DNA of 41,631 nucleotides from Candidatus Fermentibacterota bacterium (lineage in GTDB: Bacteria; Fermentibacterota; Fermentibacteria; Fermentibacterales; JCC-6). Of this stretch, positions 1 through 41,631 are shown one piece after another. The translations under genes were made by a program, and so were the position numbers. The DNA lies in NCBI GenBank assembly GCA_030609965.1, contig JAUWSQ010000022.1:1-41631 (forward strand), given 5' to 3'. Positions within the stretch are counted from its first letter, which is position 1; every line of letters starts with the position of its first letter. The notes below the pieces were generated by a model. It had not been told where the DNA came from. It made no database searches and saw nothing but the letters and a program-made list of their open reading frames with translations.

Positions 1-93
1 CATATTCGCATCTTCGATTTTGATGAGTTAAGAAAAAAATATGGGATTGCTGAAACTGCCACCCAACAATCGAATCGAGCTGACTTTACTTAG
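1..93 (+). CDS. 3' end of an unidentified gene, probably an integron cassette gene
   Basis: An open frame enters from the left edge and ends at TAG (91-93). The 30 visible residues begin HIRIFDFDELRKKYGI and end SNRADFT. I do not recognise the family. Its last ten or so codons overlap the left arm of the attC-like hairpin that begins at 61, as is usual for integron cassettes, where the gene stops inside or just before attC. It may be the C-terminus of a gene starting outside the window. That the frame is translated is likely but unproven, because so little of it is visible. Confidence 0.5.
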   Translation, partial: HIRIFDFDELRKKYGIAETATQQSNRADFT

Positions 94-132
94 TATTGGT
101 CGAGTTATGAAAGCAGCTCATTCGAAGTGTTA
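61..132 (+). other. attC-like integron recombination site, interrupted by the group II intron (right end resumes at 2054)
   Basis: ACCCAAC (61-67) matches the attC R'' consensus RYYYAAC exactly. GTTA (129-132) joined to GCA (2054-2056) gives an imperfect R' box (consensus GTTRRRY). Between them, TCGAATCGAGCTG (70-82) pairs with CAGCTCATTCGA (114-125), leaving C76 unpaired. CTTT (84-87) pairs with AAAG (110-113), leaving A83 unpaired. Extra bases confined to the left (L'') arm are the known polarity mark of attC and orient the site with the plus-strand genes. Removing the intron restores a site of about 75 nt. The arms conserve pairing rather than sequence, as attC sites do. A covariance-model search would settle it. 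Confidence 0.72.
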
Positions 133-597
133 GTGCGCCAAGCGAAGCTTGGTGCTTCTTATAGGGTGAGCTACTCATTAGGAGTGGCAAGTCCCTGTCG
201 GGCAAAGCCTAACCAGCAGCCCGTATCGAGTGTTGCGCCTGTGGCGGAGCCGGGGTACACGCCGGTGAACAAAACGGGTGAAGCGTACACAGAGAACACT
301 GTAGGCCGCAGGGGAAGCGTACTTCCCTTAAGCGATACAGCCCCGTTAAAGTAATAAGAGCAGTTGGCGACGACTTTAACGCACCGGAAGCCAGTACATA
401 TGAATCGTTATGGTAAGATTCTGAGGAACTGCCGGGGTCATAGAGCGTGGCATGCAGTGAGAGAAGCATCAGGAACTTGGGAGACCCTTCCGCCTCCCGC
501 ATATCGGGTAGGGCATTTCAACCATAAGAAGGATGCCTTATGGGTGGCAAGGGAGTCAGATCATCTCATAGTACTCTGAGACGGTAAGGCCGATCAC

Positions 598-1947
598 ATG
601 GGGAAGGGGATGACGGTATTATGCAACATGCAAAGGAAACATATGCAGATAAGACAGGCTGACAAACATATGCAAACCTCCCTGCGTGGTATAGCAAAGA
701 GAGCAGAGATTTCACCCAAACACCGATTCGGAAACCTCTTCAGTTTACTGAATGAGGAAAATCTTCGCTGGTGTTTTCCGCAGTTGAACAAGAAATCTGC
801 ACCAGGAGTTGATGCTGTTTGCTACGGTACATTTGAAGCCAATCTTGAAGAGAATATTCAGAGGATCGTTGAAGACCACAAGGGGAACAGGTATAAGGCG
901 AAGCTCGTAAGACGCAAGTACATTCCCAAAGCAGGAGGTAAGAAACGACCGCTTGGTATTCCCGCAATTGGTGACAAGGTACTGCAAAAGGCAGTAGCCT
1001 TAATTCTGTCTGCCATCTATGAGGAGGATTTTCTTCCTTGCAGTCATGGTTACAGACGGGGTAAGGGACCTCAACGGGCGGCTCTTGAACTCAGTAAAAC
1101 TCTCCATCGCGGACGGTTCGGATGGGTAGTAGATGCTGACATCAAGGGATTCTTCAATAACATGGATCATGACTGGATGATGAAGATGCTGGAACAGCGT
1201 ATCAATGATAAGCGGTTCCTGGGTCTCATTCGCAAGTGGTTGAAAGCCGGCATACTTGAGGAAGACGGCCAGGTTAAATATCCTGTTACCGGTACACCTC
1301 AGAGCGGAATCATTTCTGCTGTGCTTGCCAACATCTATCTGCACTATGTCATTGATCTCTGGTTTGAGAAAGTCGTTAAACCACGCTGTCGCGGTGAAGC
1401 AATGCTTATGCGTTTCGCCGATGATTTCGTGTGCGCGTTTCGGTACCATGATGACATGAAACGCTTCTACGATGTACTCGGCAAGAGGCTTGGTAAATTC
1501 ACGCTTGAACTCTCATCTGAGAAAACCAGTGTAATCCGGTTTTCCCGGTTTCAGACGGAGAAGAGCAAGGTGTTTACCTTTCTCGGATTTGAATACCGGT
1601 GGGGTTTGAGTCGTTCCGGTAAGCCTCTTGTAAAGATGAGAACATCTAAGGCGAAGCTTCAGATCGCACTTGCCAATATCCGTAAATGGATACGGGTAGA
1701 GCGAAACAAGCACGGAACCGCAGTCATCATGAAGAAACTGCGACTGAAATTGCTTGGACATTGGAATTATTACGGTGTCTCTGGAAATATCAGGATGTTG
1801 AAGGTATACTACTTCAAAGTGTGTAGAATCGTGTTCAAATGGTTGAATCGGCGAAGTCAGCGTAAGAGCTGCAACTGGCACGGGTTCAATGAGATGCTGA
1901 AGCATTTTCAGATACCCGAGCCTCGAATCGTTGGATACTGGGACTGA
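598..1947 (+). CDS. ltrA: Group II intron reverse transcriptase/maturase
   Basis: This 449-residue intron-encoded protein helps the intron RNA splice and copies it into DNA during mobility. RT signatures are in order: an N-terminal block with NKKSAPGVDAV (RT1), RRKYIPKAGGKKRPLGIP (RT2), VVDADIKGFFNNMDHDWM (RT3), TGTPQSGIISAVLANIYL (RT4), and MRFADDFVCAF, where FADD replaces the usual YADD catalytic box (RT5). A maturase/X domain near the C-terminus carries KLLGHWNYYGVSGN. The protein ends EPRIVGYWD with no recognisable HNH endonuclease, so insertion would rely on structured or replicating DNA, consistent with the attC target. The frame is uninterrupted, so the element may be active. ATG 598 is taken as the start, but ATG 610 is possible. 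Other intron RT classes also lack the endonuclease. Confidence 0.93.
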   Translation: MGKGMTVLCNMQRKHMQIRQADKHMQTSLRGIAKRAEISPKHRFGNLFSLLNEENLRWCFPQLNKKSAPGVDAVCYGTFEANLEENIQRIVEDHKGNRYKAKLVRRKYIPKAGGKKRPLGIPAIGDKVLQKAVALILSAIYEEDFLPCSHGYRRGKGPQRAALELSKTLHRGRFGWVVDADIKGFFNNMDHDWMMKMLEQRINDKRFLGLIRKWLKAGILEEDGQVKYPVTGTPQSGIISAVLANIYLHYVIDLWFEKVVKPRCRGEAMLMRFADDFVCAFRYHDDMKRFYDVLGKRLGKFTLELSSEKTSVIRFSRFQTEKSKVFTFLGFEYRWGLSRSGKPLVKMRTSKAKLQIALANIRKWIRVERNKHGTAVIMKKLRLKLLGHWNYYGVSGNIRMLKVYYFKVCRIVFKWLNRRSQRKSCNWHGFNEMLKHFQIPEPRIVGYWD

Positions 1948-1980
1948 TTTATGTTCTTGTACGAAGTGAATAATACCGAG

Positions 1981-2053
1981 GAGCCTTGTGCGATAGTATC
2001 GCATGCAGGGATCTCTGAGGGGGCTGTCGGGTAACTGGCAGTCCTACCTCGAT
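1981..2053 (+). ncRNA. Group II intron domains V and VI
   Basis: Domain V begins GAGCCTTGTGCGA and folds back on TCGCATGCAGGGATC with a two-base UG bulge, matching the bacterial domain V layout and containing the AGC catalytic triad. One pair at the triad appears as a G-A mismatch rather than the usual G-U, which might slow catalysis. Domain VI is a stem starting GAGGGGGCTG and closing with CAGTCCTACCTC; A2046 bulges from the 3' strand as the expected branch point. The intron then ends ...CGAT at 2053. Assignment is by eye. Confidence 0.8.
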
Positions 2054-2069
2054 GCATACAAAGAAGGGA

Positions 2070-2098
2070 TTGACATACAGTATCATTATTGATACTAT
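2070..2098 (+). promoter_or_regulatory. hicAB promoter with overlapping palindromic operator
   Basis: TTGACA (2070-2075), a 17-nt spacer and TACTAT (2093-2098) form a near-consensus sigma-70 promoter. A perfect inverted repeat, AGTATCA-ttat-TGATACT (2079-2096), fills the spacer and overlaps the -10 box. It is a natural site for autorepression by HicB, whose C-terminus is a ribbon-helix-helix. The hicA ATG lies only five bases beyond the -10 box, so transcription would start at or next to the ATG and the mRNA may be leaderless; no Shine-Dalgarno sequence precedes it. The promoter lies wholly inside the cassette, just downstream of the intron, so hicAB need not depend on an integron Pc promoter. 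Confidence 0.75.
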
Positions 2099-2103
2099 AT
2101 TCT

Positions 2104-2364
2104 ATGGTAAAGATAGAGCAGTTGATAAAAAGAATGAAGGATAACCCAAAGGATATCCAATTCTCGGATTTATGCAGGATTTGTAGATACTATTTTGGTG
2201 AACCCAGGCAATCTGGATCAAGTCATCAAGTTTACAAAACACCATGGCAGGGAGACCCGAGAGTGAACATTCAGAATAAGAAAGGCAAAGCAAAAGCCTA
2301 CCAGGTTAGACAAGTTCTTCGAGCCATAGAAAGGTTGAGTGAAGAGAATGCCATTGAAGAATGA
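2104..2364 (+). CDS. hicA: HicA-type mRNA interferase toxin
   Basis: A protein of 86 residues from ATG 2104. The frame also opens at TTG 2089, but that codon lies within the promoter. HicA toxins are small double-stranded-RNA-binding-fold ribonucleases that cut mRNA and are blocked by HicB. The core GSSHQVYKTPWQGDPRVNIQ holds the expected catalytic histidine (about residue 41) followed by beta strands. The tail KAKAYQVRQVLRAIERL matches the C-terminal helix of longer HicA forms. It overlaps hicB by 17 bp, the usual toxin-first order. The pair sits between two attC-like sites, as is common for toxin-antitoxin cassettes in sedentary integrons. The neighbouring hicB raises confidence in a divergent toxin call. 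Confidence 0.87.
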   Translation: MVKIEQLIKRMKDNPKDIQFSDLCRICRYYFGEPRQSGSSHQVYKTPWQGDPRVNIQNKKGKAKAYQVRQVLRAIERLSEENAIEE

Positions 2365-2677
2365 CCATTATACATATCGAGTGACTTGGTCTGAAGAAGA
2401 TCAGGAATATGTTGGTCTATGTACAGAGTTCCCCAGCCTGAGTTGGCTTACCAAAACTCAGGATTCAGCTCTTGAGGGAATAAGACAGCTTGTGGCTGAT
2501 GTTATCTCTGACATGAAGAACAATAAAGAAGAAATACCAATTCCTATTTCAATCAGGAAATACAGCGGAAAGTTTATGGTGCGGATTCCTCCCGAAGTTC
2601 ATCGCAAACTTGCTGAAATTGCAGCAGAAGAGGGAGTGAGTATCAACCGACTGGTAAGTGCAAGACTTGCAAAATAG
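2348..2677 (+). CDS. hicB: HicB-type antitoxin with ribbon-helix-helix domain
   Basis: The start is taken at ATG 2348 (MPLKNDHYTY), downstream of a purine-rich stretch. A GTG at 2339 would add three residues. The N-terminal half (YTYRVTWSEEDQEYVGLCTE, then DSALEGIRQLVADVI) is the partly degraded RNase-H-like fold that binds and neutralises HicA. The C-terminal half (KFMVRIPPEVHRKLAEIAAE, then INRLVSARL) is a ribbon-helix-helix DNA-binding domain, expected to bind the palindrome at 2079-2096 and repress the operon. The gene stops three bases before the second attC-like site, as expected of a cassette gene. Confidence 0.92.
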   Translation: MPLKNDHYTYRVTWSEEDQEYVGLCTEFPSLSWLTKTQDSALEGIRQLVADVISDMKNNKEEIPIPISIRKYSGKFMVRIPPEVHRKLAEIAAEEGVSINRLVSARLAK

Positions 2678-2679
2678 AG

Positions 2680-2759
2680 TGCTAACAACTGCATAAACCA
2701 GCACAAATGCAAACCATGATTCAGAGTAACGCTTGTGCAGGTTATGCAGAACGTTATGC
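2680..2759 (+). other. attC-like integron recombination site closing the hicAB cassette
   Basis: GCTAAC (2681-2686) and GTTATGC (2753-2759) are the outer R''/R' boxes, close to but not exactly RYYYAAC/GTTRRRY. CTGCATAA (2689-2696) pairs with TTATGCAG (2742-2749). A2697 is extrahelical. CC (2698-2699) pairs with GG (2740-2741), A2700 faces A2739, and GCACAA (2701-2706) pairs with TTGTGC (2733-2738). The non-pairing AA/AAC between outer and inner boxes matches the unpaired central spacer, and 2707-2732 is the variable terminal loop. The extra base is again in the left arm, giving the same orientation as the site at 61-132. It starts three bases after the hicB stop. Confidence 0.78.
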
Positions 2760-2777
2760 AGAGAATTAGGAGAGTAA

Positions 2778-3095
2778 ATGGAACGCAAGAAATATGACGC
2801 ATTACTCCTGTTCCCACAGATTGGCGTCTGCGGTCAAAACTGCAAGCACTGCTTTACCAATGCTAAACTTAAGGAGAACAGACCGTTCGAACACGTCAAG
2901 TACATCATTGATGCAATGGCGGAAACCTTTGCTGAGCCTGCGATCACTGAGAAAGCCTTCCTTTACTTCCTTGATGAACTGACTCTTTACCCCCAAGTAA
3001 TAAAGCTTCTTTCCTACTGCAGAGATAAAAACGTTCTCCCGCAGCAGCATCTTCTGGAGCTACAAAACTATCAGCAGCGGTTACAAAATCGTTGA
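2778..3095 (+). pseudogene. Truncated radical-SAM protein (N-terminal third only)
   Basis: The start is ATG 2778, preceded by TAGGAGAG as a ribosome binding site, 18 bases after the second attC-like site, so it may be the gene of the next cassette. CGQNCKHC is a CX3CX2C motif, the [4Fe-4S] ligand set of radical-SAM enzymes, placed early as usual. The frame stops after 105 residues, whereas radical-SAM domains need about 200 or more, so the AdoMet-binding half is missing. The last residues (QQHLLELQNYQQRLQNR) look out of frame. I read it as a broken gene; a short functional cassette protein is less likely. Confidence 0.6.
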
Positions 3096-3165
3096 ATTCT
3101 CATTCGACATCGGGACAGCACTGGAACGCTCCACATGGGGATCTATAAAGGCAGACAGCTATTGA
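3004..3165 (+). pseudogene. Possible 3' fragment of another gene, out of frame with the radical-SAM stub
   Basis: The frame 3004-3165, offset by one from the radical-SAM frame, encodes a plausible C-terminus (GYKIVEFSFDIGTALERSTW then GSIKADSY) ending at TGA 3163-3165. It has no start codon of its own with a ribosome site. Overlap with the end of the radical-SAM frame suggests either a frameshift in one longer gene or a junction between two unrelated gene remnants. No attC-like hairpin was seen after it, so the cassette array may end here. Confidence 0.3.
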
Positions 3166-3224
3166 CGAAAACTGCAGTCTACGGCAAATTACAATCAAAC
3201 CCAATTCTGGAAAGGCACCGGTTC

Positions 3225-3812
3225 ATGAAACTGAAAAACATAGCATTTGTCCTGATGATAGCTTCAGCAGCAACCGTGGCGAAACCATGGAGCAGCGCTT
3301 CGGGCGGGTTGGACATGAGCTACCTGTACTGGGAACATGGTGGAGACTGTGTCTGGGGTTTCCAGTCGGCTTTCGGGCCACGGATAATTGATGATCTCTA
3401 CTTCCGAGTCAAAATAACGATTCCCGCTCCTATATTTATAATTATCGGCAATCAGATCAATATAGGAGGTGAATTTTCCTACCTGCTTCGAAATCCTCAG
3501 GAGGGATTCGCCGTTGAAACCTCACTCGGAGCCGCATGGAGCCTCATGTGGCCCGAGAACATCATAGTGATATTGGCTGACGGAGAGAGTACGACCCCTC
3601 CCAGGGAGTATGCTTATGATGGTGGAAACGGCATAAGGCTGGAAGCTCTGGTAAGCACAGGCTACAAATTCAGTATGGGAGCCCTCTGGCTTGATCTGGG
3701 GGTGGACCACCGTATAATGGACATCACAAGAACTGTTGACGGAGAGAAAGAAGACGGTACTTATACATTCACAGGTCCCCATCTTGGTATAAGCGCCGAT
3801 TTCTATTTCTGA
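3225..3812 (+). CDS. Small outer-membrane beta-barrel-like protein, unknown function
   Basis: I choose ATG 3225 (MKLKNIAFVLMIAS) because a typical signal peptide starts there, with likely cleavage after ATVA and an upstream GAAAGG. The frame is open from 3135, but that extension is charged and overlaps the debris region. The mature part of about 175 residues alternates hydrophobic and polar residues with many Gly and aromatics (INIGGEFSYLLRN, FSMGALWLDLGVDHRI) and ends in a terminal Phe (GISADFYF), a pattern of beta-barrel outer-membrane proteins. It stands alone before a poorly coding stretch. I do not recognise the family. Confidence 0.6.
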   Translation: MKLKNIAFVLMIASAATVAKPWSSASGGLDMSYLYWEHGGDCVWGFQSAFGPRIIDDLYFRVKITIPAPIFIIIGNQINIGGEFSYLLRNPQEGFAVETSLGAAWSLMWPENIIVILADGESTTPPREYAYDGGNGIRLEALVSTGYKFSMGALWLDLGVDHRIMDITRTVDGEKEDGTYTFTGPHLGISADFYF

Positions 3813-3823
3813 TGTAAATACAG

Positions 3824-4066
3824 CTACTGGCGAAGAGTTCTGCCAGGTTTCCGAATGACCTTTAATATCCGGAGTGCTTCAAGAAAGCACTGGAGAGCCT
3901 GATCAATATTCGACAGCCAGATCTGTTCCCGGTTCTCTATAGAGAGATCAAGAGCTTCTTCTCCCCTGGATGCGCTCAGTGCGGAGAATCCCGGCATTTC
4001 CAAAAGAAAGAGATAGCGTATCAGTTGATCATCACATTGACCGGGAAGTGCTTCAAGCAGTATCAT
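3824..4066 (-). CDS. Doubtful small ORF in a 414-bp stretch without a clear gene
   Basis: The region 3813-4226 has no confident gene. A minus-strand frame encodes 80 residues (MILLEALPGQCDDQLIRYLF at the start, RILKVIRKPGRTLRQ at the end) with helical character and codon use not unlike the neighbours, but no Shine-Dalgarno sequence or known family. A plus-strand frame at 3970-4233 overlaps it. Its second half (GEEIEKKGTEKLYRELILIW and onward) also looks protein-like and runs into the start of the PrsW gene. Only one can be real here, and the stretch may instead hold gene remnants left near the accessory region. Confidence 0.25.
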   Translation of the reverse strand: MILLEALPGQCDDQLIRYLFLLEMPGFSALSASRGEEALDLSIENREQIWLSNIDQALQCFLEALRILKVIRKPGRTLRQ

Positions 4067-4226
4067 TGATTTCAGGTGAAGAAATTGAGAAAAAGGGAAC
4101 TGAAAAATTGTATCGGGAACTGATTCTGATCTGGAGTGAAATCAAGTTTCCAGTGATTATAAGTAAGGAATACCGCTTGAAATATTTTGTTGTTCCAGCC
4201 AGACCTATGCACAAAGCAGGTTTTTC

Positions 4227-4913
4227 ATGCTGATCCCGGCACTTGCCTCTATCATCCCGGCGTTTCTCTGGATGATCTACTTTTACAGAAGTGACAGATA
4301 CGCACCTGAACCAAAAAAGCTCGTAGCAAGAACTTTCCTCGTGGGAGCGCTGGTTGGGGCCGCAATGGTCTTTTCATTGAAAGAGCTTCCATTCTACGTG
4401 AGCCTTCTCACACTTGCCGTATTTGTAGCTCCGTTTACCGAAGAGATCGCTAAATTTCTCTGCGTTCGCTGGACAGTATATAATCGCAGTGAATTTGATG
4501 AACCTGTAGATGGTATGGTCTATGCAACAGCTGCTGCATTGGGATTCGCATCGGTTGAGAACATTATCTATGTGCTTAACAGCTGGGCATCCGGCGGAGC
4601 AGAAATGGGGGTATATGTTCTTACTGGCAGAGCCGTACTGAGTGTTCCAGCGCATGCGCTGTTCTCAAGCCTCTGGGGACTTGCTCTGGGCTGGCATAAG
4701 AGAAAGAAAACCTTTAAATCATCTTTGCTTGTCGTAGCGGGATTGCTGGGCAGCATGGTACTCCACGGACTCTTCAATTATTTGACAAGCGAAAACCTTT
4801 TCGGAGGATTGCTTTTCCTCACTCTGATGGCCATTGCGTGGCGCGGTGTATTTCTCCTTACGCGGAAAGCACTGAAACCGGGTATTCCAGCGGATGCAGC
4901 TGATAATGGATAA
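4227..4913 (+). CDS. prsW: PrsW-family intramembrane metalloprotease
   Basis: A 228-residue polytopic membrane protein. PrsW proteases cut membrane substrates, classically an anti-sigma factor in Bacillus subtilis; the substrate here is unknown. Visible hallmarks are FTEEIAKF (the EExxK active-site motif, about residues 69-76), DGMVYATAAALGFASVENII (about 92-111), SVPAHALFSSLWGLALGWH with its conserved His, and LHGLFNY near the C-terminus. About seven hydrophobic segments are visible. The start ATG 4227 directly opens a membrane helix. No sigma/anti-sigma pair lies next to it. Confidence 0.88.
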   Translation: MLIPALASIIPAFLWMIYFYRSDRYAPEPKKLVARTFLVGALVGAAMVFSLKELPFYVSLLTLAVFVAPFTEEIAKFLCVRWTVYNRSEFDEPVDGMVYATAAALGFASVENIIYVLNSWASGGAEMGVYVLTGRAVLSVPAHALFSSLWGLALGWHKRKKTFKSSLLVVAGLLGSMVLHGLFNYLTSENLFGGLLFLTLMAIAWRGVFLLTRKALKPGIPADAADNG

Positions 4914-4943
4914 AGAAGAAACCTGAAATGAGATTTACCTTGA

Positions 4944-5378
4944 TCAGGGTATTATCGTGTGATTTCCATTTTCTAGAAGTTTTCCCAAATCCTCAACAGT
5001 GGTATTTGCGAAGTAGTTCCTGATTAGTTGTGAGGCATCTTTCCCAATTGTCCCGAAAAGGCATATCGGCTGTGCGCATCCATTCCCCATATAGGGGCAT
5101 ATACTGGTTTCGAAAGTTCCTTCAAGAGCTATCCAGATATCCATCAGCCTGATATCGGCGGCATTGACCCCCAGGGAAAACCCCCCGCCTCGGCCTCTCT
5201 TTGATTTTACCATACCTGCCTTTGTGAGTTTCTGCATTACTTTCGAAAGATGATCTGCAGAACCAGGCTTGATAAGGAGATCTGTCAGTTTTACCGCTTC
5301 GGATCCACCGGCTGCGAGCTTTGCCATGGCGTGCACCGCAAGGGAAACCGACTCGGGGATGGACACTGGTAATGACAT
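4944..5378 (-). CDS. Rrf2-family Fe-S transcriptional regulator (NsrR/IscR-like)
   Basis: The start is taken at ATG 5378 (MSLPVSIPESVSLAVHAMAK), preceded on the minus strand by AAGGAACAGT; the frame is open further upstream. It has a winged helix-turn-helix (KLTDLLIKPGSADHLSKVMQ followed by the wing KSKRGRGGGFSLG) and the Rrf2 cysteine cluster CPYMGNGCAQPIC (CX6CX4C spacing), likely to hold an iron-sulfur cluster that senses NO, oxygen or iron. It is divergent from hcp, a typical target of Rrf2-type NO sensors, so control of hcp and of itself from the shared 178-bp gap is a reasonable inference. Confidence 0.9.
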   Translation of the reverse strand: MSLPVSIPESVSLAVHAMAKLAAGGSEAVKLTDLLIKPGSADHLSKVMQKLTKAGMVKSKRGRGGGFSLGVNAADIRLMDIWIALEGTFETSICPYMGNGCAQPICLFGTIGKDASQLIRNYFANTTVEDLGKLLENGNHTIIP

Positions 5379-5466
5379 ACTGTTCCTTTCATTCTCGGTA
5401 AAATAGTAATAGAATACCACAACGTCAATATTATCGATTATGACCACTCTTACAAATATGTACCCA

Positions 5467-5494
5467 TTGACGCTTAACGTGCAACATGTATAAT
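5467..5494 (+). promoter_or_regulatory. Probable hcp promoter
   Basis: TTGACG (5467-5472), a 16-nt spacer and a perfect TATAAT (5489-5494) lie 62 bases ahead of the hcp ATG, in the gap shared with the divergent Rrf2 regulator. I could not point to a clear NsrR-, HcpR- or IscR-type operator, although the gap has several AT-rich half-palindromes such as ATTTATGATATTATGGATAT. Confidence 0.6.
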
Positions 5495-5556
5495 TGGTAT
5501 GAAAGTACCGATTTATGATATTATGGATATGAGAGAATTTACCGGAAGGAGAAGGA

Positions 5557-7197
5557 ATGTTTTGTTATCAGTGTGAGCAGACAGCAAAAGGGATCGGTTG
5601 CGACAGATTCGGTGTCTGTGGCAAAGACCCGAAGACCGCGGTAATGCAGGACCTTCTTGTATATGTTGCAAAAGGTGTTTCCAATTGGGCAATCAGGGCA
5701 AGGAAACTCGGGATAGTGAACCGTAAAGCTGATATTTTTGTTATTGAAGCACTCTTCACTACGGTTACAAATGTGAATTTCGATTCGGATACTCTGATAA
5801 ACCTTATCAGAGCGGGTGTTGAAGTGCGGGACAACATTCGTGATCTGTATCTGCAGGCATGCGCGGAAAAGGGACAGGAACCGCAGGAGCTTGGTGGACC
5901 TGCCGTATGGAAAATGCCCGAAAATGAGACTGAGATCGAAAACGAAGCCGTAAAGCTGTCCATAGCTGAAAGACTTGAAGATCCCGGTAAGGATATTACG
6001 GGTCTCGAGGAATTGATAACATACGGTTTGAAGGGTTCCGCGTCCTACGCCGATCATGCTTTGATCCTTGGCTTTGAGGACGATGATGTTTACGCATTCT
6101 TCCACGAATCTCTTGATTTCCTGACCAGGAAGAACACAGTTGGTGACCTTTTCGCTATGGCCCTGAAAGTTGGAGAGAAGAACCTCCGTGTAATGGAGCT
6201 GCTGGATTCGGCAAATACCGGAGTTTACGGCCATCCGGAACCCACGGAAGTAAGGGTTACTCCACTCAAAGGTAAGGCAATAGTTGTTTCAGGTCACGAT
6301 CTGAAGGATCTTGAGGAACTGCTGAAGCAGACCGAGGGAAAAGGGATTAACGTCTACACTCATGGTGAGATGCTTCCGACCCTTGCTTACCCCGGTCTTA
6401 AAAAGTATTCGCACCTTGTGGGGAATTACGGCGGAGCATGGCAGGACCAGCAAAGGGAATTTGACGAATTCCCGGGAGCCATCTTAATGACTACGAACTG
6501 TATACAGAAACCGAAGGATTCCTACAAAGATAGAATCTTCACAACCGGGCTGGTCCAATGGCCTGGAGTAGCGCATATAGATGACCATGATTACTCTGCT
6601 GTAATAGAAGCTGCTCTGGCAGCAGATGGTTTCAGCGAAGATGCTCCCGAGAAGAAAATCATGGTGGGATTCGGGCACAATGCCGTCCTTTCAGTTGCCG
6701 ATAAGGTGATCCAGGCAGTTAAGGATGGAAACATCCGGCATTTCTTCCTGGTAGGCGGATGCGACGGGGCTAAATCAGGCAGAAATTACTACACAGATAT
6801 TGCTCAGCAGATACCTGATGACTGTGTAATTCTTACGCTGGCCTGCGGTAAGTACCGCTTCAACAAACTGGAATTTGGGGATATAGGCGGGATTCCAAGA
6901 CTCCTCGATATAGGTCAGTGCAACGATGCTCATTCCGCAATTCAGATAGCAGTAGCACTTGCTGGAGCTTTTGAATGCGGAGTGAACGACCTGCCCCTTT
7001 CCATGATACTCAGCTGGTACGAGCAGAAGGCTGTTACCATACTGCTCTCCCTGCTTTATCTTGGCATCAAGGATATAAGGCTCGGACCGACGCTTCCAGC
7101 TTTCCTTACGCCTGCTGCATTGGAAATACTTGTGGACAAATTCAATATTATGCCCACTACAACACCAGAGGATGACCTCAAGGCTATCCTGGGCTAA
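5557..7197 (+). CDS. hcp: Hydroxylamine reductase / hybrid-cluster protein
   Basis: A full-length 546-residue hybrid-cluster protein, a cytoplasmic enzyme with a cubane cluster and a [4Fe-2S-2O] hybrid cluster, tied to NO or hydroxylamine detoxification in anaerobes. The N-terminus CYQCEQTAKGIGCDRFGVC has CX2CX8CX5C spacing, like the class I form of strict anaerobes and unlike the enterobacterial type. Hybrid-cluster motifs follow: TTNCIQKPKDSYKDRIFTTG, VGGCDGAKSGRNYYTD, LACGKYRFNK and DIGQCNDAHSA. GGAAGGAGAAGG precedes ATG 5557. A hairpin and a cupin gene follow, and an Rrf2 regulator lies divergently upstream. It suggests an anaerobic or microaerobic life with nitrosative stress. Confidence 0.97.
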   Translation: MFCYQCEQTAKGIGCDRFGVCGKDPKTAVMQDLLVYVAKGVSNWAIRARKLGIVNRKADIFVIEALFTTVTNVNFDSDTLINLIRAGVEVRDNIRDLYLQACAEKGQEPQELGGPAVWKMPENETEIENEAVKLSIAERLEDPGKDITGLEELITYGLKGSASYADHALILGFEDDDVYAFFHESLDFLTRKNTVGDLFAMALKVGEKNLRVMELLDSANTGVYGHPEPTEVRVTPLKGKAIVVSGHDLKDLEELLKQTEGKGINVYTHGEMLPTLAYPGLKKYSHLVGNYGGAWQDQQREFDEFPGAILMTTNCIQKPKDSYKDRIFTTGLVQWPGVAHIDDHDYSAVIEAALAADGFSEDAPEKKIMVGFGHNAVLSVADKVIQAVKDGNIRHFFLVGGCDGAKSGRNYYTDIAQQIPDDCVILTLACGKYRFNKLEFGDIGGIPRLLDIGQCNDAHSAIQIAVALAGAFECGVNDLPLSMILSWYEQKAVTILLSLLYLGIKDIRLGPTLPAFLTPAALEILVDKFNIMPTTTPEDDLKAILG

Positions 7198-7209
7198 AAC
7201 CGAGACAGA

Positions 7210-7236
7210 AAGGGGGTGGCGGGTAGCCACCCCCTT
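7210..7236 (+). terminator. Strong GC hairpin between hcp and the cupin gene
   Basis: AAGGGGGTGGC (7210-7220) and GCCACCCCCTT (7226-7236) form a perfect 11-bp stem with loop GGGTA, 12 bases after the hcp stop. There is no T tract after it, so it is not a textbook terminator. It could act as a partial terminator or an mRNA 3'-end stabiliser separating hcp from the cupin gene, whose ribosome site GGAG lies about ten bases downstream. Confidence 0.6.
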
Positions 7237-7256
7237 CGTACAGAGTGGAGACAGAA

Positions 7257-7595
7257 ATGAAAATAATCAAGGTATCGGAACAACCAGGTGCAAAAAATCC
7301 TCACGGTATTGACGTCAGGCGCGTATACGACAGTGAACATGCCCTTTCAAGCCACCTGACACTCAAACCAGGCGAGCAGCTCATCCGTCACATAACCCCG
7401 GTCGATGTGTTTTTCTACGTGCTCTCCGGAACAGGGATAGTTGAGGTGGGAAATGAAGAACTTGAAGTTTCACAGGATACAGCAATAGAAAGTCCTAAGG
7501 ATATTCCTCACTGCTGGTACAACAGGAGTGACGCGGATCTCCGGATACTGGTTGTGAAAGTACCTCGTCCTACAACAGGAACAAAGCTGCTTTAA
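7257..7595 (+). CDS. Small single-domain cupin protein
   Basis: The start is ATG 7257 with GGAG six bases upstream; a GTG at 7245 would overlap that site. The protein has 112 residues with cupin motifs 1 (HITPVDVFFYVLSGTGIVEV) and 2 (ESPKDIPHCWYNRSDADLRI). Of the usual metal ligands, the His of RHIT and the His of PHCWY are visible, but motif 1 lacks the normal HxH, so metal binding is uncertain. Small cupins next to hcp are seen in other anaerobes; a role with the hybrid-cluster protein is a guess from proximity. Confidence 0.8.
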   Translation: MKIIKVSEQPGAKNPHGIDVRRVYDSEHALSSHLTLKPGEQLIRHITPVDVFFYVLSGTGIVEVGNEELEVSQDTAIESPKDIPHCWYNRSDADLRILVVKVPRPTTGTKLL

Positions 7596-7606
7596 ACTAC
7601 CCCTGC

Positions 7607-8755
7607 CTATATGGTATCCGGGATTTCAAGCACCAGAACTCTGGGCCATGTGTTTGGATCAGGTACCCATGCCACTGCTCCGTTATCGGTGATCCTTACA
7701 GTCATGAAATCGATATCCGGGTCATCTATCTCCAGGGATGCGGTATAAAGAAGATCACCTTCGAAATTGTAGACATTCCAGAAGGGATAACGGTAAGCGC
7801 CTAATCTAACCCACAGTCTGTCTTCGCTGTCTACACCCAGGTCAGTAACCGCTCTCCGGTACAGGACCGGATCGAAGGTCAGCTCCATACCTGACATTCT
7901 TCCTCCACGGCTCCCCATCCGGGTGGAGAATTCCTCAAATTCCGCCTCTTCGTATGCAAGCTCCTCCGGGGTTTTTTCCATCTTGTCGACCTTCACATCA
8001 ATCGAAAAGAATGGCTCTCCACTCTGATTGTACCCGTTGATCTTTATTTCGTCTGTTCCCGCTTCTGCAATGAATACATGCCCTGCATTGTCTGAAGTGA
8101 AAATAGGGTCTTTATCAGCACCCATTGGTCCTATACGCGAAGGATCGAAAGTACGCATTTCTTCTGAGTAAACAATGGCCGTTTCCGATGAATTCTCCAT
8201 TCGGGCTATTGAATAACCCGTTAGACCAGCCTCACGGTCAAAAACAGGCAGCATACCAACGAAGGCTGAATCTCCCGCTGTTCTTACGGTGAAGGGCGGT
8301 CTGGGGAAAAATCCGATAATGTTCTCTTTCCAGCTCAGAGAATCGTCGAAAACACAAACAGCGCCCCCCGGCAAATCGGTAACAATGAAATCGTTATTTC
8401 CAAGAACAGCCATGCCCATCGGTCTCTGGAATTCTCCCGGTCCGGTACCCTGTCTACCCGCAGACCCGGTAAATTCACCGACGGATGAAAACTTCCTTAC
8501 GTTCATAGTTGATAAATCAAGAATCAGAACGTCCCCATTCTCGTCCTGAAGGGCTTCAACGATCTGGCCGAATACGTAATTGGTATCACCCAGTTCAACG
8601 CCTATCGTAATATCTGTGGTAAGCTCCAGATGTGGAGTGCCGGTTGGAGTAATTTCCTCAATTTCACTGGTGTTTTCATCGGAGTCGCTGCAGCCGAGAA
8701 AAACCGTACCAATAATCAGAGCCGCCAACGCTGCTATTTGAATCTTGCTTTTCAT
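7607..8755 (-). CDS. Beta-propeller lipoprotein (6-bladed, NHL-like)
   Basis: A 382-residue protein with a lipoprotein signal peptide. MKSKIQIAALAALIIG leads to the lipobox FLGC, with Cys22 as the lipidated residue, followed by an acidic linker. The body has propeller-like blades, including GSAGRQGTGPGEFQRPMGMA (the GxGPGEF signature of 6-bladed/NHL propeller lipoproteins), VLGNNDFIVTD and GVDSEDRLWVRL. Such proteins are frequent in Bacteroidota and related phyla and have no common assigned function. A charged, Met- and Gly-rich insertion (about residues 270-300) interrupts the propeller. The gene converges on the cupin gene with an 11-bp gap. Confidence 0.8.
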   Translation of the reverse strand: MKSKIQIAALAALIIGTVFLGCSDSDENTSEIEEITPTGTPHLELTTDITIGVELGDTNYVFGQIVEALQDENGDVLILDLSTMNVRKFSSVGEFTGSAGRQGTGPGEFQRPMGMAVLGNNDFIVTDLPGGAVCVFDDSLSWKENIIGFFPRPPFTVRTAGDSAFVGMLPVFDREAGLTGYSIARMENSSETAIVYSEEMRTFDPSRIGPMGADKDPIFTSDNAGHVFIAEAGTDEIKINGYNQSGEPFFSIDVKVDKMEKTPEELAYEEAEFEEFSTRMGSRGGRMSGMELTFDPVLYRRAVTDLGVDSEDRLWVRLGAYRYPFWNVYNFEGDLLYTASLEIDDPDIDFMTVRITDNGAVAWVPDPNTWPRVLVLEIPDTI

Positions 8756-8854
8756 GTAAAACCTTCCTGATGATCAGATATATTTTGTTCAGACGGTATT
8801 CCGTATTCTATTAATAATTCCACAGGATTGCGATAACGTTGGCGGATTGTAACA

Positions 8855-8867
8855 GTCTGTAACAGAC
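8855..8867. promoter_or_regulatory. Short palindrome in the lipoprotein/tldD divergent gap
   Basis: GTCTGT-A-ACAGAC (8855-8867) is a perfect palindrome that overlaps a direct repeat GTAACAG (8849-8855 and 8859-8865), about 80 bp before tldD and 100 bp before the divergent lipoprotein gene. It could be an operator, but nothing identifies a regulator. The rest of the gap is AT-rich, and I could not choose a promoter with confidence. Confidence 0.3.
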
Positions 8868-8947
8868 ACGGATTTCTCAGTTTTTGAATAATTCGTATAT
8901 TAGGAAAAATATATGTTCAATTTTCTTCAATTTAAGGCAGGTTTTCA

Positions 8948-10429
8948 ATGACAGAAGTGAATGTGAAGAAGGAGATAGCGAGCAACATTTCGAGAATATC
9001 TTCTGAAGGCGCCGATTACGTTGACGCAAGATACTACCTTGATGACAGTTCTGAAACGCTACTGCTCTACGATGGCGACCTTGAGGCCAACGATACAACA
9101 GTAGAGTGTGGTATCGGAGTAAGGGTTTTATGGGAAGGCGCATGGGGGTTTTCAGCCACCAGCGATCCTTCCGGGATTGATGCGTGTTTCGCGAAGGCTG
9201 CTGCGAACGCCAGAACGGCATCCAGGCTTGTTAATGTTCCCCTTTCGATGGGTGCGGGGGAAGCTGTCAAGGGTAGTTATGCGTCCCCTGTCGAGATTGA
9301 CCCTTTCTCTGTGAGCCTTCAGGATAAACTCGCATTTCTGAGCAGGCTTGATAATGATCTGAAGGAAGACTTCATTTTCAAGAGAATGGTCTTTGTCAAT
9401 TTCCAGAAGAAGAAGATTCACTTCCAGAATAGCTTTGGTTCCGAAATAAACAAGGATCTTGCCTCTGTTTTCGGTATGATCATGGTCATGGCGCTTGATT
9501 CCGACGGTGAGATGCAAAGGCGAAGTATGAGCCTGTATTCAACTGGGGATGGCACTGCCGGCTGGAAAATGATGACTGATCCGGAGCTCTTCTCCGGGCA
9601 CGCAGGTAGAATCAGATCGGAACTGGCAGAGCTTATCAAGGCTGAACCCCTCGAATATGGGAGACGATCCGTGATACTGCTTCCCGGTCAGGGTCATCTT
9701 CAGGTTCATGAAACAATCGGGCATCCGCTTGAGCTGGACAGAATTCTTGGATACGAGCTTTCCTATGCCGGAGGTTCCTTTGTTGACCTTGATTCATTCG
9801 GTAAACTCAGGTACGGAAGTGATAAGCTGTCTGTAAGTTCTTACGGAAGTATCGCGAATTCCCCCGGTTCATTCGGATTCGATGATGATGGAACCCCTGA
9901 GCGTGATTACCTCCTTATTGACAGGGGTATCCTGGTCAACGCCCTTACATCAAGAGCCATGGTAAACGAAGCGAATGAAAGAGCCGGCAGGGAAGTCTTC
10001 GAGCAGAGTGGAGGAGCAGCCCGTGCAACATCTTTCTACAGAGCTCCAATAGATAGAATGACCAATGTGAATATTCTTCCGGGTAACGATGGCACCGAGG
10101 ATGAGATAATAGCATCAACCGAGGATGGTATCGTGGTTGATAATCCCGTTTCATGGTCAATCGGTTCCAACCGGGAGCATTTCCACTTCGGTTGCGAAAT
10201 CGCATGGGAAGTGAAGAACGGAGAAAAGACCCGGGTTCTGAGAAACCCAACTTACCAGGGGCATACTCTGGAATTCTACGGTTCCCTTTCTGCAGTGGGA
10301 GACAAATCCACATGGAAAGTAGAGCAGGTGAATAACTGCGGGAAAGGCGAGCCGAACCAGGTCATGCAGATCGGCCATGGAGTCCCTGTTATTAAATTCG
10401 ATGATGTGATTACCGGAGAAAGGAAGTAG
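8948..10429 (+). CDS. tldD: TldD metalloprotease subunit
   Basis: A 493-residue TldD. TldD with TldE (PmbA) forms a heterodimeric zinc protease that cleaves unfolded peptides and matures some peptide natural products such as microcin B17. HETIGHPLELDR carries the HExxxH zinc site (His254 and His259). Downstream, PERDYLLIDRGILVNALTSR is a conserved family stretch, and the tail has the family Cys-rich segment (VNNCGKGEPNQVMQIGHGVP). It is followed after three bases by the partner gene. No peptide precursor gene is obvious in the window. Confidence 0.95.
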   Translation: MTEVNVKKEIASNISRISSEGADYVDARYYLDDSSETLLLYDGDLEANDTTVECGIGVRVLWEGAWGFSATSDPSGIDACFAKAAANARTASRLVNVPLSMGAGEAVKGSYASPVEIDPFSVSLQDKLAFLSRLDNDLKEDFIFKRMVFVNFQKKKIHFQNSFGSEINKDLASVFGMIMVMALDSDGEMQRRSMSLYSTGDGTAGWKMMTDPELFSGHAGRIRSELAELIKAEPLEYGRRSVILLPGQGHLQVHETIGHPLELDRILGYELSYAGGSFVDLDSFGKLRYGSDKLSVSSYGSIANSPGSFGFDDDGTPERDYLLIDRGILVNALTSRAMVNEANERAGREVFEQSGGAARATSFYRAPIDRMTNVNILPGNDGTEDEIIASTEDGIVVDNPVSWSIGSNREHFHFGCEIAWEVKNGEKTRVLRNPTYQGHTLEFYGSLSAVGDKSTWKVEQVNNCGKGEPNQVMQIGHGVPVIKFDDVITGERK

Positions 10430-10432
10430 ACA

Positions 10433-11806
10433 ATGCTGGACGCAAACATCAGGGAGATTCTGATGCAGGTAAGGGATGAAGCTGCCGACTCCGGCACTCA
10501 GGCTACACTTCAACTGCATCATGAGAAAAGCCATCTCATGCGGATTGGTAACAATTCGGTATCACTGAATACTTCGGAAGACCTTTTGAGACTGGATATG
10601 GAAGTAACCGAGGGCAGAAAACAGGGAAGCCAGACCTATCTCGGACCGATCGAGGACGTAGATACTGTCCGGGGCATCCTTAATGCGGCCAGGGAAAAAG
10701 CGAGAATGGCTTCACCCAAAACTTACGATCCTATCCCGGATGTGGTGGAAACTCCAATAAGTGAAGACAACCAGTTTGACCTTGAACTTGCGGATATTGA
10801 TCCCGGCATGAAGGTCGAGGCTTACCATGAAATCATAGAGAAACTCGGAGGACAGTACAATTACTCCGGGTCCTGGTCCAGCGGATTGATGCAGGTGTAC
10901 CTTCTTTCCACTGCCAACAGAAACGAAGCCTACCATAGAAGCACCGATCAGCTATTCTCTATTGTTTTGAAGCATCCTCGAGCCAAATGGGAACTTACAC
11001 ATAACCAGACCGGCTGGAGAGCCTCGGATATTTCAATTGAAAAAACGATAAATGCTCTCAGTGAGCTGTTGCCCATCTACGAAGAAAATGATGGTTTCAA
11101 GGCTGAGCCCGGAGAATATACGGTGATCTTCGGATCAAGTGCTGTGGCAGAGATAATTGAAATGGCGGTTTATACCGGTCTGGCTGGAAGAAGCTATGAG
11201 GAAAAGCAGAGCTGGACTATGAAGTACAAAATCGGAGAGAAGATCCTCGGGGATAAGATCTCCGTTGTAGATGACCCCACAAATCCGGAAACTTTCATGT
11301 TCGGATTCGACATGTGCGGCCGCAGGCGTAATATCTTCCCACTTGTGGAGGATGGGGATCTTATGAATCTTATGTACGATTCAGCTACCGCGGCCAAGTA
11401 CGGAAAGAAGCCTACCGGACACGATACCGGATCACCAAGTATCGTGATGGATACAGGCTTTGGACCTGCAGACCCCCTTGAAGCAGTCAAGGATATGGGC
11501 AGAGTACTGTATATACCCGCTCTGCATTACATGAATATCCCCAATCGAAGTAAAGGAATATTTACCGGCAGTTCCAGGTTCAACGCCGTTCTTGTGGAAG
11601 ATGGGAAGATAGGATCACCTATTTTTTCATCAAGGGTAACTGACTCTTTCCAGAATGTACTTGGTAACGTGAAAGCAATTTCATCGGTATCGGAATCCGT
11701 TAATGAGTCCAACACCTACGGAAGAAGGGCTCCCGTAGCCATGAGTGTCCCTTCATATTTCGTTTCCGAAGGCGTCAAGATCACTGATTCCGCTGATTCC
11801 TTTTAA
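10433..11806 (+). CDS. pmbA: TldE/PmbA, non-catalytic partner of TldD
   Basis: A 457-residue homologue of TldD without HExxxH, as expected for the subunit that builds the substrate channel. Recognisable segments are SGLMQVYLLSTANRNEAYHR, EPGEYTVIFGSSAVAEII (where TldD has its zinc helix) and the C-terminal GNVKAISSVSE region. It starts three bases after tldD, so the two are co-transcribed and probably translationally coupled. A strong hairpin follows at 11819-11839. Confidence 0.93.
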   Translation: MLDANIREILMQVRDEAADSGTQATLQLHHEKSHLMRIGNNSVSLNTSEDLLRLDMEVTEGRKQGSQTYLGPIEDVDTVRGILNAAREKARMASPKTYDPIPDVVETPISEDNQFDLELADIDPGMKVEAYHEIIEKLGGQYNYSGSWSSGLMQVYLLSTANRNEAYHRSTDQLFSIVLKHPRAKWELTHNQTGWRASDISIEKTINALSELLPIYEENDGFKAEPGEYTVIFGSSAVAEIIEMAVYTGLAGRSYEEKQSWTMKYKIGEKILGDKISVVDDPTNPETFMFGFDMCGRRRNIFPLVEDGDLMNLMYDSATAAKYGKKPTGHDTGSPSIVMDTGFGPADPLEAVKDMGRVLYIPALHYMNIPNRSKGIFTGSSRFNAVLVEDGKIGSPIFSSRVTDSFQNVLGNVKAISSVSESVNESNTYGRRAPVAMSVPSYFVSEGVKITDSADSF

Positions 11807-11818
11807 ACTGTTCTAACA

Positions 11819-11839
11819 GGGGCCTGCCCGGCAGGCCCC
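11819..11839 (+). terminator. GC-rich hairpin after tldD-pmbA
   Basis: GGGGCCTGCC (11819-11828) and GGCAGGCCCC (11830-11839) are perfectly complementary around C11829, giving an 8-bp stem with a small loop in practice. No T tract follows, and the next gene starts 20 bases later, so read-through is likely. It may be a weak terminator or a processing site. Confidence 0.5.
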
Positions 11840-11858
11840 GGCTTCTGGAAAACTGAAA

Positions 11859-12980
11859 ATGATCAATAATGCTAAAAGTAAAGACCCGACCCTGATCGTG
11901 GGGGGAGGGCCTGCGGGAGCTTCGTGTGCCTGGAAGCTGGCCTCTGCAGGCATTTCATGCATCCTGATAGACAAGGCTTCTTTTCCGAGAGACAAAGTGT
12001 GCGCTGGCACCCTGAGCGCAAGGACGGCGGAGATTCTCACCAGTTCGGGTATTCTCCCGGCTCCAGAACTGGAAGCTCTGAAGCTGAAGGAATACAGGAC
12101 CATATCCCTCTGGAACAGGGGTGATCTCCTTCGAACCTTCACTTCACAGCACACTTCCGTACGGATAGTATCCAGAAGAGAATTCGATAATGTATTGATC
12201 GATAAGGCATCTGCGGCCGGTGCCCGAATCGTTACAGGGGAGGCAGCGGTATCTGCTGATTCATCTTCTGTGACGACCTTAACAGGGAAGGCCTTTTCAT
12301 ATTCGAACCTTGTCGGGGCAGATGGATGCGGCAGTCTCGTTCGAAAAGTTATTTCCGGCAAAAGGGGTAAGGGAACAGGAATTGGATTTGAGTATTTCAT
12401 ACCGCTGACCGATCTGGATGAAGAACCGGAAGAGATTCAGATTCACTTCGGGTATTTCCCTTACGGTTACATCTGGGTAATCTCTGACGGCGAGAAGGTC
12501 AATATTGGAACCGGAGCGGTAGGCAGCCCGGCATCACCATCCAACATAATCTTTGCTCTCAAAGGTTTTCTTGAAGCGCGAGGTATATCCTGCGAGAAAT
12601 ACCAGCTGCATGGAGCTCTGTTACCATCCCGGGAGCTTGATAGAAACCTGGGGAAGGGGAATATCTACCTGGCGGGTGATGCCGCAGGTCTTGTAGATCA
12701 TGTCTCTGGGGAAGGAATCGGACATGCTGTAGAAAGCGGATTCCTGGTAGCGGAATGCATCAGTTCCGGAGGAGACCGCAAAACCGTACTGAAACGGAAA
12801 GACAACTGCATTAGCATTGTCAGACAGTCAATGTTCTACAGACATCTCCTCTTCAGTCCATTCACCCACGGGACAGCAATGATGGGGCTTCGTGACAACG
12901 AAGAATACGCACAGGGGTACTGGAACATCATCTCCGGCATTGAATCCTACACTGAAATGTTCAGCCGGATATTAACCTGA
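11859..12980 (+). CDS. Geranylgeranyl-reductase-family FAD-dependent oxidoreductase
   Basis: A 373-residue flavoprotein. LIVGGGPAGASCAWKLASAG is the N-terminal FAD-binding Rossmann motif. FPRDKVCAGTLS is the Cys-containing signature of the family. VGADGCGSLVRK and YLAGDAAGLVDHVSGEGIGH (GDAAG-GEGI) complete the FAD site. Members reduce isoprenoid double bonds (menaquinone, lipids, (bacterio)chlorophyll tail) or carry out other oxidoreductions; the substrate is not readable here. It follows tldD-pmbA on the same strand after a hairpin and converges on the cyclase gene. Confidence 0.88.
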   Translation: MINNAKSKDPTLIVGGGPAGASCAWKLASAGISCILIDKASFPRDKVCAGTLSARTAEILTSSGILPAPELEALKLKEYRTISLWNRGDLLRTFTSQHTSVRIVSRREFDNVLIDKASAAGARIVTGEAAVSADSSSVTTLTGKAFSYSNLVGADGCGSLVRKVISGKRGKGTGIGFEYFIPLTDLDEEPEEIQIHFGYFPYGYIWVISDGEKVNIGTGAVGSPASPSNIIFALKGFLEARGISCEKYQLHGALLPSRELDRNLGKGNIYLAGDAAGLVDHVSGEGIGHAVESGFLVAECISSGGDRKTVLKRKDNCISIVRQSMFYRHLLFSPFTHGTAMMGLRDNEEYAQGYWNIISGIESYTEMFSRILT

Positions 12981-13022
12981 TATAGCGGGAAATCCAGCAC
13001 AGTTATGCTAAAGATGCTATGC

Positions 13023-16000
13023 CTAAGTGTCGCAGGTGACCTCCGGCCCCTTCAAATCTTCCCGGATAGATATTATATCATGTGTTGGCTTCTCTTCGAC
13101 AGCCCTGTCGAGAATCTTAACGAGTTCCTTCTTCAATACTGCCGGTGAGAGTTCTTCAGGCATATCATCCACGGGGATCTGAACCATTTGCCAGATATCA
13201 TGAACAGGAATAACAATGCTGACAGGGTTGGATGCTTTAGAGATGATTTCCTGAACAGCCCTGATACAACTCAGCTTTTCCTCGAGAGATTCGGTGTTCT
13301 CAAAGCGAATTCTCTGCAGGAGGGAATCGTTCTCCGGCATAGCTTCAGATTTCTCTTGTTTCTCTATCAGAGAATTGGATTCTCTGGCGGCAGCTTCCGC
13401 TTCCCGAAGTCTTCCAAGACGGAAAAGAGTTCGCGCTCTGTCGGCCTGGAAGTAGTAGATGTAGTGAACGTAATCCAGTTCCTGGAAAATCAGTATTGCC
13501 TTGTCGAAAGTACTCAGAGCCTGTTCCAGCTTACCCTGTTTCATCAGAACAACCGCCATGTAACCCAGTGCTTCAGCCTCACCGTAACGAATACCGATAT
13601 CACGTGATGTCTCACAATATTCCTGAAGCATCTTCAGCGCCCCGGAGTAGTCTCCCTTATCGGTTTTAAGTATTGCAAGTCCACAGGAGTGATAGGATAT
13701 GTAGTACCTGTCACCAATTTCCCGTGCGATATCAAGTGCTTTCCGGTAAGTCAGTTCCGCTTCTTCAAATTGATTCCTGTTATGAAATACATCCGCAAGA
13801 TTTCCAAGACTGACAGAATGCAGCCGTTTATCCTTGTGCTGTTTAGCCACATCGATCGCTTTCTCCAGAATCTGCTGTTTCTCGGCAGGATCGACTGCTG
13901 TAGATGCCATGTTATTGTACACTTTGGCGCTGCTTTCAGTATCATCCTTCATCTCTTCAAATATTCTCAGCTGCTTCTCAAACAGTGTTCTGGCTTCACT
14001 CACGTGACCTGTCATGAACTTGATCGCGGCAAGATACCCGGTGGATTCGTATATCCCCTTCAGGTATCCAAGTTCGTTATGGATTTCGAGCGCTTTCTCA
14101 TTCACCTCCATGGCTGTCTTCAGGTCTCCAAGGCGAGATGTGAGCCAGGCACGCATACCCATTGCTTCTGCGTACCTCTTTTCGTCTCCCGCTCCGAGGG
14201 CCAGCTCTTCTGTCCTTTCGGCAAGTTCCACAGCTTCCCTGCATCTGGCAAATATTCCAAGTATCTTGATTTCCCTGATCATTATGCCGATCAGCTGGTC
14301 TTTCCTGTCCGGCTGAAGTTCGAGAAGCTCCCGCAGCCTTACTATGCACTTGTAAGCAAGTTTTACGTCACCACTCTCCGAAGCGGCCCCAAGCACTTTA
14401 TCAAGGTAGAAACATGCTGTCTCGCTATCTTTTGCCCTGTCCCAATGGTACGCAAGATCAGGAAAGAAAGTTTCATCACCAGGGTAAATATTCTCAATCG
14501 CACAGGCTGCAATATTGTGAAGTTTAACGAGTTCGCTTTCCAGCTGCATGCTGTACACTGTTTCCCTCAGTAGACCATGATGAAAGATGTACACGATCTC
14601 TGAAACGGATGACCAGAGTTTCTCTTCCGCGCCATTGCTCAACAGCGGCGCGAGTTCTCTGCCTGTAAGCATTGCTGAAAGAACCCTGGCATTGAACTCA
14701 AACCCCAGAACCGAAGCTGTTCTCACAACTCTTTTAAGATCACCTGATAATCGATCAATTCGCGCCATCAGAAGATCAACGATCCCTCTGGGAATCTTAT
14801 CGGGGGATGCGGACAGGGTAATGATGTTATTCTTTTTCTGTATAGAATCTGATTCAGCAAGATATACAGCGTACTGGCGAAGATAGAACGGATTCATGCC
14901 GGAATGTGCTGCAAGGAATTTCTCCAGGTCCGGTCCGGGTATTCCACCCAGAATACCCTTTACGAGTTCGGGAAGCGTTTGCTGTTGAAGGGGTTCGAGA
15001 TCAATAATAACAGTATCTTTTTCAGAGGGGATCTCTATTCTTGAGCCATCGTCATGTGTTCTGGCTGCAAGAGCGAGAATAATCGGAAGATTATCCAGAT
15101 TTCTTATCATACTCCGCACAAGTGATTCAGAACTGTCATCAAGCCATTGAATATCGTCTATAACAATGAAAAGAGATTCGGGATGAGCAATACCCAGAAA
15201 GAGCTCCCGAAGGGCAGTAATAGTGTTTTCCTGCTTTCCCTCCGGCCCGACCTGATGGTAAAGAGAACCGGGCATATCAAGTCCAAGAAGCGCGGAGAGA
15301 AATGATACTGTTCTTTCAAGTTCCTGAACTCCTTTCGGATACTGATCTCTCAAATTCGTGCATGTTCTCTTAAATATCCTGCTGAATACGGCAAAATTAT
15401 CCTTTTCTGATGAATCCCTCCTCTGCTGGAAGTATCCTCTCAGAAACGTAACAAACGGTCCGAAGCTTCGTATGATGATATCCTCGCATCTCAGATGGAT
15501 CCTTCGGAACCCCTGAGTTTCCAGAATGCTGCCTGCCTCCCACAGAAGATGGGACTTACCGGTTCCCGCAGAAGCGGAAACCAGCAGGGAATTGCCTATG
15601 CAATTGTCCGCTGACTGCCGGGCGAGATCGGTAATTATCCCCAGCTCTTCATCTCTTCCAAGAAGCTTACCCTCGAAAGGATGTCTACCTGAGTCAACAG
15701 TGCTGTTATCAAGTCTGAAGATGTTAACTTCATCGGCTATACCCTTGACTCTGGCTGAGATCGCTATTCTTGATTCCGGAATATCAGCGGCAATACTGTC
15801 ACTTGCATAAATCCCGGAGTTCTTCTCGAATCTCATTATCCGGGCTGCAATATTCACCTGACTTCCAAGAACAGTGTAGGTTCCCATTTCGCGAAAACCC
15901 AGAAAACCTGCGTACACGGTTCCCGAAGAAACAGCTATTCTGACTGGAAAGGGCGCGGAATTCTGTATCTGACGAGCGAAAGTCAAAGCACGCTCCTGAT

Positions 16001-16847
16001 CTTTCTCATGAGCTTCCGGAGCTCCGAACAGGCTCAGAAAATAGAATCCGTTCGAATCGTAGTGAACTCCGTTGAAGAACCCTCCCGTTTCCTCTGAAGA
16101 CTGTATTACCTCCGGAGCTATTGATTTGATCAATTTCTGATCATCTTCTTCAACATCCGTCGGAGTCAGGAACACAGAGAAAACTCTTCTGAACTCACCA
16201 TAGGGATCCGAATTGAGTAATTTCTCTGGGAAAAAGCTGGTTTCGAGAACTCTATCCGGAGACCGCCCGCCCATTCTGTCAAGGGTATAAGTTTCATCTG
16301 CGGGTGTCTTTTCCCTGCATAAGGCAAACTCTCCCTGTTCCGGCCTTTCAAGAGCCTTGTAAGCTCTTCTGAATACGTCTCCGGCGAAGAACCAGCCCTT
16401 CCTCTCTCTTCCGAAAATTCCCCAGTCAATTTTTCCATCACAACCGCCGGCTCTGAATTCGATTCCAGCGGTTGAAGATGCTGATGCGAGCGCCAGTCTT
16501 TTAAGCATCTCTTTCGCAAAAGCCTCTGCTTTTTCAATAGCTGTTCCCGGAAAGATCACTGCAAATGAATCTCCACTGTATCCGGATACAAAACCTCCAC
16601 TTCCCCTGATCATTGAGAGGATCCCTCTGGTATAAATTCTGTTCAGTGTATTTGACAGGGCTTCCGCTCCGCTGTTTCCCTGTCTGGACAGGGTTTCGGC
16701 CACGGATGTGAAGCCTGATGCATCGAATATCAGAACACTTCCGGAAAAAGACCCTGAGAGATTACCATCGGATAGACTTAGTGAGATCAGCCGGGGAACA
16801 AGATTAAGCACTCTTTTCCTCTCTGCACTTGAATTGAACTGCAGCAT
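13023..16847 (-). CDS. Tandem class III cyclase - AAA ATPase - TPR protein (soluble-adenylyl-cyclase-like)
   Basis: A 1274-residue cytoplasmic protein. C1 (about 35-170) has FDASGFTSV and GYSGDSFAVIF, giving the two metal-binding aspartates Asp42 and Asp93. C2 (about 220-370) lacks both aspartates (VFLTPTDVEEDD, FLSLFGAP) but keeps LGSQVNIAARI with Asn332 and Arg336, the transition-state pair. This is the asymmetric C1/C2 division of mammalian soluble adenylyl cyclase. Next come GRDEELGII and an AAA/NACHT-like ATPase with Walker A SASAGTGKS (about 425-433) and Walker B LFIVIDDIQWLDD (about 566). TPR-like helical repeats occupy about 830-1180. It lies 37 bases after the transketolase gene and is probably its operon partner. 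cAMP or cGMP as product is inferred, not shown. Confidence 0.9.
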   Translation of the reverse strand: MLQFNSSAERKRVLNLVPRLISLSLSDGNLSGSFSGSVLIFDASGFTSVAETLSRQGNSGAEALSNTLNRIYTRGILSMIRGSGGFVSGYSGDSFAVIFPGTAIEKAEAFAKEMLKRLALASASSTAGIEFRAGGCDGKIDWGIFGRERKGWFFAGDVFRRAYKALERPEQGEFALCREKTPADETYTLDRMGGRSPDRVLETSFFPEKLLNSDPYGEFRRVFSVFLTPTDVEEDDQKLIKSIAPEVIQSSEETGGFFNGVHYDSNGFYFLSLFGAPEAHEKDQERALTFARQIQNSAPFPVRIAVSSGTVYAGFLGFREMGTYTVLGSQVNIAARIMRFEKNSGIYASDSIAADIPESRIAISARVKGIADEVNIFRLDNSTVDSGRHPFEGKLLGRDEELGIITDLARQSADNCIGNSLLVSASAGTGKSHLLWEAGSILETQGFRRIHLRCEDIIIRSFGPFVTFLRGYFQQRRDSSEKDNFAVFSRIFKRTCTNLRDQYPKGVQELERTVSFLSALLGLDMPGSLYHQVGPEGKQENTITALRELFLGIAHPESLFIVIDDIQWLDDSSESLVRSMIRNLDNLPIILALAARTHDDGSRIEIPSEKDTVIIDLEPLQQQTLPELVKGILGGIPGPDLEKFLAAHSGMNPFYLRQYAVYLAESDSIQKKNNIITLSASPDKIPRGIVDLLMARIDRLSGDLKRVVRTASVLGFEFNARVLSAMLTGRELAPLLSNGAEEKLWSSVSEIVYIFHHGLLRETVYSMQLESELVKLHNIAACAIENIYPGDETFFPDLAYHWDRAKDSETACFYLDKVLGAASESGDVKLAYKCIVRLRELLELQPDRKDQLIGIMIREIKILGIFARCREAVELAERTEELALGAGDEKRYAEAMGMRAWLTSRLGDLKTAMEVNEKALEIHNELGYLKGIYESTGYLAAIKFMTGHVSEARTLFEKQLRIFEEMKDDTESSAKVYNNMASTAVDPAEKQQILEKAIDVAKQHKDKRLHSVSLGNLADVFHNRNQFEEAELTYRKALDIAREIGDRYYISYHSCGLAILKTDKGDYSGALKMLQEYCETSRDIGIRYGEAEALGYMAVVLMKQGKLEQALSTFDKAILIFQELDYVHYIYYFQADRARTLFRLGRLREAEAAARESNSLIEKQEKSEAMPENDSLLQRIRFENTESLEEKLSCIRAVQEIISKASNPVSIVIPVHDIWQMVQIPVDDMPEELSPAVLKKELVKILDRAVEEKPTHDIISIREDLKGPEVTCDT

Positions 16848-16884
16848 TGAGACACAACAGATTCGCAGGTGGCGAGGCGGTGTA

Positions 16885-18810
16885 TCAGGATAATTCAGCC
16901 AGAATGTACTCCGCTACCTGTTCGGGGAGGAGCCCGGCCATCCTGTAAAGGTCTTCCGGGTCACCCGATACCCCATACCGGGTTACGCCCTTTCTTCTGA
17001 GATTGATAGCTTTCGGGAAACCTGCAGCGACAATCGCTATCTTCGCCCCCATGCCGGTGTCACGGTCGTGATCTTCCAGTGTAACGACAAGCCTGTATTC
17101 TGACAGTTCTTCAAGCAGTTCTGCATTTGTGCATAACGGGCAGCTTACGGCGTAGACAGCTGTATTTATATCACTGCCCAGAAGTAATTCCCTGGCTTCA
17201 AGTGCTTTACAAACCATGTTGCCCATTGCTACGATCGCCACATCGGAACCTTCCCTTATATGGTCATGGAGGCCGTACACGAACCTGTACTCTTTGCCGT
17301 AGAACGGTTCTCCGTTCTCTTTCGTGATAATCGGCAGTTTCGATCTTCCCATTGCGATGAAGAAATTCCCCGGATTCACTGCAGCGTACCTTATCACCCT
17401 GTCGGTCTGATCAGGGTCTGCCGGTACTACCGTATTGTAATGGTAGAGTGATCCCATAAGACTTATGTAGTTGATGCAGTGGTGAGTCTTTCCATCCATC
17501 CCGACATCCAGACCGCAATGGGTTGCTACAACCTTGAGGTTGGTCATGTTGATGTCGTTCAGCCTGTGCTGGTTGAATGTTTCATCCGCTGCGAAAACTC
17601 CGAAATCCGACCAGAAGACAACCTTACCCGCTATTGAAGCAGCACCCGCGGCAGTAGCTGTGTTGTGCTCCATTATACCCGACTGAAAGAAATGATCGGG
17701 ATATTCATTACCGAACTGCTTCGTTTTCACCGAACCAGCAAGATCACAGTCGAAAACCAATGGAAGGTTATCCTTGTTCATTTCTGCAAGATCCATCAGC
17801 GCAGCTCCAAAAGCACTTCTATTGTCTGTCCTGTGATCCGCATCGTAGATGATGGGAGTTCCCTCACTGCCCAGTACCGGGCAGGGAAACCTGAGATCGA
17901 AATCTCCCTCTCCCGTCCAGCCGTTCTTTCTGAGTTCGGTCAGTTCATCGAGGTCATCAGTCAGGCCAAGTTCATATAGAGCGGATTCAAGCTGATCGGG
18001 AGATAGAGCCCTGCCATGATACTGAGCATCGTTCTCCATGAATGAGACGCCTTTGCCCATGACGGTCATTGCCATGATTAGCCGGGGCGCGCCGGGTACT
18101 TCTTCCGGTTTCAGTGCCCTGTAAAGGGCGGGAAGGCTGTGACCATCGACTTCGGTGACATCCCAGCCGTCAGCCCTGTACTCTGCGGCAATATCCGTGT
18201 ACATGACCCTGTCGGTGCGTCCGGATATCTGAAGACCGTTGCAGTCTACAACAACTGTAATGTTATTGAGGTCGTATTTCCGTATGAATCTTCTTGCTTC
18301 CGCTATCTGGCCTTTCTGATGTTCACCGTCACCTGTGACGATCCAAACATGGTTTCGTATACCGTTTGCCCTGTCGGCAAGAGCCATCCCCGCTCCGGCG
18401 GACACTCCCTGTCCAAGATTTCCCGTTGTCAGCTCAACTCCTGGAACGGATCTCTCAATGTGCCCTTCGAAGGGGCTGCCTGCCTTCCTGAATGTGGCAA
18501 CTGCCCTCTGGAGGTCGAAGAAGTCCAGCCTGCCCAGTGTGGAATAGACAGCGGGTGAAGTATGCCCGTGGCTCACTACTATCCTGTCCCGACCGATCAT
18601 CAGTGGATTATTTGGATCTACGTTGGCCTGAGACCAGAGCAGAGCGAAGATTTCAAGTGAAGACATCGAACCGCCCGGATGACCGCTGCCCGCTAGCGTT
18701 GTCATCTTCAGAATATCACCCCTGGCGTTCCGGCAAAATTCCTTCAGTAACTTCTGTGCGCCTGCCCGAATATCAGAAGGTACAAACAGTGTTCGTTCTA
18801 TATTGCTCAA
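16885..18810 (-). CDS. tkt: Transketolase
   Basis: A 641-residue, full-length thiamine-diphosphate enzyme of the pentose phosphate pathway. The start is TTG 18810, overlapping the ftcD stop by three bases; no ATG precedes the conserved domain, and GGAAGG lies upstream. Motifs are SGHPGGSMSSLEIFALLW (N-terminal His region), HGHTSPAVYSTLG, TGNLGQGVSAGAGMALADR, the ThDP motif VTGDGEHQKGQIAEA to VVVDCNGLQISG, and the pyrimidine domain FWSDFGVFAADETFNQ. Linkage to ftcD and the cyclase is unusual, and no other pentose phosphate gene is near. Confidence 0.95.
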   Translation of the reverse strand: MSNIERTLFVPSDIRAGAQKLLKEFCRNARGDILKMTTLAGSGHPGGSMSSLEIFALLWSQANVDPNNPLMIGRDRIVVSHGHTSPAVYSTLGRLDFFDLQRAVATFRKAGSPFEGHIERSVPGVELTTGNLGQGVSAGAGMALADRANGIRNHVWIVTGDGEHQKGQIAEARRFIRKYDLNNITVVVDCNGLQISGRTDRVMYTDIAAEYRADGWDVTEVDGHSLPALYRALKPEEVPGAPRLIMAMTVMGKGVSFMENDAQYHGRALSPDQLESALYELGLTDDLDELTELRKNGWTGEGDFDLRFPCPVLGSEGTPIIYDADHRTDNRSAFGAALMDLAEMNKDNLPLVFDCDLAGSVKTKQFGNEYPDHFFQSGIMEHNTATAAGAASIAGKVVFWSDFGVFAADETFNQHRLNDINMTNLKVVATHCGLDVGMDGKTHHCINYISLMGSLYHYNTVVPADPDQTDRVIRYAAVNPGNFFIAMGRSKLPIITKENGEPFYGKEYRFVYGLHDHIREGSDVAIVAMGNMVCKALEARELLLGSDINTAVYAVSCPLCTNAELLEELSEYRLVVTLEDHDRDTGMGAKIAIVAAGFPKAINLRRKGVTRYGVSGDPEDLYRMAGLLPEQVAEYILAELS

Positions 18811-20513
18811 GAATCCCGGCCTTCCATTTTTTTGATAAGTTTGTCCCGAACCCTGTTGAATACGCTGTCGGCATTTTCAAGCGATGCTGCGAGGTACTCC
18901 TCCGCCAGCTTCAATGTGCTGCCGACGTATTCGGAATCCTCAATTTCACCAAGGTTGATCAGCACATTGTAGTACGCGCTTACCGCTGCCGCCCTGGCTG
19001 CCGCCGCGGCTACACCCGCATCGGAAACCGAAGCCTGCATGCCCTTCTCTTCAAGGGATGATGCCATTCTGATTATTGCAGGGCACTGACTGAGTACCCG
19101 CAGGGGTACTTCTATTGCTCTCTTTACTGCGGCCTCTACGTCTCCGCCCTGTCTGGCTGCATCCATCCATTCGTTGAATGCGGCGGTATCATCATCGATC
19201 GCGTTGAGAAGATCATCTTTGACTGATTGTGCTTCTGGAGCTATCTCGCGCATCAGGTCCCAGTTATCTCTGCATTTTCTATTCTTCACTGTCAGGTTGG
19301 CTACCATAGCATCAAGGGAAGCTCCCATAGCTCCAATGAGCGCTGCTGCTGAACCGCCCCCCGGTGCTGGAGAATCGGTCGAAAGTTCATCTGCGAAATC
19401 ACAGCATGTTTTACCCGAAAGGTTCACATCCTTTTCGGTGACCATGTACTCGATGATCTTCTCGTCCGGATCGAATGGAGCTACATCTTGAAGACCCATT
19501 GATCTGATGGCGATCTCGATGAGTTCCTTTTGAGGAACACCGGTTGTTCTGCCCTGTCTGCCCGTTGACGAGAGACCTGCATTCTGCTTTTCAACATAGA
19601 AGCGCCCGGCTTCCAGCATAGCTTCGAGAGGCAGAAGACCGACCACTTCAGAACCCGTTACCCTCGCTCCCAGTTTCTCAGCTTCCTCCCTCGCTGCTTC
19701 GAAGCCGATGTGAAGGGGAGTGACAGAGAGGTCGGTGAGATTCATTGTCACCTGGGCCGTATCGTACTCCTCTATGTACCAGCCAGTTGCCTTGCAGCAC
19801 TGGAGTTTGCCCGGCTGCTTTGTTTTATTGCCGTCTTCATCACGGATAAATTTCCAGTTGCTGTCGCGTAAAAATCTGCCGTTGTCTCTTATCGTAAGGC
19901 CGATATCCCTGGCTACACCGGGATCCTTAGTATTCAGATTCACATTGTATGCGATAAGAAAATTTCTGGCACCAATTGTGCATACTCCGGTTTTTGCAAC
20001 GCTTTCATTCCATTCGTTTGGACCGAAGTCCGGTTTCCATTCAGGCTTTCCAAGTTTGTCCGGAAGAGCTTCGTACTCCCCCTCCCGGATATTTGGGAGC
20101 TTCTCCCATTCCGGTTTTGAGGCAGCTTTTTCGTACAGGTATACAGGTATTCCAAGTTCATCACCTACCCGTTTTCCGAGTTTACGGGCAAGCTCTGCGC
20201 ATTCCTCCATTGATATACCGGAGACCGGTACGAAGGGACAGACATCTGTGGCGCCGTGCCGCGGATGCTCACCTGTCTGCGTACTCATGTCGATAAGCTC
20301 TCCAGCTTTCTTTATGAGCTGAAAACACGCTTCCACTACTGGCTCGGGATCACCTGCAATGGTGATAACCGTTCTGTTTGTTGCAGCGCCCGGATCAACA
20401 TCCAGAACTCTGCAGCCTGCAACCTTCGATGCGGCCTTAACAACTTCATCGATCAATTCTTTATTCTGCCCCTCCGAGATATTAGGAACAGCTTCGACTA
20501 TTTTCCTGGACAT
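18807..20513 (-). CDS. ftcD: Bifunctional glutamate formimidoyltransferase / formimidoyl-THF cyclodeaminase
   Basis: The start is taken at ATG 20513 (MSRKIVEAVPNISEGQN) with AGGAGG six bases upstream; the frame is open to 20579. The first about 300 residues form the formimidoyltransferase (VPNISEGQN, CRVLDVDPGAATNRTVITIA, TGEHPRHGATDVCPFVPV). Residues from about 385 form the cyclodeaminase (FADELSTDSPAPGGGSAAAL, DAGVAAAAARAA). Together they move the formimino group from histidine breakdown to tetrahydrofolate and release ammonia to give methenyl-THF. hutH lies 18 kb away; hutU and hutI were not found in the window. It heads the minus-strand operon with transketolase and the cyclase. Confidence 0.95.
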   Translation of the reverse strand: MSRKIVEAVPNISEGQNKELIDEVVKAASKVAGCRVLDVDPGAATNRTVITIAGDPEPVVEACFQLIKKAGELIDMSTQTGEHPRHGATDVCPFVPVSGISMEECAELARKLGKRVGDELGIPVYLYEKAASKPEWEKLPNIREGEYEALPDKLGKPEWKPDFGPNEWNESVAKTGVCTIGARNFLIAYNVNLNTKDPGVARDIGLTIRDNGRFLRDSNWKFIRDEDGNKTKQPGKLQCCKATGWYIEEYDTAQVTMNLTDLSVTPLHIGFEAAREEAEKLGARVTGSEVVGLLPLEAMLEAGRFYVEKQNAGLSSTGRQGRTTGVPQKELIEIAIRSMGLQDVAPFDPDEKIIEYMVTEKDVNLSGKTCCDFADELSTDSPAPGGGSAAALIGAMGASLDAMVANLTVKNRKCRDNWDLMREIAPEAQSVKDDLLNAIDDDTAAFNEWMDAARQGGDVEAAVKRAIEVPLRVLSQCPAIIRMASSLEEKGMQASVSDAGVAAAAARAAAVSAYYNVLINLGEIEDSEYVGSTLKLAEEYLAASLENADSVFNRVRDKLIKKMEGRDS

Positions 20514-20628
20514 CTGATCCTCCTGATGAGAAAGAAGGTATTCCTGAGAATGTAATTTTCCTGTAGATTCAAGTGTCAAAGCTAGGAAAAGGTGCTCTTA
20601 AAGTCAACGATTTATGATGGGGGAGTCG

Positions 20629-21813
20629 ATGTTGCGTGGAGTAATTGAAGGGTTCTACGGCAAACCCTATAGTACCCGCCAGAGAGGGATTCTAATTCGG
20701 TATCTTTCACTTCTTGATGAAGCTGCTTTTGTCTACGCACCCAAGAATGACCCTTTCCACAGGCCCCGGTGGAGGGAAGATTATCCGGCAGGGCAATGGT
20801 CTGAACTTACAGCTAATATCAGTGAGGCTGCGGCATCCGGAGTTAAGTTCATATTTGGTATAAGTCCATGGCAATTCAATAACGATGAAAGCAATTATCT
20901 GAGGAAAAAAGCTGAGAGAGCTGTTGTTGCCGGCGCTTCCGGGATAGCCGTGCTTTTTGATGACATTCCTGAAAGAGCGGACGCGAAGCTTGCTATCCGC
21001 CAGCTTAAGCTTGCTCGCGAAGCTCTCGATGGCTTTGACTGCGCGATATACCTCTGCCCCTCGATTTACTGTTTGGAATTCCTTGAAAGATATGAGGGCG
21101 CTGATTACCTCACTGCATGGAGGAACAGTGTACCCGGCAGCTGGAAATCCTTCTGGACAGGGAACGGTGTGATATCCCGGGAGCTTGATGAAAATATTAT
21201 GAGGGGAGCGAGGGACTTACTTGGCGGTGAAACTGTGATATGGGATAATCTACTGGCTGATGATTACTGCCTGCGAAGGATATACCTCGCTGGTCTGCAG
21301 GACAGAATAATCGATGGGTACTCATCCTTCATCAACCCTTCATCCTGTTTTCCAGTGGCTCTTCATGCTGTCTATATGCTTCTGCAGGCTTCGCGGATCA
21401 GCTGCAGCTTTCCTTCCGAGCTGGGGAATATGCCGCAGGCCTGGGATATTCTCAGCGGATTTCATTACCTTCCCTGGTATCCTGGTACCGGGACTGATTC
21501 CCTGCTGCGGGAGCTTGAAAATGCCGTTTCGGACGGCCCTTCAGGACAGCTGATGGAAAAATTAAGTAATATATCAGTAGTTCTGGGCAGGTTTATCGAC
21601 TCAATCGAAGAGATCGAGGAAGGTTTTGAGCTGATGCCCTACATCGTGGACGTCAAAAAAATCATCTCCTGGTGGGAAGATATTCTTAAGTTACGTTCCC
21701 GGTCTGAAAGAATGACGAGGTTAAAATATCTCATGTTTCAAAGGCTTCCCTTCGATCATCCACTTGCAATGATCACAGCGGAGCTTGCAACGAACGGCGG
21801 AAGAGGGGAATAA
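20629..21813 (+). CDS. GH84-family beta-N-acetylglucosaminidase (O-GlcNAcase-like)
   Basis: A 394-residue TIM-barrel enzyme from ATG 20629, with GGGGGAG just upstream; ATG 20614 is an alternative without a ribosome site. GH84 signatures are LRGVIEGFYGKPYS, FVYAPKNDPFHRPRWRED, VLFDDIPE with the catalytic Asp pair, YLCPSIYC, FWTGNGVISREL and VIWDNLLADDY. The family removes GlcNAc from proteins or glycans by substrate-assisted catalysis. There is no signal peptide, so the enzyme is probably cytoplasmic, unlike many secreted bacterial members, and it is a bare catalytic domain. Its TAA overlaps the ThyX-like ATG by one base. Confidence 0.85.
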   Translation: MLRGVIEGFYGKPYSTRQRGILIRYLSLLDEAAFVYAPKNDPFHRPRWREDYPAGQWSELTANISEAAASGVKFIFGISPWQFNNDESNYLRKKAERAVVAGASGIAVLFDDIPERADAKLAIRQLKLAREALDGFDCAIYLCPSIYCLEFLERYEGADYLTAWRNSVPGSWKSFWTGNGVISRELDENIMRGARDLLGGETVIWDNLLADDYCLRRIYLAGLQDRIIDGYSSFINPSSCFPVALHAVYMLLQASRISCSFPSELGNMPQAWDILSGFHYLPWYPGTGTDSLLRELENAVSDGPSGQLMEKLSNISVVLGRFIDSIEEIEEGFELMPYIVDVKKIISWWEDILKLRSRSERMTRLKYLMFQRLPFDHPLAMITAELATNGGRGE

Positions 21814-23126
21814 TGAATATCCAGCTGGCTGGATACAACACCGACATACAGAACGGGGGCAATACCCCGGAAACACTTTCAGCCGCATATGCGCGGATCA
21901 GCCGGGATTCCAGGCCGATCAGCACTCTCCGGAAGGAAGCAGCTGCGGAAGTGGAGAAAGCACGGGCATCCAACAGATGTATCATCTTCGATTACGGTCA
22001 TGGGTCAGTTGCCGAGCACGCCGTATTCAATTTTGATGTTCTTGATGTTTCAAGGCTTGCTGCAGAGGAGCTTCAGAGTTTCCGCATGGCCAGTTTTACA
22101 GAAAAATCCCAGAGGTATATCCGAATAGGTGAAGATCTTGTGGTCCCCCCGGAACTGAACAGGGACGAAGAAGGGGATTATCGAGAATGCGCCTCGAAGC
22201 TGTTTCAGCTTTACAACAGGATCTACGACAGCCTCCGAAGCAGCGGCCTTGCGAAGGACAAAGCAAAAGAGGATGCAAGGTACGTTCTGCCTTTAGCCAC
22301 CTCATGCCAGATGGGTATGACGGTCAATGCCAGAGAACTTGAGCTTATGGTGAGAAGATTGTCATGTCATCCATTTGCCGAAGTAAGGATGATTGCCGCC
22401 AGACTTCTCGAGCTGGTGATGGAAGCGGCTCCCTCACTGTTCCTGTTCCTCGAGCCCACAGCAATGGACACTTTCGCACATTCTTTGTCTCCTGTTCAAT
22501 CCAGCCCATCGGATTGCGTAGTACTTCTGGATTGTGATGACGATTCTAAGGTAGGGTCTCTGCTTATTCAATGGAGCATAGGCAGCTCCCTTGATTCCTC
22601 GATTAAGATGTGGTCTGAACTTGACGCGCAGAGCAGGGAGGAGCTTTTCACCGACGCTTTTACCGGACTTGGAATCCATGATTCCCTTCCCAGAATGTGG
22701 GAATTCTTCAGTGCTGAATTCCAGCTGGTTCTATCGGCAACAGCGTACGCCCAGCTGAAAAGGCACCGCATGTGCAGCAGGCTGGTCTCGGTCTACGATC
22801 CGATTCTGGGGGTAACTGTCCCCGCGTCTATTTCCGGCGCCGGTCTTGAGGATGATTTGATGACAGGTATGCATGAAGCGGAAACAGCGGCAGGTACACT
22901 GGGGAAACTGTATCCCTATATGCTGACAAATGCTCACAGGAGAAGGGTGGTTCTAAGTATGAACGGGCGAGAGCTCTACCATTTTTCAAGACTGAGGGAA
23001 GATGCCCATGCTCAGTGGGATATCAGGGAGATAGCCCACATAATGATGTCTTCTCTAAGGGAGAAAGCGCCGCTTACATTCATGCTTACCGGCGGGAAAT
23101 CCGAGGTCTCGGATCTGTTCAATTGA
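21813..23126 (+). CDS. thyX: Double-domain ThyX-like protein (FAD-dependent thymidylate synthase family)
   Basis: A 437-residue protein, twice the length of normal ThyX (about 220-250). Domain 1 has HGSVAEHAVFNF and SFRMASFTEKSQRYIRI, matching the ThyX motif RHRxxSxNxxSxRY except that RHR reads SFR. It then has LPLATSCQMGMTVNARELEL. Domain 2 has YAQLKRHRMCSRLVSVYDP, where RHR is kept but SxRY is lost, and MNGRELYHFSRLREDAHAQW DIREIA, the nucleotide-binding half. The two degenerate halves seem to complement each other. ThyX makes dTMP using FAD and methylene-THF; whether this one is active is uncertain. No thyA is in the window. It is translationally coupled to the GH84 gene. Confidence 0.82.
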   Translation: MNIQLAGYNTDIQNGGNTPETLSAAYARISRDSRPISTLRKEAAAEVEKARASNRCIIFDYGHGSVAEHAVFNFDVLDVSRLAAEELQSFRMASFTEKSQRYIRIGEDLVVPPELNRDEEGDYRECASKLFQLYNRIYDSLRSSGLAKDKAKEDARYVLPLATSCQMGMTVNARELELMVRRLSCHPFAEVRMIAARLLELVMEAAPSLFLFLEPTAMDTFAHSLSPVQSSPSDCVVLLDCDDDSKVGSLLIQWSIGSSLDSSIKMWSELDAQSREELFTDAFTGLGIHDSLPRMWEFFSAEFQLVLSATAYAQLKRHRMCSRLVSVYDPILGVTVPASISGAGLEDDLMTGMHEAETAAGTLGKLYPYMLTNAHRRRVVLSMNGRELYHFSRLREDAHAQWDIREIAHIMMSSLREKAPLTFMLTGGKSEVSDLFN

Positions 23127-23131
23127 AATGA

Positions 23132-25960
23132 TTATCTGAGGGTTATCTCCAGTATTTTTGGCCTGCCCACCGTTGTCCCGGATACGGGTGTTATTTTCAG
23201 GAGCACCTGATATGATCTGCCGTCCGGATTCGCGTCAAAATGCCATACGAATTCACCTTCGTAATTGTTGCTGTTCCTGCCGAAGATGTCTCCTGTTACC
23301 GATGCTTCATGCCATGTTTCGCCGTTGTCCATGCTGAGCGTAACCCGAAGATCGATGGTTCGATTTCGGGGATCGATCAGTTCGTAAGATACAGTAACAG
23401 TGCTGTTTTGCAGGGAAATATCACTCACAGCAGCCTGCATTACCGAAGGCAGCCTGGAGTTGTTGATCGAGAGTGGGCCAGCAGCCTCGGAGAAGACAGT
23501 ATCCGCGTCAATAGCGCCAAGCCTTATCCTGAGTTCCATGGGTTCAATTCCCGGAAGGTCTTCCGAAGAGTTCCAGGTTATCGATGACAGGTATGAGACA
23601 GGCAGATAAGATTCATTTGCGTTAAGACCAGCTGCGAATATCCAGATAGATGAGCCTTCCAACTTATACTGCAGCACCAGAGATATATCATCTTCTTCGA
23701 GATCGGATATCCGGAATGAGATTGGTACTGAACCTTCAAAGTGTTCCCAGTTTCCAGGGGATGTAATTGTGATTGATGGAAGTCTGTTATTATCTACGTG
23801 GAAGGGAGAAGACGGCACCGCTTCGCCGTAATCAAGATCACCAGGAATTGCTCGGAACTTGATCTCTTCACCATCGAATCCGGGTATGTCAACATCAGAT
23901 TCCCAGATTATCTCGTACTGATAAGTACATGCGGCTGGAATGGAACTCTCGAGTACTGTAGCGGTTTTCCAGGTAATGCCTGCATCGGTCGAGTATTCGT
24001 ATTGAACATCGAGTGGATTAACTTCAGGGTCCGTAAGCCTGACTCCGAGAGTGATCCTTCCGGAGACTTCTACGTCAGGTGCGATTATCTGGCCGCACAG
24101 GAGCCTGTCGGATTCAAGATGGAGATCACCTAGAACGCTCCATGGTCCGGGATCTGAATCCGCGGCTCTTACCCTCAGAGCTAAGTCCTCAATATCCGTA
24201 GAGCCGATATCGTTCTTGGCGTTCCACCTGAACGGTTCTCCGTAGAACCACTGCGGTATCTCGTAGGTGCTGCCTGTTAGGTGGGCGTTGTTCCAGGTTT
24301 CCTGGCGATCAATTGAATATTGCGCCTGCAGCTGAATCACATCACTCTCCGGGTCCTCAACTGCATATTGCAGGATGTAGCACCCGATCGACACCTCCTC
24401 CGATGTGAGAAGGTGCAGCTCAGGAGGGATGTTGTTATCCACCTGGAAAAGATTGGACAATCCGCTGACACCGGGACCGTCGGGACAGTAAGGTGTAACC
24501 TTTAGAGCGCACTGCTCTATATCCTGGCCCGGAAGGTCTTCATCGCTGAACCAGGTGATGCTGCTGCCGTTATCATGGAAACTGCTGGTCTCGTTCCATG
24601 AATACCCTGCATTTGTTGAATATGCAAGCAATACATCTGTTACATTAGTGCCGCTTATCTCATAGGACAGGACCACACCAGCAGAGGCTTCATGCGCTAT
24701 ATTTCCAGCCCTTGCAACTGGAAGGTAGGATATTCCGTAAGTACCGGAATTGGATTCATCACACAGCATCTGTTCCCATGAGCCGGTTGTTGCGCTCAGG
24801 GTGGAAATTGAAAAGGATGCAAGTTTGCCTGATCTGCCCAGAACTACCAGTTCCTGATTTCCATCGCCGTCGATATCACCTGCAGCAGGGGTTCTGGATA
24901 TTGGCTGGCCAAAATTGATGGGGAAGCCGTCGATAGTGTTTCCATTAGCATTCCATGCGTACACATACCCTATGTCGGACCCGACAATAACACCGAGTCC
25001 ATCACTGGTTCTGCTGATGATCGGCGATGTCGGGAGACCGCCCGTAACGTTCGGCCAGCGCCATTTTCCGGCGATCCTTCCGCTTCCGTTTATCAGGGTT
25101 ACTGAACTGTCCAGGCATGATACTGCAAGCTGCAGCCCTGTAATGTCAGGATCAAGGTGACCGATGGCCAGAGCTCCCCGGACGGATCTGGCGTCAAGAA
25201 AGAAAGGCCACCCTTCGATTCGGCTACCGCTGGAGCTTACAGCATATAGTCTGTTATTGTATGTAGTAAAAACAATATCACCAAGACCATCGGCATCGAT
25301 ATCCGCTGTTACAGGGATACTTCCTGAGGTGTACCCTGTGTTGATGGGCCATCCGGGAAGGATCGATCCTTCATGTGAAAGGACATATATCTGAGTAGTT
25401 ACAAGCGCGCATACAAGTCCGTATTCTGAGTTCCCTCCGAGTGATAGCTGAGATGGCTGCCAATACAGTTTAGCGGGGAGCTCCACAGGCCAACCGGGCA
25501 GAGGTCTGCCATAAATATCGAGAAGATGAATCCTGGAATCGGCGAAACCGAATGCGATCTCCGGGGCTCCATCATCATTCAGATCTACCACCGAAATACC
25601 CGTTATGATTCCCGGTCCTGAAAATACGGGCCAGCCAGGTTGATCGATCCCGCTGTGATCGATCATATGAATATAGCCAGCGTTGTCCGCGTACACTACA
25701 ACGTTACCTGTGACTGGTGAATAAAATGCGGCAGGTCTTTCTGATACTCCCTGATCAGAGGAAACAGGGAACCCTTCCAGTATCTGGCCTCTTCCTGTCC
25801 ATCCTCCGAGGCCGTGATCTCCCATGGCAATGAAAATATCCATTGATCCGGCAGAGTTTTCAGCCAGAAGAGGACCAGTCAAGGGTAGAGAGCCAATATC
25901 TGTTTCCCATTCAGGTATTTGCAGTAATAAAGCCGCTGAGAAGAGAATGGAAAGGGTCAT
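23132..25960 (-). CDS. Large secreted VCBS/FG-GAP beta-propeller protein with Ig/Fn3-like repeats
   Basis: A 942-residue exported protein. The start MTLSILFSAALLLQ is a short signal peptide. Residues about 60-400 form a propeller with FG-GAP/VCBS calcium motifs (VVDLNDDGAPEIAFG, TADIDADGLGDIVFT, AAGDIDGDGNQELVVLG) and recurring GWP strand ends. Residues about 410-942 are roughly four to five repeats of about 110 residues with the shared pattern VQYEYSTDAGITWKTATV (others: AQYSIDRQETWNNA, LSMDNGETWHEA), probably Ig/Fn3-like domains. There is no Por-tail-like end. It is likely a surface or secreted binding protein of unknown target. It is convergent with the ThyX-like gene (5-bp gap). Confidence 0.82.
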   Translation of the reverse strand: MTLSILFSAALLLQIPEWETDIGSLPLTGPLLAENSAGSMDIFIAMGDHGLGGWTGRGQILEGFPVSSDQGVSERPAAFYSPVTGNVVVYADNAGYIHMIDHSGIDQPGWPVFSGPGIITGISVVDLNDDGAPEIAFGFADSRIHLLDIYGRPLPGWPVELPAKLYWQPSQLSLGGNSEYGLVCALVTTQIYVLSHEGSILPGWPINTGYTSGSIPVTADIDADGLGDIVFTTYNNRLYAVSSSGSRIEGWPFFLDARSVRGALAIGHLDPDITGLQLAVSCLDSSVTLINGSGRIAGKWRWPNVTGGLPTSPIISRTSDGLGVIVGSDIGYVYAWNANGNTIDGFPINFGQPISRTPAAGDIDGDGNQELVVLGRSGKLASFSISTLSATTGSWEQMLCDESNSGTYGISYLPVARAGNIAHEASAGVVLSYEISGTNVTDVLLAYSTNAGYSWNETSSFHDNGSSITWFSDEDLPGQDIEQCALKVTPYCPDGPGVSGLSNLFQVDNNIPPELHLLTSEEVSIGCYILQYAVEDPESDVIQLQAQYSIDRQETWNNAHLTGSTYEIPQWFYGEPFRWNAKNDIGSTDIEDLALRVRAADSDPGPWSVLGDLHLESDRLLCGQIIAPDVEVSGRITLGVRLTDPEVNPLDVQYEYSTDAGITWKTATVLESSIPAACTYQYEIIWESDVDIPGFDGEEIKFRAIPGDLDYGEAVPSSPFHVDNNRLPSITITSPGNWEHFEGSVPISFRISDLEEDDISLVLQYKLEGSSIWIFAAGLNANESYLPVSYLSSITWNSSEDLPGIEPMELRIRLGAIDADTVFSEAAGPLSINNSRLPSVMQAAVSDISLQNSTVTVSYELIDPRNRTIDLRVTLSMDNGETWHEASVTGDIFGRNSNNYEGEFVWHFDANPDGRSYQVLLKITPVSGTTVGRPKILEITLR

Positions 25961-25996
25961 TAAAACCTCAATTTTCTAATATATTTCTTCCTGTAT

Positions 25997-26026
25997 ATAC
26001 TACCCTTTTTCAGTCATTGAAGTCAA
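25997..26026 (-). promoter_or_regulatory. Promoter of the VCBS/FG-GAP gene
   Basis: On the minus strand TTGACT (complement of 26021-26026), an 18-nt spacer and TAGTAT (complement of 25997-26002) lie about 36 bases before the ATG at 25960, a normal leader length. It is back to back with the promoter of the envelope-machine operon. Confidence 0.5.
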
Positions 26027-26078
26027 CACTTCATTCGTATTCTATCCTTAACAGTTAGGCATGGATTGAGCTTGACTC

Positions 26079-26106
26079 TTGAACAGATTTACTCAATAAT
26101 TATATT
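26079..26106 (+). promoter_or_regulatory. Promoter of the 26163-36001 operon
   Basis: TTGAAC (26079-26084), a 16-nt spacer and TATATT (26101-26106) sit 56 bases ahead of the first ATG, in an AT-rich gap. Shifting to TATTAT (26103-26108) gives an 18-nt spacer. No second convincing promoter was seen inside the operon, whose later genes overlap by one to four bases. Confidence 0.5.
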
Positions 26107-26162
26107 ATATGACAATAGATATTGCCTGCCTGCTCAACAGGAGCGTATAGAATGGAGATATT

Positions 26163-27107
26163 ATGAAGTACCATATAATTATTGGTCTTCTATTAGTAAC
26201 TACTGCTGTTCATGCCGGTTCTCTTCCATTTTCACACTCCGGCGTTCTTGATTGTCCTGACGCGTATGTGCTTCAGCATACAGAAGTAGAAATAGAGCTT
26301 GCAGCTTCAATATACTCCGTTGAGGATACCTCAGGCGCTTCCAACAGCGAATTCATGATTACCGGGCACCTTGATATAGGGCTGTTCCGATACGGTCAGA
26401 TTGGGGTGTCATTCCTCGGTGATGGTGGAATCGTCGGGGATGTGAAATTCGCGGTGCTGCATGAGGGAATTACGGTTCCAGCGTTCGCGATCGGACTTGA
26501 GAATATTACAGGAGAAGAATACGTTGACTGTTTCAAGATAGATTCCGCCGGAGTAGAGCAGTTCTACCCGTACGATCATGCACAGAACTGGTCAGCGTAT
26601 GGTGTAGTTTCAAAAGATCTCAGGTACGTGCTGGGGGTTCCTGCTACTATAAACCTGGGTATAGGTATAGGCCGTTTCGTGGGTATAGTGGGTCCGGGGG
26701 GGGCGATGGGTATTGGAAGCTCTGTAGCCAACGGACTTTTCGGATCTGTTGTCTACTACCCCACCGATGCAATCACTGTTACTCTGGAACAGGATGGTCG
26801 TGATTTTAATCTCGGGGCATCCTACGATGTTACCGATTACATTACTTTTCAAATGGTATGGGCCGAATTCGAGCAGGCGATATTCCCGCCTGAAGGTCAG
26901 AACAAAACCGATATCATGCAGAACTCAAAAGTAACATTTGGAATTCGATCAAGATTCGGACCCATCTTCGGAGCCGGAGAAATCGCCCTTGAACGTGAAC
27001 GTCAGCGAATTGAAAGAGCAAGAGATCGGTTGGAGGAGCTCGAAGCAAGAAGACGCGCGGCAGAAGCTGAACTTCAGAGACTCCGTGATCTTCTTGAGAA
27101 CCGCTGA
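26163..27107 (+). CDS. Outer-membrane beta-barrel-like protein with C-terminal coiled coil
   Basis: A 314-residue protein and first gene of the operon, with GGAG just before ATG 26163. The signal peptide is MKYHIIIGLLLVTTAVHAGS. Residues about 20-270 alternate polar and hydrophobic residues with many Gly and Tyr (LDIGLFRYGQIGVSFLGDGG, GSVVYYPTDAITVTLEQDGR, FNLGASYDVTDYITFQMVW), suggesting a barrel. The last about 40 residues (ERERQRIERARDRLEELEAR and on) are a highly charged alpha-helical coiled coil that would extend from the barrel into the periplasm. It could bind the TPR protein encoded next. No family assigned. Confidence 0.7.
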   Translation: MKYHIIIGLLLVTTAVHAGSLPFSHSGVLDCPDAYVLQHTEVEIELAASIYSVEDTSGASNSEFMITGHLDIGLFRYGQIGVSFLGDGGIVGDVKFAVLHEGITVPAFAIGLENITGEEYVDCFKIDSAGVEQFYPYDHAQNWSAYGVVSKDLRYVLGVPATINLGIGIGRFVGIVGPGGAMGIGSSVANGLFGSVVYYPTDAITVTLEQDGRDFNLGASYDVTDYITFQMVWAEFEQAIFPPEGQNKTDIMQNSKVTFGIRSRFGPIFGAGEIALERERQRIERARDRLEELEARRRAAEAELQRLRDLLENR

Positions 27108-27124
27108 AGAAACGGTCTGTTAAT

Positions 27125-30100
27125 ATGAAGCTTCGTTCTTTACTGTTTCTGTTTATCTGTTTTACTGCCGTTGCCCAGACAGCAGATGATTCCCTCGAAA
27201 TTCCTGAGCCTGCAGATTCAACGGAAACTACAAGCGTTCTTATGGAAAGAGTCCTAACTGAGCTGGCGGAAGTGGAGGCTCAGATAGGCAGGGAAGAGGA
27301 ACGACTCGAACTTATAATGACCGAATTGCTCGTGCTTCGAAGGAATCATGCCATGTTAGCCAACGCTGAAAGCGCATTTCTTCTTGGTGAAGAGCTCTAC
27401 TCCACTGGTTCGATTGTCTGGGCAAGAGATGCTTTTGAATCCGTGGTGCTTAACTTTCCACATTCCATTTACTACACCGAAGCTCTCTTCAGACTTGAAC
27501 TTATCGCCTTTGAACTGCAGGATTACGAAGGAGCAATTGAATACTTCAATACTTTGATAGAAGCTGATCCAGCCTTTAAGCTTATTGATCTTGCATACAT
27601 AGCGGCAGGCCTGTCAACATACAGCCAGGGGGATTTTGCAGCATCAAGAGTGCTTTACAACTACATAGCTCCTTCAAGCGAGTACTTTACATTATCGGAG
27701 TACCTCAAAGCGGTAGCCTTTGTTGAAGAAGGTAATATCGATGCAGCCAAGGCAGTACTGCAGACGATAATCAGCAATACCGGAGCCTCGTCCGAAGATA
27801 CCGATCTTGCTGATAGAGCCAGGATCGCTCTCGCTCAGATATTGGTCGACGAAGAGGAGGATTACGAATCCGCCCTCGAATACTACTCCCGTGTTTCACC
27901 CTTCAGTTCCTATTACGATATCGCCATGATTGGAAAAGTATGGACGTTGATGCGTCTTGAGAAATATCAGGAAGCATACAACTTCGCCGAGATAATAATG
28001 GAGGAGATTCCGAATTCGGAACTCATTTCTGAATTTGAACTCGCCCAGGCAAATTGTGCTCTGGGAGCTGAAGACCTGGATACGGCTATAGGCATGTACA
28101 AAGACCTGCTGGCCGAATACAGTGAGACGACCGACGACTACGACCTTTTTCTCTCCGGATCATCCCTTGCTCAGGAGGAGTTCAACCTTGAACGGGAGCG
28201 CCTTGACAGGATAAGGCTGGGTCTTGTTGAACTCAAGGAGGAAGCCTTTACGCAAGGCGACATGGAGCTTGTCGAGATGATCACGAACGAAGAAGCATCA
28301 CTGCGGGAGCTGTTCAGTGAAATCAGTTATCTCGAAACGATTCTTTCTCTGCCGGTTGAAATGGATACAGAGGACCTGGAGTATCAGCTGAGTGTCCTGA
28401 TCCAGCAGAGCAGAAGCGAGACAGAGATCCTTACTCTTGCAGCAGGAGAAGTTCATGAAATGACACAGGTCATGGGAACAGAGGAGGATCGCCAGGATCT
28501 TATTGCTGTTGAAAATGAGCTCGAAAGGATAAGGCTTTCACTTCAGGACCTTGCATCCAAGTTCGAGGGGGGCATGACCGCTCAGCACGACTGGGTACTT
28601 GAGACCCAGTATGGAATAGCAGTGGCTACTTTCATGGAGCGGGAACTGAAGCGCGATTCCGTTACTTATCTTGGCGCCTATTACAGAAACAGGATTGAAG
28701 AAGTACTGGAAGATGGTGATTCACTGCAAGCTGCTGCCCTTGACAGTCTTAGATCCAGGGAGATCAGCGCCATCAACAGAAGAATCGATGATTCTGCCAT
28801 TGTATGTGCAGGATATTTCGAGGATTATCTTGCAAGTTACCCCGATTCAAGGTTCATAGCTGATATTCTTATCAGGCTTGCTCAGCTTTACTACGATATA
28901 GACAATCTCCTTCAGAGCGAACGGCAGATTGCTGCCGGGATTGATGAATACGTCCCGGAAGATTACTCACGGTCGATAGAGCTGTATCAGTTGATTCTTA
29001 CGCAATACGCAAGCAGTGAAGTAGAGGACATAGCTCTCTATTCTCTGGGATATTGCCTCGAATCCATGATGGATTTCGAGGGAGCGGTGGAGAATTACAG
29101 AATTCTGCTGCGGGATTATCCTCAAAGCTACCTGGCCGCCGAATGCAACATCCGCGTTGGGAATTTCTACTTCGATATTCTCGAGTACGATTCCGCACTG
29201 GTTTACTTCCAGAATATTCTGGACTATCCAGCCTGCAGTCCCAACCTGTTCCAGCATGGTCTGTACAAACTCGGCTGGACTCAATACCTGACAAAGCACT
29301 TCAGGAATTCCATTTCCACCTTCGCTTATCTTCTAAGGGATGATCAGACAATTGACAGTCTGGGAATTACCAGAAGAGGTGATATCAGAATTCTCAACGA
29401 AGCGCGGGAGTATATGGCATACGATTTCCTTGAGATGCATGACACGTCACCGACTGGCGTTGATGTTGCCCTCAGCTTCCTGAGGGAATTCGGTGATTCG
29501 ATCACCACTGTCACAGTTATCAGTAAGATGGCAGAAATATCTGGAGAAATGTCCGTCTGGGATACATCTATAGAGGCATACAAGGCTCTGCTTGCTGAAA
29601 TACCATACTCCCCTGACGCCCCCGTTTACCAGCTGAAAATCGCGCAAGCCTACGAAGAACTCGGAGAATTCGCCCTTGCTGCCAACGCGCGTGACCAGCT
29701 TGTTTCCAATTACGGTGCAAACAGCGATTGGTACATGAATATTGGTGATGAATCGGTTTTAGCACTTACCGATTCCCTTCGGGGAACCTCCTTCGAGGAA
29801 TCTATACAGTACTATCTTGAGCAGACTGTTTCAATGAGGGATGACCCTGTAGCATTCATGCAGGCCAACGAAGCCCTTATCGATAGAATTGAGAATTATA
29901 TCCAGCAATATCCCGCTTCACCCAGGGTTTACGAGTATCAGTTCTACCTCGGCGACGCATTCTATCATACGGAGCAGTACATAAGCGCCGGGGACGTTTA
30001 TTTCAATGTTGCAATGGACAGCAGTTCCTTCCAGAGGCAGGAAGACGCGCTTAATAACGCGTTCTCATCCTACCTGATCGCATACGAGCAGGTACCAGGA

Positions 30101-31660
30101 GTGGACAGCCTTTCATTGAGAGAAAATCTTCGGGAAACTGTTCTGGCATACACTGACCATTACCCGAATGGAGAGAATGCCGCATTTTTCCTGTGGGCCG
30201 CAGCTCCAAAGTTTTACAACGTTGGTGAATACGCTTCCAGTAGAGAGATGTTTGGATTGATCTTCAATGATTATCCCCGTTCAGGTTACGAAGCACGGTC
30301 CGCCAAGTTCATAGCCGATTCCTACCAGCAGGATGGTTTGTTCGCCGAAGCGGAGCAATGGTACGGACTGGCATTGCAAGCCGCATCGGTAAGCGGAGAG
30401 GACCTCGGGGCTGATATTGAGGCCCTTGCTGCCTCTTCCGCCTATAATGACGCTGCTTCTCTTGCCGAAAGCGAGAACACCGAAGACCTCCTTGCCGCGG
30501 CTGCAAGATGGGAAGAAACAGCCCACGAGCACGCCGGGACCGATGTAGCACCCGTTGCCCTTTACGATGCTGCTGAGACCTACGGTAAAGCCGGTTCGAT
30601 TAACGATGCCGTGAGGCTTTTCCAGGAACTCGCAACAGTTTATCCCTCATATGAGAATGCACCAAACGGCCTGCTGAGGGCTGCCTACCTTCTTCGAGAG
30701 GATGGATTGTTTTTAAGAGGGGCGCAGCTGTACCTTGAAGCTTACAATACCTTCCCCGGCGCACCTGATATGAACTCCGCTCTGGCCAGCGCGGCCAAAT
30801 GCTACGAAGACGGAGGCAGACAGGACCTGGCGATCGGGGTTTACCAGCAGATAACCTCCGGCGGAGTCGGAACAGCAGGCACGATCATGGAAGGGTACGC
30901 AAAGATAGGTGAATACAATTACGATCTGGGAAACAACTCTATTGCCCGGAGCAATTTTGAGAACTGTATGATCATATACGATCAGTACAGCGATGGACGA
31001 ATCAAATACCCTGCAATGTCAGCCTTCCTGTTTGGAGAATTGTCAGCTGTGGATTACTACGCTCTGGCGCCTGTGAACCCGGAAAACGTTGAATACAAAA
31101 CACAGCTTTTCAATGGAGCTGTCGCGAATTATAACAGAACATTCACGTATCTTGATGACGATTATGTTTTCAGGGCAGTTCTGAAAATCGGCCAGCTTCA
31201 GGAGGATTTCGCCAATGCCATCGGTTTCATGGACCTTCCATCTGACGTTACTACACCGGAGGGTGAAGAGGCTTTCTATAATATACTGATGGAAGCTTAC
31301 AATACTTACATTCAGAGGGCTATGTCTACATATGAAAACGGTCTGCAGCTTGCAGTGTCCAACGGTATAAGAACCGAGTATACGGATACCATTGCAGTTA
31401 ACCTCGATCTGCTTCTTCCCGGATCAAGCACAAGTGTCGGTTATTCTTCATCAACATCTGTCCTTGAGGACACAACTGGTGTTGTGGACAGCACAGGTAC
31501 AGCTGATTCGGGATTTACTCCGGAGACAGCTGATGATATCGATGAATCCGGAACCACAGATGATACCCAGCTTCCAGAATCCGATTACAGTGTAACCCCT
31601 GCAATTGAACCCGATACAGATGACGATAGCGGGGGGGGGTGTTTCCTGTGGCCATTCTGA
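27125..31660 (+). CDS. Giant TPR-repeat periplasmic scaffold protein
   Basis: A 1511-residue exported protein. The signal peptide MKLRSLLFLFICFTAVAQ is followed by a coiled-coil-prone segment (about 37-75: VLTELAEVEAQIGREEERLE). Many TPR-like helix pairs with the YxxALFRL / DYEGAIEYFNTLIE pattern follow (for example about 85-330, 590-800, 930-1300). A long helical stretch (about 360-520) interrupts them. The C-terminal about 70 residues are a disordered D/S/T-rich tail ending GGGCFLWPF. The architecture resembles TPR scaffolds next to Tol/Agl-type stators. Nine consecutive G encode the Gly residues at the end, and the frame overlaps the next gene by 22 bp. Confidence 0.82.
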   Translation: MKLRSLLFLFICFTAVAQTADDSLEIPEPADSTETTSVLMERVLTELAEVEAQIGREEERLELIMTELLVLRRNHAMLANAESAFLLGEELYSTGSIVWARDAFESVVLNFPHSIYYTEALFRLELIAFELQDYEGAIEYFNTLIEADPAFKLIDLAYIAAGLSTYSQGDFAASRVLYNYIAPSSEYFTLSEYLKAVAFVEEGNIDAAKAVLQTIISNTGASSEDTDLADRARIALAQILVDEEEDYESALEYYSRVSPFSSYYDIAMIGKVWTLMRLEKYQEAYNFAEIIMEEIPNSELISEFELAQANCALGAEDLDTAIGMYKDLLAEYSETTDDYDLFLSGSSLAQEEFNLERERLDRIRLGLVELKEEAFTQGDMELVEMITNEEASLRELFSEISYLETILSLPVEMDTEDLEYQLSVLIQQSRSETEILTLAAGEVHEMTQVMGTEEDRQDLIAVENELERIRLSLQDLASKFEGGMTAQHDWVLETQYGIAVATFMERELKRDSVTYLGAYYRNRIEEVLEDGDSLQAAALDSLRSREISAINRRIDDSAIVCAGYFEDYLASYPDSRFIADILIRLAQLYYDIDNLLQSERQIAAGIDEYVPEDYSRSIELYQLILTQYASSEVEDIALYSLGYCLESMMDFEGAVENYRILLRDYPQSYLAAECNIRVGNFYFDILEYDSALVYFQNILDYPACSPNLFQHGLYKLGWTQYLTKHFRNSISTFAYLLRDDQTIDSLGITRRGDIRILNEAREYMAYDFLEMHDTSPTGVDVALSFLREFGDSITTVTVISKMAEISGEMSVWDTSIEAYKALLAEIPYSPDAPVYQLKIAQAYEELGEFALAANARDQLVSNYGANSDWYMNIGDESVLALTDSLRGTSFEESIQYYLEQTVSMRDDPVAFMQANEALIDRIENYIQQYPASPRVYEYQFYLGDAFYHTEQYISAGDVYFNVAMDSSSFQRQEDALNNAFSSYLIAYEQVPGVDSLSLRENLRETVLAYTDHYPNGENAAFFLWAAAPKFYNVGEYASSREMFGLIFNDYPRSGYEARSAKFIADSYQQDGLFAEAEQWYGLALQAASVSGEDLGADIEALAASSAYNDAASLAESENTEDLLAAAARWEETAHEHAGTDVAPVALYDAAETYGKAGSINDAVRLFQELATVYPSYENAPNGLLRAAYLLREDGLFLRGAQLYLEAYNTFPGAPDMNSALASAAKCYEDGGRQDLAIGVYQQITSGGVGTAGTIMEGYAKIGEYNYDLGNNSIARSNFENCMIIYDQYSDGRIKYPAMSAFLFGELSAVDYYALAPVNPENVEYKTQLFNGAVANYNRTFTYLDDDYVFRAVLKIGQLQEDFANAIGFMDLPSDVTTPEGEEAFYNILMEAYNTYIQRAMSTYENGLQLAVSNGIRTEYTDTIAVNLDLLLPGSSTSVGYSSSTSVLEDTTGVVDSTGTADSGFTPETADDIDESGTTDDTQLPESDYSVTPAIEPDTDDDSGGGCFLWPF
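31631..31639 (+). repeat. Homopolymer of nine G at the TPR / small membrane protein gene overlap
   Basis: Nine G in a row sit 21 bases before the TPR stop codon. Slipping back one base here (or one extra G in DNA or RNA) moves translation from the TPR frame into the frame of the 31639-32145 gene with no intervening stop, giving a fused product. The run could also serve as a purine-rich ribosome site for the GTG at 31648. Sequencing or assembly error in a homopolymer must be excluded. Confidence 0.9.
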
Positions 31661-32145
31661 TTGATTTCTGCAGGTATCTCTGTACTTCCGGAAGGACGAT
31701 CCTTCTTGCAACTCTCGTTCTAACTGCGGTTGTTACCATGGTGTATGCCCAGGCGGGTGGTGAGGATATTGAAGGAGCAAACTGGGTAGGCGGACGGCTC
31801 GTTCTTGAGGAGATAACGATCAGAGGAGAACTGAGAACTCCCCAGGCACTTTTCATGATGCTGAAGGCCGCGCCGGACCTGAGTAATGTGCTTCTTCAAA
31901 GGAGTTTTCTTGAAGATGTAATAAGGCCTGTCTATCCGGGTGCGTTTGCAGAGGATATGAATCTGGGAGCGGGTCGCGTGATGATCACCTTGCCCTGGTG
32001 GGTAAGGTACGGATCGGTCGCGGTACTTGGAGGCATGTCGGGATATAGATATTATCAGGGTGACGATGAACAGGGTCTGGTATTTGGAGTCATTGCCGGC
32101 CTTGATCTAATTGGGAATCTTATACTTGATCTGGTCGGAAATTAA
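31639..32145 (+). CDS. Small membrane protein of the stator operon
   Basis: Up to 168 residues. The start is uncertain: GTG 31639 is the longest and overlaps the TPR gene by 22 bp, while GTG 31648 (MAILIDFCRYL) has the G run at a better ribosome-site distance. A hydrophobic segment, GRTILLATLVLTAVVTMVYA, acts as signal peptide or anchor. A soluble part follows (LEEITIRGELRTPQALFMML, DVIRPVYPGAFAEDM). The C-terminus holds two short hydrophobic stretches (YGSVAVLGGMSGYRY and LVFGVIAGLDLIGNLILDLV). IRGELRTPQALFML reads like a partner-binding segment conserved with such TPR/ExbB operons, but I know no name for it. Confidence 0.72.
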   Translation: MFPVAILIDFCRYLCTSGRTILLATLVLTAVVTMVYAQAGGEDIEGANWVGGRLVLEEITIRGELRTPQALFMMLKAAPDLSNVLLQRSFLEDVIRPVYPGAFAEDMNLGAGRVMITLPWWVRYGSVAVLGGMSGYRYYQGDDEQGLVFGVIAGLDLIGNLILDLVGN

Positions 32146-32176
32146 AGCCAGACTGTTATTCAAGAGGAGATCATGA

Positions 32177-33046
32177 ATGAAACGGATAGCATTTCTACTT
32201 TTCCTTACTCTTACAATCATACTGGCAGGAGGTTCGCTGTTTGCTCAGCCGGCCGATGGTGCAAATCCAGACAGCACAGCCACCGATTCCACCGCGATTG
32301 ATTCAACTGTAGTTCCGGAAGACTCGATTGCAGCCGTTCCCGCTCCAGAGCCGGTTGAACCGGAGATCGTGACTGCAGTCGAGGAGGAAGCTGAAGAAAT
32401 AGAGAAGGGAGGACTGTTCTCCGATATGGCCCAGTTCTTCCGTGATGGCGGACCTGCAATGTGGGCCATTCTTATATTCCTTGCAGCCGGTATAGCTATA
32501 ATAGTCGAGCGGTTTATCTTCCTTTTCACTATTGCCGATATGAAGCCTGAAAAATTCATGGGCAGGATAGCCGAATTCATAAGAAAGGGCAGTATAGAAG
32601 GAGCAATCGCCTCGTGTGCAGATAAGAATGCTCCACTTGCCCGAATAATTGAAGCCGCTCTCAGAAACTACAGAAATACCGAACGTGACATACAGAATGC
32701 CGTTGATGAAATGGCACTCGCGGAACTGCCCCGGCTCAATGCACGAACTGGATATCTTGCAATGCTGGCAAACGTTTCAACCATGGTTGGCCTTCTGGGT
32801 ACGATATTCGGACTTATAGCTGCCTTCGAATCGGTTGCGGCCGCAGACCCTGCGGAAAAAAGTATAATGCTTGCAAACGGTATTTCAATGGCAATGAGTA
32901 CAACCGCATTCGGGTTGATGTCCGCCATACCGCTTCTGATAGCTCACTCCTTCTTTACCGCCAAAACTGATAACCTGATCGATGACATAGACAGATATTC
33001 GGTCATGGTTATCAATATGCTTGCTCAGGCCAGAAAGGAAGGCTGA
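32177..33046 (+). CDS. ExbB/TolQ/MotA-type proton-channel stator subunit
   Basis: A 289-residue protein. An unusual N-terminal extension has a signal peptide (MKRIAFLLFLTLTIILAGG) and an S/T/P/E-rich linker (about 25-80) before the core. TM1 is PAMWAILIFLAAGIAIIVER (about 93-112), TM2 is LANVSTMVGLLGTIFGLIAA with the family GLLGTIxGLI motif, and TM3 is AMSTTAFGLMSAIPLLIAHS. The cytoplasmic loop (about 120-190) has the usual family length. ExbB-type pentamers surround ExbD-type dimers and turn proton flow into motion. The gene is directly coupled to two ExbD-like genes (ATG overlaps the stop). Confidence 0.92.
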   Translation: MKRIAFLLFLTLTIILAGGSLFAQPADGANPDSTATDSTAIDSTVVPEDSIAAVPAPEPVEPEIVTAVEEEAEEIEKGGLFSDMAQFFRDGGPAMWAILIFLAAGIAIIVERFIFLFTIADMKPEKFMGRIAEFIRKGSIEGAIASCADKNAPLARIIEAALRNYRNTERDIQNAVDEMALAELPRLNARTGYLAMLANVSTMVGLLGTIFGLIAAFESVAAADPAEKSIMLANGISMAMSTTAFGLMSAIPLLIAHSFFTAKTDNLIDDIDRYSVMVINMLAQARKEG

Positions 33047-33612
33047 TGGCAAAAGCAGCAACTGGTAGAAGTCACAGAATCAGGCATGCATCGGAGCTTG
33101 ATCTCCTCCCGATCATGAACCTGTTCTGTGTAATAATACCATTTCTTCTTCTTAGCGCATCGTTTCTGGAGATAGCGATAATCGAGATGTCTCCGACCGA
33201 AGGTATCAGTACAGGAGCCGGAACTACCAGCCTCGCCCAGTCGGAAGAACAGCAGCTTCAGCCCAAGATAATCCTGACTAACGAGGAAATGTTCCTGGGC
33301 ACTGTATTCGGAACCAGGTCAATCAGTAGAGTGTTCCTGGAAGAAAGAAACGGGGATATGGTGAGCAGCTACGATTACGAGGCTTTATCTGATGCTCTTG
33401 AAGATTTCAGAGGAGAACTTGATACTTCTTTCCCAACCATTCCCGTGCACAAAATAACAATCCTTACAGTTGATGATGTCCGATACGATAACATTGTTAT
33501 GACAATAGATGTATGCGCTGATCATGATTTTAACCAGCCCGGCTTGCAGGTGGCAGCGTACAGCGTGCTTCAGAGGCAGATCCTTGCGGAAACAGGAGGT
33601 GTGTCACCATGA
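33046..33612 (+). CDS. ExbD/TolR-like subunit 1, Asn in place of the proton-carrying Asp
   Basis: A 188-residue protein with one N-terminal membrane helix and a periplasmic domain. SELDLLPIMNLFCVIIPFLL aligns with the ExbD signature DINVTPFIDVM: Pro22 aligns, and the essential Asp (Asp25 in E. coli ExbD) is Asn25 here, codon AAC at 33118-33120. It should therefore not carry protons by itself. The periplasmic part (KIILTNEEMFLGTVFG, IPVHKITILTVDDVRYDNIV) keeps the fold. It is longer than ExbD (about 140). It overlaps the stator gene by one base and the next ExbD-like gene by four (ATGA). It probably pairs with the second subunit. Confidence 0.87.
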   Translation: MAKAATGRSHRIRHASELDLLPIMNLFCVIIPFLLLSASFLEIAIIEMSPTEGISTGAGTTSLAQSEEQQLQPKIILTNEEMFLGTVFGTRSISRVFLEERNGDMVSSYDYEALSDALEDFRGELDTSFPTIPVHKITILTVDDVRYDNIVMTIDVCADHDFNQPGLQVAAYSVLQRQILAETGGVSP

Positions 33613-34145
33613 GCGCACCAACCAAACGCCATGTTCCTCTTACACTGGGACACAAGAAGAACAAGGCAAGTATCAGAGGCAAGGATAAGAAAGTAACACT
33701 GAATCTTACATCAATGATTGATATGTTCACGATTCTGGTTGTCTTTCTCCTTAAAAGCTACAGTGCTGAGGGACAAATCGTTACACTCAGCGACGCGCTT
33801 ACTCTGCCCGAGTCAAGATCGGAACAGAAAATCGAGCTGAACCTTGAGATAATCGTGACGAACGATGCAATAATCGTAGACGGGGAACCTATAGTATACG
33901 TAGACGAGTCACTACTCAGTGAAGGCAATCCAATTCCTGTCCTTGTGGAAAGACTTTCTGATCATTTGGAATATACCAGGCTGATGCGTGGTATCACAGA
34001 TGAGACAGAAATGAAGGTTAACATTCAGGGAGACGTCGCAACCCGGGCAATTCTTCTTCAGAGGGTCATGAGCAGCTGCGCCCAGGCAGGTTACGCCACC
34101 CAGAATCTGGCCGTAATCAAGGTGGAAGGTGGCGATGAAGAATGA
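33609..34145 (+). CDS. ExbD/TolR-like subunit 2, Asp retained
   Basis: A 178-residue protein. The basic N-terminus (GHKKNKASIRGKDKK) is cytoplasmic. The helix LNLTSMIDMFTILVVFLLKS keeps the essential acid as Asp38 (codon 33720-33722), in the family context xxSMIDMxxxLxxFLL. The periplasmic domain (IIVTNDAIIVDGEPIVYVDE and VNIQGDVATRAILLQRVMSS) has the ExbD/TolR beta-alpha order ending in the vxIxaD..t.y..v...m..c..aG pattern. It is the only one of the two subunits able to carry a proton in the usual manner. It overlaps both neighbours by four bases, so all are translated together. Confidence 0.92.
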   Translation: MSAPTKRHVPLTLGHKKNKASIRGKDKKVTLNLTSMIDMFTILVVFLLKSYSAEGQIVTLSDALTLPESRSEQKIELNLEIIVTNDAIIVDGEPIVYVDESLLSEGNPIPVLVERLSDHLEYTRLMRGITDETEMKVNIQGDVATRAILLQRVMSSCAQAGYATQNLAVIKVEGGDEE

Positions 34146-36001
34146 CACCTGCAAAGGAAGATGAAAAAAAAGTATTTGCGATTGCCATCATGCGGGACGG
34201 CAAAGTCGTTGGCAAACTGATTCCCGGTAAGGAACCTGTAAGACTTGGTACAGGGTACAATAACAACATAGTTGTTGAGGGAAACAATCTGCCCGAGAGC
34301 ATGGTATTTATAACTCCCGGTGAGGATGACGAAACCTGGATTCTGAGGCTCTCAGACAACATGGACGCAACCATCGAGTCGGAAGACGGAGCGATCCTGA
34401 AATTCACCGACCTCCGGGATCTTGGCATCTTCCCGGTTGACCCTGACGGATTCTATCTTCTCAACATAAAATACCTCGATCAGGGGCAGATAACAGCCGG
34501 CCACTTCCTTATTCATTTCGGGTTCATCGCTCCAGTAAAGGAAGAGGCTAAACAGCCGAAGAAGAAACAGAAGGTTGAACAGGTCGGGAAGAAGAAAGAA
34601 GAAAAACCGGATAATCGGATTCTTAAGATAGTAATTGAAAGCCCTGACGGGAAAACGGAACTGTTGCCTAATGCTGGCCTGATGACGGTCGGAGAAGCCG
34701 AATACAATACGGTAACCGCGAAGAATGTAGGTCTGCCCAGAATACATACACTTCTTGAACCGCAGGATAACAAGTATATCCTGAGATTGATACCCGGAAT
34801 CAAGGGCGGAGTAGAGGTTAAAGGAAGTGTTCTGCCCTTCCATACTCTGATCGAGCGCAATCTAATGCAGCAGGATAAATCGGACGATACCTATACATGG
34901 GTTTTCGATAAGGGAGTCAGCGGTATCTTCACTCTTGGCAGCATTGAGGTCTTCTTCAGTTTTGTAGACCCTCCAAAAGCCAGAAAAAAATCCAAACCCA
35001 AACCTTCGGTTCCCAGGAAGAAGTACAAAGCTCCTGATTACAACTGGGAAAATTTCGCAGCCAGACCCCATGATGGATTGGCAATGAAGGGAAACCGTGA
35101 GGAATCCAGCAGGATTGCCTTAGTCCTCGGACTTGGCCTCGCAATTGCCCTTCTGACAGGTGCTGTCTTTGACAGGTTCGTTACGGTAGTCCACGAAACC
35201 AAGGAACAGAAGCTTCGAAGTGCTCCAACCGCCCGCGTGGCAACACTTGCCAGCCAGACCAGAACCCAGGGGATCGGTGAGGAGATCGTGGCGGATATGA
35301 ACATTGGTGAGGAAACGGTGCAGGTTGGTACAGGAGGAGGCGGGCCAGCCGGAGGCGGAGGCGAGGGAAGCGGTGTTTCCGACGGCCAGGCCGCAGGTGA
35401 GGCCGTCCTTCAGAGTATCGGATTTGCTGCGTATGGAACTGGAGGTAGCGGTGGTTCTGCAGGTATAGCAACCGACCTTCAATCAGCTGCTGCCACAGGG
35501 GCCGGGCTCGCATCCGGAGGCGGCGGGGAAGCCGTTATAGCTGGAGCCGGCGGAGGAGGTTCAGGAGGCATCAGCGGTCTTATTGGAAACGGTGGAGGTC
35601 CCAGCGCAAATATAGAGGGAGTATCCTCAAGTGAAGTAGAGGCTGTTCACAGAGCAGCAGATGTTTCCTTCTCTGCGCATTCATCGAGTTCGGAGATTGG
35701 TGTTCAGGGACGAACCATGAATGATATCCGGCGGAAGACAAACATGATCATAATGCGGATCAAGCGTGCGTACGAAGATCTTCTGCGAAGTAATCCCACT
35801 GCAGCTGGTACCATCAGCGTCAGTTTCTCGATAACACCGGGTGGCTCCGTTGTTGGAGTAAGTGTCTCAGCTCCTGGCAATCTTTCATCCCTGACAGCTT
35901 CGGTGCAGGCCGCTGTGCAATCACTGAACTTCGGATCATCAAGTGAACAGATAGATAATATTCCTACCGGTGTTACACTTAACCTTGTTCCACCAGAGTA
36001 G
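34142..36001 (+). CDS. Tandem FHA-like domains - TM - Gly-rich linker - AgmX/TonB-like C-terminus
   Basis: A 619-residue inner-membrane protein. Domain 1 (about 8-125) and domain 2 (about 160-278) are FHA-like beta sandwiches (KLIPGKEPVRLGTGYNNNIV; LLPNAGLMTVGEAEYNTVTA), cytoplasmic by topology, without all canonical FHA phosphothreonine residues (no clear GR..S..H). A Lys/Pro-rich segment (about 278-300) leads to one TM helix (about 324-347, RIALVLGLGLAIALLTGAVF). Then come a periplasmic Gly-rich linker (about 395-490) and a C-terminal TonB/AgmX-PglI-like domain (about 525-619: NMIIMRIKRAYEDLLRSNPT, GTISVSFSITPGGSVVGVSV). It probably receives motion from the stator and reaches the outer membrane. 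Last gene of the operon. Confidence 0.85.
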   Translation: MTPAKEDEKKVFAIAIMRDGKVVGKLIPGKEPVRLGTGYNNNIVVEGNNLPESMVFITPGEDDETWILRLSDNMDATIESEDGAILKFTDLRDLGIFPVDPDGFYLLNIKYLDQGQITAGHFLIHFGFIAPVKEEAKQPKKKQKVEQVGKKKEEKPDNRILKIVIESPDGKTELLPNAGLMTVGEAEYNTVTAKNVGLPRIHTLLEPQDNKYILRLIPGIKGGVEVKGSVLPFHTLIERNLMQQDKSDDTYTWVFDKGVSGIFTLGSIEVFFSFVDPPKARKKSKPKPSVPRKKYKAPDYNWENFAARPHDGLAMKGNREESSRIALVLGLGLAIALLTGAVFDRFVTVVHETKEQKLRSAPTARVATLASQTRTQGIGEEIVADMNIGEETVQVGTGGGGPAGGGGEGSGVSDGQAAGEAVLQSIGFAAYGTGGSGGSAGIATDLQSAAATGAGLASGGGGEAVIAGAGGGGSGGISGLIGNGGGPSANIEGVSSSEVEAVHRAADVSFSAHSSSSEIGVQGRTMNDIRRKTNMIIMRIKRAYEDLLRSNPTAAGTISVSFSITPGGSVVGVSVSAPGNLSSLTASVQAAVQSLNFGSSSEQIDNIPTGVTLNLVPPE

Positions 36002-36024
36002 TAAATAGGGTAAATAAAATAGGG

Positions 36025-36075
36025 TAAATAGGGACGGAGGTAATTAGATTTCTTAATTACCTCCGTCCCTATTTA
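36025..36075. repeat. Large palindromic repeat, copy 1 (REP-like)
   Basis: Arms 36025-36046 and 36054-36075 are 22-bp perfect inverted repeats around a 7-nt loop (gatttct), with core AGGGACGGAGGTAATTA. A second copy lies at 39914-39963 with the loop reverse-complemented. Extra partial units flank it: AAATAGGG repeats at about 36002-36030, and a right-arm fragment CTCCGTCCCTATTT at about 36079-36092. Such elements sit between convergent genes and may come from REP-type elements moved by a Y1 transposase elsewhere in the genome. Confidence 0.85.
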
Positions 36076-36096
36076 CCCCTCCGTCCCTATTTGAGA

Positions 36097-36124
36097 GAAA
36101 CCCCGGGCATTTGCCCGGGGTTTC
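36097..36124. terminator. Bidirectional terminator between the operon and groEL
   Basis: GAAACCCCGGGCA (36097-36109) and TGCCCGGGGTTTC (36112-36124) form a 13-bp stem with a tiny loop. A-rich flank on the left and T-rich flank on the right (TTTCTTCT) allow use from both strands, fitting convergent genes ending at 36001 (plus) and 36153 (minus). Confidence 0.85.
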
Positions 36125-36152
36125 TTCTATAGCGGACAGGAAGTTTCTATTT

Positions 36153-37790
<1,638 letters not shown>

Positions 37791-37804
37791 TTATAACCTC
37801 CTGG

Positions 37805-38107
37805 TTACCTGTTCAGTATGGCAAGGATATCATCCTCGCGCACAATAACATATTCATCATCCAGTACTTTAACTTCCGTACCGGAGTACTTACCTATAAG
37901 AACGCGATCTCCCTTTTTAACAAGAGGAACCAGGAAGCCGTCTCCATTTTCATTTCTTTTACCCTGTCCGACAGCTTCAACGATACCCTCAAGGGGTTTT
38001 TCCTTTGCGGTATCGGGGATAACAATACCACCTTTTACTGTTTCTTTCGGCTCTTCCCGTTTGATCAGTACACGGTCGAAGAGCGGGCGAATTGCATTTT
38101 CACCCAT
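37805..38107 (-). CDS. groS: Co-chaperonin GroES (Hsp10)
   Basis: A 100-residue co-chaperonin that caps GroEL. It shows IRPLFDRVLIKREEPKETVK with the mobile loop GGIVIPDTAKEKPLEG, and ends GTEVKVLDDEYVIVREDDIL. GGGAG lies seven bases before ATG 38107. No CIRCE element (TTAGCACTC-N9-GAGTGCTAA) is visible upstream, so HrcA control is not evident. Confidence 0.97.
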   Translation of the reverse strand: MGENAIRPLFDRVLIKREEPKETVKGGIVIPDTAKEKPLEGIVEAVGQGKRNENGDGFLVPLVKKGDRVLIGKYSGTEVKVLDDEYVIVREDDILAILNR

Positions 38108-38119
38108 GTGTTTTCTCCC

Positions 38120-38148
38120 ATTCTAAGTTAGGTTAATGGACATTTCAA
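38120..38148 (-). promoter_or_regulatory. Possible groESL promoter
   Basis: On the minus strand TTGAAA (complement of 38143-38148), a 17-nt spacer and TAGAAT (complement of 38120-38125) are near-consensus. The -10 box lies only 12 bases before the groES ATG, so transcription would start after the Shine-Dalgarno sequence, which speaks against it. The rest of 38149-38399 has no clear gene. A 61-codon frame at 38204-38389 lacks a ribosome site and looks spurious. Confidence 0.3.
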
Positions 38149-38399
38149 AATTTCGCAGTCTTAGCTAAAGCAAGGTAAATGCCAACTGCCGGGCCAACCT
38201 GATATGAATAGTAGAATGACTTACAGCACAGTGTTATATGGGTATATCTGCTATCGGGCGCAGCAGGTGAAGAAGTCCCATCGGGTATTCATGAGTCAGA
38301 ATGACACATTCCAGGGTACGGCTTGTATTATTTTACGGGAAAAGCTGTATATTCAGCGGGTTGAATTGAATGAATCTTTCCTTAGTTGACGGAGATTGT

Positions 38400-39920
38400 A
38401 TGGACAGGGTTACTATTGGAACAGAAGGAACAGATCTGGAGCAGGTACTGAGAATTACCGAAGGCGCCTCTGCTGCATTATCGGAAGATGCCAGGCTTGC
38501 TGTAAGGAAATCGCGAGAAAGGACTGAAGAAGTAGTTAGCAGCGGTAAGCCTGTCTACGGAGTAAATACCGGGTTCGGAAGGCTTGCCAATTCAATCGTG
38601 AGTTCAGACAAACTGGATCTTCTGCAGAAGAACCTGTTGCTCAGCCATGCCTGCGGTACCGGTCCGATCTGTTCAAGATCCGTTACAAGAGTGATGATGT
38701 TCCTGAGGATAGCATCTCTGGCCAGGGGAAGATCCGGCATTCGCGAGCAGACACTTGATCAGATGCTTGCAATCCTGGGCAGCGATATTTATCCGGCAGT
38801 TCCCATCAAAGGATCTCTCGGTGCATCCGGTGACCTTGCCCCCCTTGCTCATCTGAGCCTCCCGCTGATAGGGGAGGGCAAGTGTGTGGATTCAGGTGAA
38901 ATTATTACAGGGGCCCAGGCCCTCAACAGGATTGGATTAAAGCCTGTTTCGCTTGGAGCCAAGGAGGGGCTTGCCCTTATTAACGGTACCCAGACAATGA
39001 CAGCCGTTACATCACTGGCGTACATCGAAGCATGCAGATTGGCGGATGCCGCGGATGCAGCAGCAGCGATGTCTCTTGAAGTGCTGCTGGGCACAACGCT
39101 GCCTTTGGGCAGGGAACTGATAAACCTCAGACCTCACAGGGGCGCAATCGAAACCGCAGAAAATCTTCGGTCTCTCATCCAGGACAGTGAGATCCTGCTG
39201 TCGCATAAAGCCTGCGAAAAGGTTCAGGATGCTTACTCGCTCAGGTGTGTTCCCCAGGTTCACGGAGCAACCAGAGATGCCCTGCGCTACATTGAGTCGG
39301 TCCTGTCGGTGGAGCTTTCGTCGGTAACCGATAACCCCCTTCTGATGGAAGACGGCACCTTTGTGAGCGGCGGTAATTTTCACGGGCAGCCTGTAGCCTT
39401 TGCTGCAGATCACCTGTCCCTTTGCGTTGCTGAGCTTGCTGACATATCCGAAAGGCGGATCGAAAGGCTCCTTAATCCGGATCTCAGCGGGTTACCCGCT
39501 TTCCTTTCTCCCGATCCAGGAATTAACTCCGGTTTCATGATAGCTCAGTACACCGCCGCCGCCCTCGTAAGCGAGAACAAAGTTCTGGCACATCCTGCAA
39601 GCGTGGACAGTATCCCTGTGAGCGGCTCACAGGAAGATCATGTATCCATGGGCACTACGGCTGCTTACCAGGCTCTGAGCGTACTTGAGAATTCAACCCA
39701 TGTAATCGCTACAGAGCTTGTCTGTGCGGCCCAGGCCGCGGAGTTCATACACCGGGGCAGACATGGCCGCGGAACGTGCAGAATCTACAAAGCTATCCGT
39801 GATAAGGTTGAACCGCTGGGTGAGGACAGGCAGTTCGTCGAAGATATCGAAGCTGTTGCGGAAATGGTTTCATCCGGTGTGTTCAGCGAAATACTGAGTT
39901 TAATCAGGGACGGTAAATAG
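38400..39920 (+). CDS. hutH: Histidine ammonia-lyase
   Basis: A 506-residue enzyme that deaminates histidine to urocanate, the first step of histidine breakdown. The start ATG 38400 has GGAG five bases upstream; ATG 38370 lacks one. GSLGASGDLAPLAHLSL contains the Ala-Ser-Gly that cyclises to the MIO cofactor. Other family segments are YGVNTGFGRLA, SLRCVPQVHGATRDA, SSVTDNPLLMEDGTFVSGGN FHG and SIPVSGSQEDHVSMGTTAA. With ftcD at 18.8-20.5 kb it implies a complete Hut route using a formimino transfer to folate; hutU/hutI are not nearby. Its stop codon TAG lies inside the left arm of palindrome copy 2. Confidence 0.97.
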   Translation: MDRVTIGTEGTDLEQVLRITEGASAALSEDARLAVRKSRERTEEVVSSGKPVYGVNTGFGRLANSIVSSDKLDLLQKNLLLSHACGTGPICSRSVTRVMMFLRIASLARGRSGIREQTLDQMLAILGSDIYPAVPIKGSLGASGDLAPLAHLSLPLIGEGKCVDSGEIITGAQALNRIGLKPVSLGAKEGLALINGTQTMTAVTSLAYIEACRLADAADAAAAMSLEVLLGTTLPLGRELINLRPHRGAIETAENLRSLIQDSEILLSHKACEKVQDAYSLRCVPQVHGATRDALRYIESVLSVELSSVTDNPLLMEDGTFVSGGNFHGQPVAFAADHLSLCVAELADISERRIERLLNPDLSGLPAFLSPDPGINSGFMIAQYTAAALVSENKVLAHPASVDSIPVSGSQEDHVSMGTTAAYQALSVLENSTHVIATELVCAAQAAEFIHRGRHGRGTCRIYKAIRDKVEPLGEDRQFVEDIEAVAEMVSSGVFSEILSLIRDGK

Positions 39921-39963
39921 GGACGGAGGTAATTAAGAAATCTAATTACCTCCGTCCCTATTA
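39914..39963. repeat. Large palindromic repeat, copy 2 (REP-like), inverted relative to copy 1
   Basis: Arms 39916-39935 and 39943-39962 form a 20-bp perfect stem around loop agaaatc, the reverse complement of the loop in copy 1. The left arm includes the hutH stop codon, so the element either provided or replaced the end of hutH. It may also end hutH transcription before the flavodoxin gene (14 bases further on). Confidence 0.85.
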
Positions 39964-39976
39964 GAAAAGAGTAATT

Positions 39977-40522
39977 ATGAAATCAGTAGTTGTGTACAGT
40001 TCAATTACCGGATTTACCAGAAAATATGCGGAATGGATCGCAGACGATCTGAACTGTGATATTCTCAGTGTCAAGGATGCAACAATAGAGAAATTGCTTA
40101 AATATGATACTGTCATTTACGGCGGCAGTCTTCATGCAGCAGGTATTACGGGAATTAAAATTATAAAGAACAATTGGCGCAAATTGACCGGAAAGAATCT
40201 TGTCATATTCGCAACAGGAGCCTCTCCGTACAAAGAAAAAATACTGGACGAGATCAGAGAAAAAAACTTTACACCCGAGGAACAAAAGCAGGTTAAGGTA
40301 TTTTACTTAAGGGGAGGATTCGACTTTTCCAGGCTCAATTTCATAAATAAAGTATTGATGTCCCTTTTTAAATGGTCGATATTATTAAAGCCAGAGAAAA
40401 AAAGAACACCAGATGAAATCGGTATGCTCGCATGCTATGCAAACCCTGTGGATTACACAAATAAAGAAAAATGCAGAGAAATTGTGGATTATGTCAAATG
40501 CATCGCTGACGATCAATTGTAA
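39977..40522 (+). CDS. Flavodoxin-domain protein (HemG-like long-chain flavodoxin)
   Basis: A 181-residue protein. VVVYSSITGFTRKYAEWIAD is the FMN phosphate-binding loop ([ST]xTGxT) at the N-terminus. TVIYGGSLHAAGITGIK and LVIFATGASPYKEKILDEI are the second and third flavodoxin strands with loops. The C-terminal 60 residues have the hydrophobic FINKVLMSLFKWSILLKPEK seen in flavodoxin-domain proteins of anaerobes (menaquinone-dependent protoporphyrinogen-oxidase-like). The gene is clearly more AT-rich than its neighbours and uses AAA/ATA codons heavily, hinting at recent acquisition. It follows palindrome copy 2. Confidence 0.88.
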   Translation: MKSVVVYSSITGFTRKYAEWIADDLNCDILSVKDATIEKLLKYDTVIYGGSLHAAGITGIKIIKNNWRKLTGKNLVIFATGASPYKEKILDEIREKNFTPEEQKQVKVFYLRGGFDFSRLNFINKVLMSLFKWSILLKPEKKRTPDEIGMLACYANPVDYTNKEKCREIVDYVKCIADDQL

Positions 40523-40650
40523 GACATTGGGTGACAACCAGATAGAAGTTATATTATCTTCATATTACTGTTAATCAGCACTATATGGAATTGACAAAGT
40601 GCAGTATTGGGATACTAGTGAATTCACATCTTTATTTATTGATCGTTAAG

Positions 40651-41631
40651 TCACAGCTTCACGAACCTCACTGTAGCTGACATCTCTTCAATTACACCTC
40701 GAATGATGTAAGTTCCGGTGGGAGCTTCATGCCCGGATGAATCACAGCCATCCCAGATGAAGGTACTTCCATTCCGCTCAGACAGTACTCGAACAACCTT
40801 ACCTGAAAGATCGTAAACAAAAAGTTCAACATCCTCAGCATATAAAGTGGGAACCACAATGGATACTCCTCCAGCAGAAGGGTTGGGAACCGCGATGATT
40901 AGAAATTCTTCACCACTAGAACCACCTTCGATCCCCATGCTGCTCCAGTAGAAACGCACCTCATCAAGAACAGGTGTTCCGAAACGGCTCTCAGTGGTCA
41001 TGCCCACCCTGTACTGAATGTACCTGTGTGTACTGTCAATGTAACCGACAAGACTACCCGGTTCGAATATGGTATCGCACCAGATGCCCATGTTCTCCCA
41101 GTCGTTTGAACTCTTCATCTGGAAGAACAGATCAGTTCCCGCCGGTTCCGTAGCTGTCCAGCCTATACTGTCCCAGTGTGGGTAACCAACAACATCGAGT
41201 ATGGAGGATTCCAGCCAACCGGACGAATAACCTGATATCTCATGCCAGGATACCTCAGCACCACCGGTTGCTCCGGCAAGAATATCGATAAATCCGTCAT
41301 CGTTGAAATCGGCAACGTCAACATCTTCAAACCACCAGCCAGACTTGAGAAGGTATACTGCCCACTCTGTGCCTGTTCCATCCAGGTTTTGGTAAAGGAA
41401 CAGCTGATTGTCCTCATATACTGCTACAAGAATATCAACAAAACCGTCATCGGTTACATCAGCAGCATGTACTCCGCGGGGGTATTCAGAGTTCGAAAGC
41501 AGGATATGTTCTTCCCAGCTTGTGCAGGAACCGTCAAGATTCTCGAACCAGCTTACCTGTTTTTCTTCCCAGGTAGCGCAGACCACATCAAAATCACCAT
41601 CACCATCTATATCCGCAGCGTGTACTGATCG
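40651..41631 (-). CDS. Secreted FG-GAP/VCBS protein with FlgD/T9SS-like C-terminal tail (5' end outside window)
   Basis: The frame continues without a stop to the right edge of the window (an added SVHAADIDGDGDFDVVCAT), so the gene is truncated by the window and the GTG at 41586 is not its start. At least three FG-GAP/VCBS calcium repeats are visible (DIDGDGDFDVV, DVTDDGFVDILVA, DFNDDGFIDILAG). A jelly-roll-like part and a C-terminal domain of about 85 residues follow (VPNPSAGGVSIVVP, LFVYDLSGKVVRVLSERNGS, TGTYIIRGVIEE), typical of FlgD-Ig or Por/type IX sorting tails. It suggests a type IX-like secretion route in this organism; no por genes are in the window. Confidence 0.87.
   Translation of the reverse strand, partial: RSVHAADIDGDGDFDVVCATWEEKQVSWFENLDGSCTSWEEHILLSNSEYPRGVHAADVTDDGFVDILVAVYEDNQLFLYQNLDGTGTEWAVYLLKSGWWFEDVDVADFNDDGFIDILAGATGGAEVSWHEISGYSSGWLESSILDVVGYPHWDSIGWTATEPAGTDLFFQMKSSNDWENMGIWCDTIFEPGSLVGYIDSTHRYIQYRVGMTTESRFGTPVLDEVRFYWSSMGIEGGSSGEEFLIIAVPNPSAGGVSIVVPTLYAEDVELFVYDLSGKVVRVLSERNGSTFIWDGCDSSGHEAPTGTYIIRGVIEEMSATVRFVKL

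Follow-up and report, generated by a model that had tools for sequence, protein, structure and literature searches.

The window analysed here, a stretch of 41,631 nucleotides from a Candidatus Fermentibacterota bacterium (contig JAUWSQ010000022.1), carries an apparently complete group II intron inside the R' box of an integron attC site. Relatives of this intron in several phyla lie at the same place and on the same strand, with the same boundaries and mostly behind an attC hairpin, and are separate from the class C (IIC) introns. With a probability of roughly 0.85, we regard the intron as a member of a non-IIC lineage (D1D4-6 type, with an endonuclease-less intron-encoded protein, IEP) that is apparently intact and mobile, has specialised on integron attC sites and retrohomes into their folded top strands.

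The intron and the attC site it divides

The intron, of the RF02005 (D1D4-6) type, spans positions 133 to 2053 on the plus strand, as delimited by homologue boundaries and an intron-free allele. With GTGCGCC at the 5' end and CTCGAT at the 3' end, it has the GUGYG start and AY end of mobile group II introns (GTGCG...AT), together with domains V and VI. The ribozyme domains match Rfam RF02005 (group-II-D1D4-6) at 188-447 (+) with 118 bits and an E-value of 4.9e-33. A candidate EBS1, UAAC, was placed at 210-213 (+) from the homologue alignment and is complementary to the IBS1 GTTA at 129-132; EBS1 shows no covariation at sites where position -1 is C or T. Domain IV encodes a reverse transcriptase (RT)/maturase of 449 aa with a FADD active site (598-1947, +), which scores 326.8 bits against TIGR04416 (cut-off 300) and which, judging from homologues, may start at 643 instead of 598. 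Protein family profiles matched no endonuclease domain in this IEP. Domain V, with the catalytic triad AGC, lies at 1981-2014 (+) according to its sequence and the comparison with relatives, and domain VI, with a candidate branch-point A at 2046, was read directly at 2017-2050 (+).

The earlier note on this DNA had proposed a group II intron inside the R' box of an attC-like site, on the top strand and in cassette orientation, and this is borne out beyond chance. Its joining of position 132 to 2054 also holds: the spliced site contains R'' (ACCCAAC) and R' boxes, pairing L''/L' arms and extrahelical bases on the left arm, it scores as an attC, and its two strands fold with z of about -3.3 and -3.6 relative to shuffled sequences. 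The 5' part, at 61-132 (+), comprises R'' at 61-67, L'', the variable loop, L' and the GTTA of R' at 129-132, as supported by the covariance model, the fold and covariation among family sites; the remainder of R', GCA, lies at 2054-2056 (+). In a relative (L070, G011:C101), the same hicAB-like cassette adjoins a nearly identical attC that lacks the intron, AAGCATTA/GCATACAAAGAAGGG (slashes mark insertion or cleavage points throughout), and the 132/2054 junction is therefore fixed and no guess.

On direct reading, the 3' end of an upstream cassette ORF, partial at the contig start, occupies 1-93 (+), with its TAG stop (91-93) inside the attC. The window is the start of its contig (C76) in a fragmented assembly of 81 contigs and 2.6 Mb, and for this reason further upstream cassettes and intI are invisible. 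Downstream of the intron lies a gene cassette (2054-2753, +) with a HicA-like frame at 2104-2364, which matched no protein family and is called HicA by inspection, and a HicB-family antitoxin at 2354-2677 (Pfam PF05534, E 1.1e-14). It is followed by a second, intact attC at 2680-2759 (+), with R'' TGCTAAC and R' GTTATGC; the covariance model, from whose training set this site was absent, matches it at 2680-2756 with 39.3 bits (E 2.6e-7). Used as a query, the cassette turned up in over a dozen relatives. In five of these loci (L071, L073, L081, L083 and L084) it stands behind quite different attCs, which places the attC between mobile cassettes. At one further locus (L079, G027:C61), a remnant of an intron 3' end precedes the hicAB cassette and a second intron lies in the cassette's own attC.

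The target across the lineage

IEP relatives with 46-90% identity were found in Desulfobacterota, Firmicutes, KSB1, Spirochaetes, Lentisphaerae and others. The homologous introns in other phyla have the same 5' and 3' boundaries and mostly start behind GTTA. Searches with the conserved intron 5' end yielded 41 distinct sites. At most of them the intron immediately follows an attC hairpin, on the strand that is sense for the cassettes. Among 40 of these sites, position -5 is C in 35, -4 is G in 37, -3 is T in 37 and -2 is T in 38; position -1 is A in 26 and G in 10, and the sequence further upstream is otherwise weakly conserved. Two of the 41 sites (L029 and L106) are exceptions and end in TTCG/.

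In a simple test, a strong duplex of R'' and arms was present at 68% of sites compared with 18% of random CGTTR positions, these controls being drawn from the same loci with their attC arrays included; several sites had no clear R'' in this test. Covariation in the arms was pronounced across 20 aligned sites: 87% of the cells were paired and 61 had changed on both sides, giving a score of 0.475 versus 0.132 for shuffled alignments and at most 0.149 for slid controls.

A covariance model was built from 20 target hairpins only and was then tested independently on class 1 integron records. It found the attCs at the ends of estX, a HAD hydrolase gene, aadA2, cmlA1, aadA1 and qacL, as well as those of aac(6')-Ib, dfrA1, aac(6')-IIa and others; every match was on the cassette strand. 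At intron-bearing loci, all 32 attC matches lay on the strand of the intron; 13 of them, part of which are training sequences, ended one base before the intron, and the other 19 were not beside one. The model also detected attC arrays in host genomes. An integron integrase above the curated cut-off was present in 6 of 8 host genomes versus 0 of 14 control genomes.

The genome of the window contains a second intron copy at C79:13747. Only a truncated intI was seen in it, beside an attC array (L157, G000:C78; 605-1231 on the minus strand and 1998-4577); close relatives of this genome are labelled Candidatus Aegiribacteria and Sabulitectum. Desulfogranum japonicum has 11 intron copies. In an even draw of 247 genomes from its phylum, 6 matched, some of them with a different target family, and the lineage is therefore patchy. 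Viral contigs that were searched gave remote RTs only, and plasmid RT matches, judged by similarity alone, included no integron introns. A related intron family in one genome (G078; L226 and L230-L233) occurs at GTGCGCCAGGCGAAGCCTGG.. in five copies, all after ATCTG and at non-attC sites; it was left out of the counts.

A broader reading, in which a D1D4-6 intron targets palindromes in general and attC is merely the commonest palindrome, with no integron specialisation, appears unlikely. A related intron from Klebsiella/E. coli, with RNA of this type, does lie directly behind LexA-box-like palindromes, and two family members were found at non-attC sites; however, the prevailing target throughout the lineage is CGTTR at a fixed place of the attC, accompanied by R'' and covarying arms, and the host genomes carry intI.

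Still less probable is that the intron spreads chiefly by travelling in cassettes through integrase recombination, so that its constant position would reflect cassette structure and not retrohoming. By the logic of the integrase the intron does belong to the downstream cassette, three bases past the crossover and with the stem intact, and window-type introns precede hicAB cassettes in two genomes. Against this stands the intron-free L070 allele, with the same attC and the same next cassette; the simplest origin of the window copy is thus insertion at a junction that was already there. Moreover, in G026 and G027 the intron occupies the hicAB cassette's own attC, a different site of the same cassette.

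Separation from class C introns

The earlier note had taken the intron for a variant of the IIC-attC introns, with its RT expected in their clade. This was not confirmed, the RNA family, the domain V triad and the RT clade all lying outside class C. Of the two results that the note had named as counting against it, an RT outside class C was obtained; the other, a joined sequence that does not score as an attC, was not.

For comparison, IIC-attC introns were collected from class 1 integrons (L177, L178, Kl.pn.I3 in L181, and L182-L185), where they were found through truncated aadA attC matches. For these controls and for terminator-type class C introns, the matching families are RF02001 and RF01998, the D1D4-3 and D1D4-1 types that canonical IIC-attC introns match, whereas the window lineage matches RF02005. 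The domain V triad is AGC in the window and its relatives and CGC in Kl.pn.I3, CGC being a criterion for IIC (PMC7923331). In the RT tree, the window intron falls in a clade of 14 rows with support of 100/100, and class C stands apart with 100/99. Forcing the two together cost 26 log units and was rejected (p-AU 0.0093). RT identity was 29% to IIC-attC members (Kl.pn.I3) and 36-46% to other D1D4-6 introns.

The window lineage does have traits resembling class C, namely an upstream stem-loop, a short IBS1 and no IBS2, and this likeness in stem-loop and IBS1 is functional and not one of kinship. By comparison with the IIC-attC and terminator-type class C introns, the lineage is classed as non-IIC. 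The manner of insertion differs as well: IIC-attC introns enter the bottom strand at R'' (TTGT/T), opposite to the cassettes, and the window intron does not.

That the window intron is a one-off class C (IIC-attC) variant inserted in the opposite orientation is thus extremely improbable: an integron attC host, an endonuclease-less IEP, a GUGCG start, a short IBS1 and an upstream hairpin are all as in IIC (PMC7923331), but RNA family, triad and RT phylogeny lie outside IIC, dozens of relatives occupy the same strand and position, genuine IIC-attC controls sit behind the bottom strand of the attC, opposite to the cassettes, and the variant could stand only if the Rfam and the RT assignments were both in error.

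Both lineages can occupy a single attC. In Desulforhopalus sp. IMCC35007 (L152), the R'' side of one attC holds a canonical IIC-attC intron that begins at 9110 (minus strand), and its R' holds a window-type intron that begins at 9160 (plus strand); an integrase gene scoring above the cut-off is located a few kilobases from them. The same double occupancy is found in Desulfogranum japonicum (L144), with 51 bases of attC between the introns. The doubly invaded sites lie at L152:9104-9160 and L144:18332-18384, with the introns about 50 bases apart. The IIC-attC and window lineages therefore use opposite ends and strands of one hairpin.

Class C introns were also observed behind intrinsic terminators in the same bacterial family (L048 and L049, in G031 and G035), the one at L048 directly 3' of rRNA genes.

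Fate of the integrase site and relation to known introns

In the mechanism we propose for the non-IIC lineage, the intron RNP would read the folded top strand of the attC, single-stranded at replication forks, and the hairpin would replace the missing long IBS2, as in IIC introns. EBS1 (UAAC) would pair with the GTTR of the R' box, and the intron RNA would reverse-splice after GTTR, three bases past the integrase crossover and in cassette sense. It would then splice out of cassette transcripts, and the integrase site would survive, with the intron forming the 5' portion of the cassette that follows. According to PMC11023631, attC bottom strands in native chromosomal integrons belong to the leading-strand template and top strands to the lagging-strand template, whose single-stranded stretches favour folding; an endonuclease-less intron would profit from that strand. 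The intron-sense strand had a positive GC skew in 12 of 17 contigs, which is not significant and is suggestive at best, weakly favouring insertion into the lagging-strand template.

The further claim of the earlier note, that the intron breaks the integrase site and blocks excision of the upstream cassette, found no support. Crossover in the attC of the window is expected between 129 and 130 (G/TT), the insertion lies three bases past it, and R'' and the stem remain. The first base of the intron restores GTTAG, so that R' with the intron reads GTTAGTG. The predicted bottom-strand fold with the intron has the same stem, at -17.6 against -15.1 kcal/mol. Given the distance from the crossover and the unchanged predicted stem, the intron-bearing attC may still recombine, with the intron joining the downstream cassette. 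The full scenario, in which a non-IIC lineage independently became an integron specialist, homes to the top strand that the integrase does not use, leaves the site usable, heads the next cassette and is spliced from its transcripts, is put forward tentatively, and as a whole we consider it rather doubtful.

IIC-attC introns, with their bottom-strand target and opposite orientation, are well established (PMC7923331, PMC8876359). Those such as S.ma.I2 and Kl.pn.I3 resemble the window lineage in being mobile, endonuclease-less and targeted to the attC hairpin, with insertion into the R box at its 3' side and a short IBS1. They differ in target (bottom strand, R'', TTGT/T, against the cassettes, according to PMC7923331 and our controls) and in kind (D1D4-3/D1D4-1, CGC, class C RT), whereas the window lineage uses the top strand and R' (GTTR/) in cassette sense and has D1D4-6 RNA, AGC and another RT clade. 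Single introns in integrons that are top-strand or non-IIC have already been reported. An Enterobacter cloacae group IIC intron whose target is unusual (Rodriguez-Martinez 2012, as cited in PMC7923331) and one same-orientation intron in Shewanella algae KC-Na-R1 (PMC9229058) are described as class C and are compared with the window intron by that description.

Non-IIC introns within cassette arrays, as in the window, include the class E (IIB) fragments H.ha.F1/F2 in a CALIN of Halorhodospira halochloris and the CL1 intron UHB.I2, in cassette orientation directly behind an attC (both PMC7923331), as well as class E and CL1 introns in Shewanella integrons (PMC9229058). H.ha.F1/F2 lack their 5' ends and hence have no known target, UHB.I2 is a CL1 intron starting with UUGCG, and the class E and CL1 reports show no fixed attC position or lineage-wide habit (PMC7923331, PMC9229058). 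The Klebsiella/E. coli plasmid intron with IEP WP_004178082.1 is likewise of the D1D4-6 type, lies behind a palindrome and has an RT 36% identical to that of the window, but its target is LexA-box-like (ACAGT/) and not attC, and its IEP is longer (496 aa open frame). We observed it on E. coli and K. pneumoniae plasmids (L111, L112 and L118) behind CTGT..ATATACAGT/GTGCGCC, near umuD and colicin genes, as if homing to SOS boxes; this type of plasmid intron is very common, with related RTs in thousands of records. A literature search, with many older papers beyond its reach, returned no non-IIC lineage with a fixed top-strand R' target and no doubly occupied attCs; since older literature is only partly covered, this absence of reports is no proof of novelty.

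Among group II introns, the targeting of hairpins and the parasitism of integrons had been linked to class C. The lineage described here is a second, unrelated one; it uses that hairpin from the other strand and at the other R box, with base-exact placement across several phyla. Comparing the two lineages offers a way to ask how an intron RNP selects one of the two folded strands of an attC. The same comparison bears on whether this choice depends on replication direction, and on whether introns can travel in cassettes without harm to the integron.

Follow-up and report, generated by a model that had tools for sequence, protein, structure and literature searches.

The hicAB genes at the start of contig C76 very probably form the final cassette in a chromosomal integron array and carry a promoter of their own, while the attC site ahead of them has been invaded by a group II intron which lies in sense to the cassettes and would have reached its target by EBS1 pairing. 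The stretch of DNA analysed (the window) comprises 41.6 kb from the start of C76, in a 2.6-Mb genome which is 80.7% complete. Its features are listed in Table 1. Integrons with hicAB are nothing unusual; it is the intron that is noteworthy.

Table 1. Features at the left end of the window, with the data on which each assignment is based.
Feature	Position	Strand	Basis
Preceding cassette ORF, 3' end	1–93	+	Read directly; open at contig edge; stop codon TAG (91–93) lies inside attC
Left attC site, R'' (CCCAACA) to R' GTTA	61–132	+	Fold and covariance model; interrupted by the intron after GTTA
Group II intron, GTGCG ... CTCGAT	133–2053	+	Sense to cassettes; RNA families, shared 5' ends, intron-free relative L109
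EBS1 (TAACGC) in domain 1	377–382	+	Complements GCGTTA-type 5' exon; co-variation with exon
Intron-encoded reverse transcriptase/maturase, 449 aa	598–1947	+	TIGR04416, 326.8 bits, above cut-off
Intron domains D5–D6	1979–2053	+	RF00029, E = 7.8e-4, below gathering score; no attC model match
hicAB cassette (gene part and attC)	2054–2759	+	Matches in 22 of 60 genomes; intron left out of account
hicAB promoter TTGACA-17-TACTAT	2070–2098	+	Spacing identical in 13 of the 16 loci from relatives
Inverted repeat AGTATCA-TTAT-TGATACT over the −10 element	2079–2096	+	Sequence; kept in most relatives' cassettes
hicA, 86 aa	2104–2364	+	Weak PF07927 match, E = 0.016; structure model
hicB, ribbon-helix-helix antitoxin	2348–2677	+	PF05534, E = 1.2e-14 (computed on 2351–2677)
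Right attC site of hicAB	2681–2759	+	Bottom-strand fold and model; last attC found in window

The attC sites on both sides of hicAB

The initial annotation described hicAB as an integron cassette flanked by two attC-like sites. Both sites are real and their folds agree, but the left one is separated from hicAB by the 1921 bp of the intron. As the intron reaches to position 2053, the structure directly to the left of 2054 is formed by its domains D5–D6; it had been considered as an attC site and was rejected. The single-strand folds of both sites contain an R box, a short unpaired spacer, an L box and the extrahelical base in the left arm which had been noted before (alignment column 24). The bottom-strand DNA fold has a z-score of −5.37 for the left site and of −3.35 for the right one (MFE −15.1; none of 200 shuffles was as stable). 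The right site adjoins the 3' end of hicAB: three bases lie between the hicB stop codon, ending at 2677, and R'' (GCTAAC), starting at 2681, exactly as annotated. The reading frame preceding the left site did not give any Pfam match at E ≤ 0.01.

Fifteen attC sites from this genome and its relatives were aligned (A2), an earlier alignment (A1) being poor and set aside. In A2, 91.6% of the cells are paired (74.5% in shuffles) and 46 cells are changed on both sides of a pair (17.9 in shuffles); neither value was reached by any of 500 shuffles. Nine pairs show changes on both sides, and shifting one arm by a single base makes the pairing collapse. The covariance model built from A2 (R1), which is tuned to the clade and barely detects class 1 attC sites, matched the left site at 58–136 with 64.8 bits and the right site at 2677–2759 with 57.9 bits, both being training sites of R1.

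When the whole window was searched with R1, no attC site was found beyond these two. Across the genome, R1 detected at least 15 sites with E ≤ 1, of which 13 had values below 0.001; they are spread over at least eight contigs. These counts are lower bounds, as 150 of 489 candidates were scored. Six of the 15 are training sites, and the nine others include three at E ≤ 2e-6. Two further sites were found on contig C79, which was searched directly.

The hicAB cassette in related genomes

The 706-bp hicAB unit had matches in 22 of the 60 genomes searched, its own included. We looked at 16 loci from other genomes with alignments of at least 300 bases. The left edge of homology is at most 14 bases from position 2054 in 14 loci (L116 and L124 are partial), and at the right edge an attC model match is present in 14 of the 16. 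The model also matched at the left edge in six loci (L109, L110, L114, L119, L122, L123); R' is visible by eye in another three (L112, L117, L120), and in L118 the intron is again present. Neither the model nor inspection by eye revealed an attC site at the left edge of L111, L113, L115 and L121. In relative G011 (L109), a similar attC site ending in AGCAGCTCATTCGAAGCATTA is joined without an intron to GCATACAAAGAAGGGATTGACA, the start of hicAB. There, the left edge of the cassette coincides with the crossover at R' of the attC site before it (GTTA|GCATAC), and this intron-free arrangement places the point of intron insertion between GTTA and GCAT. Elsewhere, hicAB occupies different positions, next to different neighbours.

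These data support the view that hicAB is an integron cassette transcribed from a promoter of its own, apparently within a sedentary array on the chromosome. That hicAB is an ordinary chromosomal toxin–antitoxin pair which merely neighbours attC-like hairpins is very improbable: in several genomes the cassette starts from the same left edge behind attC sites that differ from one another, and hicB is followed by an attC match in 14 of the 16 loci, although the four loci without a visible left site, as well as the broken integrase genes described below, would agree with such a view.

The attC sequences 3' of hicAB clearly differ between genomes (L109–L123), as if the body of the site had been exchanged at R''. 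A related hicAB cassette (L054/L118, G027:C61) is bordered by members of the intron family described below at either end: the 3' end of one precedes it, and the attC site behind it contains the 5' end of another.

HicB is identified as the antitoxin by its Pfam match (Table 1). The match of HicA to its family PF07927 is below the cut-off, the best among seven members having an E value of 0.0042. A predicted HicA model (pLDDT 84.7) is nearest to the structures 5yrz, 1whz and 6g26 (Z 5.1–5.2, VIA-align 2), and the titles of 5yrz and 6g26 name toxin–antitoxin or HicAB complexes; a Foldseek search with the model gave no significant HicA match. Among 13 relatives' cassettes (the 16 loci less L115, L116 and L124), hicA is broken by a stop codon or frameshift in seven (L109, L112, L113, L114, L117, L120, L123), where errors in draft genomes are possible, and hicB is free of stop codons in all 13.

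Promoter-type matches as such occur near chance level (three found, 2.2 in shuffles). The promoter, already proposed in the initial annotation, was accepted because it is conserved at identical spacing: a TTGACA-like hexamer, 17 bases, TACTAT, five bases and ATG are kept in the window and in all relatives' loci except L115, L116 and L124, which gave no promoter match. Since this spacing puts the transcription start at about the ATG, the hicA transcript is probably leaderless. The inverted repeat overlapping the −10 element is likely an operator, to which HicB would bind in autoregulation. With its own promoter, hicAB would be independent of the integron promoter and of the upstream content of the array.

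Cassettes with hicAB are known from the integron of Treponema denticola (PMC4909258). There, hicAB likewise lies between attC sites, and the toxin–antitoxin cassettes are the ones with an identifiable promoter. Here the host belongs to a different group and the genes are separated from the left attC site by an intron; the comparison is by description.

A group II intron in sense to the cassettes

The element between the left attC site and hicAB has the conserved D1–D4 and D5–D6 RNA, the GUGYG..AY ends and the reverse transcriptase/maturase of a group II intron. RF02005 matches 188–447 with an E value of 3.2e-34, above the gathering score, and the 5' end is common to many relatives. In the intron-encoded protein (IEP), Pfam detected only RVT_1 and a weak GIIM domain; no endonuclease domain was found. 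The intron follows directly after R' (GTTA|GTGCG), in the top strand of attC and in sense to the cassettes.

Introns without an endonuclease domain that adjoin attC hairpins in cassette arrays are known as group IIC-attC introns, represented by S.ma.I2 (PMC7923331, PMC8876359). They are described as using the bottom strand of attC at R'' (TTGT/T) and lying antisense, whereas the intron described here uses the top strand at R' (GTTA|), lies in sense and encodes a protein outside class C. The class assignment is based on a tree of 23 IEPs, whose class labels rest on an Eubacterium rectale maturase and on class 1 integron contexts. The protein groups with those of L024, L025, L026 and L030 (100/100), apart from six class C sequences (class C split 100/99), to which it is 27–39% identical over partial alignments. 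Three of the class C sequences come from resistance integrons (with blaIMP-4; with VIM-2 and aadA1; with aadA2 and dfrA12), and their ltrA genes run opposite to the cassettes. The comparison with these three introns covers orientation only, a GTG[CT]G candidate being present in one of them (L100). Both the position in the tree and the opposite orientation speak against a common IIC-attC intron of class 1 integrons that happens to be in sense. We give this reading very little credence, even though the missing endonuclease domain and the position behind attC hairpins are typical of such introns and one top-strand IIC case has been reported (PMC7923331). IEP classes D, E and F were considered from motifs; none of them is claimed.

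The target site of the intron lineage

A blast search with the intron yielded 21 distinct 5' junctions. GTT occupies positions −4 to −2 in 19 of these, the exceptions being L046 (GCTA, yet with an attC match) and L047 (TTCG). An attC model match ends at the junction in 14 of the 21, eleven of which are training sites; in L026, L030, L035, L057 and L058, GTT is present and no attC model match was obtained at the junction. L060/L138, with only 33 bases upstream, and L156, with 15, are among the dropped or unreadable rows. Inclusion of four sister introns brings the number with GTT to 23 of 25 junctions.

A second survey was blind to the exon, as it used a pattern within the first 20 bases of the intron (the reversed control gave no matches). 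Within the same phylum it detected 18 sites (42 genomes searched); four genomes of relatives gave 10, and the phylum to which G060 belongs gave 10 further ones (395 genomes searched). GTT at −4 to −2 was found in 17/18, 10/10 and 3/10 of these sites, respectively (30/38 in total), and an attC match abuts the junction in 14/18, 2/10 and 0/10 (16/38). Nine of the 16 attC-abutting junctions are training sites and seven are not (L129, L136, L140, L143, L144, L147, L151). Support for an attC site at the junction is strong within the phylum and weaker beyond it, R1 also being less suited there. As an attC match abuts only 16 of the 38 junctions, introns outside the phylum may target GTTA that follows a different kind of hairpin or no hairpin. 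The RNA fold test upstream of the junctions is weak for several of them, with positive z-scores in L030, L055 and L058, and the arms test supports only part of the junctions.

In Desulfogranum japonicum (G062, the genome of L035), the intron 5' end occurs seven times, always after GTT, which would make this species a good host for testing mobility.

The choice of target is reflected in EBS1. In 16 introns, EBS1 forms a mean of 4.7 out of five Watson–Crick pairs with its own exon, compared with 4.0 with the exons of the others; one mismatch in the five positions occurs in three introns (L065, L046, L067). The EBS1 loop was unreadable in seven of 30 introns (L128, L134, L138, L140, L155, L161, L164). 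The informative cases are four introns at other insertion sites: L033 (exon ATTTCG, EBS1 CGAAA), L036 (TTGTTG, CAACAA), L162 (ATTTAG, CTAAAT) and L156 (TTGAAA, TTTCAA). As the EBS1 changes match the exons at these sites, the pairing predicts the insertion site, and target switching becomes directly testable. Judged by sequence complementarity, the version of EBS1 carried by the attC lineage is the one that fits R'.

EBS1 could in principle suffice for homing to any CGTTA word, in which attC sites are rich, the hairpin then being irrelevant. Introns at non-attC sites with changed EBS1 (L033, L156, L162) and junctions with GTT but without an attC model match (L026, L030, L057, L058) are in line with this. 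Nevertheless we regard it as unlikely, since a five-base word has thousands of chance occurrences per genome, yet 14 of the 18 junctions within the phylum have an attC match (nine of them training sites).

We rather favour, with some reservation, a lineage outside class C which has independently specialized on integrons, its EBS1 reading R' of the top strand. In this lineage, EBS1 (UAACGC) would pair with the 3' edge of attC, which is of the GCGTTA type and consists of the end of L' together with R', the intron would insert after GTTA, and the attC hairpin would probably replace the IBS2 contact. Because the intron is in sense to the cassettes, it could be co-transcribed with them and spliced from read-through transcripts. 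The many junctions with different flanks and the intron-free relative are indirect support, at the level of sequence comparison, for splicing and retromobility. The crossover point of IntI, which we take to be G|TT, lies three bases before the intron, and the intron would therefore be carried along by the integrase as the leading segment of the hicAB cassette.

Relation to other introns in cassette arrays

In a review, attC targeting is restricted to class C and all other lineages are assigned homing sites (PMC4424553). A group IIC intron of Enterobacter cloacae on the attC top strand is cited as the single exception to bottom-strand insertion (cited in PMC7923331). It resembles the present intron in strand and in sense orientation and differs in belonging to class C. 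The same article also mentions non-IIC introns in cassette arrays, namely UHB.I2 and class E fragments of Halorhodospira halochloris (PMC7923331). UHB.I2 is a IIB1 intron of class CL1 which lies in sense just after attC; its ends are UUGCG..GU, compared with GUGCG..AU here. In the H. halochloris fragments the 5' ends are missing. All of these comparisons are by description. The present lineage is a further sense, non-IIC attC case, with many sites and an explanation by EBS1.

If true, a second class reaching attC by EBS1 pairing and in sense would mean that the invasion of integrons evolved more than once. An intron in this orientation could be transcribed and spliced together with the array, and retrohoming and IntI recombination would share a single site in a natural system.

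Integrase genes and genome context

Integron integrase (intI) genes above the curated cut-off were found in 21 of the 60 genomes searched and in none of 14 control genomes. In the genome studied here, the search for intI and additional attC sites suggested by the initial annotation revealed, besides the attC sites on other contigs, an intI fragment on C78 (a 209-aa frame covering profile positions 8–81 and 249–277) and one on C79 (positions 193–252 and 284–313). Both are on the minus strand and cassettes follow on the plus strand. As assembled, these copies look non-functional. No intact intI beside the array, and hence no complete integron, was found in the assembled genome (80.7% complete). 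The chromosomal integron which had been postulated to the left of the contig is thereby supported as far as a seemingly sedentary array with attC sites and intI remnants elsewhere is concerned, but not with respect to an intact integrase gene. C79 might conceivably lie directly upstream of C76. Matches to TIGR02249 on C35, C37 and C80 are far below the cut-off and were rejected as intI; they are taken for ordinary Xer-type recombinases, as judged from score and length only.

A literature search for Fermentibacter and Aegiribacteria, most subscription papers being outside its reach, found no paper on integrons of this group.

About 93 residues precede the integrase match in the C78 remnant (L015:602–1231), and in relatives a large number of the intact intI frames span 400–450 residues, compared with 315 profile positions. 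The integron integrases of this clade may thus possess an N-terminal extension. In G025:C126, intI (2455–3399, minus strand) is on the same strand as an attC site and intron near 205–306, and is not divergent from the cassettes. C79 contains a second, different hicAB pair between attC sites (L014:12334–12929). It lies beside parDE-like and vapBC pairs, in an array rich in toxin–antitoxin cassettes.

Follow-up and report, generated by a model that had tools for sequence, protein, structure and literature searches.

A conserved ExbD1 lacking the proton-site aspartate in AglRQS-type exbB-exbD1-exbD2 operons

An operon of a Candidatus Fermentibacterota bacterium encodes one ExbB and two ExbD paralogs, and our alignments show that ExbD2 alone keeps the Asp of the proton site, that ExbD1 has stayed non-acidic throughout a very long evolutionary history, and that ExbB keeps the Thr residues of its proton path. 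We think it moderately likely that the three proteins form a proton-driven motor of the 5:2 type, in which a heterodimeric axle of ExbD1 and ExbD2 with one proton site would sit within an ExbB pentamer. The operon lies in a stretch of 41,631 nucleotides (contig JAUWSQ010000022.1; hereafter, the window) that belongs to a metagenome-assembled genome of 2.62 Mb from an uncultured organism, whose closest relatives with names are Candidatus Aegiribacteria / Fermentibacteria. Models of MotAB, ExbBD, and TolQR assume two alternating Asp residues in a dimeric axle and ten ions per revolution, and a 2022 review states that five ions per revolution would require an entirely new model (PMC9389320).

The operon and its proton-site residues

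A run of genes on the forward strand (26163-36001) encodes, in order, an exported protein of 314 aa, a TPR protein of 1511 aa, a protein of 168 aa, ExbB, ExbD1, ExbD2, and a GltG-like protein of 619 aa (Table 1). The 314 aa protein is probably encoded by the first gene of the run. Profile searches of Pfam and NCBIfam found no family match for the 168 aa protein, and those of the 619 aa protein fell below the cut-offs (35.0 bits for NCBIfam GltG, cut-off 650; 31.6 bits for the AgmX/PglI C-terminal domain, cut-off 40). exbB and exbD1 overlap by 1 base, exbD1 and exbD2 by 4, and exbD2 and the GltG-like gene by 4, the stop of the former and the start of the latter sharing the letters ATGA; the overlaps of 1–4 bases among exbB, exbD1, and exbD2 suggest that their translation is coupled. 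Inspection by eye placed GroEL and GroES genes downstream of the run on the opposite strand and candidate histidine breakdown genes on both sides of the operon, namely a 590 aa protein resembling a glutamate formiminotransferase-cyclodeaminase fusion (18807-20579, reverse strand) and a 516 aa protein resembling histidine ammonia-lyase (38370-39920, forward strand). A 1274 aa protein (13023-16847, reverse strand) resembles, also by eye, an adenylate cyclase / AAA ATPase / TPR signaling protein.

Table 1. Features of the gene run and of the proton sites, in window coordinates
Feature	Position	Strand	Basis
314 aa protein	26163..27107	+	ORF; by eye, signal peptide, beta-rich body, and coiled-coil end
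1511 aa exported TPR protein, same gene run	27125..31660	+	Pfam TPR families; NCBIfam YbgF-type TPR
168 aa protein between TPR gene and exbB	31639..32145	+	ORF; start overlaps end of TPR gene
exbB (AglR-type), 289 aa	32177..33046	+	Pfam MotA_ExbB, E=1.4e-26
exbD1 (AglQ-type ExbD), 188 aa	33046..33612	+	ORF; Pfam ExbD, 28.3 bits; member of D1 clade
Asn25 codon (AAC), essential-Asp position of exbD1	33118..33120	+	Sequence and alignment
Pro32 codon of exbD1, +7 from Asn25	33139..33141	+	Pro in 54/55 non-acidic ExbD1, 0/11 Asp-type
exbD2 (AglS-type ExbD), 178 aa	33609..34145	+	ORF; Pfam ExbD, 43.5 bits
Asp38 codon (GAT), proton site of exbD2	33720..33722	+	Asp in all D2 read (66/66, 30/30, 30/30)
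619 aa protein, putative GltG/TonB-like force transducer with AgmX/PglI-like C-terminus	34142..36001	+	Weak NCBIfam matches

Both ExbDs passed the cut-off of the Pfam ExbD profile (PF02472, ExbD/TolR; 25.4 bits), ExbD1 with 28.3 and ExbD2 with 43.5 bits. The initial annotation had placed an Asn in ExbD1 at the position of the family Asp and a retained Asp in ExbD2, and we confirmed both assignments: codon 33118-33120 is AAC (...ELDLLPIMN25LFCVIIPFLL) and codon 33720-33722 is GAT (...TLNLTSMID38MFTILVVFLL). The Asn of ExbD1 was aligned with the family Asp without gaps in 36 homologs, and likewise in profile alignments of more than 100. The family is characterized by an N-terminal membrane helix with a proton-carrying Asp, which ExbD2 possesses; the helix of ExbD1 has Asn25 and no other acidic residue. 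The remaining three ExbDs of the same genome all have Asp at the site. We conclude from these alignments that ExbD1 is an ExbD by descent that lacks the catalytic residue. The confidence of single-chain AF2 models of the two proteins was too low for them to be used (mean pLDDT, 42.6 and 57.9); searches of the PDB and of plasmids with ExbD1 gave no match, and a search of the PDB with ExbD2 retrieved no ExbD or TolR chain.

ExbB has both traits expected of PF01618 (ExbB/TolQ), a profile match (E=1.4e-26) and two channel-lining Thr residues, Thr209 and Thr243, which from the alignment we take to be the counterparts of T148 and T181 in the E. coli protein. Because Thr209 and Thr243 are invariant in all 66 trios of the survey described below, the ExbB ring still has the appearance of a proton channel.

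Conservation and ancestry of the non-acidic ExbD1

ExbD1 was present in 37 of the 41 other genomes of the order, and every order genome whose locus was read (n=29), as well as the five named records L036-L040, combined Asn in ExbD1 with Asp in ExbD2. Both AAC and AAT occur among these relatives, and it is thus the amino acid rather than the codon that is conserved. The same residues were found in Candidatus Thiodiazotropha (L041, Pseudomonadota), whose ExbD1 is 26% identical to the one described here.

We scanned 385 genomes with a profile of ExbD1 and then with a profile of ExbD2, the latter added to avoid a bias from the ExbD1 residue, and extracted and read 80 regions. Outside the order, this gave 66 exbB-exbD1-exbD2 pairs with adjacent genes, spread over 59 genomes of 44 families. 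The ExbD2 site was Asp in 66/66, and the ExbD1 site was Asp in 11 and non-acidic in the other 55 (49 Asn, 3 Gly, 2 Ser, and 1 Thr). In a putatively gammaproteobacterial class, taken as such because the nearest relatives of the Thiodiazotropha sequence belong to it, we found Asn in 29/29 ExbD1 and Asp in 30/30 ExbD2. Another class had Asp in both chains (30/30 each); we tentatively assign it to Myxococcia because its genomes measure 9-10 Mb and its D1 and D2 match in length the values that PMC3169522 lists for AglQ, 162 aa, and for AglS, about 194 aa. Non-acidic ExbD1 spans about 64 family-level groups when family codes are counted.

The initial annotation had made support for its claim depend on conservation of Asn, or another residue than Asp, in the first subunit and of Asp in the second, and alignment of the homologs of both bore this out: in over 60 family-level groups, the first is non-acidic and the second has Asp. 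Two parts of the proposal need qualification. Asn itself is not obligatory, since Ser, Gly, and Thr also occur, so that what is preserved is an uncharged residue that lacks a carboxylate. Furthermore, the pairing of one Asp-bearing with one Asp-less chain applies to most trios, but one ExbD1 branch, which includes the myxobacterial AglQ type, has Asp, and the trio operon is therefore not uniformly one-Asp.

Asn and Asp codons are one base apart and our sequence comes from a metagenome-assembled genome, as would suit an assembly error, or a mutation confined to this genome, in an ExbD1 that ancestrally had Asp. Such an origin is nevertheless refuted by conservation, the site being non-acidic in 29 genomes of the order, in 55/66 distant pairs, and in 29/29 gammaproteobacterial pairs, with both Asn codons in use, and we assign it a negligible probability. 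The Asp-less ExbD1 is, on the evidence of this distribution, an old and selected subfamily. We also considered whether an acidic residue had shifted to another position in the D1 helix and rejected this, as no such acid was present in any non-acidic ExbD1 among the 66 surveyed pairs. The reciprocal swap seen between the chains of this operon (D at −6 and N at 0 in D1, N at −6 and D at 0 in D2) is not general either; in L021, L041, and many more, the two positions are both Asn.

ExbD1 and ExbD2 travel together. Outside the order, all genomes with an ExbD2 match of at least 40 bits also carry ExbD1, and the two genes almost always lie side by side, with the trio arranged as B-D1-D2; a few genomes, such as G145 and those of family f73, have them at separate places. 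In the f73 genomes (G252, G381, and G111; loci L079, L082, and L084 with L129, L133, and L137), the trio is split, with D1 and D2 on different contigs, and ExbD1 bears Asp (PFIDMLSV). One locus (L140, G287:C2:74000-83000) holds two full trios in head-to-head orientation, each with an Asp-type ExbD1, and at two others (L109, G263:C81; L142, G120:C267) an extra exbB gene adjoins the trio.

In phylogenetic analysis, D1 and D2 formed separate, well-supported clades (100; D1 97, D2 94), which include the Myxococcia and Gammaproteobacteria pairs. Asp-type D1 sequences fell in about three places on a quick tree, and their constraint to one clade was not rejected and scored better (AU p=0.94). With D2 and ordinary ExbDs as outgroups and the D1 root not fixed, the simplest reading would be a single early loss of Asp in the non-acidic D1 branch. 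Pro at +7 was found in 54/55 non-acidic ExbD1 and 0/11 Asp-type ExbD1 (Fisher p=1e-11), although two gammaproteobacteria have an Asn-type ExbD1 with Ser or Cys instead. Because of these two exceptions, and because Asp-type D1 may form one clade, the link between Pro and Asn represents one or a few events and is no proof of coupling. Two positions in the partner proteins also differed by ExbD1 type: ExbB position 242 (Thr in 54/55 trios with non-acidic ExbD1 versus Asn, Cys, or Ala) and ExbD2 position −3 (Ser35 here; Ser in 51/55 versus Pro or Ala). Thr242 is also present, by eye, in ordinary ExbBs of the same genome. All three features may mirror one split in the tree, and we regard them as leads rather than as evidence of coupling.

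As a control, we read 61 other ExbDs, single and tandem, and found Asp in 60 and Asn in 1; 17 of the 18 other tandem pairs were Asp/Asp. The genome that carries the exceptional pair (G088) abounds in HIP1, a cyanobacterial palindrome, and it is from these palindromes that we assign its class to the cyanobacteria. The class yielded 14 ExbDs without Asp (Asn 11, Thr 3), and the neighboring ExbD had Asp wherever it was read. At loci L157 and L188-L209 of this class, the Asn/Thr chain has the motif PML[NT]VMMGVLAFF, its Asp partner has PMMDVLMSVLTFF, and the gene order is variable. The cyanobacterial pairs form a branch of their own outside the D1/D2 clade, with supports of 99 and 98, so one-Asp pairs arose at least twice.

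A candidate motor with one proton site

The one-site heterodimer is the reading we favor, because a non-acidic D1 and an Asp-bearing D2 are widely kept, are co-encoded, and belong to separate clades, and because the Thr residues of ExbB are intact. The initial annotation had raised the idea that such a heterodimer would make the motor step asymmetric. We infer that this is so and that D1 and D2 share one pore, with a stoichiometry of 5:1:1. In such a motor, the cycle of protonation and deprotonation would take place on ExbD2 only, and ExbD1 would fill the second place of the axle as a permanently neutral chain that mimics the protonated state. Because Ser, Gly, and Thr also occur, the ExbD1 site would need no particular chemistry, only the absence of charge. 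In structures of MotB D22N, Asn stands in for the protonated form of Asp and causes little change (Rieu et al., 2022; PMC9389320).

With a single Asp beside a neutral chain, the axle would allow no alternation between Asp residues, and each proton would have to drive an advance of 72 degrees, so that a turn would consume about 5 protons instead of 10. The other half-step could come from an elastic or steric fit with ExbB, with the neutral chain passive. The GltG/TonB-like protein (34142-36001) would receive the output and relay it to the TPR proteins and outer-membrane components of a core complex of the Glt/Agl type. Two points stand against the one-site heterodimer. In the published turnstile model, two Asp residues swap protons, with 36 degrees per swap and ten ions per turn (PMC9389320), and this leaves no place for a one-site axle. 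In addition, the AglQ-type D1 of Myxococcia has Asp (30/30), so a two-site version of the architecture exists, to judge from these genes.

Since the solved 5:2 motors all have homodimeric axles (PMC9389320), the axle could also be an ordinary ExbD2 homodimer with two Asp, with ExbD1 outside the cycle as a peg, a plug, a regulator that forms inactive complexes with ExbB, or a periplasmic or peptidoglycan-binding partner. Loss of Asp is expected for a chain freed from proton transfer, and the occurrence of Ser, Gly, and Thr at the D1 site indicates that no special chemistry is kept. A freed chain would, however, be expected to vanish or drift in some lineages, whereas D1 and D2 co-occur and are co-encoded, and ExbD1 retains the pore-helix signature xNLxxxxIPFLL around the site despite 26% identity. 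We consider an ExbD2 homodimer possible but on the unlikely side. We regard as improbable a mixture of pores in one cell (D2:D2, D1:D2, and D1:D1, with two, one, and no sites), in which the D1:D2 ratio would tune torque or leak: the overlapping genes should yield similar amounts of the two chains, which speaks for it, but D1 and D2 have diverged strongly into separate clades, also within the membrane helix (Pro at +7 in D1 only, Ser at −3 in D2), and this fits specialized places better than interchange.

Extended beyond this operon, the one-site heterodimer would imply that natural 5:1:1 motors with an obligate heterodimeric axle, a single proton site, and 5 protons per turn are widespread and evolved at least twice, in AglRQS-type trios and in cyanobacterial pairs; we judge the case for this wider proposal to be evenly balanced. 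A natural one-Asp axle found in more than 60 family-level groups and reached twice would open to direct test the rule that two sites alternate in 5:2 motors, and if the single-site heterodimer is real, two-site alternation is not essential to the motor superfamily. As D1 and D2 are distinct chains, one can be labeled, mutated, or cross-linked alone, which is impossible in a homodimer.

Comparison with known systems

The gliding motor AglR-AglQ-AglS of M. xanthus has the same exbB-exbD1-exbD2 gene order and the same two ExbD clades as the operon described here; its GltG/TonB-like and TPR partners have putative counterparts here. Substitution D28N in AglQ reportedly abolishes gliding. The AglQ-type D1 of Myxococcia has Asp (30/30) and no Pro at +7, whereas D1 here has Asn and Pro. 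The gliding motor proper is distinguished by Asp in both AglQ and AglS, and the operon departs from it at Asn25 of D1. The Asp in both chains of our Myxococcia class (30/30) agrees with the description of AglQ and AglS by Rieu et al. (2022; PMC9389320), according to which both carry Asp and it is not known whether they form hetero- or homodimers. Our survey corrects the impression, based on AglQ and AglS, that both chains carry Asp: beyond Myxococcia and a few lineages, most trios do not have it in both. We found no description of an Asp-less ExbD in the open-access literature, which is weak evidence of novelty.

The AglRQS/Group B core complex is marked by an operon that joins exbB to one exbD of the AglQ clade and one of the AglS clade, as is the case here, and the operon is, by its genes, probably of the ancestral Glt/Agl "core complex" type. 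In the sections of Luciano et al. (2011; PMC3169522) consulted here, the Group B core complex is defined as gltC, D, E, and G with aglR, Q, and S; it is reported from non-gliding Gammaproteobacteria and Fibrobacter, its function is called unknown, and the myxobacterial AglRQS-Glt gliding machine is derived from it. As described there, it is a compact operon like ours, with genes for TPR proteins, an ExbB, and a pair of ExbDs, and its GltG-like TonB protein has a putative counterpart in our 619 aa protein; the Thiodiazotropha locus, which has the same Asn/Asp split, resembles it as well. The taxon set given there (Proteobacteria, Fibrobacter) is far smaller than that of the present survey, and the same sections make no mention of the missing Asp.

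The cyanobacterial tandem pairs, like our trio, consist of adjacent genes for an Asn/Thr chain and an Asp-bearing partner, but they belong to a separate ExbD branch, have a variable gene order, and lack Pro at +7, which makes them an independent second case. Like the ExbBD, TolQR, and MotAB 5:2 motors, the trio has a pentamer-type ExbB with both proton-path Thr residues and single-helix ExbDs. In those motors, however, the axles are homodimers with two Asp, whereas here one of two paralogs is without it.
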